A DNA stretch of 58,291 bases from Candidatus Methylobacter titanis. Lineage in GTDB: Bacteria; Pseudomonadota; Gammaproteobacteria; Methylococcales; Methylomonadaceae. This document shows positions 1 to 58,291 of this stretch, one piece after another; the first letter of the stretch is position 1, and each line of letters opens with the position of its first letter. The DNA lies in the NCBI GenBank assembly GCA_029946125.1, contig JAQSDX010000017.1:1-58291 (forward strand). The letters run 5' to 3'. The notes below the pieces were generated by a model. That model saw only the letters and a list, made by a program, of their open reading frames with translations. It had not been told where the DNA came from and did no database searches. The translations under genes were made by a program, and so were the position numbers.

Positions 1-212
1 AACGTTTCCACATTGTTTTAGAAACGATTTTACGCTCAGATGATGCCAAGGGTTTTCAATTATTGCCGCGCCGCTGGGTTGTTGAAAGAACTTTCGCTTG
101 GCTTTATCGCTATCGTCGATTAAGCAAAGATTACGAGGTGCTGACCGATTCCAGCACTGCCTTTATTCACATTGCAATGATAAATTTAATGTTAGGGCGA
201 CTTTGCGACTGA
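1..212 (+). mobile_element. 3' end of an IS5-family transposase gene
   Basis: The frame beginning at base 3 is open to a TGA at 210-212 and encodes about 69 residues. They include the segment [20 protein letters not shown], followed by DYEVL, which is typical of the C-terminal end of IS5-family (IS427/IS1031-like) DDE transposases. The glutamate of VVERTF is the usual third catalytic acid. The window starts inside the gene, so it may be intact to the left. Bases 213-378 downstream contain no gene and would include the right end of the element, but I could not define its terminal inverted repeat. Its position beside the AT-rich operon at 379-4083 fits a mobile region. Confidence 0.8.
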
Positions 213-378
213 CTTTTAAAACACGCACTAAGATATCATTAATAGTTTTAGTGATGCCTTAGATGAAACTGCTTGTCGGCTCACGACGACCCTTTCCGGT
301 AATTGGTCTATAGGGATATTGCTGATGATAGGATTCGCACCGCTCGCGATTGATGCGCCTCAATTTATTTGCCACATC

Positions 379-3300
379 CTAAGATCCTTTCGCAACCCCA
401 CCTAAATTATTATATTCTTCTTTAATACAAGCGTTAATTACTGGAAAGTCCATAAAATGCCCCGTTAAGAAACCTGATGCCATAGCTCGAAGCACCTGTA
501 TCATTGGCGATATTGCATTAAATCTCACAAATAACCTGCATAACAACATAGCTAGTTTTCGTTCGGCTACAACTTCGTCATTACATTGCATAGAAACATA
601 GCAGCAAGCGTTAAATACTCTTTCCGCATAACCGTTATTTCTAGGGTTACGAATTCTCAGACCTTCTAAAATATCCCCATCCACATAACTTTTTATTAGC
701 ACTGGAACAAGTAACTCAGTCAACATGGCAACCGCAGTTTCAGTATCAGAAAAGGCTTTAGGGTGAAGGTGCAGTATTTTTGCTAAAAAGTAATGAGCAT
801 GTTTGTCATCTGAAACACTCAGTAATCTCAGATCGTTATAACTTAAAGCATAAGGAATAATTTGCTCGGCGTATAAATACAAACCGTCTTTCTTTTGTTC
901 AAAAGCGACCGAGTTTCCAAGCTCAATAAAAAATTTAACAGTATTGGCCTGCTTATACCCCGAATCTTTAATGCAGTGCGTAAAAGTTTCATCAATACAC
1001 AGCCAAGGAATATTGTTGCTGATTGATAAGCAAGCGCTTGAATATACGGAAATATCGACAAATTCTTGAATAGAAAGCATCAATGGTGGCGTATCAACCA
1101 AGGAAGGCTTGATAACTTCTGCCTTATCAATAATTAAGTGGAATGTCTTTTGAATATCTTGAGTGGATTGTCTTCTATCATCGGCTGTTATTTTCCATAG
1201 ACCTCCACCAGGCATTGCACCTATTGATAAATAATCCTCACGACTTATCTCTGCCAGCCATTGCTCAATAGCCGTCTTGGTTTCTTGAGTAATAAGAAAA
1301 TTAATCGAAGTATGGCTAATGCCATAAGCCAAACCAGTAATGGCAAGGTAAGTTATCGCGTAAACATCAAGTATGATTTCAGTAGCCTCTTCTTCGCCAA
1401 AATTGGGCAAAAAGCATGGAACTGACTTTTTTGTTGATAATTGTTTTAAAGCGGCTTTAACGGGATTATGGCGATTTAAAATGTGGCCTTTACAAACGAA
1501 GGGGATTTCGGAATTATCGAAAATGTCGTCATGTTTGTTTCTAGGCAATTTACGCTCAAGAAGTGGAATCAATTCATTAAGATTATCTGGCGCTTTTAAT
1601 GCAAAGAAACAATCACTGCCATCATTTTGTGTATGTCGTAAATCTAAAGAAAGTTGAAAGGCGGCAATATAAGGAGGCAATCGCTCAAGCAGTGTTAAAT
1701 CGTACATTCCATGTTGTTTAGTCTCTCCTACTTCCATTTGATAAAGTGCATTACCTAGCTCAGAATTAACGTCTAGTAAACAAGGATGATTGACACTCGC
1801 TTGCTCAACTAACAATTTAGTTAATTCTTCATTGTCTCTTTTGAATCTTATACCAACAATACAATCACCAATTCTCTCAGGTGTGTGTATTACGTTAACA
1901 TTGCTAAAAATAAGATTAAAATCGAAGTTTGTTATTTCTATCGCGCAGGCACTAGGATTTTTAATAAACCAAGAAAGAATTATTCTCTCAGCTCGAGCAA
2001 AGTCCCCTGTTTTGGCGATTTCAATTAATAAACGTACTGCCATATCTGATTTTATGGCTAAAACAGAATCTGGAATATCTTTTAAAATCAATGCTAAATT
2101 GCTGTCTGTGATTTCCAGTTTTCGATGTAAATATAATAGAAAGTGCCAAGCATCTAATAAGTTGGAATCAAGTTTTAAAGCTTCCTCAATAGCATTGATG
2201 GCACTGGGATAATCATTCTGTTGCTCAAATTGACGCGCTTGAACTCGCCAAACAAAACTATTCCATTCAATTTGATTGATATTTGACAGTACAGTAGCAA
2301 GTGTCGCCATTTGCTGGCTAACGAGCAATGCATTTAAGTAAGATTCGACGATGGGTGAAGCCCATAAATCAGATACGGGTAGTATGGGATTGATTAAATC
2401 ACAAGCAATGACAGAAAGTTTTGGGTGTGATACTAATCGTTCAGTTATTTCGAGTAGAGGGACGGGATGAAGACAAGTTAGCTTTTCTTTATATTGTTCA
2501 ATAATCTTTTCAGCTTGAAGAACGATCTCTTCAACTTTTTCATTATTATCAGGATACTTTTTATTGGGTAGGGTAAGAAGAAGCAATTTAAGACGATTAA
2601 AGTCCGTAACTATATCTTCTTCCCCTATGATTTTTCCGCCAGAATCAACCCATTTGCCCAAGCTTTTAGAATCAGAGAAAAGGCTGGTAATTACAAAATC
2701 ATCATTGGAAATTTCTTTTTTAGCGAATATGTCATTTAATAATTGGGTGCGGTAGTTTTTATCACTGTGAGCTTTGTTACATTTAGAATCAAGATCATCT
2801 GCGTCTGATATATCTTGCGTATTAACTCGACGAAGAATAGCCGCTATTTCAGGCTGGAATTTTTCAATTTCATCAACATATTTCCAACAAATAACATCAA
2901 GTTCTTTGTGTTCGCCTCTTAAGTTATACCAATACGGTGCAGCAATATTAAATAGTCTTGAATCCACCCCTTTTGATTCATTTATCAAAAGAATAACTTC
3001 GTCAACTAACTTTATGATTTCTGCTTTTAAGGTTGAGCTGATAATCCAGAAGTGTTTGTTTCTAAGTTTTATATCAAGATGACAAGCGGTGGCGAACAGC
3101 AATAAAACTTTGCTGTTGAAAGATGGGAATATATCATTCAGGCGGTTAGCAATGGTTAATGACAGTTCAAATTGTTGAGCTCTAAGTGCTCCGCGTATAA
3201 GGCCATTAAGCTGGTTTTCAACAAGTTCAATCCGGTTTTCTTCATAGGCTTGCTCCAATTCCTCAGCCGTTGCAACAAATTCGTAAAATGCTTCTTGGGA

Positions 3301-3744
3301 GTAGGAAGAATTGGGCGTGTCAGCATGAAAATAACGCTCTCTAGCATCGTCAATGCGGTTACTTTTTGCATCCAACCGGATTAGCGTGGCTAAGCACAAA
3401 TCACGGAGGACACTATCAATTGAATTTTTGAGTGTTGAAAGTAATAAGTTGCAAGCTTTAGATTTTGCTTCATTTTCGATTAAATCCAAATGTACGGACA
3501 GAATACCCAGGACAACTTCACCATCTGAATCAAGAGGGCTGGATTTAATTGCTTCAAATTGCGCTTTTGCAATATCAGTCTTTCTATTACGAACGTTACA
3601 AAGTATGAGTTCAATTGGTTTGCGAAGAGCTTCAGGAGCGAGGTTTTGGCAGACATTTATAATTTTATCCCCGTAAACGTTATCACCTGAACCATTGTGT
3701 TCTTGACGAACGGTATAGTCACCACTTCCGATGATTGAACCCAT
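379..3744 (-). CDS. Large TPR/PIN-like protein, candidate effector of a two-gene anti-phage system (GapS6b-like)
   Basis: 1121 residues, no signal peptide, so cytoplasmic. The N-terminus carries two glycine-rich motifs, GSGDY (about 6-10) and GSGDNVYGDKII (about 18-29). Most of the protein is alpha-helical, with a recognisable TPR hairpin at about 495-545. The region at about 785-935 resembles a PIN nuclease core: a first acidic strand (ILDVYAITYL, D793), then helices and a later IDE (about 917-919). The start lies 3 bases after the stop of the small gene at 3748-4083, so the two form an operon. From memory, GAPS6 (from gamma-mobile-trio elements) is a two-gene anti-phage system with TPR and PIN features. 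Membership is inferred from layout and motifs. The DNA looks clearly AT-richer than downstream genes and adjoins a transposase, which suggests transfer. An alternative is an uncharacterised TPR protein. Confidence 0.6.
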   Translation of the reverse strand: MGSIIGSGDYTVRQEHNGSGDNVYGDKIINVCQNLAPEALRKPIELILCNVRNRKTDIAKAQFEAIKSSPLDSDGEVVLGILSVHLDLIENEAKSKACNLLLSTLKNSIDSVLRDLCLATLIRLDAKSNRIDDARERYFHADTPNSSYSQEAFYEFVATAEELEQAYEENRIELVENQLNGLIRGALRAQQFELSLTIANRLNDIFPSFNSKVLLLFATACHLDIKLRNKHFWIISSTLKAEIIKLVDEVILLINESKGVDSRLFNIAAPYWYNLRGEHKELDVICWKYVDEIEKFQPEIAAILRRVNTQDISDADDLDSKCNKAHSDKNYRTQLLNDIFAKKEISNDDFVITSLFSDSKSLGKWVDSGGKIIGEEDIVTDFNRLKLLLLTLPNKKYPDNNEKVEEIVLQAEKIIEQYKEKLTCLHPVPLLEITERLVSHPKLSVIACDLINPILPVSDLWASPIVESYLNALLVSQQMATLATVLSNINQIEWNSFVWRVQARQFEQQNDYPSAINAIEEALKLDSNLLDAWHFLLYLHRKLEITDSNLALILKDIPDSVLAIKSDMAVRLLIEIAKTGDFARAERIILSWFIKNPSACAIEITNFDFNLIFSNVNVIHTPERIGDCIVGIRFKRDNEELTKLLVEQASVNHPCLLDVNSELGNALYQMEVGETKQHGMYDLTLLERLPPYIAAFQLSLDLRHTQNDGSDCFFALKAPDNLNELIPLLERKLPRNKHDDIFDNSEIPFVCKGHILNRHNPVKAALKQLSTKKSVPCFLPNFGEEEATEIILDVYAITYLAITGLAYGISHTSINFLITQETKTAIEQWLAEISREDYLSIGAMPGGGLWKITADDRRQSTQDIQKTFHLIIDKAEVIKPSLVDTPPLMLSIQEFVDISVYSSACLSISNNIPWLCIDETFTHCIKDSGYKQANTVKFFIELGNSVAFEQKKDGLYLYAEQIIPYALSYNDLRLLSVSDDKHAHYFLAKILHLHPKAFSDTETAVAMLTELLVPVLIKSYVDGDILEGLRIRNPRNNGYAERVFNACCYVSMQCNDEVVAERKLAMLLCRLFVRFNAISPMIQVLRAMASGFLTGHFMDFPVINACIKEEYNNLGGVAKGS

Positions 3745-3747
3745 ATT

Positions 3748-4083
3748 TTATTTTCCGTTATGGATTATTTTGTCCCTGCCTATGTTATCGCCGCTACCTG
3801 AGTGATGTTGAATAATCGTGTTGCCTTCTGAGGCAGGTTTTATATTTCCAAGAAGTTGTTTTAATTCGGGTGAAGCTGCAATTTTTCTTTCAATTGCTGT
3901 TTCGCTCATTTCAGTGGTCAACTCAAGCTTTTTCATTTCATCAGCAAGAACCAATAATTCAGAATCACTAATTATCCAGCCTCTTAGTCGTTGTTTTAGC
4001 TCATTAATGCTCAGCACTACACCGCATTTCATTACGTCATAGGCAATGCCAGATAAAATCGCGCTTGTTAAAAACTCTTCCAT
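3748..4083 (-). CDS. Small partner protein with C-terminal GSGDN motif (GapS6a-like)
   Basis: 111 residues, predicted helical and cytoplasmic. The last 20 residues contain HSGSGDNIGRDKIIHN, closely matching the N-terminal GSGDNVYGDKII of the protein encoded directly downstream. The shared motif spans the junction of the operon, as if one tag occurs at the C-terminus of the first protein and the N-terminus of the second. The genes are 3 bases apart and almost certainly co-transcribed and coupled. I cannot assign a biochemical activity. The two-gene layout suggests a regulator or sensor for the large TPR/PIN-like protein, an inference that depends on the GAPS6 comparison. Confidence 0.6.
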   Translation of the reverse strand: MEEFLTSAILSGIAYDVMKCGVVLSINELKQRLRGWIISDSELLVLADEMKKLELTTEMSETAIERKIAASPELKQLLGNIKPASEGNTIIQHHSGSGDNIGRDKIIHNGK

Positions 4084-4411
4084 ACAACGTCTCTTTTAAA
4101 AAATTTAATTAATGTAGTTTATGTAAAAGTGTAAACGCACACAAAAACCAAGAGTCTGTCTTCCGATTATCTGAAATAAAAATTATTGATACCATGCTTT
4201 GTAGATACTGTGGTCAATTTTTCGTATTTTTATTCTTGGACGAACTCCCAGCTAATTGTTTCCAGGAGTTAACCCAAAAATATAACCTAAGGTGCGCCTT
4301 ATGAGGGTAAAAGGTGCAGCTTATGGGGGTAAAAGGTGCAGCTTATGAGTACAAAGGTGCAGCTTATGACCAACCCCACACACTAACTATTGATGATTTA
4401 AGAAACACCCA
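4084..4411. other. Intergenic region, AT-rich leader plus tandem repeats
   Basis: No convincing gene lies here. The part next to 4083 should hold the promoter of the two-gene minus-strand operon; it is very AT-rich but no clear -35/-10 pair stands out. The part from 4289 to 4371 is a short tandem repeat listed separately. The boundary to nrdJb at 4412 is where the base composition changes from AT-rich to the GC-richer host style. Confidence 0.5.
4289..4371. repeat. Four tandem copies of a 22-bp unit
   Basis: The core AAGGTGCRSCTTATG recurs with GGTGC starting at 4291, 4313, 4335 and 4356, giving periods of 22, 22 and 21 bases. Copies two to four share AAAGGTGCAGCTTATG; the first differs at two positions. 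There is no spacer between copies, so it is a direct tandem array and not a CRISPR. It lies downstream of nrdJb and upstream of the two-gene operon, both on the minus strand. Confidence 0.85.
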
Positions 4412-5089
4412 TCACCCACACTTACTCTCCCCACAATTCAAACAAGTCATACACCCATCCATCAATACCATCGCCTTGGTGCTGCATTTGCTGCAGAGTA
4501 CGGCTTTTTCGGGAAACGACTGGTCTGCCGACTCGCCGTGCTGGGCTTCAAATTCTTTACGCTTTTCGTCAAGAAACTTTTTTTGGTGATCGGTCATCGC
4601 TTCCGGCTTGATCATGCCGATGTGTTTCATGTGCGATTCGATAGCGTAGCCGATTTCGGCGACCAGCGACGGCATGAACACGCCGCCTTTTTTGAAGTAG
4701 CCGCCGTGCGGGTCGAATACTGCTTTCATCTCTTCGACCAGGAAGCAGGAGTCGCCGCCTTTGCGGAACACCGCCGAGATTAGCCGGGTCAGCGCCAACA
4801 CCCACTGGAAATGTTCCATGTTTTTGGAATTGATGAAAATTTCGTAAGGCCGGCGCTCTTCATGGGGGGTGCCGGGGTTGAGGATCATGTCGTTGATGGT
4901 GATGTATAAGGCATGTTCCGATTGCGGAGTCTTGATTTTGTAGGTGGAGCCGAGCAGCACTTCCGGGCGCGTAAGGTTTTCGTTCATGCTTTCCAGCGAT
5001 GGCTGTTCTGGCACTGGCTTAACCGCTTCGACATCGTCTTTGGTCAGGACTTTGTAGCTGATGATTTTTTTGGCGATTTTATGGGGCAT
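4412..5089 (-). CDS. nrdJb: NrdJb: TSCPD-domain/zinc-ribbon subunit of split class II ribonucleotide reductase
   Basis: 225 residues from the ATG at 5089 (a TTG six codons upstream is possible). The centre, around FRKGGDSCFLVEEMKAVFD, matches the TSCPD domain found at the C-terminal end of adenosylcobalamin-dependent ribonucleotide reductases. The last 30 residues hold cysteine pairs (CSKCSTK and CMTCLNCG) typical of the terminal zinc ribbon, which helps re-reduce the active-site disulfide. In pseudomonads NrdJ is likewise split into NrdJa and NrdJb. Here the NrdJa gene lies upstream on the same strand at 6438-9719, but a desaturase gene sits between them. The protein is expected to work with NrdJa in deoxynucleotide synthesis. 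Confidence 0.85.
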   Translation of the reverse strand: MPHKIAKKIISYKVLTKDDVEAVKPVPEQPSLESMNENLTRPEVLLGSTYKIKTPQSEHALYITINDMILNPGTPHEERRPYEIFINSKNMEHFQWVLALTRLISAVFRKGGDSCFLVEEMKAVFDPHGGYFKKGGVFMPSLVAEIGYAIESHMKHIGMIKPEAMTDHQKKFLDEKRKEFEAQHGESADQSFPEKAVLCSKCSTKAMVLMDGCMTCLNCGESKCG

Positions 5090-5186
5090 GTCTGTGGTCT
5101 CGAGCAATGGGGTAGTGGCCTTTTTTCAAGGCATTAATCAGGTTAATGGATGATAGGAACTCTGCCGCTCATCTCTGTTGAGGGTC

Positions 5187-6296
5187 TTAACTCAAGTGAG
5201 TTTTTATCGGTGGTCTCGATAATTCCAAATCATTAATCACCGGCTTGGGGTTGTAAAAAACACTGATCACTTTTAGCCACGAAGATAGCATGCCGAGCGT
5301 GGTATGGGAGTAGCCATTAAAGTCGCAAAACTCTTTAACCAGTTTGCTTAACTCCGGCAGCTTGGTGTAACACACGCCGACAAATAGATGATGTTCGATT
5401 TGATAGTCCAGGCCCGACATCAGGAAGTTGCCGTACCCGTTGGTGTGGATATTGATGGTGGTGGCGGTTTGTTTTAAAAAGAAGTCGGCCGAACTTTGAT
5501 CGTTAGTGGCGAAAACCGCTTCGGGAACCAAATGAGAGGCACCCAGAGTAAAGAACAAGGCATAGGACAACAGCATGTTTCTCAGCAGGTAAAACAGCAG
5601 TACATCAGAAATTTCAAACCAGAGACTGGGCAGGGCTATCCATAGAAAAACATGAAGAATGTGGCAGCCTAAATCAACATAATATCTTATGTTGGTTTTA
5701 TCTTTGCGCATCTTGCCCAACAGGTAGACGAGTCCCTGACGTTGTATGTCGAACGCCAGAAAGCCAATCGCAACCGGAAAAATAATGCCTTGCAGATATT
5801 GATAATAAAAGCCGTGTAAGCCCGGCGTATTGTCTTTTTCGCTCTTGATGACCGAGAAGAACGGTGCAAAATCAAAATCGAAATCGTGACCGACGATGTT
5901 AGGGTTTTTATGGTGGACAATATTATGTTTATATTGCCAATAATTAATTGAAAAACCTAATATCACAACGTTGCCGAAATAAGATAACAAGTCATCCAGT
6001 TTCTTGCTGTTGGTGCTGGCATAGTGCGCCGAATTATGAGTATGCGTGCCTATCCCTAGCAATCCGACAAGCAATAAAGCCGTGGCTAACAGGGTCAGCA
6101 ATAAATGGGTGGATAGTATAAATAGGGTTATCCCTGCGGCGGTAAAAATACAATGCACGCACAGGTGTAATAAAACCATTTTGGTGTCTTTTTTATAAAG
6201 TCCGCGTGCTTTTATTTCTTTTTTTAATGCGGATATGCTGTTTAGGTAGTGCTTGTCCGGTGAAATTACACTAGTACTTTGTGTTGTTGTTTCCAT
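5187..6296 (-). CDS. Membrane fatty acid desaturase
   Basis: 369 residues with the three histidine boxes of membrane di-iron desaturases in order: HNSAH (about 107-111), HNIVHH (about 128-133) and QIEHH near the C-terminus. Hydrophobic segments before the first box and between the second and third boxes are the expected membrane spans. The QxxHH form of the third box occurs in acyl-lipid and front-end type desaturases. The likely reaction is oxygen-dependent insertion of a double bond into a membrane fatty acid; the position is not predictable from sequence. The gene lies between nrdJa and nrdJb on the same strand, an unexpected insertion into that pair. Confidence 0.85.
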   Translation of the reverse strand: METTTQSTSVISPDKHYLNSISALKKEIKARGLYKKDTKMVLLHLCVHCIFTAAGITLFILSTHLLLTLLATALLLVGLLGIGTHTHNSAHYASTNSKKLDDLLSYFGNVVILGFSINYWQYKHNIVHHKNPNIVGHDFDFDFAPFFSVIKSEKDNTPGLHGFYYQYLQGIIFPVAIGFLAFDIQRQGLVYLLGKMRKDKTNIRYYVDLGCHILHVFLWIALPSLWFEISDVLLFYLLRNMLLSYALFFTLGASHLVPEAVFATNDQSSADFFLKQTATTINIHTNGYGNFLMSGLDYQIEHHLFVGVCYTKLPELSKLVKEFCDFNGYSHTTLGMLSSWLKVISVFYNPKPVINDLELSRPPIKTHLS

Positions 6297-6437
6297 CTAA
6301 ATTCGGTGGTTTATCAGTGATTAAAGTTGGAGCTGGAGGGTTGTCTGGCTCGATGGGTTGGGGATAGTGGTGTGCACCCTAACACAATGCTTGTTGATGC
6401 GTCGATGTTAGGATGACTTGCTTCAATTCAATCTAGT

Positions 6438-9400
6438 TTAGAACTTTCCATAGTAGCCTTCTTTCAAGGCATCAAACAGGTTAGCGGCACTGTGGATTTC
6501 GCCGTCGTATTCTACGTCTTCGTTGCCTTTAAATTCCATGACGTGACCGTCTTCAAGGGTGAATTGGTAGGTGGTGTTTTCCAGGTCCGATTCTTTAACT
6601 AACACACCCTGGAATACTTCAGGATTAAAGCGGAAGGTGGTGCAGCCTTTTAAGCCTTTGTCATAGGCATATTCATAAATAGACTTGAAATCTTCGTAGG
6701 GATAATCGGTAGGCACGTTAGCGGTTTTTGAAATCGACGAATCGATCCATTTTTGCGCCGCCGCTTGAACATCGACGTGCTGTGTCGGGTTGACGTCATC
6801 CGCCGAGATAAAGTAATCCGGCAGTTGCTTGTCGGGGTCTTCGCTGTAAGGCATCGCCTCGCTATTGATCATTTCCCGGTAAGCCAATAGTTCAAAAGAA
6901 AATACGTCGATTTTTTCTTTGGACTTTTTACCGGCGCGGATCACGTTGCGCGAATAATGATGCGCAAAGCTCGGCTCTATACCGTTGCTGGCGTTGTTGG
7001 CCAGCGACAGGGAAATAGTGCCGGTCGGTGCAATAGAGCTGTGATGGCTAAAGCGGGCGCCGGTTTCAATCAGTTCGGCTAACAATTCAGGCTCTTCATT
7101 GCCCAGTTGCTGCATATAGCGGCTGTACTTGGCATGCAACAGTTTTCCTGGTACCCGGTCGCCGATTTTATGACCATCGGCAACCATTTCCGGGCGTTTA
7201 TGCAGCATTTCGCCGGTGACGCTAAACATTTGCTCCATAATCGGCGCAGGACCTTTTTCTTTGGCCAGCGCCAGTCCCGCTTTCCAGCCTTCCACCGCCA
7301 GTACCTTGGTCACTTCTTCGGTGAATTCCAGCGACCCGGCATCGCCGTATTTCATGCCCATCATGGTGACGGTTGAACCCAGTCCCAGATAGCCCATGCC
7401 GTGGCGGCGCTTGCTGGTAATTTCTTCACGCTGTTGAGCTAAGGGCAGGCCGTTGATTTCAACCACGTTGTCCAGCATACGGGTGAAGATCTTGATGGTT
7501 TTACGGTAGTTGTCCCAGTCAAAATGCGCATCGGTGGTGAACGGTTTTTTAACGAAGCGGGTCAGGTTGATCGAGCCTAGAAGGCACGAACCGTAAGGCG
7601 GAAGGGGCTGTTCACCACAATTATGTGCATGTAAGCCATTCGCGTCGAAAGTATTAATACCGGGAACTTGTATATCGAAGACATCTTCGCAGCCATCAGG
7701 CGTAATCGATTCAACCGTAGCGACAAAGCGTTCCCGATTTAATGAGCGACGGTAGTTTTTTAATGCGGCTTCAAGCTGTGCGGCTTTGGTACTATCGCTA
7801 AAGTTGATTAATTTTTGATAAACGGCAAGATTATTTCCGCTGATAACCAATTCATGCTGAGGTGAGATTTTATAATCAGCGACGCCACCCTTACCGTCAG
7901 GTAGCTTTGTTATACCTGCCGGGCGACGGTTGCGATAGAGAGTAGAGCTGATGCCCAGCCGAAGTAACATACGCTGCACAGCTTCCAGGCGGGGGAGGTC
8001 CGATTGGGCCAGACGAACACTGACACCTTTGCTTTGGCTGCCTTGAACGGAACCGTCGGCATCGAAAAATCCCTGTAAAAATCCCCGGTAAAAATCGCTG
8101 GATGCTGTTTCTATTTTTGGGCTTATACATTTGTTTCCAGGAGCCATGTCAAGTTCTTCCGCCAACGTTTTTAGCTCGGCAAAACTGAGTCGGTATTCGT
8201 TTCTTCCTGCTATTTCAGACCAGCCTTTAAAGTCGCTGCGGGTATTAAATTCTGCGGTTGCAATCATGACTCTATCCATAATGGCGTCAACACCGGCATT
8301 CAAGGTATTGATGTCGCTATTCATGACTTGCGTGGTTTTCCAGACAGATAGAACGGCTTTATCTTGTTTTAAGGTGCCGTCACCGATTAATAAGCCGATT
8401 AGATAGCCTTGATTCTCGCTGTACTTTCCCTGCCAGTGATTATGTTGACGATGATCATTGAGCAGTACCTGATCGCCTGCATGGAGTTGACCGGCTGCAC
8501 ACCATTCTGTTTCAAGGTTATAACGATCCAGACGGGTTATTTTGCGCACCCGGTGATCGTCAGTCAGGCGCAGGCTAAAACCTTCTTTAGTTCTGAGTTT
8601 AAGCACTTCTTTGGTTGCGGTTTTGAAGAAACCTTCAGCAGCTGATTGATGTGCTTGACCATCGACTATTACATGGATTTGTTGACCTAAGATGGCGTTA
8701 ACCTGTTTTGGCCCTTGTTCTGTTTGAACCCAGGTATCGCCAGTTACGCATGGATTAGTCGCACGAATTTTCTCGCAAAACCAGTTGTTGTTCATCTCGT
8801 TGACCTTGTCGATCAGGATGAATCCGGGTTCGGCATAGTCGTAAGTGGAACTCATGATGATGTCCCACAGACGACGTGCGGGCATGGTTTTGCTTATTTT
8901 GCAGGCGACCATGCCGTCGTCGTTAAGGATATAGCCGTCTGTGTAGGGCAGGTCGCGCCAGATGATTTGTGTGCTGTCAGCCAAATCCAGATTATCCAGT
9001 TTGACTTCTTTTGCGGTGACCGGAAATGATAGCGACCAAGGCAAGTCGTTTTTTACCGCTTCGACAAACTCGGCGGTAATCAGCAGCGACAGGTTGAATT
9101 GGCGCAGTCGTCCGTCTTCGCGTTTGGCGCGGATAAATTCGACGACATCGGGATGGCCGACATCGAAAGTCGCCATTTGTGCGCCGCGTCTGCCGCCTGC
9201 GGACGACACGGTAAAACACATCTTGTCATAGATGTCCATGAACGATAACGGGCCGGAAGTATAAGCGCCTGCACCGGAAACATAAGCGTCTTTAGGTCTT
9301 AAGGTTGAAAATTCATACCCGATTCCGCAGCCCGCTTTTAATGTAAGCCCGGCTTCATGTACTTTGCCTAAAATATCATCCATGGAATCGGCGATGGTGC

Positions 9401-9719
9401 CGGATACCGTGCAATTGATAGTCGATGTCGCCGGTTTATGTTCGAGGGCGCCGGCATTGGAGGTAATTCGCCCGGCCGGAATAGCGCCTTGACGCAAGGC
9501 CCACAAAAATTCTTTGTAATATTGCTCCTGCTTGGCTTTGCCTTTTTCTACTTCGGAAAGCGCTTTGGCAACCCGTTGGTAGGTTTCGTCGATGGAGCCG
9601 TCAATAGCATCGCCATCTTTGGTTTTTAAACGGTATTTGGTATCCCAAATATCCATTGAGGCGTCTTGGAAAGGTATTTCGGTCACGGTGTTTGGGATGA
9701 CGTGTAGCTTTGCCGGCAT
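6438..9719 (-). CDS. nrdJ: NrdJa: adenosylcobalamin-dependent ribonucleotide reductase with intein
   Basis: 1093 residues as a precursor, 716 after removal of a 377-residue intein. The extein shows class II reductase motifs: INCTVSG (about 101-107), CGIGYEFSTL (about 131-140), SSAGGRRGAQMATFDVGHPD (about 172-191) and, after splicing, NPCGEQPLPPYGSCLLGSINL. The cysteine in NPCGE corresponds to the thiyl-radical cysteine of the NxCxE active-site signature. The protein lacks the C-terminal zinc-ribbon part, which is encoded separately at 4412-5089. It reduces ribonucleotides to deoxyribonucleotides without needing oxygen, using the cobalamin radical. Two NrdR-like boxes lie 55-101 bases upstream. 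No class I or III reductase is seen in the window. Confidence 0.93.
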   Translation of the reverse strand: MPAKLHVIPNTVTEIPFQDASMDIWDTKYRLKTKDGDAIDGSIDETYQRVAKALSEVEKGKAKQEQYYKEFLWALRQGAIPAGRITSNAGALEHKPATSTINCTVSGTIADSMDDILGKVHEAGLTLKAGCGIGYEFSTLRPKDAYVSGAGAYTSGPLSFMDIYDKMCFTVSSAGGRRGAQMATFDVGHPDVVEFIRAKREDGRLRQFNLSLLITAEFVEAVKNDLPWSLSFPVTAKEVKLDNLDLADSTQIIWRDLPYTDGYILNDDGMVACKISKTMPARRLWDIIMSSTYDYAEPGFILIDKVNEMNNNWFCEKIRATNPCVTGDTWVQTEQGPKQVNAILGQQIHVIVDGQAHQSAAEGFFKTATKEVLKLRTKEGFSLRLTDDHRVRKITRLDRYNLETEWCAAGQLHAGDQVLLNDHRQHNHWQGKYSENQGYLIGLLIGDGTLKQDKAVLSVWKTTQVMNSDINTLNAGVDAIMDRVMIATAEFNTRSDFKGWSEIAGRNEYRLSFAELKTLAEELDMAPGNKCISPKIETASSDFYRGFLQGFFDADGSVQGSQSKGVSVRLAQSDLPRLEAVQRMLLRLGISSTLYRNRRPAGITKLPDGKGGVADYKISPQHELVISGNNLAVYQKLINFSDSTKAAQLEAALKNYRRSLNRERFVATVESITPDGCEDVFDIQVPGINTFDANGLHAHNCGEQPLPPYGSCLLGSINLTRFVKKPFTTDAHFDWDNYRKTIKIFTRMLDNVVEINGLPLAQQREEITSKRRHGMGYLGLGSTVTMMGMKYGDAGSLEFTEEVTKVLAVEGWKAGLALAKEKGPAPIMEQMFSVTGEMLHKRPEMVADGHKIGDRVPGKLLHAKYSRYMQQLGNEEPELLAELIETGARFSHHSSIAPTGTISLSLANNASNGIEPSFAHHYSRNVIRAGKKSKEKIDVFSFELLAYREMINSEAMPYSEDPDKQLPDYFISADDVNPTQHVDVQAAAQKWIDSSISKTANVPTDYPYEDFKSIYEYAYDKGLKGCTTFRFNPEVFQGVLVKESDLENTTYQFTLEDGHVMEFKGNEDVEYDGEIHSAANLFDALKEGYYGKF
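7620..8750 (-). other. Intein with LAGLIDADG homing endonuclease inside NrdJa
   Basis: The intein covers C324 to N700 of the precursor (377 residues). It starts CVTGDTWVQT (splicing block A), has TDDHRV (block B, the TxxH motif) and ends with the block F/G segment DVFDIQVPGINTF...ANGLHAHN, followed by C701 as the +1 nucleophile. Two dodecapeptide motifs, YLIGLLIGDGTL (about 439-450) and FLQGFFDADGSV (about 547-558), mark a DOD-type homing endonuclease. All residues needed for splicing (C1, block B His, penultimate His, terminal Asn, C+1) are present, as are the Asp residues of both endonuclease motifs, so both activities may be intact. Confidence 0.95.
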
Positions 9720-9773
9720 TAGGATGTCTCTGCGAGTAGTGGAAATTTAAAGACTGGCCGACTTAGGTTCGGC

Positions 9774-9820
9774 AATCGATATGTAGTGATTTTTTTTCAG
9801 AATAGCACGATATGTAGTGG
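9774..9820 (-). promoter_or_regulatory. Pair of NrdR-like boxes upstream of nrdJ
   Basis: Read on the minus strand, CCACTACATATCGTGC (9820-9805) and TCACTACATATCGATT (9789-9774) resemble the NrdR box consensus ACACWATATATWGTGT at about 12 and 11 of 16 positions. They start 31 bases apart, about three helical turns, which is the usual arrangement of paired NrdR sites in nrd promoters. They lie 55-101 bases upstream of the nrdJ start, so repression by NrdR-ATP/dATP is likely. The nrdR gene itself is not in the window. Confidence 0.7.
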
Positions 9821-9865
9821 TTTAGCGAGAAAATAAAAACAATGCGGTGAAACTTGCAATGGCTT

Positions 9866-11620
9866 CTATTCAACCAGAAAATCACCGCTTTGATGTTGCC
9901 ACATGGCGTAGTATTTGCCTTGTTTAGCCAGCAATTGCTGATGCGTGCCTTGTTCTATGATTTTGCCTTTTTCCAGCACGATAATGCGATCCATCGTTAA
10001 AATGGTAGAAAGGCGATGGGCAATAACCAGCGTTGTTTTATGTTTAATCAACTTGAAAATAGCGGTTTGGATCTGTTGTTCGGTCAGTGAATCCAGCGCG
10101 CTGGTGGCTTCATCCAGCACCACAATCGGCGCATCTTCCAGAAAGGCGCGGGCAATGGCGATGCGCTGCCTTTCGCCGCCGGAAAGCTTGACGCCGCGCT
10201 CGCCGACCAGCGTGTCGAATTGTTCGGGCAAATCCTTGATAAATTCAAGGCAGTGGGATTTTGCGGCGACATCAAGCAGCCGTGCTTCCGAAATATCTTC
10301 GCCCAGCGTGATATTGTCCCGTATCGAACGATGAAACAGATCCGGCTGTTGCGGCACCATGGAGATTTGCTGGCGCAATGAACTCAGCGTAAAGGCTTTT
10401 GCGTCCAAGCCGTCAAAGCTTATGCTGCCTGTTTGCGGGTCGAGAAAACGGAATAACAGTTTGGTTAACGACGATTTTCCGGAGCCGGATTGGCCGACCA
10501 GCGCGACTTTTTCACCGGCTTTGATGTTCAGGGAAAAGTTCTCAAACAGTTGGGTTTGACGCGAGTTGGCTTCATTATAGGTGAAGCAGATGTTATTAAA
10601 GTCGATGGCGCCGTGGGTGATGGTCAGTGCTTGGGCATTGGCGGGATCGACTTCGACATCTTTCTGTCTGAATACCTCGGCCATTTCGGAGGCATCGGCC
10701 AGGGCGGTGAAAAAGTTCCTGAAATTGCGCCCGAATTCCCATAAACGCTGGATCAGCATGATCATGATCGACTGAAACAAAACAAACTCGCCGACCTGAA
10801 AGTCGCCGGTTTTCCACTTTTGGATCATCAAATAAACCAGCAGCAATTCAATGCCGAAGGTCATCAAGCCTTGTACGGCAAAGGAAAAAAACATTAATAT
10901 CCAGGCGATTTTTTTCTTCCGGTACACAGCATCCGATGCCTGGTTGATGCGCGCCTGTTCGACGGCTTCCAGGGCAAAGCTTTTGACGATGAAAATATTG
11001 CTGACCGCATCCGAATACACGCCGCCGACGCTTGAATCGGCCTGGGCTACGGCCTTATCAAAGCGCAGTTTCCATATCGAGTAGGCAATATTCCAGGTGA
11101 CGAAGAGCACGACCCAGCCAAGAAAATAGCCCGCGAATTCCGGCTGTTGTTGGTAGAAGATGGCAAAGGCAATGCCTATCGCCACGATGTTCATGAAAAA
11201 CTGGAACAGAAACCAGTCCATAATAATTTCAAAAGAACGCGAAAAGCGGTTGGCCTGCTTGATTAAGCTGCCGGAAAAACTGTTTTCGAAAAAGACATAT
11301 TTTTGTCTTTTGAGTACCTCGAAACAGCGCTTTTCCAGCAGATTAACGCCGCCGCCATCGAGCGGGATAATAGCGATTTCAAGCAAGCGCCATGACAGCC
11401 AGATGCCAGCATAAATAATGCCGACTTGTTTCAGGTTGTCCAGCAACAGTGCCAGTGTGGCGTCCGAATAGGGCGCGGCCAGTCCGTTGGCAATGTTTTT
11501 GTAATAAATTGGCGCGGATAAATCCAGGGTCATGGCGGAAGCCAACGCGAATAGGGCCAGCAGAAAAAACCATTTTTTCTGCCAGACAACCCGGCTGTAT
11601 TCTTTAAAGATGATATTCAT
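9866..11620 (-). CDS. ABC exporter half-transporter (membrane domain fused to ATPase)
   Basis: 584 residues. The first about 320 form a type I exporter membrane domain with about six hydrophobic spans. The ATPase domain follows, with Walker A GQSGSGKSS, signature LSGGERQR, Walker B IVVLDEATSALD and switch histidine in IAHRLST. A half-transporter of this form works as a dimer in the inner membrane and moves lipids, drugs or peptides outwards. The substrate cannot be told from sequence; it is not obviously MsbA. Neighbours (nrdJ downstream, acs upstream, same strand) give no functional clue. Confidence 0.88.
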   Translation of the reverse strand: MNIIFKEYSRVVWQKKWFFLLALFALASAMTLDLSAPIYYKNIANGLAAPYSDATLALLLDNLKQVGIIYAGIWLSWRLLEIAIIPLDGGGVNLLEKRCFEVLKRQKYVFFENSFSGSLIKQANRFSRSFEIIMDWFLFQFFMNIVAIGIAFAIFYQQQPEFAGYFLGWVVLFVTWNIAYSIWKLRFDKAVAQADSSVGGVYSDAVSNIFIVKSFALEAVEQARINQASDAVYRKKKIAWILMFFSFAVQGLMTFGIELLLVYLMIQKWKTGDFQVGEFVLFQSIMIMLIQRLWEFGRNFRNFFTALADASEMAEVFRQKDVEVDPANAQALTITHGAIDFNNICFTYNEANSRQTQLFENFSLNIKAGEKVALVGQSGSGKSSLTKLLFRFLDPQTGSISFDGLDAKAFTLSSLRQQISMVPQQPDLFHRSIRDNITLGEDISEARLLDVAAKSHCLEFIKDLPEQFDTLVGERGVKLSGGERQRIAIARAFLEDAPIVVLDEATSALDSLTEQQIQTAIFKLIKHKTTLVIAHRLSTILTMDRIIVLEKGKIIEQGTHQQLLAKQGKYYAMWQHQSGDFLVE

Positions 11621-11648
11621 TGGCCGTTTTTTTGTAATTGCTCAGTCG

Positions 11649-11710
11649 TAGGGCGCGCCGTGCGAGCCTTCAGGGCTTCGGTGCTGCTCTGGCGCGCGCG
11701 GCACGCCCTA
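11649..11710. repeat. Imperfect palindromic repeat (about 62 bp)
   Basis: The ends TAGGGCGCGCCGTGCG and CGCGCGGCACGCCCTA form near-complementary arms around a short centre. This is a REP/MITE-like hairpin between acs and the ABC exporter gene. It could fold in RNA downstream of acs, but has no T-run for a standard terminator. Confidence 0.7.
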
Positions 11711-11761
11711 CTTAACCCCATTAAAATACGTAATCTGCGTATGCAGAGGGTTATTAAACGA

Positions 11762-13702
11762 TCACTTATTAGCCCGATGCGCAATAATATCGTCAACCAC
11801 GGCCGGATCGGCCAGCGTGGAAGTGTCGCCCAGACTGTTAATTTCATTGGACGCCACTTTACGCAAAATACGGCGCATGATTTTACCGGAACGGGTTTTG
11901 GGTAAACCCGGCGCCCATTGAATGATATCCGGGTGGGCAATCGGGCCGATTTCATTTCTGACCAGTTCGATCAGTTCCTGGCGCAGTTGTTCAGACGGTT
12001 CGATGCCGACATTTAAAGTTACGTAAGCGTAGATGCCTTGTCCCTTGATGTCATGCGGATAGCCGACCACCGCCGCTTCGGCAACATGTTCATGCAGCAC
12101 CAGGGCGCTTTCGATTTCCGCCGTACCCATACGGTGGCCGGAGACATTGATGACATCGTCAACCCGTCCGGTAATCCAGAAATAGCCGTCCTGGTCGCGG
12201 CGCGCGCCGTCGCCGGTAAAATAATAACCGGGGTAGTTTTTAAAATAAGTGTCGATAAAGCGTTGATGGTCGCCGAAAACGGAACGCGCCTGTCCCGGCC
12301 AGGAGCGGCTGATGACTAAAATACCTTCGGCGACACCTTCCCTGATCTGGCCGGAATTGTCCATGATCTCAGGCTTGACACCGAAGAAGGGCAGGGTGGT
12401 GGAACCCGGTTTTAAAGGTGTTGCACCGGGCAACGGGGTGATCAATATGCCGCCGGTTTCGGTTTGCCACCAGGTATCGACTACGGGACAACGACCCTCG
12501 CCGACCACATGGTAATACCATTCCCAGGCTTCCGGGTTAATGGGTTCGCCGACACTGCCGAGAATTCGTAAACTGCGGCGTGAGCTGCTGCGGGTTACAA
12601 ATTCATCGCCTTGGGCCATCAATGCGCGGATCGCGGTCGGCGCGGTGTAGAAGATATTCACCTGGTGTTTGTCGATCACCTGCCAAAAACGGTCGGCCGC
12701 CGGATAGGTCGGTACGCCTTCAAACATCAAGGTGGTAGCGCCGTTGCATAACGGGCCGTAGATCATGTAGGAATGGCCGGTTATCCAGCCTATATCGGCG
12801 GTACACCAGTAAATGTCACCGTCGTGGTAATCGAACACATATTTGTGGGTCATGGCCGTGTACAGCAGATAACCGCCAGTGCTGTGCAAAACCCCTTTAG
12901 GTTGGCCGGTGGAACCTGAGGTATACAGAATAAATAACGGATCTTCGGCATCCATGGCTTCGGCGGGGCAATCGGAGGAAGCGGTAGCCATCGCCTCGTG
13001 ATACCAGAGGTCGCGCTGCTCGTGCCAGTCGACAGGATTGCCGGTATTTTTTATGACAATGACTTTTTCAAGGCGAGGGCAGGAGGCGGCAGCTTTATCG
13101 ACGTTGGTTTTAATCGGTAAGACTTTACCGCCACGGTAGCCTTCATCGGCGCAGACCAAAAACCGGCAATCGGCATCCAGAATTCGGTCTTTTAACGCCT
13201 CGGCGGAAAAGCCGCCGAACACGATCGAATGCACCGCGCCAATCCGTGTGCAGGCCAGCATCACCGTAGCCGCCTCGCTGATCATCGGCAGGTAGATGCA
13301 AACGCGGTCGCCTTTTTTAACGCCTTGCGCCTTTAACACATTGGCGAACTTGCAGACTTGTTCGTGTAATTGCCGGTAAGTGATTTTTTTATCCTGCGCC
13401 GGGTTGTCGCCTTCCCAGATAATGGCGACCTGATCGCCGCGCGTGGCAAGATGGCGATCCAGACAATTGACGCTGACATTGAGTTTTCCGCCTTCAAACC
13501 AGCGGATATGGCCGGTCAGAAAATCGCAGTCCATGACTTTATCCCACCGCTTACTCCAGTCCAGAAACTGTTCGGCCTGTTCAGCCCAGAAAGCTTCCGG
13601 CTCGGCAATGGAGCGCTGATACAAGGTTTTATAGCTTGCCGCGGTAATGTGGGCATTGGCCGCTATTTCCGGTTTTATGTCATAGATTTTAAGGTCTGAC
13701 AT
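11762..13702 (-). CDS. acs: Acetyl-CoA synthetase (AMP-forming)
   Basis: 646 residues, the normal length for Acs. The adenylation motif [11 protein letters not shown], the downstream WWQTETGG motif and the C-terminal [11 protein letters not shown] are all present; the lysine of SGK is the catalytic residue controlled by acetylation in this family. The enzyme converts acetate, ATP and CoA to acetyl-CoA, AMP and pyrophosphate in the cytoplasm. The gene stands alone, with a perfect 8-bp-arm palindrome 49 bases upstream of its start. It is divergent from the M16 protease pair. Confidence 0.97.
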
Positions 13703-14007
13703 GCGTTAATCCTTAGGTTCGGTTGAAAAATGTAGAAGGCTATTACGTGGCCAATAATGATATTATTGGCGATATATATTATGTTTTAACCTCTTATGAT
13801 TAGGGACATCAGCAGGTAAAGTCAAAGATTTGTGCCGCTTTCGTAAAAGCAACATCTTGCATAAAGCCGCTATCCTGTTGATAGTGGATTATTTTTTTCA
13901 AGTATCGCTATCCAGAACTATTTTACCCCTGTTACTATCGGGCTTAGCAAATGATGCAGCCCGGAATTTTTTTGGAAAGTACCTTAACATTAACCCAAGA
14001 GGGAGTT
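13703..14007. other. Divergent intergenic region between acs and the M16 protease genes
   Basis: Besides the palindrome at 13751-13769, the region is AT-rich around 13755-13795, where the acs promoter should lie. The side next to 14008 carries a good ribosome binding site (AGAGGGA at about 13998-14004). I see no RNA gene and no credible small gene here. Confidence 0.5.
13751..13769. promoter_or_regulatory. Perfect palindrome upstream of acs, candidate operator
   Basis: CCAATAAT-GAT-ATTATTGG has two perfect 8-base arms around a 3-base centre. It lies 49 bases upstream of the acs start codon, in AT-rich promoter-like DNA. The symmetry suits a dimeric repressor or activator; the identity of the protein is not known. 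Confidence 0.5.
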
Positions 14008-15372
14008 ATGAATTATCGATTACTATGTGCCGCATTATTGTGGCTACCGGTTTTTGCCAGCAGCGCCGAGACTAAGGTATCGGAGCATGTCCTGGACAAC
14101 GGTTTAAAAGTGCTGGTCAAGGAGGATCACCGGTCTCCGGTTGCAGTGTCCCAGGTCTGGTACAAAGTGGGTTCAAGTTATGAGCCGGGCGGTATTACCG
14201 GCATTTCCCATATGCTTGAACACATGATGTTTAAAGGCACTGACAAACATCCCGCCGGTGAATTTTCGCGGATTGTCGCCGAAAATGGCGGCGACGAGAA
14301 TGCTTTTACCGGGTCGGATTACACTGCTTATTTTCAAACCATGGAGGCGTCAAGGCTGGAGGTCAGTTTTGAACTGGAAGCCGATAGAATGCGCAATTTG
14401 CATCTGTTGGCTGATGAATTGAAAAAAGAGTTAGAGGTAGTGACCGAAGAACGCCGAATGCGCACCGACGATAATCCGCAAGCAAAAATGCAGGAACATT
14501 TTATGGCGATGGCTCATACCAATAGCCCTTATAGAAACCCTGTGATCGGCTGGCCTTCAGACATTGCCAATTATAAAGTTGAAGATTTGCAAGCCTGGTA
14601 CCAGCGTTGGTATGCGCCCAATAATGCTACCCTGGTCGTAGCGGGCGACGTGGAGCCTAAAGCGGTGTTCGCGCTGGCGGAAAAATATTTTGCCTCGCTT
14701 AAACCCAGCGAAGTTAAAGCGGTCAAACCGCAGGATGAAGTCGAACAGCTCGGCGTGCGCAAGATGACGGTCAAGTTACCGGCAAAACTGCCGTATCTGT
14801 TAATGGGCTACAAAGTACCGGTATTGAAGACAGCGGAACACGAGTGGGAAGCTTATGCGCTGGAGGTCTTGGCCGGAGTGCTCGATGGCGGCAGCAGCGC
14901 CAGGTTGTCCTCGGGGCTGGTGCGCGGCAAGCAACTGGCCGTTTCTGCCGGCGCCAGTTATGGCTTGGCTTCGAGGTTGCCGGGATTGTTTACGCTGGAA
15001 GCGACTCCTGCGGCCGGGAAAACCGTGTGGGACTTGGAAACTGCGTTAAAAAACGAGATTACCAATTTGCAAATCAAGCCGGTCGAGAAGGATGAATTAC
15101 AGCGCATTAAGGCGCAGGTTTTAGCGGCGGCAGTCTACGAGCGGGATTCCAATTTTTATCAGGCCATGCAGTTGGGTATGCTGGAGACGGTCGGTCTGGG
15201 TTGGCAAAAAGCCGATGAATATGTGACCAAGGTCAATCAGGTTACCGCAGAACAGGTGCGGGACGTGGCGCGTAAATATCTGATCGAAGATAAATTGAGT
15301 GTCGCTTATTTGGAACCTTTACCGATCAACGAAAGCGCCGCCGATACCAACACTGAAAAAGGAGCTAAATAA
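14008..15372 (+). CDS. M16-family zinc metalloprotease (catalytic subunit)
   Basis: 454 residues from the ATG at 14008, which has AGAGGGA just upstream and begins a clear signal peptide (MNYRLLCAALLWLPVFASSA). The inverted zinc site HMLEH (about 68-72) and a downstream glutamate region (about ELEVVTEERRM) are present, so this is the active member of the family. It is likely periplasmic and degrades peptides. The stop overlaps the start of the next gene by one base (TAATG), so the two are coupled. The product of the next gene lacks the zinc site, as in heterodimeric M16 proteases. Confidence 0.9.
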   Translation: MNYRLLCAALLWLPVFASSAETKVSEHVLDNGLKVLVKEDHRSPVAVSQVWYKVGSSYEPGGITGISHMLEHMMFKGTDKHPAGEFSRIVAENGGDENAFTGSDYTAYFQTMEASRLEVSFELEADRMRNLHLLADELKKELEVVTEERRMRTDDNPQAKMQEHFMAMAHTNSPYRNPVIGWPSDIANYKVEDLQAWYQRWYAPNNATLVVAGDVEPKAVFALAEKYFASLKPSEVKAVKPQDEVEQLGVRKMTVKLPAKLPYLLMGYKVPVLKTAEHEWEAYALEVLAGVLDGGSSARLSSGLVRGKQLAVSAGASYGLASRLPGLFTLEATPAAGKTVWDLETALKNEITNLQIKPVEKDELQRIKAQVLAAAVYERDSNFYQAMQLGMLETVGLGWQKADEYVTKVNQVTAEQVRDVARKYLIEDKLSVAYLEPLPINESAADTNTEKGAK

Positions 15373-16685
15373 TGCGCATCCATCTGTTAAGCCTTGTTTT
15401 TTTATTGTTTAGCCAGTCTGTTTGGGCCGTTGCAAAAATCGAGCACTGGCAAACGCCGCAAGGCAGCCGGGTTTATTATGTGCATACCGAAGGCCTGCCG
15501 ATGGTGGATATACAGGTTGCTTTCGATGCCGGCAGTGCGCGTGACGGCTACCAGTTCGGCCTGTCCGCATTAACCTCCGCGTTGCTTGATACCGGTGCCG
15601 GGCAGTGGAATGCCGATGATATTGCCCAGCGCTTTGAGAGTGTTGGAGCGAAATTCGGTTCCAGTGTTTCCAGCGATATGGCTTCTGTTTCATTGCGCAC
15701 TTTAATTGATAAACCTTTATTCGATAAAGCGCTGGAGACTATGCAGGTCATTTTGGCTAGTCCAAGTTTCAATGAAGCCGATTTTCAACGGGAAAAAAAC
15801 CGGACCTTGGCCGGTTTAAAGCAACAGGAAGAATCGCCTGCCGAATTGGCCAGCATCGCTTTTTATAAGGCTTTGTACGGCGATCATCCTTACGGGCATC
15901 CGAGTTCCGGTTCGATTATCACGGTGTCAGGCTTTGAAGCAGCGGATTTGCGCAGCTTCTATCAGCAATATTATGTCGCCGCCAATGCGATAGTGGTGAT
16001 TGTCGGTGACTTGTCCAGAAAACAGGCCGAGCTTACCGCCGAGACCTTGCTCTCCGGTTTGCCGGCAGGATCAAAGCCGGAACCCGTACCGGAAGTGGTC
16101 ATGCCGATAAAAGCAGACCGGCAGCATATCGAATTTCCCTCCTCGCAAACGCATGTTCTGGTCGGGATGCCCGGCACTTATCGCAAGGATCCCGATTATT
16201 TCAATTTGTATGTCGGCAATCATATTCTGGGCGGCGGTGGACTGGTGTCCAGGCTGTTTGAGGAAGTCAGGGAAAAACGCGGGCTGGCCTATAGTGCAAG
16301 CAGTTCGTTTGTGCCAATGTCCAGGAAAGGGCCGTTCACGGTCAGCTTGCAAACCCGCAATGATCAAACCGGGCAAGCGCTGGACGTACTGAATAAAACC
16401 CTGACCGATTTTATTGAGCAAGGACCGACAGAAGCCGAGCTGATTGCCGCCAAGAAAAACATCACCGGCGGTTTTGCGATGCGTTTCGATACCAATAAAG
16501 AACTGGCCAGTTACGTGTCGATGATCGGTTTTTATGACATGCCGCTGGATTATCTGGATACCTTTCGGCAAAACGTCGAGCAGGTAACGCTAGCGTCGAT
16601 AAAAGACGCTTTCAAGCGGCGCGTTGACACTCAGTTAATGCAAACTATCACCGTAGGCGCGAGCGAGAATAAGCGTGAAAAATAA
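15372..16685 (+). CDS. M16-family protease homologue lacking the zinc site (partner subunit)
   Basis: 437 residues with an N-terminal signal peptide (MRIHLLSLVFLLFSQSVWA). It has the overall M16 fold, including the C-terminal substrate-binding region, but where active members have HxxEH it reads LSALTSALL. It is therefore probably catalytically inactive and forms a dimer with the protein encoded immediately upstream. The start overlaps the upstream stop by one base. The 3' end overlaps rsmD by 11 bases, so all three genes may be co-transcribed. Confidence 0.88.
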   Translation: MRIHLLSLVFLLFSQSVWAVAKIEHWQTPQGSRVYYVHTEGLPMVDIQVAFDAGSARDGYQFGLSALTSALLDTGAGQWNADDIAQRFESVGAKFGSSVSSDMASVSLRTLIDKPLFDKALETMQVILASPSFNEADFQREKNRTLAGLKQQEESPAELASIAFYKALYGDHPYGHPSSGSIITVSGFEAADLRSFYQQYYVAANAIVVIVGDLSRKQAELTAETLLSGLPAGSKPEPVPEVVMPIKADRQHIEFPSSQTHVLVGMPGTYRKDPDYFNLYVGNHILGGGGLVSRLFEEVREKRGLAYSASSSFVPMSRKGPFTVSLQTRNDQTGQALDVLNKTLTDFIEQGPTEAELIAAKKNITGGFAMRFDTNKELASYVSMIGFYDMPLDYLDTFRQNVEQVTLASIKDAFKRRVDTQLMQTITVGASENKREK

Positions 16686-17232
16686 GCTCAGAATTATCGG
16701 CGGTGATTGGCGCAGTCGGCAGTTAAGTTTTGTCGATGCGCCGGGGTTAAGGCCCACGCCGGCCAGAGTCAGGGAAACCGTATTCAACTGGTTGCGCTAT
16801 GAAATTTCCGGCAAACAGTGCCTGGATTTGTATTCCGGGAGCGGCGCTTTGGGTTTTGAAGCCGCTTCCAGAGGCGCAAAGTCGGTTATTCAGGTAGAAA
16901 ACAATATTCAGGCCTGTCGCAGTTTAAAGGACAATATCGTTGCGCTGTCTGCGACCCAGATAAAAACAGTGCAAAGCGATGTATTGCGCTATCTGGCCGG
17001 GGACGCACAGGTCTTTGATGTGGTGTTTCTTGATCCGCCATTCGGCCTCAACCTGGTGATTCAAACGTGTCAACTGTTGGAACAAAACGCTTGGCTGGCT
17101 AAACATGCCAAGATTTATGTTGAAACGGAACGACATTTTGATTTTTTTGGAATGCCCGAAAATTGGCGGCTGCTGAAAAGCAAGAGCGCGGGCGAGGTTG
17201 GTTATCATTTGTTTGAACGGGCGGAAGTTTGA
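16675..17232 (+). CDS. rsmD: 16S rRNA (guanine(966)-N2)-methyltransferase
   Basis: 185 residues from a GTG start overlapping the end of the M16 gene. The N-terminal RIIGGDWRSRQL and RPTPARVRETVFNWL are diagnostic of RsmD. DLYSGSGALGFEAASRGA binds S-adenosylmethionine and FLDPPF is the catalytic (D/N)PPF motif. It methylates G966 of 16S rRNA in the small subunit. The coaD gene follows after 136 bases, a conserved rsmD-coaD arrangement. Confidence 0.95.
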   Translation: MKNKLRIIGGDWRSRQLSFVDAPGLRPTPARVRETVFNWLRYEISGKQCLDLYSGSGALGFEAASRGAKSVIQVENNIQACRSLKDNIVALSATQIKTVQSDVLRYLAGDAQVFDVVFLDPPFGLNLVIQTCQLLEQNAWLAKHAKIYVETERHFDFFGMPENWRLLKSKSAGEVGYHLFERAEV

Positions 17233-17362
17233 CGATAAGGTGAAAGACGAAAAAACAAGGCTCCAGGTTGCGCCGCCTTGAATCCTGAATCTTGAACTCC
17301 AAATTAAATGAGTATTTAAAACCAGCCTCTTGGTATAGAATTGCCGATTTTTTTGAAAATAA

Positions 17363-17854
<492 letters not shown>

Positions 17855-17860
17855 CAAAGC

Positions 17861-19133
<1,273 letters not shown>

Positions 19134-19141
<8 letters not shown>

Positions 19142-20018
19142 CGGTTTTCGTGTACAGTTTGATTAAAGTGGCCGGGTCTTGTTCCCGATAACCTTGACTG
19201 CCGTGCAGTTGCATCAGCTGCGAGGCCAGCGCGGACATGGGGACGGCAGTGCCCTGCTTGGCGGATAAATCAACCGCCATGTTCAAATCCTTCAACAGGG
19301 TTTTAACCCGCCATTTGACCGGTTCAAAGGTTCCTGTCGCCATTTCGGCACCGACGATTTGCAAGGGCTTGGAGTCGGCAAAACCGCCTGCCAGCGCAAC
19401 AGGTATTTGCTGGGCGTCAACACCGGCTTGTTTGGCCAGCGCCATCATTTCGGCGATAACCAGCACGTTGCAACTGACGATCATCTGGTTGCATATCTTG
19501 GTGATCTGGCCGCTGCCCACCTCGCCCATGTGGGTTAATTGTTGATAAAGAGGTGCCAGAACGATCCGGGCAATATCGATATGTTCGGCACTGCCTCCCG
19601 CCATAATCGCCAGACTGCCCAGTTCTGCACCGGCAACGCCGCCGGAAACCGGTGCGTCAACCCAGTCCATCGCGCATTGTTGATGCAATAATGCCGCTAA
19701 TTGCCGGGTGTTTTCCGGGTGGATGCTGGATAAGTCAATCAGCAACTTGCCTGCGGTACCGTTTGGTGCAATATCGTTGCGGACAATGGATTCTACGACC
19801 TTTGTGTCGGCCAGACACAGGATAATGACCTCGGAGGCCCGGACTAATTCGGCAACGGAACAGCAGGCTATAGCGCCGACATCCGTGACTGGCTGAAGCT
19901 TTTCAGGGCTACGGTTCCAGACATTGACGCTAAAGCCTGCATCCAGTAAGCGCAATGTCATCGGCTTGCCCATCAGGCCGATACCGATGAAACCGAGGGT
20001 GGGTTTTTTATCTGACAT
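19134..20018 (-). CDS. glxR: 2-hydroxy-3-oxopropionate (tartronate semialdehyde) reductase
   Basis: 294 residues of the beta-hydroxyacid dehydrogenase family. GFIGIGLMGKPM at the N-terminus is the dinucleotide-binding turn plus family signature, DAPVSGGVAGAE is the substrate-binding motif, and GSGQITKICNQM carries the catalytic lysine. It reduces tartronate semialdehyde to D-glycerate. Its overlap with hyi supports this substrate over 3-hydroxyisobutyrate, which similar enzymes use. Gene naming (glxR or garR) is by analogy. Confidence 0.85.
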
Positions 20019-20106
20019 GGATTAATTGTTCACTGATGAATAGTTAAGATGAAACGCCATAAAATAGCTTTCCGATAGCCGGCGGTTTTAAGTATAAATT
20101 TTACGA

Positions 20107-20112
20107 TATAAT
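20107..20112 (+). promoter_or_regulatory. Possible -10 box for the efpL-rlmG unit
   Basis: TATAAT lies 83 bases upstream of the efpL GTG start. No strong -35 is seen 16-18 bases before it. The position suits a leader of about 75 bases. The call rests on the -10 alone. Confidence 0.35.
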
Positions 20113-20194
20113 GGTGTCTGATAGTGGCTTAGCTCACTTAAACTATAAACCCTTGCTGCATGTTGTCGGCAAGTTTAATCGAGAAGAGGTTTGC

Positions 20195-20761
20195 GTGGCA
20201 AAAGCGAGTGATTTAAAAAGAGGCATGGTGGTTGAAATAAACGGCATACCGCATGCGGTTAAGCAGGTCGATGCGAAAAGTCCATCGTCCCGTGGCGCGT
20301 CAACTTTGTACAAGATTCGTTTTACCAATCTTAAGACCGGTCAAAAACTGGATGAGTCCTTAAAAGGGGATGATTTCTTTAAGGATGCCGATCTGGTGCG
20401 AGCCAAGGTGCAGTTTTCTTATATAGACGGGGATAATTATATCTTCATGGATATGGAAGATTATACCCAGTACACCTTGAGTAGTGCGGATCTGGAAGGC
20501 CAAATCGACTATTTGACCGAAGGGCTTGAAGGCATAGTGGCCTTGTTGATAGACGATGGTGTGCTGGGTATTGAATTGCCCAGTTCCGTGGTATTGGCGA
20601 TAGTGGAGACGGCTCCGGCCATTAAGGGGGCGACCGCGTCAGGGCGTACCAAAACGGCCAGACTGACCACCGGGTTGGAGGTTCAGGTGCCCGAATATCT
20701 GGAGCCTGAGGAATTGATTAAGATTAATACCGACAGCGGAAAATTCATGTCACGCGCTTAA
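20195..20761 (+). CDS. efpL: EF-P-like translation factor EfpL (YeiP)
   Basis: 188 residues from the GTG at 20195, which has AAGAGG five bases upstream; the reading frame is open further back but that part is not conserved. It has the three-domain EF-P fold. The domain I loop reads SPSSRGASTLYKIRF, like YeiP/EfpL, with an arginine at the tip; EF-P itself has a modified lysine in a PGKG-type loop. The C-terminal GLEVQVPEYLEPEELIKINT is the EF-P signature region. EfpL relieves ribosome stalling at proline-containing and some other motifs. The rlmG gene starts 5 bases after its stop. Confidence 0.93.
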   Translation: MAKASDLKRGMVVEINGIPHAVKQVDAKSPSSRGASTLYKIRFTNLKTGQKLDESLKGDDFFKDADLVRAKVQFSYIDGDNYIFMDMEDYTQYTLSSADLEGQIDYLTEGLEGIVALLIDDGVLGIELPSSVVLAIVETAPAIKGATASGRTKTARLTTGLEVQVPEYLEPEELIKINTDSGKFMSRA

Positions 20762-20766
20762 CCGTC

Positions 20767-21906
20767 ATGTCTAATCGTTTAAGCGTTGCTCAAGGTGAAT
20801 TTGAACTCAACCGGTTGCCAAAACGGCCGCGAGAGTTGCTGCGCGCCTGGGATGCGGCAGACGAATATCTGCTTAACACGCTGGCAGAAGAACTGAATCT
20901 GCCTGCTGCTGCACGGGTTTTGATCGTGAATGATGGTTTTGGCGCGTTGGCTGTGGCGTTGAATGCTTTCCGACCTGATGCGATATCGGATTCCTATTTG
21001 TCTCAGCAGGCAACGCGGCTTAATTTGGCCGCAAATAACTTGCCTGAGCAAAGCGTCAGTTTGCAAAATAGTCTTGAGCCGTTGGAGGGTGTCTTTGATC
21101 TGGTATTGATTAAGGTACCGAAGACGCTGGCATTATTGGAAGACCAGTTGATACGCTTGCATCCGCATTTAACACCATCAACCCAGATCATTGTAGCGGG
21201 CATGATCAAAACCCTGCCGCCTTCAGTTTGGAAGTTACTGGAGCGTTTGCTTGGACCGACGACGACCTCGCTGGCAAGAAAGAAGGCGAGGCTGATTTTT
21301 GCATCCCTTGATACCGGACTGATTGTGCCGCCTAGTCCCTATCCGGTCAGCTATCGGCTTGAAAACACCGATTACCTGATTAGTAACCACGCCAACGTGT
21401 TTTCGCGAGACAGTCTCGATATAGGGACGCGCTTTTTTCTTCAGCATCTCCCTTCTCGGCAGGATGCCTGCGACATTATCGATTTGGGCTGCGGTAACGG
21501 CTTGGTTGGTTTAATCGCTGCCGAACGCAATCCAGAGGCGACCCTGTGCTTTGTCGACGAGTCTTTTATGGCTGTGGCATCGGCCAGGGACAATTTTTAT
21601 CGTGTATTTAAAGAGCAGCGCGCGGCGATTTTTTGCGTTGGTGATGGCTTGATGGAGCGTGAGTCCGAGTCGGCCGACCTGATTCTTTGTAATCCGCCGT
21701 TTCATCAGCAAAATACGGTAGGCGATCAGATTGCAATCAGCTTATTTAAACAGTCGCACAGGGTATTGCGTAAAGGCGGCGAATTATGGGTGATCGGCAA
21801 TCGGCATCTGGATTATCACAGCTACCTTAATCGTCTTTTTGGCGCGCATTCGGTCGTTGCAACCAATTCCAAATTCGTTATCGTGAAGACGGTGTTGATG
21901 GGGTAA
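20767..21906 (+). CDS. rlmG: 23S rRNA (guanine(1835)-N2)-methyltransferase
   Basis: 379 residues, the usual RlmG length. An N-terminal degenerate methyltransferase-like domain is followed by the catalytic domain with DLGCGNGLVGLIA (S-adenosylmethionine binding) and ILCNPPFH (catalytic NPPF). It modifies G1835 of the large subunit rRNA. Forming a tight pair with efpL, it adds a second translation-related function to this unit. Confidence 0.93.
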   Translation: MSNRLSVAQGEFELNRLPKRPRELLRAWDAADEYLLNTLAEELNLPAAARVLIVNDGFGALAVALNAFRPDAISDSYLSQQATRLNLAANNLPEQSVSLQNSLEPLEGVFDLVLIKVPKTLALLEDQLIRLHPHLTPSTQIIVAGMIKTLPPSVWKLLERLLGPTTTSLARKKARLIFASLDTGLIVPPSPYPVSYRLENTDYLISNHANVFSRDSLDIGTRFFLQHLPSRQDACDIIDLGCGNGLVGLIAAERNPEATLCFVDESFMAVASARDNFYRVFKEQRAAIFCVGDGLMERESESADLILCNPPFHQQNTVGDQIAISLFKQSHRVLRKGGELWVIGNRHLDYHSYLNRLFGAHSVVATNSKFVIVKTVLMG

Positions 21907-21933
21907 CTTGCAAAATCGGCGCAAAATTTAGGC

Positions 21934-21969
21934 AAAAAAAACTCCCGGTGCTAATACAAGCGCCGGGAG
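21934..21969 (-). terminator. Rho-independent terminator for the small minus-strand gene
   Basis: An 11-bp stem (21942-21952 with 21959-21969, one G-T pair) encloses a 6-base loop. On the minus strand it is followed directly by a run of eight T residues (21941-21934). It therefore ends transcription of the 50-residue membrane protein gene at 22026-22178. On the plus strand no T-run follows, so it serves rlmG poorly. Confidence 0.85.
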
Positions 21970-22025
21970 AAAGGTCAAACAGGAGAGAGTCTGCTTGAGG
22001 TAGGATATCAAGAGGTGGTAAAAAC

Positions 22026-22178
22026 TTAGTTGCGCAACCTGGGACTTAACAACATATTGCTAAATAGGGCGGCCGATCCGAACATAATCGTTGAAACAAT
22101 GAATTCGCCGGAAATAAAGCCTAAAATACCAACGAAAAACATGAGTCCTATTAGTATATCTCTTTTAAAATCAGTCAT
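22026..22178 (-). CDS. Small 50-residue membrane protein
   Basis: The minus strand encodes MTDFKRDILIGLMFFVGILG and continues to a TAA at 22026, 50 residues in all. It has an excellent ribosome binding site (AAAGGAGC) 6 bases before the ATG and its own terminator at 21934-21969. Two hydrophobic stretches (about 8-23 and 27-44) predict a hairpin of two membrane helices, with charged ends (DFKRD and PRLRN). I do not recognise a family. The signal and terminator make it much more convincing than an overlapping plus-strand frame. Confidence 0.75.
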   Translation of the reverse strand: MTDFKRDILIGLMFFVGILGFISGEFIVSTIMFGSAALFSNMLLSPRLRN

Positions 22179-22378
22179 TTTAAAGCTCCTTTGCTATTTT
22201 ATGGGAAGGAATTAATTAGTGTTAGCTATACTATACATATGCACTTATTCGTTGACAATGCCTGTAATTATTGATTAATAATTTCTTGATTATATATAAT
22301 TGGTTTTTAGACGCGGTTTATTTCATCGCGAGTATTTGTCGTGATCTTCCTATAAGTTTTAAATGGTAATGTACTGTT

Positions 22379-24577
22379 TTGCAGTCATTGGCTTTGGATA
22401 ATAGCAAGTACGACTTCCTGTTTTCACTAGAAAACAACCCAAACGAGTTAATTAAGCTTTGTGATGACAAAGCGCGAGACGAGGATATGCAAAAAGAATA
22501 CCAGTTAAGTCCGGGGAATCCTTACCCTTCGGGCTCCAGAGCTAAAAACAAGGGTGTCAATTTCTCCATTTTTAGTCGCTATGCGACGCATGTGGAACTG
22601 TTGCTTTTTGATACGTCAGACTGCGATGAACCCTTTCAAACCATCGTGTTGCAGGAAGAAATTAACCGAACTTTTTTTTCCTGGCATGTTTATGTGGCCG
22701 AATTGCCGACGGGCATATGGTATGCGTGGCGCATGGACGGGCCTAATCAAGTCCGTGAAGCGGGATTGCATTTTGATAAAGACAAGCAATTGATCGACCC
22801 TTGGGCGCGCGCAGTCAGTGATAAGCGTTGGAGTCGCAAGGCGGCGTGTATGCCGGGTGACAATAAACTTACCGCCATGCGTTGCGTTGTCACTGACGAT
22901 CGTTATGACTGGGAAGGCGATGTGCCGCTACGCATTCGCAGCGAAAGGGCTATTGTTTACGAACTCCATGTAGGCGGTTTTACCCGACATTCCTCTTCAA
23001 AAGTGGATCATCCGGGTACTTTTTCCGGCTTGATTGAAAAAATTCCTTACCTGAAAGCACTCGGCATTACTCACGTTGAACTATTGCCGGTGATGGCTTT
23101 CGATGAGCAGGATGTTCCTAAGAACACCGCCGATATGGGGCTGAAGAATTACTGGGGTTACAGTACCCACAGTTTTTTTAGTCCGCATCCAGGTTACTGT
23201 GTCACCCCGGAACAAGGCACTCATGTACAGGAGTTTCGCGATCTGGTCAAAGCGCTGCACCAGGCCGGCATCGGCGTTATTATGGATGTGGTGTTTAACC
23301 ATACTGCAGAGGCGGGTGCCGATGGCCCGATTATAAATTTCAGGGGCATAGGCGATGATATTTTTTATCATCATGATGCGAATAATAAGAGCATTCTTCA
23401 TGATTATACCGGCTGTGGCAACACGGTAAACGCCAATCATCCCCTGGTAGCCAACTTTATTATTAAGTGCCTGGAATATTGGGTCAGGGAAATGCATGTC
23501 GATGGTTTTCGCTTTGATCTGGCCAGCGCTTTAGCCCGAGGGGAGGGAGGTAAAGTTCTGCACGATCCGCCTTTGCTGTGGGGTATCGAGCTTTCAGCGC
23601 GGCTGGCCAAAACCAAATTGATTGCCGAAGCCTGGGATGCGGTAGGGTTGTATCAGGTTGGCAGTTTTCCCGGTTATCGCTGGGCTGAATGGAACGGTAG
23701 ATACCGGGACGTTATCCGGCGCTTTGTACGCGGCGATAATGGCTTGATCAACGAGCTGGCAACCCGCCTTTGCGGCAGTAACGATCTGTATGAACACAAA
23801 GGCCGACTGCCTATTAACAGCATTAATTTTGTCACCTGTCATGACGGCTTTACCTTGTACGATTTGTTCAGTTACAACGAAAAACATAATGAGGCTAACG
23901 GCGAAAATAATCAGGATGGCTGTAATAATAGTTTAAGTTTTAATTATGGCATTGAGGGTGAAACCGAAGACGCAAGTATTTTGGCATTGCGTAGAAAACA
24001 GGCGAAAAATGTTTTTGCTATGTTGCTACTCAGTCATGGCGTTCCGATGTTACTGGCGGGCGACGAGTTATTAAACAGCCAGGGAGGAAATAATAATTGT
24101 TACTGTCAGGATAATGAATTGTCCTGGATAGATTGGAGTATGACGGAAAAAAATGCCGATATGCTGCGCTTTGTTCAACTGATGATAGCGTTGCGCAAAA
24201 GACATCCAGCCATCATGCGGCGGCGTTTTTTGACCGGTAAACCTGTTAATGGCCGGGGCATGGCCGAAATTCAATGGCATGGCACCGAACTTAACAAGCC
24301 GCTTTGGGATGATCCGGAAGCCAGGGTTCTGGCTTTTACCTTGGCAGGTGTGGAAAGTAACGAAGCCGACCTGCATGTCGTGATGAATATGTCAGGTCAA
24401 CAAGTGACCATTGAATTGCCGGTCATTGCCGGTCGCTTATGGTGTCTGTCTTTGGATACATCGTTGCAGGCACCGCAAGATATCGTGGACTCGCAACAGC
24501 AGAAAGCAATGGATGAAAATTGTTATCAGTTAAATACTCGCACTATCGTGGTCTTTGAAAATCGCATTGTTGAATAG
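22379..24577 (+). CDS. glgX: Glycogen debranching enzyme GlgX (GH13)
   Basis: 732 residues from the TTG at 22379; an ATG at 22487 just before the conserved part (PGNPYPSGSRAKNKGVNFSIF) is an alternative start, and neither has a strong ribosome binding site. An N-terminal CBM48 domain is followed by the GH13 barrel: MDVVFNHT, nucleophile D380 in FRFDLASAL, acid/base E417 in LIAEAWDA, and FVTCHDGFTLYDLFSYNEKH. The enzyme removes alpha-1,6 branches left by glycogen phosphorylase. It is separated from the main glycogen genes by about 5.4 kb and followed by its own terminator. Confidence 0.95.
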   Translation: MQSLALDNSKYDFLFSLENNPNELIKLCDDKARDEDMQKEYQLSPGNPYPSGSRAKNKGVNFSIFSRYATHVELLLFDTSDCDEPFQTIVLQEEINRTFFSWHVYVAELPTGIWYAWRMDGPNQVREAGLHFDKDKQLIDPWARAVSDKRWSRKAACMPGDNKLTAMRCVVTDDRYDWEGDVPLRIRSERAIVYELHVGGFTRHSSSKVDHPGTFSGLIEKIPYLKALGITHVELLPVMAFDEQDVPKNTADMGLKNYWGYSTHSFFSPHPGYCVTPEQGTHVQEFRDLVKALHQAGIGVIMDVVFNHTAEAGADGPIINFRGIGDDIFYHHDANNKSILHDYTGCGNTVNANHPLVANFIIKCLEYWVREMHVDGFRFDLASALARGEGGKVLHDPPLLWGIELSARLAKTKLIAEAWDAVGLYQVGSFPGYRWAEWNGRYRDVIRRFVRGDNGLINELATRLCGSNDLYEHKGRLPINSINFVTCHDGFTLYDLFSYNEKHNEANGENNQDGCNNSLSFNYGIEGETEDASILALRRKQAKNVFAMLLLSHGVPMLLAGDELLNSQGGNNNCYCQDNELSWIDWSMTEKNADMLRFVQLMIALRKRHPAIMRRRFLTGKPVNGRGMAEIQWHGTELNKPLWDDPEARVLAFTLAGVESNEADLHVVMNMSGQQVTIELPVIAGRLWCLSLDTSLQAPQDIVDSQQQKAMDENCYQLNTRTIVVFENRIVE

Positions 24578-24593
24578 GGTGTAATTGGCGGGT

Positions 24594-24625
24594 AAGAGGC
24601 TCTTTTGGCGAGCCTCTTTATTTCT
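24594..24625 (+). terminator. Rho-independent terminator after glgX
   Basis: The stem AAGAGGCT/AGCCTCTT (24594-24601 with 24611-24618) has a 9-base loop and is followed by the T-rich TATTTCTT. It starts 17 bases after the glgX stop and lies before the convergent uspA gene. Confidence 0.75.
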
Positions 24626-24631
24626 TCAGTT

Positions 24632-25501
24632 TTACCGCAGTAACAGCAACGGCTTTTGGGTGTGCATCAGCATCTTGGCAGTAAAGCTGCCCAGCAATAG
24701 ATCATGAATGCGGGCGTGGCTAAACGCGCCCATCACGGTCAGATCAATAGCGTGTTTGTCCTGATATTCACAAAGCGCTTGATCGGGCTTGCCGGGTAAT
24801 ATTTTAGTGATCACTTCAATGCCGCCCGCCTTTGTCAGTTTACTGGCGGCCGCTTCAAGCAACGACTCTATTGCTGTATTGTCTTTACTGACGTAGACCA
24901 GATGACAGGTCAGGCCTTTATAAAGCGGACTGGCAGCGACCATGTCGACCGCTTTTTCTGCCGCTTTGCTGCCGTCATAGGCGATCATGATGCGTTGCGG
25001 TGCTTTGAAAGTGTCGTTGACTACCAGAACAGGCTTATGCAATGAGCGAATGATAGACTCAAGTTTTGCACCTATCTGGTCAGGCTGGTTTTCGTGAACT
25101 TTTCCGCGCACACCGATGACCAGGACCCGGATGCTGTCTTCAAGTTCTATCAGCGACTCAACCAGACTACCGTGGCGCTGATTAGTGATGGGGTCAGCGA
25201 TGCCTGCTTGTATAACGCGCTCTTTGGCCGCTTGTAACAGTAACTTGCCTTGCTTCAGCCGCAACTTGCTGCGTTGTTGCTCAACGTTGGTTATTTCTTC
25301 CAGTAGATGATCCTGACTGTCCAGGCCGATGTTACCGGACAAGTCCGATAGTGCGGCGGTCTCAGGATGATGATCGATCGTATGCAACAGTTTTAACGGT
25401 GCATCGACCCGTTGCGCTATCCAGGCGGCGTAATCGCAAACTGCTTCGCTGAGTACCGAACCATCAATGCACGCCAGTACCAAATTTGTAGTAATGTTCA
25501 T
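24632..25501 (-). CDS. Universal stress protein with two UspA domains
   Basis: 289 residues made of two tandem UspA folds (about 1-145 and 150-289). The first begins NLVLACIDGSVLSEAV and the second RIMIAYDGSKAAEKAV. The second ends with GSFTAKMLMHTQKPLLLLR, near the GxxxxG-GS ATP-binding motif. The gene start overlaps the stop of the SulP transporter gene (TAATG), so the two are translationally coupled. UspA proteins are often fused to or paired with SulP transporters, so this one may regulate that transporter. Confidence 0.9.
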   Translation of the reverse strand: MNITTNLVLACIDGSVLSEAVCDYAAWIAQRVDAPLKLLHTIDHHPETAALSDLSGNIGLDSQDHLLEEITNVEQQRSKLRLKQGKLLLQAAKERVIQAGIADPITNQRHGSLVESLIELEDSIRVLVIGVRGKVHENQPDQIGAKLESIIRSLHKPVLVVNDTFKAPQRIMIAYDGSKAAEKAVDMVAASPLYKGLTCHLVYVSKDNTAIESLLEAAASKLTKAGGIEVITKILPGKPDQALCEYQDKHAIDLTVMGAFSHARIHDLLLGSFTAKMLMHTQKPLLLLR

Positions 25502-26994
25502 TAGTGACCTCCCATGATTTTTTCAATTTCTTCCGGTTTATCGTGTATGCCGAAACGATCGACAATCGTCGCGCTGGCTTCGTTCAAGCCGATTAATTCC
25601 ACCTCGGCGCCTTCTCGCCTGAACTTTATCACGACCTTATCCAAGGCGGTCACCGAGGATATATCCCAGAAATGCGCGCGATGCAGGTCTATCACGACCT
25701 TTTCAACCGCCTCTTTAAAGTCAAAGGCAACGGCAAGTTTGTCTGCCGAATTAAAGAAGACTTGCCCGATAACATGATAAGTTCGCGTGTTGTTGTCTTC
25801 ATCCAAGGTTGACTCGACATACATAAAATGACCGATTTTATTGGCGAAGAACAACGATGCCAGTAACACCCCCGTCACTACACCAAATGCCAGATTATGT
25901 GTCCAGACAACGACGACGACCGTCGCCACCATAACAACATTGGTGGATAACGGATGCTCTTTCAATTTAACGATAGAATTCCAACTAAAGGTACCGATCG
26001 AGACCATGATCATGACCGCCACCAATGCAGCCATCGGAATTTTAGACAGCCACTCGCCCAGAAATACCACCATGATCAGCAGGAACACACCCGCGCATAG
26101 CGTAGATAAACGTCCACGGCCACCGGATTTTATATTGATAATCGACTGTCCGATCATCGCGCAACCCGCCATGCCACCTAGAAGACCAGAGCCGATATTG
26201 GCCAGGCCCTGGCCTTTGCATTCGCGATTTTTATCGCTGGTCGTATCGGTCAGATCATCGACGATGGTTGCAGTCATCAGCGATTCCAGCATACCCACCA
26301 CGGCCAGTCCGGCCGAATAAGGAAAAATGATCTGCAAGGTTTCGACGGTCAACGGCACTTCGGGCCAGAGGAATATCGGCAAGGTATCCGGTAGTTGTCC
26401 CATATCGCCGACGGTGCGGATGTCCAGATTCAAATAGATGGCAATACCGGTTAAGGCCACAATACAAACCAGCGGCGAGGGCAGGGATTTGCCGATAAAG
26501 GGAATGTACGGAAATAGATAAATAATCGCCAGTCCGCCTGCCGTCATCGCATAGACATGCCAGGTGACGTGAGTCAGTTCAGGCACTTGCGCCATAAAGA
26601 TCAATATCGCCAGCGCATTGACAAAACCGGTGACTACCGAGCGGGAAACAAAACGCATCAAACCGCCGAGTTTCAGGTAACCGGAAATGATTTGTAGTAC
26701 ACCGGTTAACACCGTTGCCGCTAATAAATACTGTAGTCCGTGGTCCTTGACTAAGGTCACCATCAGTAACGCCATGGCGCCGGTCGCCGCTGAAATCATG
26801 CCCGGCCTTCCGCCGACAATAGCCGTTATCACCGCAATACAGAAGGACGCATAAAGCCCGACTTTGGGGTCGACACCGGCGATGATAGAAAAGGCGATGG
26901 CCTCCGGGATCAACGCCAGCGCGACGACGATGCCGGCCAGCGCATCGCCACGGATGTTGCCGAACCAGTCCTGTTTTTTTGAGAGTAAAAGCAT
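25501..26994 (-). CDS. SulP-family anion transporter with STAS domain
   Basis: 497 residues. The membrane part (about 12-395, 10-14 spans) opens with [20 protein letters not shown], the SulP signature, and is followed by a C-terminal STAS domain (about 400-490, with [19 protein letters not shown]). The family carries sulfate, bicarbonate or dicarboxylates in the inner membrane; bicarbonate or sulfate is most likely, but sequence alone does not decide. It is preceded by a ribosome binding site (CAGGA). It lies in an apparent minus-strand unit with marR, two small ORFs and uspA. Confidence 0.92.
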
Positions 26995-27120
26995 AGTTAT
27001 CCTGATAAATTAAAAAAAGGCTATGCCGGAACACAGCCAGGGAGCATAAAAAGTTATTCAAAGGGGAAGGAATACTAAGGCGGCTTTGTTTGAGCGGCTT
27101 TGACAGTCATTGATCATCCT

Positions 27121-27435
27121 TTAGAGAAAAAACCAAAATAGAAGCCAGAAAAGACCGATCCCATAAGCGATGATTAATTTCCATTTACGCCCAACCGGCA
27201 ACGTTCGCCAATAGAAAGATTGACGCTTGGTATATCGTAACCAGACAGCTCTGCTATTTCTTCGTCAGCAGCGATATAAGCGCGGCCATACTTTGTATGG
27301 TGGATATAGCCCGAGTACCAGCAAAATCAAAATCATGCTGATGATGAGGATTTCGCTTTCGTGGTGAGTCGTGGGCAAGGTGTGCTCCAGGATTTCTTCA
27401 ATGAATCTTTCGATAACCTCGAAAAGCAGATGCAT
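27121..27435 (-). pseudogene. Small membrane protein gene interrupted by an in-frame TGA (or a 56-residue protein)
   Basis: From ATG 27435 the minus strand encodes MHLLFEVIERFIEEILEHT, a histidine-containing stretch and a hydrophobic segment (ILIISMILILLVLGLY), then stops at TGA 27267-27265 after 56 residues. The same frame continues for 47 codons to TAA 27123-27121 with a coding-like, basic and then hydrophobic sequence ending LFWLLFWFFL. Read through, this would be a 103-residue protein with two membrane helices. It may be a gene with a nonsense mutation, or a genuine 56-residue protein. The family is not recognised. It lies between marR and the SulP gene on the same strand. Confidence 0.45.
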
Positions 27436-27468
27436 TCATTCAAAAATAAAATGCAGTGTTCCGAGTAT

Positions 27469-27642
27469 TCAATCGAGAAGATCATCAGACAAGGTAATGA
27501 TAAGCAATAAAATTACGAACTGTTTGCCGACTCGGGTCAGCATTTGCCGGTCGGTTTCATTAGCCTGTCCGCAGCACAATCCGCCGTCAATCAGCTCTTT
27601 GAATAGACGGGTTATCAGCTTAGGTTTATGCAAACTTTTCAC
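27469..27642 (-). CDS. Possible 57-residue small membrane protein
   Basis: From GTG 27642 the frame encodes MKSLHKPKLITRLFKELIDG, then a CC pair, a charged stretch and a hydrophobic segment (QFVILLLIITL), ending at TGA 27471-27469. The start is 16 bases after the marR stop. The ribosome binding site is weak (GGA). The order marR, this ORF, the 27121-27435 ORF, SulP, uspA on one strand suggests a single unit. No family recognised. Confidence 0.4.
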   Translation of the reverse strand: MKSLHKPKLITRLFKELIDGGLCCGQANETDRQMLTRVGKQFVILLLIITLSDDLLD

Positions 27643-27658
27643 TATCCAATTTCATTAA

Positions 27659-28081
27659 TCAGATAGTTTCACTCATGCTGGTTTTAATGCGCTCCAGCAG
27701 CGAGGTCATCTGTTCTTGTTCTTGCGGCGTTAAGGTTTTAAGCACCTCCGCTTCCACTGCATCGGCGATTTCCCAGAGTTCCTGCATGACGGCGTGCGCC
27801 TTGGGCATGAGTTCCAGACGATAAGCGCGCCGGTCCTCACTGTCCTTATTGCGTCGAACCAGTCCCGCCTCTTCCAGCAAGTCGATCTGCCTTACCAGCG
27901 TAATCGGCTTGATTTCGAGGATGTCGGCCAGATCAATTTGGCGGCAGTTTTCGTTGTTGGACAGATGTACCAAAGCTCGCCATTGGGCATGAGTCAAGCC
28001 GATATTTTCCGCTTCCTTGTTAAAGCGCTGACGAATGACGTGGCTGATTTCGTAACTTAAAAAACCGAATTTAGAATGCAT
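27659..28081 (-). CDS. MarR-family transcriptional regulator
   Basis: 140 residues with the MarR winged helix-turn-helix: THAQWRALVHLSNNENCRQIDLADIL followed by the wing DSEDRRAYRLELM, where the D-x-R-x-x-R pattern is diagnostic. It dimerises and usually represses neighbouring genes until a small ligand binds. It is the first gene of the minus-strand unit that leads to the SulP transporter and UspA protein, so those are plausible targets. The ligand is unknown. Confidence 0.92.
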   Translation of the reverse strand: MHSKFGFLSYEISHVIRQRFNKEAENIGLTHAQWRALVHLSNNENCRQIDLADILEIKPITLVRQIDLLEEAGLVRRNKDSEDRRAYRLELMPKAHAVMQELWEIADAVEAEVLKTLTPQEQEQMTSLLERIKTSMSETI

Positions 28082-28173
28082 AAGAAAAATATAATAAGCA
28101 AAAGGTATAGTATCAATATTTTTGCATTTATCCTAATCAGAAGAATGCTGCAAGCTGGATTCACCGCTAGTAT

Positions 28174-28289
28174 TTAGTCAACTTAGAAATGACCGATGCC
28201 TGTAACTGTGGGGGCGGCTTTAGCCGCCCAGTGGCGACTGAAGTCGCCCCCACATCCAGTTGCTTGACTGTCAGAATAAAGTTGACTGA
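28174..28289. repeat. MITE-like element with inner hairpin
   Basis: The outer ends TAGTCAACTT (28174-28183) and AAGTTGACTG (28279-28288) are inverted repeats. Inside, at about 28208-28254, GTGGGGGCGGCTTTAGCCGCC and GGCGACTGAAGTCGCCCCCAC form a strong compound hairpin. The nested symmetry over about 115 bases and the absence of coding sequence fit a non-autonomous mobile element. Confidence 0.65.
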
Positions 28290-28311
28290 GTACCAGGGCA
28301 ATCCTCCTATG

Positions 28312-28503
28312 CTAGATCACATTCACCTGAATCAATTTTTTCCACTCATGGTCATCAATTAGCCCTTGGTGATAATAATCGGCGAAATCCCGGAAAAACG
28401 GGCAGTACTCAGGCGCGCCAAAATTATGCGTGACTGTCGCCAATTGTACGTAGGTCAGAACGAACGGCCGGGCTGCCCAATACTTAGTTAACGTCCCGGT
28501 TTA
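28312..28503 (-). pseudogene. C-terminal coding relic
   Basis: An open minus-strand frame of about 60 codons ends at TAG 28314-28312. It reads as ordinary protein (for example KYWAARPFVLTYVQLATVTH, then APEYCPFFRDFADYYHQGL), but has no start codon context or ribosome binding site and is closed upstream by an in-frame TAA. It looks like the 3' remnant of a lost gene. I do not recognise the family. Confidence 0.35.
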
Positions 28504-28659
28504 AGTCAGAAGCCGTGAATCCGCAATAACATGCGATAACCCACCCGTCAAAAAACGCAGCGATTATACTGTGCTAATTTCACGGCAAAAGCCCAAAAAG
28601 CACCCAAGAAACCAAACCGGTAGAATGTCAGGCCAAATTCACAGGAGGAATTATTATTT

Positions 28660-29520
28660 ATGAGTACGCGCACACGTATAGAGACATTCCGGCACACGTT
28701 GTACCAGACTATTTATCAGGCCAATACCCCGGCGGGGAAGGGCTTCGATATTGCGCTGATGATCTTAATTCTGATCAGTGTTTTAACAATTACCTTGGAC
28801 AGTGTCGCCGACATTAGCCAGCGGTATGGGGAGCAACTGGCTACTGCAGAATGGGTATTTACGACTATATTCACTGTCGAGTATATCCTTCGTATTTTCT
28901 GCATACACAGGCCAATCAAATACATCATCAGTTTCTACGGCCTCATCGATTTATTGGCTATCATTCCTTCCTATCTCGGTATTTTTATATCCGATTCACA
29001 TTACCTCCAAGTCATCCGCATCCTGAGAGTTTTACGGATATTTCGGGTGTTGAAGCTGGTCCGTTTTATCAATCAGTCCAATCTGCTGATCAACGCCTTG
29101 ATGGCCAGTCGGCTCAAAATCACTATATTTATGTTCACTATTTCCACGTTGTTGGTGATTTTCGGGTCGGCCATGTATTTGATCGAAGGTCCTGAACATG
29201 GCTTTGCCAACATACCGGTGAGCATTTACTGGGCGGTGGTGACCTTGACCACGGTGGGTTTTGGCGACATCACGCCTCAAACCGATCTGGGGCGCGCCCT
29301 CTCGGCAGTGGTTATGATAAGCGGTTACGCTATCATCGCGGTGCCCACCGGCATATTCACGGCGGAATTATCCCAGGAAATGAAGCGGCAGAATACTCGT
29401 GTTGACGAAAGGGTTTGTTCGAAATGCCGAAAAATCGGGCATGAAATGGAAGCAAACTATTGTCGTATTTGTGGAACCGAGTTACCCCGGTTGGCCGAAA
29501 AAAAAATCAGGCTAATATAG
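28660..29520 (+). CDS. Voltage-gated-type potassium channel with C-terminal zinc ribbon
   Basis: 286 residues with six predicted membrane helices. The S4 helix has regularly spaced arginines (RILRVLRIFRVLKLVRF, about 112-128) and the pore selectivity filter is TLTTVGFGD (about 193-201). After the pore helix the C-terminus carries two cysteine pairs, CSKC and CRIC (about 252-275), which form a zinc-ribbon-like knuckle. Kv-type channels in bacteria control potassium permeability in response to voltage. The zinc ribbon is an uncommon extra and could sense metal or redox state. A strong CAGGAGG site precedes the ATG. The gene is monocistronic. Confidence 0.9.
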   Translation: MSTRTRIETFRHTLYQTIYQANTPAGKGFDIALMILILISVLTITLDSVADISQRYGEQLATAEWVFTTIFTVEYILRIFCIHRPIKYIISFYGLIDLLAIIPSYLGIFISDSHYLQVIRILRVLRIFRVLKLVRFINQSNLLINALMASRLKITIFMFTISTLLVIFGSAMYLIEGPEHGFANIPVSIYWAVVTLTTVGFGDITPQTDLGRALSAVVMISGYAIIAVPTGIFTAELSQEMKRQNTRVDERVCSKCRKIGHEMEANYCRICGTELPRLAEKKIRLI

Positions 29521-29986
29521 GTATTTTCTGCAGTTGTTTGGTGTCTATGCGTTGTGTGTGATTTATTTGTGTTTGCGCCTATTATTTTGCCGGCAATAAC
29601 TGCCGTTTTCTACCTTTTAGCCGGTTTTTCAGTGGGTCATTAGGTCTTTGCAATTGCCGCAAGAGGAAGCGCCAAGAGCCTATGTGACCGATGTCCAATA
29701 CGAAAATGACTTTCAGACCGATGCCCTCACCCATGTAACCGGCGCATTACTAGCGCATCGCCTTAACCAAAAAAATCAATTGATCCACGAAAACCCAAAG
29801 TAGGTGCCTCCTAAGCTGTGGAACACCGCTAATTGTGGGGTTCATACAGTACTAGACCCTGTGGAGTTTACTCCGTATACTTAAATGCGTTTAACTTCCA
29901 AGGCGGCCTCTAAAAAGATAGCCTAAGAATAATGCTTAAGTGTATGGAAGAATTTTAGTATAGGGTAATCGTAACGTTTAGGGCTG
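29521..29986. other. Intergenic region with a short coding relic
   Basis: Apart from the open frame listed at 29648-29803, I find no gene. The segment 29940-29983 is AT-rich with a TAGGG ribosome binding site leading into the DUF4912 gene and probably holds its promoter. Confidence 0.5.
29648..29803 (+). pseudogene. Short coding-like relic
   Basis: An open plus-strand frame of 52 codons, including QLPQEEAPRAYVTDVQYEND and ALTHVTGALLAHRLNQ, ends at TAG 29801-29803. The upstream frame is closed after about ten more codons. The amino acid composition looks like real protein, but there is no initiation signal. It is probably the 3' end of a degraded gene of unknown family. Confidence 0.3.
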
Positions 29987-29989
29987 GTG

Positions 29990-30601
29990 ATGACGTTTTT
30001 GCAGGCAAAGTATAATTCCAAAATGAATCTTTCGGCGAAAGACATGCTTGAAATCAGTCAGGAAATCAGTCGGGATTTTACGCCGTGTTTTTCAAGTCCG
30101 GCGCCGGAATTCGACGAAAAAATCAGGCTTTCGCCCAGGGAACTATTGGATATTGGCGAGGAAATCGGTCGGGATTTTGCACCAAAGCCATCTTGCAATA
30201 TTCCTGAACTGATGCTTTTGCCGGTCGATCCCGGACACCTTTATGCATATTGGGATTTGGGAAGGGATAAGGATATTTCTATGCCTGATAATGAGAAAAT
30301 CACCTTACGAATTTATTCGCAATCCGACGACGAAGAGGCAGCTGCCGAGACGGTATCATGGTTCGACGTCGCCATCGATAATCCGATGACTCAACAACAA
30401 GTGTCTTTATCCTGTCCGGTTAATGAAACGGCTTATTCAGCCGCCATAGGCAAATGGGGCGCAGATGACGGTTTTATCGCTATTGCCCATTCGAACATTA
30501 TTCATGCCCCGCTTAGGACGGCCTGGCATCAAGATCATCAAGACTTCGGCTATTGCCAGGGCAAAAATGCCTCAGGCCTAGGCATCAACAAACAAGCATG
30601 A
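29990..30601 (+). CDS. DUF4912-domain protein linked to GH57 branching enzyme
   Basis: 203 residues from ATG 29990 (a GTG directly before it is possible), with AGGG six bases upstream. The N-terminal third holds two copies of a short motif: LSAKDMLEISQEISRDFTP and LSPRELLDIGEEIGRDFAP. Then comes a DUF4912-like domain beginning PVDPGHLYAYWDLG, the family's hallmark. No signal peptide. Its stop overlaps the start of the GH57 gene (ATGA), so the two proteins are made together. DUF4912 proteins are found beside GH57 genes in several bacteria, and a binding or scaffolding role is plausible. The biochemical function is unknown. Confidence 0.75.
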   Translation: MTFLQAKYNSKMNLSAKDMLEISQEISRDFTPCFSSPAPEFDEKIRLSPRELLDIGEEIGRDFAPKPSCNIPELMLLPVDPGHLYAYWDLGRDKDISMPDNEKITLRIYSQSDDEEAAAETVSWFDVAIDNPMTQQQVSLSCPVNETAYSAAIGKWGADDGFIAIAHSNIIHAPLRTAWHQDHQDFGYCQGKNASGLGINKQA

Positions 30602-32250
30602 CAACAAGCTTACCGCGTTCCGGGCAAGGTTTCCTGAGCATTATTCTGCACGCGCATCTTCCCTATGTGCGTCATCCTGAGCATGACAGTTTTTTTGAGG
30701 AAAACTGGCTGTTCGAAGCCATGACCGAATGCTATCTGCCGCTGATCGGTGTACTCGACCGTTTACACACGGATAACGTCGATTACCGGCTGACGCTGTC
30801 GTTGTCGCCGACGCTGATATCTATGCTGCGCGACGACTTGCTGCAAACACGCTATCTGAGCTATTTGCACAGTCGGCTGGAATTGGCTGAAAAGGAAATT
30901 ATCAGAACCCGTAAGCAGCCGGAGTATCAAAAATTAGCGCGACTCTATCGCCGCTTTTATCTAAACGCGTTAAGCACTTATCAGGATCGCTATCACGGCG
31001 ATTTATTGGCGGCTTTTAAAAAACACCAAAGCACCGGTAAGCTTGAACTGATCACGACAGCTGCGACTCACGGTTTTTTGCCGCTGCTGAATGTCAGCGA
31101 AACCGCGGTCCGCAACCAGATAAATACCGGTATCGCCATGTTTAAAGCGGCAACGGGCAGCGCTCCGACTGGATTTTGGCTGCCTGAATGCGGCTATTAT
31201 CCAGGCCTTGAGGCGGTGCTGGCCGAGGCGGGTATCGCCTATTTTTTTGTCGATAGCCACGGTGTTATGGATGCCAGTTCGCCGCCTCGTCATGGCGTTT
31301 ATTCGCCGATAGCCTGCGGCAATGGTGTCGCGGCATTTGCGCGCGATCCCGAATCATCGCGGCAGGTCTGGAGTTCTCAGGAAGGCTATCCGGGAGATTT
31401 TGATTACCGCGAATACTATAGCGATATCGGTTTTGAGCGGGAGTTGGATTATATCGCGCCTTATATTCTCGATGGAAAAACCCGTATCAACACCGGCATT
31501 AAATACCATCGCGTGACCGGCGAGAACCGGCCTAAGGAAATTTATAATCCGAGACAGGCATTAGCAAAAGCGCGTGAACATGCTCAGGATTTTGTCGATA
31601 AACGTCAGCGTCAGATCGATCGGCTTGGCGCTGCGATGGACGATGGCCGGCAACCGATTATCGTTGCGCCTTATGATGCGGAACTGTTTGGTCATTGGTG
31701 GTTCGAAGGGACATATTGGCTGGATTGGGTGCTGAGATTGGCAAGTGAAAGCACCGGCGGCGTTCAACTAAGCAGTTGCGGAGATTATTTAAAGCAGCAG
31801 CCGTCACCGCAGGTAGCTACACCCGCCGCATCAAGCTGGGGCGATCAAGGCTATTCCAGTTACTGGATTAATGAAACCAATGCCTGGATTTACCCTTTGC
31901 TGCACAAGGCCGAATTGCAGATGGAAAAACTTGCGCACGATGTTCAGGGCTTAACGCTGACTCCGATACAGACGCGGGCCTTGAATCAGGCCGCTAGATC
32001 GATTTTGCTGGCGCAAGCTTCCGATTGGCCGTTTATCATGAAATCGGGGACGACCATCGACTATGCGAATAAACGCGTTACCGATCATCTGGCCAGATTT
32101 AACTATTTACATGACTGTTTTCGCAAGAATAGGCTCAATGAGCGTTATTTGACGGCGCTGGAGATCATGGATAATATTTTTCCGGATATTGATTTTCGGG
32201 ATTACAATCCCTCAAATGTAAGGGTGGGTTTTAAACCTGCCCGGTCTTAA
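30598..32250 (+). CDS. GH57 1,4-alpha-glucan branching enzyme
   Basis: 550 residues from the ATG at 30598, four bases overlapping the DUF4912 gene. The N-terminal LSIILHAHLPYVRHPE is typical of GH57/DUF1957 branching enzymes. The nucleophile is E197 in GFWLPECGYYPG and the acid/base is D360 in APYDAELFGHWWFEG. It introduces alpha-1,6 branches into alpha-glucan. The window also encodes a GH13 branching enzyme (GlgB), so the organism has two unrelated enzymes for this step; this one is tied to the DUF4912 and CBM21-EEP genes. The C-terminal SNVRVGFKPARS is short, without an extra domain. Confidence 0.88.
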   Translation: MTTSLPRSGQGFLSIILHAHLPYVRHPEHDSFFEENWLFEAMTECYLPLIGVLDRLHTDNVDYRLTLSLSPTLISMLRDDLLQTRYLSYLHSRLELAEKEIIRTRKQPEYQKLARLYRRFYLNALSTYQDRYHGDLLAAFKKHQSTGKLELITTAATHGFLPLLNVSETAVRNQINTGIAMFKAATGSAPTGFWLPECGYYPGLEAVLAEAGIAYFFVDSHGVMDASSPPRHGVYSPIACGNGVAAFARDPESSRQVWSSQEGYPGDFDYREYYSDIGFERELDYIAPYILDGKTRINTGIKYHRVTGENRPKEIYNPRQALAKAREHAQDFVDKRQRQIDRLGAAMDDGRQPIIVAPYDAELFGHWWFEGTYWLDWVLRLASESTGGVQLSSCGDYLKQQPSPQVATPAASSWGDQGYSSYWINETNAWIYPLLHKAELQMEKLAHDVQGLTLTPIQTRALNQAARSILLAQASDWPFIMKSGTTIDYANKRVTDHLARFNYLHDCFRKNRLNERYLTALEIMDNIFPDIDFRDYNPSNVRVGFKPARS

Positions 32251-32306
32251 GATGTTGCGTCGTTCCCTTGCTATGACGTCACTACCCAATAGTTAGGGTT
32301 GAATGC

Positions 32307-32334
32307 TGTGGGCGCGAATAAATTCGCGTCCACA
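32307..32334. repeat. Strong short hairpin repeat
   Basis: TGTGGGCGCGAA and TTCGCGTCCACA form a 12-bp stem with one G-T pair around a 4-base loop. It lies 56 bases after the GH57 branching enzyme gene and has no T-run. It resembles the GTGGGGGCG-type hairpin at 28208-28254 and may be a REP-like element that stabilises or separates transcripts. Confidence 0.65.
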
Positions 32335-32454
32335 ATAACTTAATGGCAGTGATGCTCCGACGTCCGGCGGCACATAGGATACGCACGGCATACCCGGAAT
32401 CCTATATCTTTCCTTTTGACCTGAGTTTCAGGGTAGCAATAACGGAGACAAAAT

Positions 32455-33963
32455 TTGGCCAAAATCCAACTGCTGTATGTTGAAAATGTGATTACCCGTA
32501 AAAAAACCAACGTTCAACAGACGCTGGATTTTTTTATGCGGGTGGAAAACGTCAGTTACGATAAACGGATCGATGTGCTCTGGTCGGGTGAAGACGGCAT
32601 ATGGCAAACTCTGCCTGCCAGTTTTCATAGCAAACTGGAACATGATCAGGAATACTGGCGGGCTCAAATCCATTTCCAGCTCAGTCCGGCTCATTCGCTA
32701 CCCGGCAATATCCGGTTCGGATTACGCTACCAGAGTTCCGGGGGTGAGTATTGGGATAACCGGCAGGGCGCAAATTATTCCAGTCAAGCTGATTCAGGTA
32801 TCAAGGTAGTTTGCCCGGCGCCGGTTTTAAACATCGGCTTTGCGACTCAACTGGATGGCGAACAAAAAAACATTCCGGTCACGGTGGCGGTGGATAAATT
32901 CAACGATGCCGACAAGGTAACCGTACACTGGACGACCGATAACTGGCAGCATAGCCATAAAACCGCCTGCCATTTTAAAAGAAACTACTGGGACAAAGAG
33001 GCGCTCAGCAATGCCAGAAATCCCAATCAGTACGGTATTGCAATCTGGAAAGGCTGGCTTAGGATCGGTCAGGCTTTCCGCTTGCAATACAGTATTTCCG
33101 TTGAACGCAACGGCCAGATTTTTTGGGATAACAATCACGGCAAAAACTACTCACTCAGCCATGAGTCGCTGAAGGTGTTGATTCTTAATCTGCATTGTTA
33201 TCAGGAAGATAATCAGGATGATAAGTTTTCCCAAATAGCCAAGGCGATTAATGACCTGAATGTTGACGTTGTCTGTCTACAGGAAGTGGCTGAACTTTGG
33301 AATGACGGGGCAGGGGACTGGGAGTCCAATTCCGCCAAAATAATCAATGATCGCTTGGCTGCGCCGTATCATATTCATACCGACTGGGCGCATCTGGGCT
33401 TTGACAAGTACCGCGAAGGCGTTGCCATTTTAAGCAAATTTCCGCTGCTCAAACAGGACGCCAAGTATGTGTCGGATAGCCATGACGTTTACAGTATTCA
33501 TTCCAGAAAAGTCGTCATGGCACAAATCAAGGTGCCTTATATCGGGCGGGTTAATGTTTTTTCGGCGCATTTAAGCTGGTGGGAAGACGGATTTGCCGAG
33601 CAGTTTAATCGATTGTGCGAGTGGGCCAAGGCTAAACAGACGGCGCAAGTTTGCGCCACGTTGCTGTGCGGCGATTTTAATATTACTGCCGGATCAAAAG
33701 GCTATCATCTGGTGGTCGATGCCCATCAATATGACGACCAGTATCTGGCGGCCAATTCGCAGGGCGTGTTTGAAAAGATCTTCAGAGTTAACGATCCTTA
33801 CTGGCAAGATTATCCCAGCGACGATTATCGTATCGATTATGTTTTTTTGAATAAAACCAGCGAGCTAAGCGTCACCTCAGCGACGGTTTTGTTTACCGAG
33901 CGGGATTATGGCAGGGTTTCCGATCATTGCGGTTATTTTATGACCTTTGAGCCTAAGATTTAA
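32455..33963 (+). CDS. Two CBM21-like domains fused to an EEP-family phosphohydrolase
   Basis: 502 residues from TTG 32455, with GGAG seven bases upstream. No signal peptide. Two related beta-sandwich repeats (about 5-112 and 125-235) each end in the CBM21-type signature: YWDNRQGANYS (99-109) and FWDNNHGKNYS (223-233). Such domains bind glycogen or starch in eukaryotic phosphatase-targeting subunits. The rest is a complete endonuclease/exonuclease/phosphatase fold: N245 in LNLHCY, E277 in LQE, H372 in SAHLSW, D407 and N409 in GDFN, and D490/H491 in SDH. It should hydrolyse a phosphodiester or phosphomonoester on or near glycogen. The substrate (nucleic acid, lipid head group, sugar phosphate) is unknown. 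Neighbours are glycogen genes and a phospholipase D-like gene. Confidence 0.8.
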   Translation: MAKIQLLYVENVITRKKTNVQQTLDFFMRVENVSYDKRIDVLWSGEDGIWQTLPASFHSKLEHDQEYWRAQIHFQLSPAHSLPGNIRFGLRYQSSGGEYWDNRQGANYSSQADSGIKVVCPAPVLNIGFATQLDGEQKNIPVTVAVDKFNDADKVTVHWTTDNWQHSHKTACHFKRNYWDKEALSNARNPNQYGIAIWKGWLRIGQAFRLQYSISVERNGQIFWDNNHGKNYSLSHESLKVLILNLHCYQEDNQDDKFSQIAKAINDLNVDVVCLQEVAELWNDGAGDWESNSAKIINDRLAAPYHIHTDWAHLGFDKYREGVAILSKFPLLKQDAKYVSDSHDVYSIHSRKVVMAQIKVPYIGRVNVFSAHLSWWEDGFAEQFNRLCEWAKAKQTAQVCATLLCGDFNITAGSKGYHLVVDAHQYDDQYLAANSQGVFEKIFRVNDPYWQDYPSDDYRIDYVFLNKTSELSVTSATVLFTERDYGRVSDHCGYFMTFEPKI

Positions 33964-33988
33964 GGTGAAAGATTCAGGGCGAGAGGCA

Positions 33989-34031
33989 GGAGTGCAAGCT
34001 TCGCTTGCTCAGCAGGCGAAGCCTGCACTCC
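33989..34031. repeat. Hairpin repeat between the CBM21-EEP and HKD genes
   Basis: GGAGTGCAAGCTTCGC and GCGAAGCCTGCACTCC form a stem of about 16 bp with a mismatch, around an 11-base loop. It is a REP-like element without T-run, sitting in the 128-base gap before the gene at 34092. Confidence 0.7.
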
Positions 34032-34091
34032 ACCGATTTTCCCGTCCAGCATGAGACTAAAAATTTCATCCTTTATCATGGAGATAAACCT

Positions 34092-35684
34092 ATGCAGATA
34101 GCTGAACATTACGCCGCGCCCACTCATGGAAATATGGGGGGCTCTTTTCAAAGAGTTAACGACTTCAACGACAAATTCTATATCCGCTGGGGAAAAATAG
34201 ATTTCGATGTGTTTTATGGCGTTCAGGCCAATGTAAAAGTTATCCTAAAAGTCTATCGCGATACGATCTGCGAAACCTATATAGTCGATACCGACGCCTA
34301 TGATATTCACTGGGATAGGCACAAACGTTGCACACGGGATTTTTATATCCATCCGTTTTCCAGTAATTTCGGCCAGATCAACTGTGTCAAGTTCGCCTTT
34401 ATTGTGCATCTGGACGAGCATTCCATTGCCTCCCGGAACGAATATATCTTTATGGACTGGCAGCAGCTTCAGGGCGACCATCCGCAGTATCGAAGGATTA
34501 CCGGGGATTGGTCCACGGCCAACAATTATCGAAGCTACGAATTGAATGCCGGTGAATTGCAGAGCGATGTGGATTGGTATAACCATCATTTTGAAGCCTT
34601 GCAACTGGTACCTAAATTCACCAAAGGACAGCAGCACCATCCTTATCATCCCAAGCGTTATATTCACGACCTGATCGACAAGGTTATCCGCTGTAAGCAC
34701 CAGAATCCTGAGCGCTTATGCACCATAAAAGTCAGCGTGGATTGCATCGACGACCATGATTTTACCACCCATTTGCTAGCCGCCAGCGAGCAGGGGGTTT
34801 TGGTTCAGTGCATTGTCGATTGGCGAAAAATGACCCTAACCAACAGCCAAAATTATGCGCGCTTGAAGCATTCCCGGATTGAATTGATCGGCGTGTTTTG
34901 CAGTCCGAAGCATCACCTGATCGAAGTGGAACCGGACATGCACACCAAATTCATTATTTTTAATGATGAAGACAGTATATTGGGTTCATTCAATATCACT
35001 TTCGATCGCTGGTGGGCTAATTGGGAATCGGGGATGACCTTTCATTCCAAAGGCATCTGTCGGTTGCTGGATAACATTTTTCAAAGCCAGCGGGGCGGCG
35101 TCAATCAAAAATACGGCATCGACCCGTTGAGCCATTTCAACCTGCTCTATACCTTTGGTCGGCACGTGATGCTAAACGGCAAGCCCTATCTTCCGCATCA
35201 TGCGATATTGGCCGAAATTAACCGCGCCAGACATTCGATTAAGGTGTCGTTATTCCTGATCGGCGATTTGCTGGGCGATCATCACGATAGCGTGGTCAAT
35301 GCGCTGATCAATGCCAAAAACCGGGGAGTTCATGTCCATATTTTGCTTAACGGGCACTTGGCGAGGCAGGGTCGTATCGGTGTAGAACGGCCGATGGGGG
35401 AAGAGTTGAGCCGTCCGTTGTTGCCGACGGTAGATCGATTAAAGCATGCCGGTATTGCTGTAGGTTTGGTTTACGGGCAGGACGATCATCCGGTGCCTTA
35501 TTCCCCGATACATTCCAAGTATTGCATTATTGACGATTACATTGTTATAGAAGGCAGTTTCAACTGGTATAACACCTCGGTTTTTTCCCATGACCTGCTG
35601 GTCGTGGCCGCCAATTACGAAGTCGCGCAGCCTTATCTGTATGAGTTTGAAGAAATACAGCGGTCGTTCAGGGTGTATTATTGA
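34092..35684 (+). CDS. Phospholipase D-like protein with two HKD motifs
   Basis: 530 residues from ATG 34092, with GGAG 9 bases upstream; the frame is open further back through a hairpin repeat, so the later start is chosen. An N-terminal domain (about 15-130) is rich in beta strands and aromatic residues and resembles no family I can name. Two catalytic HKD motifs follow: H284-K286 in DMHTKFIIFNDEDSILGSFN, and H474-K476 in IHSKYCIIDDYIVIEGSFNW. Together they form one phospholipase D-type active site. No signal peptide. Substrates in this superfamily range from phospholipids to DNA. The gene follows the CBM21-EEP gene in the same direction and may share its pathway. Confidence 0.82.
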   Translation: MQIAEHYAAPTHGNMGGSFQRVNDFNDKFYIRWGKIDFDVFYGVQANVKVILKVYRDTICETYIVDTDAYDIHWDRHKRCTRDFYIHPFSSNFGQINCVKFAFIVHLDEHSIASRNEYIFMDWQQLQGDHPQYRRITGDWSTANNYRSYELNAGELQSDVDWYNHHFEALQLVPKFTKGQQHHPYHPKRYIHDLIDKVIRCKHQNPERLCTIKVSVDCIDDHDFTTHLLAASEQGVLVQCIVDWRKMTLTNSQNYARLKHSRIELIGVFCSPKHHLIEVEPDMHTKFIIFNDEDSILGSFNITFDRWWANWESGMTFHSKGICRLLDNIFQSQRGGVNQKYGIDPLSHFNLLYTFGRHVMLNGKPYLPHHAILAEINRARHSIKVSLFLIGDLLGDHHDSVVNALINAKNRGVHVHILLNGHLARQGRIGVERPMGEELSRPLLPTVDRLKHAGIAVGLVYGQDDHPVPYSPIHSKYCIIDDYIVIEGSFNWYNTSVFSHDLLVVAANYEVAQPYLYEFEEIQRSFRVYY

Positions 35685-35826
35685 ACGCATCAACTATTTT
35701 GCATGCTATTTCAATAATGCGTAGGTTTTGGCTATTGCCTAATTCAACGGCACTACTCTGAATCGTGGGCATCCTCAATTTATCGACAACGTCAATACTC
35801 TTTCCCATTAAAATTTAAAGTGTTAT

Positions 35827-37158
35827 ATGAATAATGTTTTTCTAATCAGTGTGGCGATGTTATTAGTCGCACTCAATGGTTTTTTTGTAGCCGCAGAGTT
35901 CGGTCTGGTCAAACTGCGACAAACGCGCATCCGCTCGATTGTTAAAACACAAGGTTGGCGCGGACGTATTTTGGGAAAGGTACACGCAAAACTTGATGCC
36001 TATTTATCGGCCTGCCAGCTGGGCATTACGCTTGCTTCGCTCGGCCTGGGCTGGATTGGCGAGCCTGCATTTGTCAGCCTGCTGGAACCTGTGTTCGGCA
36101 GAATCGGTGTTACATCGCCAGAGCTGATACACGGCATCTCATTCGCTTTCGCTTTTTCGATGATCTCGTTTCTGCACATCGTAGTCGGTGAGCTTGCGCC
36201 AAAGTCGATGGCGATTCGTAATCCTGAAAAGATCGGCTTATGGAGCGCCGCGCCGCTCTACGGATTCTATTGGCTGATGTATCCTGCGATCTGGTTACTC
36301 AATTCCAGTGCCAATTTGGTATTGCGCCTGTTTGGTTTGGGTAATGTTCATGGCCACGATGCGCACTATTCGGCCGACGAACTTAAACTTATTTTGCGCA
36401 GCAACTGTCCTGACGACCGCTTTACCCGCGATGAATGGAATATTCTGGCGAAAACGCTCGATTTCAGCGAACTCGAAGTGTCCGACTTGATGCGTCCGAT
36501 CCATGAGATCACTGCATTGCATCGTAACGAGTCATTGCAAAAAAACCTGCAAACCGTATCTCAAAAACGCTTCAGTCGTTATCCCTATTTCGACACTAAT
36601 GGCGTTGATGTGTTGGGCGTGATTCATTTGAAAGATCTGTTTTTCGCTCAGCAAGAAGGCAAAGCGATTGAGGATTTGAATAATTATCTGCGGCCAATTC
36701 AATATATCCCGCCGCACGCCTCCGCACTGGAATTATTCCGTCATTTCCGTATGGGGGTATCACATTTTGCGATCATTGGACAAAAAGGGCAAAAGCCGCA
36801 AGGCTTCATTACGCTGGATAATTTGTTAAGTGCGATGGTCGGTGAGATACGCGATGAATTTCGTCAAAACAACAATGACTGGACAAGGCTCGATGACGAC
36901 ACTTTGATCGGCAAGGGCAGTTTGCCGATATTCTCGTTGGAACGGATTCTGGGCATAGACATCGAGAACGAAGAACTTGAATTGGAAGATGAGGTCTCGA
37001 TTGGCGGCCTCATCATGGCCAAACTGCGTGATATTCCAGTAGAAGGTCAGAAAATTGAATTCAACCAATTCGATGTCGTGGTCAGAAAAATGAATGGGTC
37101 GCGCATTGTCTTTGTCCAGATTTACCCCAATGAAATGATTGATCTGGGGCATCAATAG
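35827..37158 (+). CDS. CNNM/CorC-type membrane protein (DUF21, CBS pair, CorC_HlyC)
   Basis: 443 residues. The N-terminal DUF21 domain (about 1-190, four membrane helices) contains LNGFFVAAEFGLVKLRQTRI and AYLSACQLGITLASLGLGWIG. It is followed by a CBS-domain pair (about 205-330) and a C-terminal CorC_HlyC domain ending near VRKMNGSRIVFVQIYPNE. Homologues (YtfL, YoaE, TlyC-annotated) are linked to magnesium or polyamine export; older hemolysin annotations are not supported. The ATG has no strong ribosome binding site. Confidence 0.9.
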   Translation: MNNVFLISVAMLLVALNGFFVAAEFGLVKLRQTRIRSIVKTQGWRGRILGKVHAKLDAYLSACQLGITLASLGLGWIGEPAFVSLLEPVFGRIGVTSPELIHGISFAFAFSMISFLHIVVGELAPKSMAIRNPEKIGLWSAAPLYGFYWLMYPAIWLLNSSANLVLRLFGLGNVHGHDAHYSADELKLILRSNCPDDRFTRDEWNILAKTLDFSELEVSDLMRPIHEITALHRNESLQKNLQTVSQKRFSRYPYFDTNGVDVLGVIHLKDLFFAQQEGKAIEDLNNYLRPIQYIPPHASALELFRHFRMGVSHFAIIGQKGQKPQGFITLDNLLSAMVGEIRDEFRQNNNDWTRLDDDTLIGKGSLPIFSLERILGIDIENEELELEDEVSIGGLIMAKLRDIPVEGQKIEFNQFDVVVRKMNGSRIVFVQIYPNEMIDLGHQ

Positions 37159-37249
37159 GAATGCTACGGATTGCTGGCGGCGATGGGGGCGGCTAGCGTA
37201 TTTACCCAGTCGTCCCAATGGGGCGGGAGTCCATGTCATCATTGTTGGG

Positions 37250-38020
37250 TTATTCATAAGCTTCAATCTTCAAAAGCTGCTCTACACTGACTATTTTATA
37301 GCCATTTTCTTTTGCAAAATTAAGCGTTTGTTTTAATACTTGGATGGTTTTATCCGACGTATCATGAAACAGGATAATAGCACCCGGTTTTATTTGTGTT
37401 TGTACGCGCCGGGTTATGGTTTGTGCGCTGTCGGCCGTTGTATCTAAAGAGCGGACGTTCCAGCCGATGATGTTGTAGCTCAAACTATTTGAGGCTTTGG
37501 CAAGATTGGGTGTGGTGACTCCATAGGGCGGCCGGAATAACTTCATCCGTTTGCCTATGACGTTAAAGACACTCTCGGCTGTCTGGTTTAATTCATGGTT
37601 AAAGCCTTGCAAGCTTTTAAAATCGATAAAAAAAGAGTGCGTGTAGCTGTGGTTGCCAATGCTGTGTCCTTCTACATCCATTTGTTTCAAAACACTTTCA
37701 TTGCCCCGGATGTTTTTCCCGATCACAAAAAAAGTTGCCGGTGCATGGTACTGAGCTAATATTGAGAGCACCTGTGGGGTGTATTTCCGGTTTGGTCCAT
37801 CGTCAAAAGATAGGGCAATTTCTTTTTCTGCAATATCTGCATGACAGTAGACTGGGGCGTAGAAGTTGGATTGAATGCTTGCCGAGCCGTAAATGAGTAA
37901 TGCTAGATAAACTGTGCTTGGCAATAGCAGCCACCCTAGACTGAAGCCAAAAAATGCGTGCAACAAACCGATGGCGCTGATGGCGATGAGGAAGCTGTTG
38001 CGGGTTGATTTAAATGTCAT
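37250..38020 (-). CDS. Polysaccharide deacetylase (NodB domain)
   Basis: 256 residues with two N-terminal hydrophobic segments, so probably membrane-anchored with the enzyme facing the periplasm. The NodB domain has the catalytic pair in ALSFDDGPN, the metal ligands in GHSIGNHSYTHS, and RPPYGVTTPN. It would remove acetyl groups from N-acetylated sugars of peptidoglycan or an exopolysaccharide. It lies downstream of glgA on the same strand, but a palindromic repeat separates them and a role in glycogen is unlikely. Confidence 0.88.
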   Translation of the reverse strand: MTFKSTRNSFLIAISAIGLLHAFFGFSLGWLLLPSTVYLALLIYGSASIQSNFYAPVYCHADIAEKEIALSFDDGPNRKYTPQVLSILAQYHAPATFFVIGKNIRGNESVLKQMDVEGHSIGNHSYTHSFFIDFKSLQGFNHELNQTAESVFNVIGKRMKLFRPPYGVTTPNLAKASNSLSYNIIGWNVRSLDTTADSAQTITRRVQTQIKPGAIILFHDTSDKTIQVLKQTLNFAKENGYKIVSVEQLLKIEAYE

Positions 38021-38048
38021 CTGAAAGGTTTGTTAATCCGGCTAACTC

Positions 38049-38119
38049 GGTAGGATGAGCAACGCAGGAGCAGTTATCGAGGAGCAAAATGCCTACTCAC
38101 GCAGCCGCATCCATCCTAC
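38049..38119. repeat. Palindromic repeat with GGTAGGATG ends
   Basis: GGTAGGATG near 38050 and CATCCTACC near 38119 are inverted. The internal part is only weakly symmetric. It lies between glgA and the polysaccharide deacetylase gene and resembles other MITE/REP-like pieces in the window. Confidence 0.5.
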
Positions 38120-38135
38120 CACGCTTACCATACCG

Positions 38136-39569
38136 TTACAGATGACTGTATAAGGTCATGTATTGTTGGGCGCTTTTTATCCAAGAGTAGTCTTTTTGCA
38201 TGCCGTTGATTTGTAGTTTTTTCCATGTTTTAGGGTGGTCGTACAAAATCAATGCGCGTTTAATGGCTTCCATTAACGCGCCGGGACTGGCTTCGTTGAA
38301 AACAAAACCTGTTGCGGTGTTATTGCTCAAGGTTTCAGGAACGGTATCGACGACAGTATCGGCTAGGCCGCCGGTTTTTCTGACGATGGGCACGGTGCCG
38401 TAGCGTTGGCTGTAGATCTGATTTAAGCCACAGGGTTCAAAACGCGAGGGCATCAGAAATATATCTGCTCCCGCTTCAATCATATGTGCCAGCGTTTCGT
38501 CATAACCTATGGTGATCGATACTTTATCGGGGTGGCTATCAACAAAATTATATAAGTGCTGTTCAAAACTCTTGTCACCGTTGCCGAGCAAGACAATTTG
38601 CAGCGGATGGGTCAGCATTTCGGGGAGACATTTCAGTATCAGATCAATGCCTTTTTGTTCTACCAAACGACTGATAAGTCCGATCACGGGAATGTTTTTG
38701 TCTACAGGCAGGGATAATCTTTCCTGTAGCGCTGTTTTATTGAGCGGTTTTTTGTTTAGCGTTAAGCGGTTAAATGTTTGGGGGATGTTGGGGTCGGTTT
38801 CGGGGTTCCAGTAGTCGACATCTATGCCGTTGATAATGCCGCTTAGGAAATCTTTTCGATAACTTAACAGTCCTTCCAGCCCATAACCGAACTCGGCGGT
38901 TTGAATTTCCTCGGCATAGGTTGGGCTTACGGTGGTGATACGATCCGAATAGACCAGACCGCCTTTAATAAACGACAGCATGTCATGAAACTCTATGCCG
39001 TAAGGATGCCAAAGTTGTCCCGGCAAATTTAAAGACAGGTAAGTCGCGTTAGGGAATAATCCCTGATAAGCCATGTTATGTATGGTAAAAATGGTAGCGG
39101 GTCGGCTATATTCCAGTGATAACAGGGCAGGTACCAGTCCACTTTGCCAGTCGTTGCAGTGGACGATGTCGGGTTTCCAATCCAGATAACTGCGGTTCAT
39201 CGCAACTTCTACGGTGACGCGACAAAATAGGGCAAAGCGTGCGGCACTGTTCGTCCAGGGATTGCCGTGTTCATCAAGATAGGGATTGCCGGGGAAATTA
39301 AAGTGCTCCGGAGAATCTACCAGCCACACGATGACGTCGGTACCCGGAAGCCGGGTTTCCAGAATATTCACCGCGTAATTATTCACATAGACGGTGCTGA
39401 GGTAACGAACTTCTTCGGTCGTTTTGATGTCCTGGTAATTGGGCATGATAATCCGCACATCTTCACCTAATTCGACCAACGCCTTGGGCAGACTGCCGGA
39501 TACATCGGCTAGACCTCCGGTTTTAATCAGGGGGTGAGCTTCACTGGTGACAAAAAGTATTTTTTTCAT
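38136..39569 (-). CDS. glgA: Glycogen synthase (ADP-glucose type)
   Basis: 477 residues from ATG 39569, where the conserved start MKKILFVTSEAHPLIKTGGL begins; an in-frame ATG six codons upstream is less likely. The KTGGLADV loop binds ADP-glucose, and the C-terminal SRFEPCGLNQIYSQRYGTVP with following KTGGLADTV is the GT5 signature. It adds glucose to growing alpha-1,4 chains. It lies 298 bases downstream of glgB on the same strand; the gap contains a palindromic repeat near 39821-39863 but no gene. Confidence 0.96.
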   Translation of the reverse strand: MKKILFVTSEAHPLIKTGGLADVSGSLPKALVELGEDVRIIMPNYQDIKTTEEVRYLSTVYVNNYAVNILETRLPGTDVIVWLVDSPEHFNFPGNPYLDEHGNPWTNSAARFALFCRVTVEVAMNRSYLDWKPDIVHCNDWQSGLVPALLSLEYSRPATIFTIHNMAYQGLFPNATYLSLNLPGQLWHPYGIEFHDMLSFIKGGLVYSDRITTVSPTYAEEIQTAEFGYGLEGLLSYRKDFLSGIINGIDVDYWNPETDPNIPQTFNRLTLNKKPLNKTALQERLSLPVDKNIPVIGLISRLVEQKGIDLILKCLPEMLTHPLQIVLLGNGDKSFEQHLYNFVDSHPDKVSITIGYDETLAHMIEAGADIFLMPSRFEPCGLNQIYSQRYGTVPIVRKTGGLADTVVDTVPETLSNNTATGFVFNEASPGALMEAIKRALILYDHPKTWKKLQINGMQKDYSWIKSAQQYMTLYSHL

Positions 39570-39820
39570 TATGTGGGTTTTTATCATAGGGTAATTGCTT
39601 AGCAGATGTTGGATTTGTCATGGAATACGGACGGTATTTTCAAGGCGAAAGCCTAAGTACGTATGTTAGGTTACGACTGCATGAACAGATATTTGCTCTT
39701 CGGTAATTATTCCTATATTACCCTACTACACCCATCTATGGTGTTATGCAGGGTGGAGCAATGCAGGAGCAGCGTAAGAGGGGGGCGAGCGTAGCGTAAT
39801 TCGACACACTAATGCCGCCC

Positions 39821-39863
39821 CCGTTGGGTTACGGCGCAAAAAAGACGCGCCCAACCCAACCTA
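39821..39863. repeat. Palindromic repeat before the glgB 3' end
   Basis: GTTGGGTTACGGCGC and GCGCCCAACCCAAC are near-complementary arms around about 10 bases. The element lies immediately downstream of glgB (stop at 39868), so it could form a hairpin in the glgB transcript. No T-run follows. Confidence 0.6.
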
Positions 39864-39867
39864 CGAC

Positions 39868-42141
39868 CTATAATTTCAAAATCACGGCTCCCAACGGCGG
39901 CAAGGTAAGGCTGATAGAATGTGGCAGATTCATCCACGCGGTCGGTTCTGACAAGGCTGCGCCATTGCCTACATTACTGCCGCTGTAATATCCGGAATCA
40001 GAATTGAATATTTCGGTATAAGTGCCCGCCGCAGGCACACCGATCCGGTATTGCTCACGAGCTACCGGGGTAAAGTTGAGCACGATGATCAAATCTTCAT
40101 GCTCGGTTTTCCGACGATAACTGATGATGGATTGTTGTGAATCATGGCAATCAATCCAGTCAAATCCCTGATAATCGAAATCATGCTGATATAACGCCGG
40201 GTGTTTTTTATAAAGATGATTTAGGTCTTTTACCAGCGCTTTCAGGCCTTGGTGATGCGGGTACTCCAGAACATACCAGTCCAAGGCTTTGTTGAAATTC
40301 CATTCGGTGCCTTGCCCGAATTCACAGCCCATGAACAGCAGCTTTTTACCGGGATAAGTGTACATGAAGGTGTACAGCAGACGAAGATTGGCAAAGCGCT
40401 GCCATTCATCCCCCGGCATACCGTTGAGCAGCGAGCCTTTGCCATGTACGACTTCATCGTGGGAAAAGGGTAGGCAGAAGTTTTCGGTAAAGGCATAGAG
40501 CATCCCGAAAGTAAGCTGGTCATGATGATATTTGCGGTGTATCGGCTCCTGACGCATATAAGACAGTATGTCATGCATCCAGCCCATGTTCCATTTCATC
40601 GAAAAACCTAAGCCGCCGGTCCAGGTCGGGCGGGTAACTTGCGGCCAGGAGGTAGATTCTTCAGCCATCATCACCGTGCCGGGATGCTGGTCATGGGTGA
40701 CAGTATTGAGATCCCTCAGAAAATCTATCGCTTCCAGGTTCTCGTTACCGCCATACATATTGGGAATCCAGTCATTCTGCTCGCGGGAATAATCCAAGTA
40801 AAGCATTGAGGCCACGGCATCGACCCGCAAGCCGTCAAGATGGAATTCCTCCAGCCAGAAAATGGCGCTGGACAGTAAAAAGTTTTTAACCTCATTGCGG
40901 CCAAAGTTATAAATTAAGGTGCCCCAGTCGCGGTGTTCACCCTTGCGCGGGTCTTCGTGTTCATACAGCGCGCTGCCGTCAAAACGAGCCAGAGCAAAGC
41001 TGTCTTTGGGGAAATGCGCGGGCACCCAATCCAGAATCACGCCGATACCGTTTTGATGGCAGGTGTCGATAAAATAGCGAAAATCGTCCGGTGTGCCGTG
41101 ACGGCTGGTCGGGGCAAAATAGCCGGTGGTTTGATAACCCCAAGAGGCATCCAGCGGATGCTCGGTCACCGGCAATAATTCAATATGGGTAAAGCCCATT
41201 TCCTTGACATAGTCGACCAGTTGTACAGCCAATTCACGATAATTGAGAAAATTGCCCAGATTGTCGCGTCGCCAGGAACCTAAGTGAACCTCGTAGATAG
41301 ACATAGGCTCATGCAGCCAATTGTGGCGGATACGTTGATCCATCCATGGCTGATCCTGCCAAACATAGCTTTTTTCCTGGATCACAATGGACGAGGTATT
41401 GGGACGGAACTCAAACTGCTGACCGTATGGATCTGTTTTTAACAAGATCTCGTTGGTATTGCGGTTTAAGATCTCAAATTTATAGTAACAACCGGCTTGC
41501 AAATCCGGCATGAACAGTTCCCAGATGCCACTACCACCCAGGCTGCGCATGGGATTGCAGCGGCCATCCCATTGATTGAAATCACCCACCACGCTGACTC
41601 GTCCGGCATTAGGCGCCCAGACCGCAAACAAAACCCCAGCAAGACCATCGGCTTTATGCAGATGTCCGCCCAGTTTTTGGTAAATATGCCAATGCTTGCC
41701 TTCGCCGAATAAATGCTGATCAAACTCCGGAAATTGGGTGCCGAAATCATACGGGTCATAGTTTTCGTGGCTGTAGCCAGACTTATCGGTCCAGGACAAA
41801 CGATAATGCGCTGGCAATTGCTCATTTTTTTGGGCGTTATATTCAAAAAAATCGGTATCGGGAACCCGGTTTAAAGCAGCGCCGTTATGACTAAAGCTCA
41901 CTGTTTCTGCGTAAGGTAGATACAATTTAATCTGAACGTTATTATTCTTGATATGACGACCCAAAACTGAAAAAGGATCATGATGTCTGGCTTCCGTGAT
42001 TTTTATCATATCTGCGTCAAGTGCGACGTTAGATTGTTTTTGCATATTGCCGGGCAGTACGTCTGAAGAAGGGATCACATCTGAGTCAAGTGCATTGTTA
42101 GCTTGTTTTTGCACGATGACATTTTTAGATTGCTTTTTCAC
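39868..42141 (-). CDS. glgB: GH13 1,4-alpha-glucan branching enzyme
   Basis: 757 residues from the GTG at 42141, which has GAGG nine bases upstream; the open frame runs back over the glgC start, which argues against earlier starts. An N-terminal CBM48 region ([11 protein letters not shown]) and a second ([20 protein letters not shown]) precede the GH13 barrel with nucleophile D441 in [18 protein letters not shown] and [12 protein letters not shown]. The first 50 residues contain a 23-residue tandem repeat not found in standard GlgB. It makes alpha-1,6 branches. It is divergent from glgC with about 92 bases between them. Confidence 0.94.
42005..42114 (-). repeat. In-frame 69-bp tandem repeat in the glgB 5' end
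   Basis: The 41-base segments 42005-42045 and 42074-42114 are near-identical direct repeats at a 69-base period, 23 codons. A further partial copy lies at 42126-42141. The translated copies are [16 protein letters not shown] and [17 protein letters not shown]. The repeat adds a flexible N-terminal extension ahead of the conserved enzyme. Confidence 0.75.
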
Positions 42142-42233
42142 TATGAATAGCCTCGGAGTAGTGGAATAATGGTTGCGGTCAATATTACCAAACACATCAA
42201 GAGTTGTCAGTCTATTCCACATGGAGATGAAAA

Positions 42234-43514
42234 ATGTCAGCATCAAGTAATCAAAAACATGATCATAATGTCGGTCATTTAACTCGTAATACTATTGCAT
42301 TAATACTGGCTGGTGGTCGCGGATCACGGTTAATGAATATGACCGATTGGCGCGCCAAGCCGGCGGTACCTTTTGGCGGCAAGTTCCGGATCATCGATTT
42401 TCCTCTGTCGAACTGTATGAATTCCGGTATACGCAAGATAGGTGTTTTAACCCAGTACAAGTCGGATTCACTGATCCGTCATATTCAGCAGGGCTGGGGA
42501 TTTTTGCGTGGTGAATTTGGTGAATATGTCGACTTGATGCCTGCTCAACAACGGCACGATGAGAATTCCTGGTATCAAGGAACCGCTGACGCTGTTTTTC
42601 AGAATATTGATATTCTGCGCAGTCGCCGTCCTGAACATATTTTGGTGCTGGCCGGCGATCATATCTATAAAATGGATTACGGCGCGATGCTTGCCGATCA
42701 TGTTGAAAAAAATGCTGATTTAACAATAGGCTGTATTGAGGTTTCGTTGCAAGATGCAACGGCCTTTGGTGTCATGGATGTCGATGAGAATCGGCGGGTC
42801 AGGGCTTTTGTAGAAAAGCCGGAGCATCCTCCGCTGATGCCGGGTAGAACAGATACAGCGTTAGCGTCGATGGGCATTTATATTTTTAATGCCGAGTTTC
42901 TATTTGAACAATTACTGAAAGATGCGGACACTCCAGGCTCGACGCGTGATTTTGGCAGAGATATTATTCCTGCCGTTATCGATAAATATTTAGCCAATGC
43001 GTATCCCTTTTTGGATTTGCAAAGCGGGGAACAAAGTTACTGGCGCGATGTAGGCACTATTGATGCCTACTGGTCTGCCAATATGGAATTGATTGGCGTA
43101 AAACCGGATTTAAATTTATATGATAAAACTTGGCCTATATGGACTTATCAGGCGCAAACGCCTCCGGCCAAATTTGTTTTTGATAGCGATAAAAGACGAG
43201 GCCAGGCTGTGGACTCTATGGTTTCAGGAGGGTGTGTAATTTCCGGAGCAAAAGTCAGGCATTCGCTGTTATTTTCGAATGTTCGCGTCAACTCGTATAC
43301 GACCTTGCAAGATACCATTGTTTTGCCGGAAGTTAATATCGGTCGCCATTGTCGTATTACTAGGGCGATTATAGAAAAAGGCTGTGAAATTCCGGAAGGC
43401 ACCATTATCGGTGAGGATAGAGCCGAAGATGAAAAAAGATTTCATGTGAGCCCCGGCGGAGTTGTTTTGGTTACCACAGATATGCTGGGACAAAATAGAC
43501 ACTATGTCAGATAA
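42234..43514 (+). CDS. glgC: Glucose-1-phosphate adenylyltransferase (ADP-glucose pyrophosphorylase)
   Basis: 426 residues with GGAG upstream of the ATG. The nucleotide-binding [11 protein letters not shown] (about 24-34), then [20 protein letters not shown], the central GTADAVFQN and the substrate site FVEKPEHP are all present; the C-terminal part is a left-handed beta helix. It makes ADP-glucose from ATP and glucose-1-phosphate, the committed and usually allosterically controlled step of glycogen synthesis. It leads the plus-strand set glgC-GH57-malQ. Confidence 0.97.
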
Positions 43515-43569
43515 AAGTGGTGAAGTTCTATAAGGAATTATTGCCGGCGGGAATGGAAAATAAAACACT

Positions 43570-45270
43570 ATGCCAGATAAAATCAAATTGAAATTAGTCT
43601 TGTGCTGGCATATGCATCAGCCGGAATATAGGGATTTACAGACAGGGGAATTTAAGCTTCCGTGGACATATCTGCATGTTATTAAAGACTATGTAGATAT
43701 GGTGGCGCATTTGGAAGCCGTGCCGAATGCCAAGGCGGTCGTTAATTTTGCCCCTATCCTGCTGGAGCAAATTGAGGAATATGCCCGGCAAGTCAACGGC
43801 TATTTGCATGATCGCATTTCGATTACCGATCCCTTGTTAGCGGCACTGGTTGATCCCAGTATTCCGGCAGATCCTGAAGAACGCATGAAGCTGGTTAAAG
43901 CCTGCATGCGAGCGAACCGGGACAGGCAAATAAATCGCTATCCGAGTTTTCAACGATTGATTGAAATGGCTGACTGGCTTGAGCATCATTATGATTCGTT
44001 AAATTATGTTAATTCTCAATTTATCAGCGATATTCTAGCTTGGTATCATCTGATCTGGATGGGGGAAACCCTAAAGTTGACGGACAGCCGGGTGAAGCGC
44101 CTGTTAGAGAAAGGCTCCGGTTATACGCTGCACGACAGGATCGAAATTGTAGAAGTCATTGCTGAGCAATTGACCGGTGTTATCTGCCGGTATAAGGCAT
44201 TGGCCAGAAAAGGGCAGCTTGAGCTTTCTGTATCGCCTTATGCTCATCCGATCATGCCGCTGTTGCTGGACTTGAATTCCGCTCATGAGGCGATGCCGGA
44301 GGCTCTTTTGCCGGAGTTGGATAGCTATCCGGGCGGAGCCGATCGAGTGGCGTGGCATCTTGAAAAGGGTGTGCAGACCTTTAAGCGATTATTCGGCTTT
44401 AAACCGAAAGGATGCTGGCCTTCGGAAGGCGGTGTCAGCGATCAGACCTTGAAAATATTAGGTGATTTCGGCTTTGACTGGACGGCAAGCGGCGGTTCTG
44501 TGCTTGCCAATAGTTTACATCTTCCTGAAAATACCAAACAAGCAGGCATTCATCATCCTTTTAAGCTTGCCAAAACCGATATAGCCTGTTTTTTTCGGGA
44601 TGATGGTTTATCCGATCTTATCGGTTTTGAGTATTCAAAATGGCATGCCGATGATGCGGTCGGCGATTTGATCCACCATTTAGAAAATATTGCTGATCAT
44701 GAGCGTGGCGACAAGGTCGTTTCAATTATCATGGATGGCGAAAATGCCTGGGAGTATTATCCAGATAATGGCTATCATTTTCTCAGTGCTTTATATCAAC
44801 GGTTGGCCAGTCATTCAGGTATTGAATTAACGACTTTTTCGGAATGTTTGCAAAATAAGGTTGAGGTTAAACCGCTGGCGAAAATGGTTGCGGGCAGCTG
44901 GGTTTATGGTACCTTTTCAACCTGGATAGGCGATACCGACAAAAATCGTGGCTGGGATATGCTAGGCGATGCTAAACGGACCTTTGACAAGGTGATTTCA
45001 GCCGACAGCTTAACGGATAAGCAAGTGCAGCAGGCTGAACTTCAGCTGGCCGTTTGTGAAGGTTCTGATTGGTTTTGGTGGTTTGGTGATTATAATCCCG
45101 GAGAAGCTGTCAGTAACTTCGAGAAACAATTTCGGCTTAATTTAGCTAATTTGTATAGACTGTTGGGTGAGGAGGCGCCAGCTTATCTGGCGATGACGTT
45201 TACTCAGGGTTCCGGTGCCCCGGCTATGGGTGGTGCAATGCGTCCAGGTGTAGAGCTACCCAGTGGATAG
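43570..45270 (+). CDS. GH57 glycoside hydrolase/glucanotransferase
   Basis: 566 residues. KLVLCWHMHQPEYRDLQTG is the N-terminal GH57 motif. The nucleophile is E286 in KGCWPSEGGVSD and the acid/base is D389 in IIMDGENAWEYYPDNG. Homologues are annotated as alpha-amylase or 4-alpha-glucanotransferase and often sit in glycogen operons. This one differs clearly from the GH57 branching enzyme at 30598-32250. It lies 55 bases after glgC and 54 bases before malQ, so it is likely co-expressed. No signal peptide, which fits work on intracellular glycogen. Confidence 0.85.
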   Translation: MPDKIKLKLVLCWHMHQPEYRDLQTGEFKLPWTYLHVIKDYVDMVAHLEAVPNAKAVVNFAPILLEQIEEYARQVNGYLHDRISITDPLLAALVDPSIPADPEERMKLVKACMRANRDRQINRYPSFQRLIEMADWLEHHYDSLNYVNSQFISDILAWYHLIWMGETLKLTDSRVKRLLEKGSGYTLHDRIEIVEVIAEQLTGVICRYKALARKGQLELSVSPYAHPIMPLLLDLNSAHEAMPEALLPELDSYPGGADRVAWHLEKGVQTFKRLFGFKPKGCWPSEGGVSDQTLKILGDFGFDWTASGGSVLANSLHLPENTKQAGIHHPFKLAKTDIACFFRDDGLSDLIGFEYSKWHADDAVGDLIHHLENIADHERGDKVVSIIMDGENAWEYYPDNGYHFLSALYQRLASHSGIELTTFSECLQNKVEVKPLAKMVAGSWVYGTFSTWIGDTDKNRGWDMLGDAKRTFDKVISADSLTDKQVQQAELQLAVCEGSDWFWWFGDYNPGEAVSNFEKQFRLNLANLYRLLGEEAPAYLAMTFTQGSGAPAMGGAMRPGVELPSG

Positions 45271-45324
45271 TTATTCACCTTCTATTATTAAACATCTAAA
45301 AACTTAAACGAGAGATCACTGAGT

Positions 45325-46794
45325 GTGAATGACATCTTAAAGAAACGCCGCGCCGGCATTCTGTTGCACATTACCTCGTTACCGGGTTCGGGTAGTCAGG
45401 GCGATTTGGGGCAGGAAGCTTATCATTTTGTAAAATTCCTGCACGATTCTGGGGTTAGCGTATGGCAAGTCTTGCCTTTAGGCATGACCCATGCGGATGG
45501 TTCGCCCTATCAGTGTCTGTCTGCCCACGCAGGTAATCCGGCGTTAATTAATCTTGATTGGCTAGTGACGCAGGGCTGGCTACAGCGTTCTGATAAATGC
45601 GATGAATGTCCCGGCCATCATGAAAAGTCGTGCTTGATAGCAAAGGCTTATTCTGGGTTTTTGGAGTGCGCCGAGCAACAGCATAAGGAGAGTTTTACGC
45701 AATTTTGTCAGGAAAAAGCATTCTGGCTTGATGATTTCGCCTTGTTTTTGGCTCTTAGAATTGAATTTAATCAACAATGTTGGAATCAGTGGCCGGAGCA
45801 TTTTAAGGAAAGGGATGAAAAAGCCATAAAAGAAGCGCGTCGCCGCTTAAAAACACAAATCGAATGTATTCAATTTGAGCAATATGTGTTTTTTCGGCAG
45901 TGGCTGGAATTAAAAGCCTACGCCAACCAGTATGGCGTATCTTTATTCGGCGATATTCCTATTTTTGTGTCTTATGATAGCGCTGATGTCTGGACTCATC
46001 GTGACGTTTTTAAGCTCGATGAATCAGGCGAAATGTCTGTTGTGACCGGTGTGCCGCCTGATTATTTTTCTGAAACAGGTCAGCGTTGGGGAAATCCGCA
46101 CTATAACTGGACCTATCTGAAGAAAACCGGCTTTCATTGGTGGGTTAAAAGGATGAAAACGCAGATTGAGCTGTTTGATATTATTCGGATCGACCATTTT
46201 CGTGGGCTTGAAGCCGCCTGGGAAATACCAGCAAATGAAGATACCGCCATTAATGGGATATGGGTTAAGGCGCCCGGCAAAGCATTATTGAATGCCTTGA
46301 AAGCAGAATATGGATTGATTCCACTGGTTGCTGAAGACTTGGGTATTATTACACCCGAAGTCGAGGCGTTAAGAGATGAGTTTGATTTGCCCGGCATGAA
46401 AATTTTGCAGTTTGCGTTTGGCGATGATCCTGGTAATCCTTATTTGCCTGATAATTATGAAAAAAACTGCGTTGTTTATACCGGTACTCATGATAATGAC
46501 ACGACTTTGGGCTGGTTGCAGGGTATTAGCGATGATCAGAAAAACTACATTTACAATTACCTTGGCAATCCGACATTGTCATTGCATTGTGCGCTAATTC
46601 ATGCAGCATTGGCATCGGTTGCCAATCTGGCGGTAATTCCGATGCAGGATATTCTGGAGTTGGGTTCTGAGTATCGTATGAATACTCCAGGTACGACGAA
46701 GGGTAACTGGAAATGGCGTTTTCAGTGGGACCAGTTATCAGATAAACGGGCGGTGCGGTTTGCCTATCTGGTTGGGTTGTTTAATCGTAAGTAA
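45325..46794 (+). CDS. malQ: 4-alpha-glucanotransferase (amylomaltase)
   Basis: 489 residues from a GTG start. GH77 motifs are seen throughout: RRAGILLHITSLPGSGSQGD at the N-terminus, nucleophile D290 in IRIDHFRGLEAAWEIP, acid/base E337 in VAEDLGIITPEV and YTGTHDNDTTLGW. It transfers alpha-1,4-glucan segments between chains and recycles short maltodextrins released by debranching. It is the third gene after glgC and the second GH57 enzyme. The 167 bases after it hold no gene. Confidence 0.95.
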   Translation: MNDILKKRRAGILLHITSLPGSGSQGDLGQEAYHFVKFLHDSGVSVWQVLPLGMTHADGSPYQCLSAHAGNPALINLDWLVTQGWLQRSDKCDECPGHHEKSCLIAKAYSGFLECAEQQHKESFTQFCQEKAFWLDDFALFLALRIEFNQQCWNQWPEHFKERDEKAIKEARRRLKTQIECIQFEQYVFFRQWLELKAYANQYGVSLFGDIPIFVSYDSADVWTHRDVFKLDESGEMSVVTGVPPDYFSETGQRWGNPHYNWTYLKKTGFHWWVKRMKTQIELFDIIRIDHFRGLEAAWEIPANEDTAINGIWVKAPGKALLNALKAEYGLIPLVAEDLGIITPEVEALRDEFDLPGMKILQFAFGDDPGNPYLPDNYEKNCVVYTGTHDNDTTLGWLQGISDDQKNYIYNYLGNPTLSLHCALIHAALASVANLAVIPMQDILELGSEYRMNTPGTTKGNWKWRFQWDQLSDKRAVRFAYLVGLFNRK

Positions 46795-46961
46795 GTGATG
46801 TTACGCCGTCTGATGGCTGATTCATAAAACCAAAAGAGGGGCTTTAGGCGACACCAAAGCCACGGAATGAATGGATTACTCTTTCGTGCCTGTGGTGGCT
46901 TTCGTGGGCAGTGATGTAACATCAAACACATCAGGAGGGAAGTTAGTTCCCTGGATAGAGG

Positions 46962-47831
46962 TTAATCATCATCGTTACGAATAGCTTGCTTAGAGATCGG
47001 TAGTAAAGGGATGTTGTAATTGCTTATGATGGCTCGAATTTCACCTGCTTTGTCAGCTATCAGTTTGTTAAGGACTTCTTTTCTTGCGTTATCATCTTTA
47101 CGAACGCCCATGGCCATTGCAAAATCAAACTTTATGTTCGGGGTTGATTTCATCGGAATCATTGAATAACTGTTTTTTGGGCTTTGTGTAGTGATATAGC
47201 CAGCCATAGGTCCCCAAAGAATAACCATATCAATTTTCTTCGCTTTAAGATCCTTTTCTATCTGCATAGCCACATTATTTTCATGGTCGCCTGACATCGA
47301 TTGATAGGAGATGCCCACGTCAAGTAAACCGTTTTTTTGTAACCAAGTCGTTCCTGGTCCACGGTCAAACATCGCAATTTTCAATGATTCCTGTCTTTGC
47401 AAAGGCAGATTAACTAATTGGGTTGCATCGGTAATATCATCCCAGCCGCGCCCTTTGGCGATTAACAGCACATAAGTTGATTGATAGTAGGGATTGGTGG
47501 TTAAGGTAATGTCGTAACCAGCAGGAACGCCCATAACGACATCGCATTTATAGTCGTTACTTTCCACATCGCTGTCTTTTAACGGTGCATTTAAGGTATT
47601 TCGGATAAAGCCGAGACGTTGGGGAAGCCAGGTGTACTCAACGCTTTGACCCAGTTCTTTGGCAAACAGTTCGGCAATTTTGTTTTCAAAGCCGTCTTGT
47701 TTTTTTGTGGAATAAGGCGGATTCAGCGGGTCGGCACAGACCTTGAATTTTTCTCCGGCTACGACAGTAAAGCTGAATGTGGCAAGAAACAGAATGGTGA
47801 GCAGGGTATTAGCTTGAGGTAAAGTCCTCAT
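46962..47831 (-). CDS. xoxJ: XoxJ: periplasmic binding protein of the lanthanide methanol dehydrogenase
   Basis: 289 residues from ATG 47831, which has AAGGAG seven bases upstream; the open frame runs nine codons further back without a ribosome site. A signal peptide (MRTLPQANTLLTILFLATFS) is followed by FKVCADPLNPPYSTKKQDGF, typical of the quinoprotein dehydrogenase-associated solute-binding proteins MxaJ and XoxJ. It is thought to help assemble or activate the dehydrogenase rather than import a solute. It lies directly downstream of xoxF, across a strong terminator. No xoxG cytochrome gene is next to it. Confidence 0.9.
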   Translation of the reverse strand: MRTLPQANTLLTILFLATFSFTVVAGEKFKVCADPLNPPYSTKKQDGFENKIAELFAKELGQSVEYTWLPQRLGFIRNTLNAPLKDSDVESNDYKCDVVMGVPAGYDITLTTNPYYQSTYVLLIAKGRGWDDITDATQLVNLPLQRQESLKIAMFDRGPGTTWLQKNGLLDVGISYQSMSGDHENNVAMQIEKDLKAKKIDMVILWGPMAGYITTQSPKNSYSMIPMKSTPNIKFDFAMAMGVRKDDNARKEVLNKLIADKAGEIRAIISNYNIPLLPISKQAIRNDDD

Positions 47832-47888
47832 TAAGATCTCCTTGGGTGTATCAAGCAATTAAGACACATAGTTTACTGGATAAAGCGC

Positions 47889-47926
47889 AAAAAAAAAGCC
47901 CCGGTTGATAAATCAACCGGGGCTTT
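47889..47926 (-). terminator. Strong terminator between xoxF and xoxJ
   Basis: A 14-bp perfect stem (47896-47909 with 47912-47925, AGCCCCGGTTGAT on one arm) has a 2-base apex. On the minus strand it is followed by a run of T residues to 47889; on the plus strand by CTTTTT. It lies about 80 bases after the xoxF stop and upstream of xoxJ, so it should strongly reduce read-through into xoxJ. Confidence 0.9.
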
Positions 47927-48002
47927 TTACTCAATCTAAAAAATCAGATTGATTTAGTATTCCAATTCACTCCCCGTAGTAGCGAGGAAATCCATTGAAT
48001 AC

Positions 48003-49859
48003 TTAGTTGCTAGGTAATGCAAATACAGTCAATGTACCGCCCAGTTTAGTGAAAGAACTCAAGCTTCTATATGCGCCCACAGCTCCCAAACCTTCTGAGT
48101 TTGAACCTTCGTCACCGCTGTCAAGACCGGCAGCGATACCGATACCTGCCCAGCCGCCGATACCGGAAAGAACGCCAACATATTGCTTGCCGTCATATTT
48201 CCAAGTATTCACGTTACCGATGATGCCGGAAGGTGTTTTGAACTTATACAGTTCTTTGCCTGTTTTAGCGTCAACGGCTTTCAGATAGCCTTCCAGAGTG
48301 CCGTAGAATACTATCCCGCCCTCTGTTGCCAAAGAACCAGACCAAACAGAGAATTGTTCTTTGTTAGACCAGGCAATTTTACCGGTTTTAGCATCGAAAG
48401 CAGTGAATTGACCCAAGTTGGTTGTTCCGTCCGGTTTTCCGGTCAGAACGTCTGCACCAGCTGGCATCATGGTTAAAGTAGCGCCAACGTAAGGTTGACC
48501 TGCTGTGTATGAAACTTCGAATGGTTCGTAGTCCATGCACAAATGGTTGCCAGAGATATAGAACAAGCCGGTTTGTGGAGAGTAAGAAACCGGTTGTTGG
48601 TTTTTACTGCCTAACGCAGCAGGGCAGATACCTGTTGAATTGACATCTTCACCATTTTGTTCAGTACTGTATTTAGATACAACTTGTGGACGACCTGTGT
48701 TCATGTCGACATGTGTCGCCCAGTTAACTGATTTGTCGAATTTTTCAGCAACAAGCAATTCACCCGTTTCACGATCTAAAGTGTAGCCAAAACCGTTACG
48801 GTCAAAATGCACGATAGTCTTGTGCATTTTGCCTTTCACTTCCTGGTCAACCAGAACAGTTTCGTTGATACCATCAAAATCCCATTCATCATGTGGAGTC
48901 ATTTGGTAAACCCATTTAACCGCACCGGTGTCAGCGTCACGAGCCCATAAAGACATGGACCACTTATTGTCGCCTGGACGTTGTGTCGGGTTCCATGTCG
49001 ATGGGTTGCCGGATCCGTAATAAATCAGGTTTGATTTAGGGTCGTAGCTAGTCCAACCCCAAGTAGTACCGCCGCCGATTTTCCATTGGTCGCCTTCCCA
49101 AGTGCTTAAGCTTGAGTCTGGGCCAACAGGAGTCACTTTGCCGTCTTTCCAAGTCGTTGTTTTCTTGGCGTCAATCAGAGTGTCTTTGTCTGGACCCATG
49201 CTGTAGCCTTTCCAAGCCAACTCGCCGGTGTTGATGTCATAAGCGGCTAAAAAGCCGCGAACACCAAATTCACCGCCGGAAATACCGGTCAGAACTTTAT
49301 CGTTAACAACTAATGGCGCGGCGGTGTTGGTCATGCCCAACTTAGGATCGCCGTTTTGTACGCTCCAAATACGTTTACCGGTTTTAGCGTCTAAAGCGGT
49401 TAGAACGGTATCAGCTTGTTGCAGGAATATTTTGCCGTCGCCGTAAGCCAAGCCACGGTTGACAGTATCGCAACACATAACCGGAATAGTTACGTCAGCA
49501 TCTTGTACTGGCGTGAATTCCCAGATGACCGATTGAGTTTTTTGGTCAATCGCGTAAACAGTGTTAGGGAAAGGGGTGTGGATGTAGAGAATGTCATCTA
49601 CAACCAATGGACCGCCTTCATGACCACGCAGGACGCCTGTAGAAAAAGACCATGCAGGTTGCAGATTTTTTACGTTAGTGGTGTTGATTTCACTGAGCTT
49701 GCTGTAACGAGTACCGGCGTAATCACCACCCCATGTTGCCCAGTTAGCCGGGTTTTGAGTGAGTTTTTCAACATCGCTGTTAGCTGTTGAAACCGCTGGT
49801 GCAGCTAATAAAGCAGCCACACTGGAAGCAAGTAGCCAACTTTTCAAAGGCTTCTTCAT
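48003..49859 (-). CDS. xoxF: XoxF: lanthanide-dependent PQQ methanol dehydrogenase
   Basis: 618 residues from ATG 49859, with AGGAG eight bases upstream and a signal peptide ([19 protein letters not shown]). The eight-bladed propeller of quinoprotein alcohol dehydrogenases is complete: [16 protein letters not shown] at the start and the vicinal disulfide MCCDT (C129-C130). The metal site has E197 in GGEFGVRG, N285 in GSGNPSTW, catalytic D327 and D329 in [10 protein letters not shown]. The D-F-D pattern marks the lanthanide-using XoxF type; calcium-using MxaF has alanine at the second position. It oxidises methanol in the periplasm and passes electrons to a cytochrome c not encoded here. Confidence 0.96.
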
Positions 49860-49984
49860 ATTATATTTCTCCTGGTATCCTGTTAATTTGACAGAATAGT
49901 GGTTATGTTTTTTAGGACTAATATTAGTTTTTAGGGTGGTTTTCATGTTCCATGGAGACAGGAAATTTTCACTCTAGGGGCCTA

Positions 49985-50012
49985 AATTTAATGATTTTGC
50001 CCCAAAAGTCAA
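49985..50012 (-). promoter_or_regulatory. Candidate sigma-70-like promoter of xoxF
   Basis: On the minus strand TTGACT (50012-50007) and TAAATT (49990-49985) are spaced by 16 bases. This would put transcription start near 49978 and give a leader of about 120 bases before the xoxF ATG. The -35 is near-consensus; the -10 matches 4 of 6 positions. Confidence 0.45.
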
Positions 50013-50077
50013 CATTTATAGGCATTGGTATAAATTGATTTTTGTAACGTTTTGATAACACACAGGGTGTTTTGATT

Positions 50078-50101
50078 AAGGCGAAAGACGAAAGGCGAAA
50101 G
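50078..50101. repeat. AAGGCGAAAGACGAAAGGCGAAAG repeat, left copy
   Basis: The sequence is built from GGCGAAAG/GACGAAAG units. A related sequence occurs inverted at 50931-50957, so the two flank lpxH. Another similar piece (AGGTGAAAGACGAAA) lies at about 17239-17253 upstream of coaD. Confidence 0.6.
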
Positions 50102-50144
50102 TTATAAGATGAAACGTCATCAACATTTTTGTCTTGAATCTGAG

Positions 50145-50870
50145 TTAAAGGGGCTCAATGTGATAACCGTTGTTGTTCCAGCATAATACTTCAGCTGTAT
50201 GCATGCTCCATGCGGCAAGTACAAAGCGCTGGGCAGTTTGGCCGTCTATTTTAAAGTTATGGATAGCAGGACGGTGCGTATGACCATGAATTAAACGGAG
50301 GCAATGCCGTTCACGCATGATATTAACTACCGTGTCCTGGTTAACGTCCATAATGTCCCGGGATTTTTTACGTTTGTGGAAATAACTGCGGATACGATAC
50401 CAGCGTGCTGCCAGTAGGCGTAAAAATAAGGGTTTGGATAGCACCGATTGTTGCCATTCCGGGGTATGTGATTTGACGCGAAATGCCTGATAGGGCAGAT
50501 CATCGGTACACAGTAAATCACCGTGGGTGAGCAGCGTGGGGGTGCCATGCAAATCGATGACAGTGTACTCATCGATAAGGGTAACGCCGGTATCTTTGGA
50601 AAATTGTTTGCCCAGCAGGAAATCGCGGTTACCTTGCTGCAAATAAACCGGTGTGCCCGAACCGGTCAGTTGTTTAAGTTGTTTTCGGATTTTATTGTTA
50701 GGCGGGGTAGAGTCGTCGTCGCCTATCCAGGCATCGAAAAGATCGCCCAAGATATAAACGGCGGCAGCTTTGGGCGCTCTATCGCTCAGGAATGACAGAA
50801 ACCGACGGGTAATTTCAGGCTTTTCCAGGGAAATGTGCAGGTCTGAGATGAAGAGGATTTCTTGATTCAA
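50145..50870 (-). CDS. lpxH: UDP-2,3-diacylglucosamine diphosphatase
   Basis: 241 residues from a TTG start at 50870; no good ribosome binding site is visible, but the conserved sequence (ILFISDLHIS) begins within four residues. All metallophosphoesterase motifs are present: DLH, GDLFDAWIGDD, GNRDFLLG, THGDLL and HGHTHRP. It cleaves UDP-2,3-diacylglucosamine to lipid X and UMP, an essential lipid A step at the inner membrane. Inverted GGCGAAAG-type repeats flank the gene. Confidence 0.95.
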   Translation of the reverse strand: MNQEILFISDLHISLEKPEITRRFLSFLSDRAPKAAAVYILGDLFDAWIGDDDSTPPNNKIRKQLKQLTGSGTPVYLQQGNRDFLLGKQFSKDTGVTLIDEYTVIDLHGTPTLLTHGDLLCTDDLPYQAFRVKSHTPEWQQSVLSKPLFLRLLAARWYRIRSYFHKRKKSRDIMDVNQDTVVNIMRERHCLRLIHGHTHRPAIHNFKIDGQTAQRFVLAAWSMHTAEVLCWNNNGYHIEPL

Positions 50871-50930
50871 GGGGCGTGAGGGTTGAAAGGCTAAGGGTGT
50901 GGGGGCAAAAGGCTAAGGGTGTGATCGATT

Positions 50931-50957
50931 CTTTCGCCTTTCGCCTTGTGTCTTTCG
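50931..50957. repeat. CTTTCGCCTTTCGCC repeat, right copy flanking lpxH
   Basis: This is the approximate inverted copy of 50078-50101. Just to its left, AGGCTAAGGGTGTG occurs twice in direct orientation (about 50888-50901 and 50910-50923). The cluster occupies the gap between lpxH and the cyclophilin gene. Confidence 0.55.
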
Positions 50958-50958
50958 T

Positions 50959-51540
50959 TTATTCTATAACTTCGGCTTTTTCGACGATGATGTCGGTTTT
51001 AGGCACGTCCTGATGTCCGCCACGGTTACCGGTAGGTTGTTTAGCCATTGCATCGACAATGTCCATGCCTTCAATGACTTCGCCAAATACGGCATAGCCC
51101 CAGCCACTGGAGGTTGGGCTGGTATGATTCAGCGAGGCGTTATCTTTATAGTTGATGAAAAACTGGGCAGTTGCCGAATCGGGAACGTTGGTGCGCGCCA
51201 TCGCTATGGAGCCGCGTTTGTTAGTCAAGCCGTTATCGGCTTCGTTTTTGATCGGGTCGTGTACCGCTTTTTGGTTGAAATCAGTATCAAAACCGCCGCC
51301 TTGCGCCATGAATCCGGGGATTATGCGATGGAAAATGGTGTTGTTGTAAAAGCCTTCAGTTACATAAGTCATAAAATTGGCTGATGAAATAGGCGCTTTT
51401 TCAGGATTCAGCTGAATAATAATTTCACCCAGAGACGTGGTTAATTTAACTTTTGATGGTGTATCAGACATAAGGTTTTCCGTTGCAAATGAGAGTGTTG
51501 TAGTTAAAATCAGCATCATGGAGACAATGAAAGTGCGCAT
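50959..51540 (-). CDS. Cyclophilin-type peptidyl-prolyl cis-trans isomerase
   Basis: 193 residues with an N-terminal signal peptide (MRTFIVSMMLILTTTLSFA), so periplasmic. The domain has NPEKAPISSANFMTYV, FHRIIPGFMAQGGG with the catalytic arginine, and SSGWGYAVFGEVIEGMD. It speeds proline isomerisation in folding proteins. An internal ATG at 51471 (MSDTPSKVKL) marks the start used by cytoplasmic PpiB-type proteins, so the signal peptide looks like an addition to a PpiB-like core. The gene is upstream of lpxH on the same strand and divergent from cysS; ppiB-lpxH linkage is common. Confidence 0.92.
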   Translation of the reverse strand: MRTFIVSMMLILTTTLSFATENLMSDTPSKVKLTTSLGEIIIQLNPEKAPISSANFMTYVTEGFYNNTIFHRIIPGFMAQGGGFDTDFNQKAVHDPIKNEADNGLTNKRGSIAMARTNVPDSATAQFFINYKDNASLNHTSPTSSGWGYAVFGEVIEGMDIVDAMAKQPTGNRGGHQDVPKTDIIVEKAEVIE

Positions 51541-51698
51541 GGTTTTTCCTTAGAGAGTGATGCAAAGGACAGATTTTAAGTGTTTTTGTCTTGAAAGAGA
51601 AGCCTGTGCTTGCTAGATTGTACGGTTTTGTTTAACCTGCCTCGACTTGATCGGCCCTGTTTACTGGCAAACGGACTTAACTGCATAATTTGAATAAC

Positions 51699-53156
51699 AT
51701 GTTGAAAATATATAACACTCTGACCCGAAAAAAAGAACTGTTTCAGCCGCGCGTAGCGGGCAAAGTCGGCCTGTATGTCTGCGGCATGACGGTTTACGAT
51801 TATTGCCATATCGGTCATGCGCGGGTCATGGTGGTGTTTGATACGGTGGCGCGTTATTTTCGCCATCAGGGTTACGAACTGACCTATGTGCGCAACATTA
51901 CCGATATTGACGACAAAATTATTCAGCGTGCTATCGAGAATGGCGAGGACTACGGCACGTTGACCGAGCGCTTTATCGACGCGATGCACGAAGATGAACG
52001 GGCGCTGGCCGTTTTGCCGCCAGACCTTGAGCCGAGGGCAACGCAGTCTATCGACGCTATTATTGCGATGATTAAAACCCTGGTAGCCAAAGACTTGGCT
52101 TATGTCGGCAGCAATGGCGATGTGTTTTATGCGGTGAACCAATTTAAGGGTTATGGCCAGTTATCGGGTAAAAACCTGGACGATTTGCAGGCCGGCGAGC
52201 GGGTCGGTGTCGATATGGCCAAGCGCAACCCGATGGATTTCGTGTTGTGGAAGATGGCCAAGGCCAACGAGCCTGCCTGGGAGTCGCCGTGGGGCTTGGG
52301 GCGGCCCGGCTGGCATATCGAGTGTTCGGCGATGTCTACCTGTTGCCTGGGCAATCATTTCGACATCCATGGCGGCGGCATGGATTTGCAGTTTCCGCAT
52401 CATGAAAATGAGATCGCTCAGTCGGAAGGCGCGACCGGCGAGAAGTTTGTCAACGTGTGGATGCATAACGGCTTTGTCCGCGTCGATGATGAGAAAATGT
52501 CCAAGTCATTGGGTAATTTCTTTACCGTGCGTGAGGTGTTGCAACGCTATCGACCGGAAGCAATACGTTTTTTTATACTATCCAGCCATTACCGCAGCCC
52601 TTTGAATTATTCGGATGAGCAATTGAATGATGCAGAAGCTGCCTTAACGCGGTTATACAGAGCATTGAACGAAGTGAAATCTGTATTTAATGAGACAGTT
52701 GATGAATCCTATATAACCCGTTTTAAACAAGCGATGGACGATGATTTTAATACGCGAGTTGCTTTATCAGTGTTATTTGGTTTAGCTAAAGAGCTGAATA
52801 AAATCAAGGAGGCTGACCCGCACAAAGCTTGCGCATTGGCGGCTACGCTGAAATATTTAGGCGGCTTGCTGGGAATATTACAAAATGATCCTGAGTCTCA
52901 TCTAAAAACTGGAATAGTCTCACAAAGCACATCAGAATTTACTAAGTGGCTCATACATGATGATGAGCAATTTAAAAAAGACATAGAAAAGCAAATTGAA
53001 GAGCGTCGAAATGCAAAAAAGGCTAAAGATTGGGCAAGAGCCGACTGGATTCGTAATAGCTTAAAAGATAGCGGTGTGATTCTGGAAGATGCGCCGGATG
53101 GGACGACTAGCTGGCGAATTCCAACGCGAATGGAGGTGGATCCATATGGAAAGTAG
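51699..53156 (+). CDS. cysS: Cysteinyl-tRNA synthetase
   Basis: 485 residues from the ATG that starts [15 protein letters not shown]; a TTG three codons upstream is possible. The zinc cysteine in [16 protein letters not shown], the class I HIGH motif (CHIGHAR), [14 protein letters not shown] and the KMSKS loop (DEKMSKSLG) are all present. It charges tRNA-Cys. The C-terminal third (from about 52600) is visibly AT-richer than the first two-thirds, an unusual change within one gene. Confidence 0.97.
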
Positions 53157-53171
53157 CTTTCATTTTTATCG

Positions 53172-53413
53172 TTTTCACGCTCTGGCGCTCATCGTTATAG
53201 ACAACTGTCCGTGGTACACCGTCATTCCGGCAGGGATTGCCGGAATCCAGAACACAGGGATGTGAACCACTTGATTTTACAGAGCAATCCCCACGGGATA
53301 CTTGCTGTCTGTTTCGGTATCGCCATCCGTGGCTTCTGGATCCCGGCAATCCCTGCCGGGATGACGCGCTTTAAAGTATTTGTGTATAACGACGAGCGTT
53401 TCGGCGTGGGAAC
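53172..53413. repeat. Large imperfect palindrome, MITE-like, about 240 bp
   Basis: Two arms of about 75 bases are inverted around a centre of about 90 bases. The outer parts pair GCTCATCGTTATAGACAA with TTTGTGTATAACGACGAGC, and the inner parts pair GTCATTCCGGCAGGGATTGC with GCAATCCCTGCCGGGATGAC. It fills the space between cysS and the DUF2959 gene. No coding capacity is evident. Related pieces (GGATTGCCGGGATGACGAG) occur at about 58087-58106. The structure is typical of miniature inverted-repeat elements. Confidence 0.75.
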
Positions 53414-53459
53414 TATTAAAAGCAAATGATAAAATTCAAGCAAATAAACCAAGGTTCCA

Positions 53460-54152
53460 ATGGCCGATCATAACAAACCGCCAGCAAATGATATGGCACA
53501 AAAAACATTAAATTTAATCGGCGGGTTTCTGTCGAAAAAAATCCGTACCGTTTATTACAATGCCAGAGAATCCATTGGCGAGCATAAGCGCGATATGGTT
53601 GTTGCTCATGTTGAACAGGCCTGCCTAGGCTTGCAGGAAACCCGAGATGAGTTTGAAGATGCACTGGAACGGTTTAAGACCCTGGTCTGCGTCAATGAAA
53701 CCACGCTGGATCATAAATACCATCTGCTCAACAGACAATATCAGTTTTGCTGTGCTAAATCCGATACGGTAAGCAACAGAATCAAAGCGATTGAGCAGGT
53801 TAGCGAAGCGCTGTTTGTCGAATGGGAACAGGAACTCAGCGAATATACTAATCGGAACTTGCGTGCCCACAGTAAGCAGCAGTTAAAGCTGGCCAGACAA
53901 AACTATGCCCGGTTGATCAAGTCTATGCAACGGGCGGAGGCTAAAATCCAGCCGGTACTGGCGGCATTTAAAGATCAGGTGTTATATTTGAAACATAACC
54001 TTAATGCTCAGGCTATCGCGGCATTAAGGCATGAATTTATTGAAATCGGCATTGATATTTCACAGCTTATCCATGCGATGGAACTGACGATCGCTGAGGC
54101 AAGTCAATTTGTTGCAGCACTAACGCATCAAAAAGCCTTGCCCAGTCGGTGA
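53460..54152 (+). CDS. DUF2959 family protein
   Basis: 230 residues, almost wholly alpha-helical with coiled-coil character. The parts IGEHKRDMVVAHVEQA, SEALFVEWEQELSEYTNRNL and LAAFKDQVLYLKHNLNAQAI match the DUF2959 family, whose function is not known. Many relatives carry a lipoprotein signal; this one has none, and begins MADHNKPPANDMAQ. The gene follows a large palindromic repeat and converges with the small lipoprotein gene at 54155, with a gap of only 2 bases between stops. Confidence 0.8.
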   Translation: MADHNKPPANDMAQKTLNLIGGFLSKKIRTVYYNARESIGEHKRDMVVAHVEQACLGLQETRDEFEDALERFKTLVCVNETTLDHKYHLLNRQYQFCCAKSDTVSNRIKAIEQVSEALFVEWEQELSEYTNRNLRAHSKQQLKLARQNYARLIKSMQRAEAKIQPVLAAFKDQVLYLKHNLNAQAIAALRHEFIEIGIDISQLIHAMELTIAEASQFVAALTHQKALPSR

Positions 54153-54154
54153 TC

Positions 54155-54583
54155 CTAGAGCTTATACAAAACTTCGTTAGCTTTGTCTTTAGGATCAGCT
54201 TTGTTTTTATCTTTATGGCTATCCTGATCGATTCTTTCCTTGCTGAATTTGGCTATCATTTCTTCCCAATTGGCGTACTTTTCATAGCCGGCAAAGCCGG
54301 AATTTTTCCGTTGTTGATAGAGCTCTTTACCCAGCTCGATGATTTCTTCAGGTTTTTTGCCGTCAACCGTGTTAAGAAATTCTTTGTTATCTTTAATGGA
54401 ATCGCGAAGCGTCCAGAAAGAGACTTCAAATTCAATGCGAGCATCGGGAGATAAACGGTTTTTTAGTGCTTTAACTGATCTATAGGCAGTATTGATAGTA
54501 TGGCCGTTAATTTGTTGTCCCTTGCTACAGGCAATTAACGATGTGCAGCAGAGAATGAGCAGAAGAGTCGGTAGTTTCTTCAT
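54155..54583 (-). CDS. Small lipoprotein, possibly DUF6694 family
   Basis: 142 residues from ATG 54583 with GAGG nine bases upstream; an in-frame extension of ten codons has no ribosome site. The signal peptide ends in the lipobox LIAC followed by SKGQ, so the mature protein is lipid-anchored; Ser at +2 predicts the outer membrane. The body (INGHTINTAYRSVKALKNRL, then FWTLRDSIKDNKEFLNTVDG) is helical and charged, ending in a lysine/aspartate-rich tail. The family name is a tentative recollection. Function unknown. Confidence 0.72.
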   Translation of the reverse strand: MKKLPTLLLILCCTSLIACSKGQQINGHTINTAYRSVKALKNRLSPDARIEFEVSFWTLRDSIKDNKEFLNTVDGKKPEEIIELGKELYQQRKNSGFAGYEKYANWEEMIAKFSKERIDQDSHKDKNKADPKDKANEVLYKL

Positions 54584-54707
54584 AAAGATAACCTCAAGTT
54601 TAAGTGGGGACAAATGTCGTGGTATTTACCGGGTTTGCGATCGTTATCACGTCAGATCGCCAAACAACGTAAAATAATCAGTTATTATAATCCTGAGCTA
54701 GCTTTTC

Positions 54708-56456
54708 ATGCTGGAATTTATCCAATTATTAAAACAACGTTATCAGGCGGTTTTGGCCCAGCAGGGCAATGAGGCTGTCAAAGCAAGCTATCAACAGCGG
54801 ATCGATCAGCTTATCTTGGCTGAAGCTTTCATCCGCAAAGGTCAGTTGATTGATGCAGCACCACAGCCGTTGTTGCACATGGCCGTGGTGGGGCCGACTC
54901 AGGCCGGAAAAAGTTCGCTGGCCAACGTGTTATTAAACAGTCATGCCGCCGGAGTCAGTCCTTTGGCAGGTTACACCATTCACCCCCAGGGTTTTTGCAA
55001 TGGCGTCAGTGTTGCAGATTGCACTGGGCTGCAACATTATTTCGGTCGTTTTCAGCAGTTGCAACAAACGCAGCTTAGTAAAGACCGGCACGATTGCTAT
55101 TCGTTAACGCAAAACACCACCGATTCAAAGTTCTTGCCGCATGGCGTTTTGTGGGATACGCCCGATTTCGATTCGATAGATTCAGCGACTTACCGTGAAG
55201 GTGTTATCAGGGCGATTGCCTTAGCGGATATGGTTATTCTGGTGATTAGCAAGGAAAAATATGCTGATCAATCAGTCTGGGACATCATGGCCGCTGTTGA
55301 AGCGCTGCATCAACCGACGGTTATTTGTCTGAATAAACTGGTTGAAGGTTCAGAATCGATCATTATCCAATCATTAAAAGAAAAGTGGCAGCGAGCCAGG
55401 GCCGACGAATTTCCCGAGGTCGTTTCGTTGTATTACCAAAAGCCGGGTGGACTGCCCGTGTGGCCGGAGTCCAGGCAGCAGTTGCTTAAGCAACTGGCGA
55501 ATAAAGTAAGCCTTACAAAGCATGCGCGTTTTGAACAGGAGTTATTGAAACGACATTGGCAAAGCTGGCTGGAACCGATTTTTGCCGAACATCAGGCGTT
55601 AACTGATTGGACTGAATTAGTCGACCTCATAATCAAACAAGCGATGGAAAGCTATCAGCGCGATTATCTTAGTCATCCGCATCATTATGAAACCTTTCAG
55701 CTGGCAATAACGGAATTGCTGCATTTAATGGAAATTCCCGGATTAGCCCGCATTCTGTCAGGAACTCGGCAGATCTTGACTTGGCCGGCCAGGCAAATAA
55801 TGAAACTGGGGCGTAAAAGAGGGCATATTGCAGACAGCAGCTACGAAATAGCCTTGTTAAATCAAATAGCTGAGCACACGCTGATTCAACTGGCGGACAA
55901 GCTGCTGGATAAGGCCGAGCAAGGTCATCAGGGTCAGCAGAGTCAGTGGTGGCGGCAACTCAACAGCGTATTACGGAATCAGCGGCAAGATGCCTTACAG
56001 GATTTTGCTCAGGCGACAAAAATTTATCATCTGTCGTTTCAGCAAGATGTGGAAAGCGCCGCGCATCAATTATATGGCAAGCTGCAACAACAGCCGATGG
56101 TTTTAAACGGTTTGCGGGCAACCCGAGCGACTGCCGATGCCGCAGTGATTGCGTTGACTTTACAAATGGGCGGAATAGGACTGCATGATTTGGTTATTGC
56201 CCCGGCGATGGTGACACTGACTTCGTTGTTGGCTGAAAGTGCAGTCGGCGGCTATATGCACAAAGTGGAAGCCGAGTTAAAACAAAACCAATTCAATGCC
56301 GTCAAACAGACATTATTTATCGATAGTCTGCGCAATAAACTGTTGCAGTTGCCTGAGCAATTATCGATATCGACTCATTTTAATATATCCCCTGACCAGC
56401 TGCGTGCGGCAGAGCTTCAACTCACAGAAAAGCGCCATGGCTTACGATTACTCTAG
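54708..56456 (+). CDS. Membrane-associated GTPase, first of a pair
   Basis: 582 residues. The G domain has G1 GPTQAGKSS (about 62-70), G3 DTPDFDS (150-156) and G4 NKL (209-211); G4 lacks the usual aspartate (NKxD), so nucleotide specificity may be altered. An all-helical middle follows. A hydrophobic, glycine-rich stretch near 505-535 (MGGIGLHDLVIAPAMVTLTS) could insert into the membrane, as in dynamin-like or IRG-type proteins. The last 20 bases overlap the start of a second GTPase gene. I do not recognise a named family. Confidence 0.72.
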   Translation: MLEFIQLLKQRYQAVLAQQGNEAVKASYQQRIDQLILAEAFIRKGQLIDAAPQPLLHMAVVGPTQAGKSSLANVLLNSHAAGVSPLAGYTIHPQGFCNGVSVADCTGLQHYFGRFQQLQQTQLSKDRHDCYSLTQNTTDSKFLPHGVLWDTPDFDSIDSATYREGVIRAIALADMVILVISKEKYADQSVWDIMAAVEALHQPTVICLNKLVEGSESIIIQSLKEKWQRARADEFPEVVSLYYQKPGGLPVWPESRQQLLKQLANKVSLTKHARFEQELLKRHWQSWLEPIFAEHQALTDWTELVDLIIKQAMESYQRDYLSHPHHYETFQLAITELLHLMEIPGLARILSGTRQILTWPARQIMKLGRKRGHIADSSYEIALLNQIAEHTLIQLADKLLDKAEQGHQGQQSQWWRQLNSVLRNQRQDALQDFAQATKIYHLSFQQDVESAAHQLYGKLQQQPMVLNGLRATRATADAAVIALTLQMGGIGLHDLVIAPAMVTLTSLLAESAVGGYMHKVEAELKQNQFNAVKQTLFIDSLRNKLLQLPEQLSISTHFNISPDQLRAAELQLTEKRHGLRLL

Positions 56457-58059
56457 TTTGGTACAAACAACAAAACGCTGGGCGGAGCAGGCGCAGGCAG
56501 CAGGCTGGATCAATAGCGATGCCGCGCAGCAGTTAAACGATGTCGATGCCAGATCACCCGACACCCTGTTTAACCATAACGGCTCCAGGCCCTTGATTGT
56601 GGCATTCATGGGCGGCACCGGCGTGGGCAAAAGTTCCTTGCTCAACCGTCTGGCAGGAAAAGCCATCGCCAGAGCCGGAGTCGAGCGTCCCACTTCGCGG
56701 GAAGTTACTTTATATCATCACCATACGATTGCGATACGGCATTTGCCAGAACAACTGCCGCTGGCGCAAATCAAAATCGCCGAGCATGACGATGAATCCA
56801 GGAAAAATGTCATCTGGATCGACATGCCCGATTTCGACAGCACCGAGCAAAGCAACAAACATCAGGTGCTGGAATGGCTGCCGCATATCGATGTGCTGAT
56901 CTATGTGGTCAGTCCCGAACGTTATCGGGATGAAAAAGCCTGGCGTTTGCTGCTTGCAGAAGGCGGCAGACATGCCTGGCTGTTTGTCCTGAATCAATGG
57001 GACAGAGGCCAGACAGAACAGTATGAAGATTTCAAACAGCAACTGTATAAAGCGGGCTTTGCCGAGCCGATTATCTTCAAGACCGCCTGCGGTGAAGGCC
57101 TGCAAGCCGACGAGTTTGCCGTATTGGAATCGACCATTAGCTCGTTGGCGACCGAGCACATCATTAAACAGTTGGAGCAAAGAAGCTCCCGTATTAAGAA
57201 AGACGAATTAAGGCAAAGTCTGCAAAACACCAAGCAGATACTGGGTTCCGCATCGGCTTTTCAACAACTGCCGACGCTGTGGCGGCAGCAATGGCAACGG
57301 TCGGTGCTAGTGTTGCAACAGGGTTTTGCATGGCCTATCCAGCAATTGGCGAGGCACTATGCCGACCACTCGGCCAATTTATTGAGCAATCCTGCAACGG
57401 CCAGATATGCAACAAGCGGCGTTAAATTCAACTTATGGGATGACTGGGCCGAAGCCCGTTTTGATGATGCCTTGGATGAATTTGTCAGCAATGCCGATCA
57501 GCTTGGCATTCCGGTGAGTCCGCTTAAAAAACAGCTGTCCGCGCTACGCGAAAAAGCGCCAAAAATTATCCAGGCGCAAAGCGAACTGGCCGCCAGGCAC
57601 GCATTGGCGAATCCCGGCAACGTATTGCATCGCGCCTTTTTAAAGTTTATGCGCTTATGTGAAATCATCCTGCCGCTTGCGGCCATTTGCTGGGTCGGCT
57701 ATCAGGTTTTTATCGGCTATTACACCAGCAACATGACTGACGCAAATTATTTGGGCGTGGATTTTGCCGTACATAGCAGCTTGTTAATCGCTATCACCTG
57801 GCTGACGCCGTTTTTCATCCTGAAAAAATTAAAGCCGTCGTTGGAAAAAAGCGCCTTAAGAGGGCTAAGCAAAGGTTTGAGCAATGCCATCAGCATGATA
57901 GATGGCGAGGTGTTGCTGGCAATAGAAAACGTCGGCAATCAACATGCCGAGCAGACCAAGCAGCTAGCCGGGATTATTGAACTTTGCAGTGTTGCCGATG
58001 CCGGTCGGCAACCCGCAATAGACAGCAACAGTCCGTTAGCTCGGATGCTTATCGATTAA
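56437..58059 (+). CDS. Membrane-anchored GTPase, second of a pair
   Basis: 540 residues from ATG 56437, inside the end of the first GTPase gene; the frame is open further back but that part overlaps the upstream gene. The G domain has G1 GGTGVGKSS (about 60-68), switch I threonine in RPTSREVTLY, G3 DMPDFDS (129-135) and G4 NQWD (186-189). Two strong transmembrane helices near 408-428 and 447-463 anchor it in the inner membrane. The shared DxPDFDS motif shows the two GTPases are related. Tight overlap suggests a hetero-oligomer. Function unknown. Confidence 0.75.
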   Translation: MAYDYSSLVQTTKRWAEQAQAAGWINSDAAQQLNDVDARSPDTLFNHNGSRPLIVAFMGGTGVGKSSLLNRLAGKAIARAGVERPTSREVTLYHHHTIAIRHLPEQLPLAQIKIAEHDDESRKNVIWIDMPDFDSTEQSNKHQVLEWLPHIDVLIYVVSPERYRDEKAWRLLLAEGGRHAWLFVLNQWDRGQTEQYEDFKQQLYKAGFAEPIIFKTACGEGLQADEFAVLESTISSLATEHIIKQLEQRSSRIKKDELRQSLQNTKQILGSASAFQQLPTLWRQQWQRSVLVLQQGFAWPIQQLARHYADHSANLLSNPATARYATSGVKFNLWDDWAEARFDDALDEFVSNADQLGIPVSPLKKQLSALREKAPKIIQAQSELAARHALANPGNVLHRAFLKFMRLCEIILPLAAICWVGYQVFIGYYTSNMTDANYLGVDFAVHSSLLIAITWLTPFFILKKLKPSLEKSALRGLSKGLSNAISMIDGEVLLAIENVGNQHAEQTKQLAGIIELCSVADAGRQPAIDSNSPLARMLID

Positions 58060-58197
58060 CGCAGGTGTCTTTTCGTCGTTATTCAGGGGATTGCCGGGAT
58101 GACGAGTCGAGACTATCGTGCAGACACTCAGGCGTAGCGACGAGGGTTGCCGGCTATTTAATCTGAAAGCCGGATAAATACGGGTCAAAAAAAATAA

Positions 58198-58226
58198 TTG
58201 TACAAATTTTGGTCAATTCGTATAAT
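58198..58226 (+). promoter_or_regulatory. ssrA: Sigma-70 promoter of ssrA
   Basis: TTGTAC (58198-58203) and a perfect TATAAT (58221-58226) are spaced by 17 bases, the ideal distance. The RNA starts about 12 bases after the -10, at the first G of the tmRNA 5' end. The near-consensus quality fits a highly expressed stable RNA. Confidence 0.9.
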
Positions 58227-58237
58227 ATACACATCAC

Positions 58238-58291
58238 GGGGGCGACATGGCTTCGACGTGGGTAGCAAAACCTTAAGTGCATGCCGAGGAC
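58238..58291 (+). ncRNA. ssrA: tmRNA (5' part)
   Basis: The sequence starting GGGGGCGACATGGCTTCGAC and continuing to GTGCATGCCGAGGAC matches the conserved 5' end of tmRNA, including the D-loop-like and PK1-adjacent segments. The window ends 54 bases in, so the tag-coding part is outside. tmRNA with SmpB rescues stalled ribosomes. Confidence 0.92.

Follow-up and report, generated by a model that had tools for sequence, protein, structure and literature searches.

A tandem CBM21–EEP fusion and its two-HKD partner form a candidate glycogen-directed phosphoesterase module in Candidatus Methylobacter titanis

What is known of phosphate on glycogen, and of how it is taken off, comes mainly from animals and plants. 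Laforin and SEX4 are phosphoesterases tethered to α-glucan by a carbohydrate-binding module, while the PP1 glycogen-targeting subunits (PPP1R3A/B/C, PTG) are CBM21 proteins that hold a phosphatase on glycogen by recruiting a separate protein. According to the part of PMC13011383 drawn on here, all known glucan phosphatases belong to the DSP family, and it is left open whether glycogen in bacteria carries phosphate at all. BT3783 (4c1r) is an EEP-fold enzyme whose PDB title, mannosyl-6-phosphatase, gives it a phosphorylated sugar substrate; a literature search for it found no paper. In E. coli K-12, the EEP gene ybhP lies directly upstream of clsB, which encodes a two-HKD cardiolipin synthase.

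The window analysed here is a stretch of 58,291 nucleotides from Candidatus Methylobacter titanis (contig JAQSDX010000017.1), in which an earlier note had proposed a glycogen-linked system of four plus-strand genes. All four genes are real, with open reading frames at the claimed place and strand, and in a Pfam profile search of the four proteins every claimed domain scored above its gathering score. Two starts were revised because homologues begin at the later codon: that of the GH57 branching enzyme from TTG 30553 to ATG 30598, which overlaps the DUF4912 stop as ATGA, and that of the HKD protein from TTG 34005 to ATG 34092. The genes and their parts are as follows.

29987–30601, plus strand: DUF4912 protein (PF16258, 43.9 bits; start GTG 29987 or ATG 29990)
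30598–32250, plus strand: GH57 1,4-α-glucan branching enzyme (PF03065, 125.7 bits; BE_C, PF09210, 114.2 bits)
32455–33963, plus strand: CBM21–CBM21–EEP fusion, 502 residues (Pfam; AF2 model, mean pLDDT 85.6)
32479–32781, plus strand: CBM21 domain 1 (PF03370, 38.9 bits)
32854–33156, plus strand: CBM21 domain 2 (PF03370, 46.0 bits; PP1 3B/3C, E about 1e-9)
33169–33954, plus strand: EEP phosphoesterase domain (PF03372; 3teb, phmmer E 1.2e-21, Foldseek E 8e-20)
33989–34031, no strand: inverted repeat in the EEP–HKD intergenic gap (two 20-nt arms, 18/20 complementary, 3-nt loop)
34092–35684, plus strand: two-HKD phospholipase D-superfamily protein, 530 residues (PF13091 twice; Foldseek 7e0m, a phospholipase D, E 9e-13)
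34092–34526, plus strand: N-terminal β-sandwich-like domain of the HKD protein (AF2 strands between residues 8 and 143)
34941–34964, plus strand: HKD motif 1, HTKFIIFN (HxKx4N; H284, K286 and N291 invariant in 26/26)
35511–35534, plus strand: HKD motif 2, HSKYCIID (HxKx4D; H474, K476 and D481 invariant in 26/26)

The fusion protein scores 75.4 bits for CBM_21 over two stretches (gathering score 28.9) and 65.6 bits for Exo_endo_phos. Pfam, PDB profile matches and a nearly all-β AF2 model agree that residues 5–235 are two CBM21 domains, as had been claimed, and the profile matches are to the PP1 subunits 3A/3B/3C, matched directly by both domains, and to a glucoamylase starch-binding domain. Residues 1–237 are modelled almost entirely as strand (block pLDDT 71–93, except for 67 and 44 across residues 171–190), consistent with the predicted β-sandwich of a CBM21 fold. 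We transferred α-glucan sites I and II of the PTG CBM21, as given in the part of PMC9582199 drawn on here, to the fusion via HMMER alignments, and counted residues over 90 aligned sequences, the window's own included. By this mapping, domain 1 keeps most of site I (W50, W100, N102, N107) and of site II (N32, Y/F35, D36, K37; the site II positions traced in this domain are those other than PTG Y203 and D214), and domain 2 has lost site II and kept site I (H158, W164, W224, N226, N231). The predicted α-glucan-binding residues of a CBM21 are present by this mapping, and those mapped from the PTG sites are widely conserved at site I (W50 in 89 sequences, W164 in 90) and at site II (K37 in 90, N32 in 76, Y or F35 in 67).

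The CBM21 domains could instead bind another glycan, such as an exopolysaccharide or the cell wall, with the glycogen linkage secondary. They are the fastest-evolving part of the fusion (mean distances 0.45 and 0.51 vs 0.31 for the EEP domain), and two Accumulibacter loci (L104 and L133) place the pair beside carbamoyltransferase and LpxL-like genes. A hydropathy scan found no signal-peptide-like stretch in the fusion, however, and the residues mapped from the PTG α-glucan sites are conserved. We regard this reading as very unlikely.

For the EEP domain, Pfam, Foldseek and conservation together indicate superfamily membership by fold and by predicted catalytic residues. The catalytic set, which we take to be Asn, Glu, His, Asp-x-Asn and Asp-His, was assigned to N245, E277, H372, D407, N409, D490 and H491, each identical in 90/90 aligned sequences; of the 11 positions checked, ten are identical throughout and R320 is found in 89. 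The closest structure is 3teb, whose title names no function; this Leptotrichia buccalis protein and EEP-only Methylococcales paralogues, both without CBM21, are the closest EEP-domain relatives found. BT3783 ranks only 44th in Foldseek against the EEP model (E 4.5e-11), with 20% identity in the structural match and a different glycan, and is outscored by neutral sphingomyelinase (lipid-cutting, rank 3) and TDP2 (nuclease-like).

The HKD protein reaches 113.9 bits for PLDc_2 over two stretches. Of the two HKD motifs that had been claimed, the second is a complete HxKx4D, whereas the first reads HxKx4N. Its N-terminal domain (block pLDDT 77–90, one block at 65) has no Pfam family and no PDB sequence match, and profile comparison with the CBM21 domains gave no match either; no CBM21 is recognisable in the HKD protein. 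Both arms of the inverted repeat upstream fit one pattern with no mismatches at fixed bases; the repeat is absent from an automated repeat search.

Counting the window's own genome, the full-length fusion occurs in 44 of 101 (one of them, G006, with a TAG inside the matched stretch), and it has a dN/dS of 0.11–0.13 against two close relatives; on these grounds it is more than a chance joining. Among the 101 relatives, 42 have both the fusion and the HKD protein, two the EEP gene only and one the HKD gene only, and all three single-gene cases stop at a contig edge. In the best 80 of 166 relatives, EEP adjoins HKD on one strand in 75 loci, with a median gap of 80 bp. Two Methylomonas genomes have the two genes apart and retain both, with EEP remaining in a glgX–DUF4912–GH57 branching enzyme arrangement. 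The pair is found across Methylococcales, including Methylomonas sp. LW13 (locus L127), and in 17/28 Accumulibacter-genus genomes. CBM21 itself is rare in this phylum, in line with the earlier note's remark that it is known mainly from phosphatase targeting in eukaryotes: the one case among 299 sampled Pseudomonadota is the window's own.

A gene order like that of ybhP–clsB could point to a role in phospholipid chemistry, at the membrane or on the granule, with CBM21 keeping the pair by glycogen bodies. YbhP is related to the EEP domain of the fusion (25% over 265 residues, E 7e-12 in a comparison of seven sequences; profile 39 bits), and sphingomyelinase is among the leading fold matches. In the Accumulibacter loci L104 and L133 the second gene upstream of the pair resembles a lipid A acyltransferase, and in L116 a lysophospholipid transporter gene lies downstream. 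Against this, ClsB and the HKD protein are close only at superfamily level (profile 9.4 bits), the NCBIfam cardiolipin synthase models give 26 bits where 290 are required and 15 where 281 are, and neither protein of the pair has a strongly hydrophobic segment (highest 19-residue hydropathy 1.18 and 1.11). The E. coli pair lacks CBM21 and serves cardiolipin synthesis; its HKD half is not specially related to ours and its EEP half is a distant relative, so we did not class the locus as a ybhP–clsB-type pair. We consider lipid chemistry fairly unlikely.

The DUF4912 and GH57 branching enzyme genes are a neighbouring module, separable from the EEP/HKD pair. The GH57 protein has both the GH57 and BE_C domains of a branching enzyme, and scores 334 bits with NCBIfam models of GH57 branching enzymes, whose equivalog cut-offs, 920 and 1000, it does not reach (Thermus and Thermococcales models). 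The DUF4912 protein carries the N-terminal motif LSxxELLxISxEISRxF in duplicate; two copies are seen by eye in the window and in 14/15 homologues (degenerate in L040), and a strict pattern matched in 3/15. PF16258 occurs in one of 398 sampled Pseudomonadota genomes, the window's own. GH57 branching enzyme is present in the stretch in only 34 of the best 80 loci (of 166 relatives) against the 75 in which EEP adjoins HKD. Since this module is separable and the Accumulibacter pair lies away from recognised glycogen genes, the four genes do not make up a single system.

The pair lies among further glycogen genes, which make the window a large glycogen cluster:

22379–24577, plus strand: GlgX debranching enzyme (TIGR02100, 692 bits, cut-off 641)
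38136–39587, minus strand: GlgA glycogen synthase (NF001899, 587 bits, cut-off 459)
39868–42246, minus strand: GlgB GH13 branching enzyme (NF003811, 1030 bits, cut-off 741)
42234–43514, plus strand: GlgC-like ADP-glucose pyrophosphorylase (PF00483 and PF24894)
43570–45270, plus strand: second GH57 enzyme (PF03065, 181.8 bits)
45325–46794, plus strand: MalQ, GH77 (PF02446, 579 bits)

Linkage was counted in the best 80 of 166 relatives. Glycogen genes lie near the pair, in several arrangements, in 55/71 non-Accumulibacter loci, and in 32 of the 37 with a stretch of at least 21 kb (five have none); in the divergent locus L128, GlgX is convergent with the pair. None of the nine Accumulibacter loci, five of whose stretches reach 21 kb, has a recognised glycogen gene in its stretch. 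By comparison, the non-glycogen neighbours seen in the window recur in few of the 80 loci (Usp 2, SulP 2, MarR 2, Kv 2, CNNM 0, polysaccharide deacetylase 5). The earlier note had named two outcomes that would speak against it, a model without a carbohydrate-binding fold in residues 5–235 and homologues consistently away from glycogen genes; since the model predicts CBM21 folds there and linkage is common, neither counts against it. GlgA is found in 41/43 pair hosts (the two without are genomes 70–72% complete) and in 10/11 hosts of a second sample, the exception being the genome of L131, with no GlgA match. This lends weak support, because 80/101 relatives have GlgA and, among these 80, 37 carry neither gene of the pair; glycogen metabolism can thus do without the pair.

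The location among GlgA and GlgC would also fit nucleotide or nucleotide-sugar phosphodiesterases on the granule, splitting, for example, ADP-glucose or a signal nucleotide and so tuning glycogen synthesis. Most enzymes of the EEP and HKD types are phosphodiesterases. No nucleotide-pointing sequence feature was found in the pair, however, and the known ADP-sugar pyrophosphatases have other folds; we think this quite improbable.

A nuclease pair or a defence system with glycogen as its scaffold, which the earlier note had raised, found little support. TDP2 and PLD3/PLD4 nucleases are among the fold matches of the pair, the HKD protein has weak DrmC-type scores (best 39.7 bits in NCBIfam and 39.5 in PADLOC), and EEP-only homologues, about 30% identical, occur on 63 plasmid records. 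The NCBIfam DrmC cut-off is 133, however, and PADLOC, run on eight window proteins, gave superfamily-level scores for HKD and nothing for CBM21–EEP, DUF4912 or GH57. None of 72,556 plasmid records covers 80% of either pair protein, one scan of viral contigs with CBM21–EEP found no relative, and the strong purifying selection on the pair (dN/dS 0.03–0.04 for HKD against two close relatives) argues against defence, which we judge highly improbable. Identity as DISARM DrmC was rejected, the score being under the equivalog cut-off and no DISARM core gene appearing among the eight proteins. A MarR-like window protein has two weak PADLOC matches.

Our preferred reading, to which we give a probability of about 40%, is that the core consists of two proteins, apparently cytoplasmic, that act as a phosphoesterase module directed to glycogen, in which CBM21 anchors EEP, HKD opens diesters and EEP removes phosphate. 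The CBM21 tandem would anchor EEP on α-glucan chains, domain 1 by both glucan sites and domain 2 by the secondary site only. The HKD partner may cut phosphodiesters on or near the granule, phospholipase D chemistry leaving a phosphomonoester on one side, and EEP would then hydrolyse glucan phosphate esters to leave clean chains for branching, debranching and phosphorolytic enzymes. What the sequences show is the domain architecture, the intact active sites, the conservation of glucan-site residues, the steady pairing, the selection and the frequent setting among glycogen genes; glycogen binding, glycogen phosphate as the substrate and the sequence of diester before monoester are inferred from these. 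Glucan phosphate lowers branching-enzyme affinity, according to the same part of PMC13011383. From sequence, phosphate removal from glycogen is the best functional idea.

In this proposed job the module would resemble laforin and SEX4, which have the DSP fold and another CBM family, whereas this bacterial protein has an EEP domain of unrelated fold and an HKD partner; no DSP family appears among its Pfam matches up to E 1. It would likewise resemble the PP1 subunits, matched in sequence by both domains, in holding a phosphatase on glycogen, but here CBM21 is duplicated and fused to EEP. A wider proposal, which we put forward as doubtful, is that some glycogen-storing bacteria hold covalently phosphorylated glycogen, including phosphodiesters, cleaned by a two-step system, an HKD phosphodiesterase with a phosphomonoesterase of the CBM21-anchored EEP type, that arose independently of laforin and SEX4 and is common to methanotrophs and polyphosphate-accumulating bacteria.

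The presence of the pair in methanotrophs and in some sludge bacteria that store phosphate suggests that bacteria, like animals and plants, may strip phosphate from their glycogen reserves. Accumulibacter is an organism of biological phosphorus removal, and the pair could bear on its glycogen and phosphate cycling. A non-DSP bacterial enzyme with the CBM kind of the animal PP1 subunits would allow the question of bacterial glycogen phosphate to be tested in hosts that can be grown in culture, Methylomonas sp. LW13 among them.

The window carries a large glycogen cluster encoding GlgX, a DUF4912 protein and a GH57 branching enzyme (GH57BE), a CBM21-EEP fusion protein, an HKD protein of the phospholipase D (PLD) superfamily, GlgA, GlgB, a GlgC-like protein, a second GH57 enzyme and MalQ. 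Every domain that the earlier note had assigned scored above its Pfam gathering threshold. The features discussed are as follows.

28660–29520, voltage-gated ion channel-like protein, between the MarR-like and DUF4912 genes
29987–30601 (+), DUF4912 protein
30598–32250 (+), GH57BE
32455–33963 (+), CBM21-EEP fusion ('EEP gene'), 502 residues, two CBM21 domains and an EEP phosphoesterase domain
33989–34031, EEP–HKD intergenic inverted repeat, 20-nt arms, 18/20 complementary
34092–35684 (+), HKD protein, 530 residues, two HKD motifs
43570–45270 (+), second GH57 enzyme (GH57b)

The DUF4912 and GH57BE genes overlap by an ATGA (30598–30601), a spacing of 204 bp separates GH57BE from the EEP gene, and 128 bp, containing the inverted repeat, lie between the EEP and HKD genes. 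The repeat has the look of a repetitive extragenic element or attenuator, and an unlikely TTG start for the HKD gene (34005) falls within it. The ion channel-like protein ends in a zinc ribbon-like C-terminal tail (PF18912, under the cut-off).

The EEP and HKD genes travel as a pair. Among the best 80 of 166 loci, the EEP gene is directly upstream of the HKD gene, on the same strand, in 75, with a gap of 9–713 bp (median 80 bp); the nearest named relatives in this set, Methylobacter MAGs, have HKD proteins 97% identical to that of the window. The other five loci comprise two that begin at a contig edge (L062 and L101), one where just the tail of an EEP gene remains, some 3.2 kb away at the contig edge (L092), and two from Methylomonas in which the genes are apart (L091 and L105), and all five genomes hold a full-length fusion on another contig. 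In the two Methylomonas genomes, the EEP gene resides within glgX-DUF4912-GH57BE and the HKD gene elsewhere, with both kept. Across 101 genomes related to the window's host, the full-length fusion was found in 44, the HKD gene in 43 and both in 42, with the single-gene cases (EEP only in G002 and G053; HKD only, partial, in G013) all at contig ends. The HKD protein is the better conserved (mean pairwise distance 0.21, versus 0.39 for CBM21-EEP, 77 rows), and the two sets of distances correlate (r 0.86). The earlier note had proposed the DUF4912, GH57BE, EEP and HKD genes as a candidate system; a single four-gene system is rejected, as the pair and DUF4912-GH57BE are separable modules. The natural split in Methylomonas (L091/L157 and L105/L156) offers a handle for testing the genes apart.

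Linkage to glycogen genes was defined as a match anywhere in the fetched stretch to the window's GlgX, GlgA, GlgB, GlgC, GH57b, MalQ or GH57BE (blastp, E 1e-20 or better), with glycogen phosphorylase outside the query set. At least one such gene is present in 55 of the 71 loci not titled Accumulibacter, and in 32 of 37 when these are restricted to stretches of 21 kb or longer; the counts come from the best 80 of 166 relatives and are weighted towards close kin. The same queries found none in the nine Accumulibacter loci, five of which have at least 21 kb. The arrangement is variable: in the 75 two-gene loci, the next recognised upstream gene is GH57BE in 32 and GlgA in 18, and the next downstream is GlgA, GlgB or GlgX in 11. 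Inherited gene order alone is insufficient to explain this link, because the window's non-glycogen neighbours recur in only 0–5 of the 80 loci (polysaccharide deacetylase 5; Usp, SulP, MarR and Kv 2 each; CNNM 0). In L128, which forms the longest terminal branch in the HKD tree, GlgX (1078 bits) is convergent with the pair. Against the link stand five loci (L070, L071, L100, L105 and L131) in which no glycogen gene was recognised closer than 10 kb to the HKD gene; the surrounding genes inspected in L070, L100 and L131 suggested no other shared function. Co-occurrence with GlgA was dropped as strong proof because GlgA is found in 80 of the 101 relatives.

Each CBM21 domain on its own matches solved CBM21 structures. 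Domain 1 matches the starch-binding domain of a glucoamylase (E 1.4e-7) as well as PP1 subunits, and for domain 2 the matches are the PP1 subunits 3B and 3C, at E values near 1e-9; the two look like a duplication (hhalign 86%). In PMC9582199, the PTG–cyclodextrin structure has site II (N177, F180, E181, K182, Y203, D214) as its primary site, alongside site I (R187, W193, Y196, C235, W246, N248, N253). These sites were transferred via HMMER alignments and counted by column over 90 aligned sequences, the window's included. In domain 1, site II has Asn in 76/90 and Lys in 90/90 (the PTG Y203 and D214 positions lie outside the comparison), an aromatic position that is Tyr or Phe in 67 and His or Pro in 20, and an acidic position that is Asp in 62 and Asn or Glu in 14, while the site I Trp, Trp, Asn and Asn are present in 89, 86, 88 and 85. 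In domain 2, site II is gone and site I is retained (W164 in 90, W224 in 83, N226 in 78 and N231 in 83), with His at the PTG R187 position in 80/90.

The EEP domain is identical in all 90 sequences at 10 of 11 tested positions, with R320 in 89. Foldseek places 3teb, neutral sphingomyelinase and TDP2 at the top for this domain; BT3783 ranks 44th, its identity as a mannosyl-6-phosphatase coming from the PDB title, as a search for its paper found none. The protein has neither a hydrophobic N-terminus nor a membrane-like segment. EEP-only paralogues, 36–38% identical to the EEP domain, occur in 14 of the 101 relatives, and the eight stretches fetched around them (L041–L048) contain no recognised counterpart of the window's glycogen genes.

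The HKD protein contains two PLDc_2 stretches, its best fold match is a phospholipase D, and the 50 Foldseek rows shown for its model are mostly PLD-superfamily proteins. Its two motifs, H284-K286-N291 and H474-K476-D481, are unchanged across 26 aligned sequences. Residues 1–145 (34092–34526) form a beta-sandwich in a predicted model of moderate confidence (mean pLDDT 70; 55–59 in four other models) and matched nothing in Pfam, the CBM21 profile comparison or the PDB search. No CBM21-like domain was found here (profile comparisons at 0.2 and 0.5% probability, no PDB match). This region is possibly a further glycan-binding domain. The region is conserved (mean distance 0.31).

The DUF4912 protein carries a 17-residue motif, LSxxELLxISxEISRxF, twice ahead of its domain, 33 residues apart (30029–30178, residues 15–64). 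Two copies are visible by eye in 14 of 15 listed homologues, and a strict regular expression matches in 3; the sequence reads as if the duplication were a docking or linker motif. PF16258 (DUF4912) occurs in 1 of 398 sampled Pseudomonadota, the window's own. Of 14 control genomes, three (B. subtilis, S. elongatus and T. maritima) give a hit, two of them above cut-off. We found nothing in the open-access literature joining DUF4912 to glycogen.

CBM21 is comparably rare: of 299 Pseudomonadota genomes, the window's own is again the only one with it, and it is absent from all 14 controls. It occurs in 44 of the 101 relatives, each time in frames matching the fusion; extra frames are a tandem CBM21-only frame of 255 residues in G044, a methanotroph (contig C105, L163), and a second frame of 290 residues with the fusion's first part in G012. 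The HKD alignment, searched at E 1e-30 against 369 genomes of the class, matched only the window's own. In the Accumulibacter family, the fusion occurs in 2 of 61 genomes, one of which was the starting point of the search; within the genus it occurs in 17 of 28, counting previously obtained loci. A third genome of the family, that of an Accumulibacter relative (G762), encodes three tandem-CBM21 proteins in which no enzyme domain was recognised (L147:8776–10469, L148:9205–10026). In a quick tree of 82 HKD rows (SH-aLRT only, midpoint root for drawing only), Accumulibacter and G773 form one clade (support 100) within methanotroph sequences, inside a 13-row group with support 93. A single transfer from a methanotroph to Accumulibacter would suit this tree, whose set comprises close relatives only. 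Searches of the open-access literature found nothing on glycogen horizontal gene transfer with Accumulibacter and Methylobacter, nothing on topic for HKD, CBM and Accumulibacter, no bacterial CBM21 with an exonuclease/phosphatase family and glycogen, and no description of the fusion or pair; related papers on CBM21/starch-binding, methanotroph glycogen, bound phosphate or laforin could contain one. CBM21 and DUF4912 are absent from the examined portion of a survey in Chem Rev covering the alpha-glucan enzymes of prokaryotes (PMC11046441).

The pair was compared with known systems. Laforin and PP1-PTG are alike in tethering a phosphatase to glycogen, as proposed here, but the CBM21-EEP protein belongs to neither: laforin is a DSP and this protein has no DSP domain, and it carries an EEP domain where PTG has a PP1-recruiting segment. 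E. coli ybhP-clsB is a similar gene pairing with a detectable EEP relationship, but orthology fails for the HKD half, to which ClsB has no special closeness. The HKD protein likewise failed as a member of DISARM DrmC, and little speaks for a defence role.

In animals, CBM21 brings a phosphatase to glycogen, whereas here CBM21 is fused to a phosphoesterase. Hydrolysis by the PLD superfamily converts a phosphodiester to a monoester and an alcohol, and phosphomonoesterases are found among EEP enzymes; together, the HKD and EEP proteins would turn a phosphodiester on a glucan into a free hydroxyl. The anatomy, conservation, pairing and location of the pair are established, and we put the probability that it performs glycogen-directed phosphoester chemistry of some kind at about 0.7. 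More tentative, and somewhat doubtful, is the specific scheme in which the HKD enzyme opens phosphodiesters and the CBM21-held EEP enzyme takes phosphate off glycogen, for which we infer binding, substrate and step order alike. According to PMC13011383, all known glucan phosphatases are DSPs, phosphorylation of bacterial glycogen is left open, and glucan-bound phosphate reduces branching-enzyme affinity. A phosphoesterase beside branching enzymes (GH57BE and GlgB) would fit this effect of phosphate.
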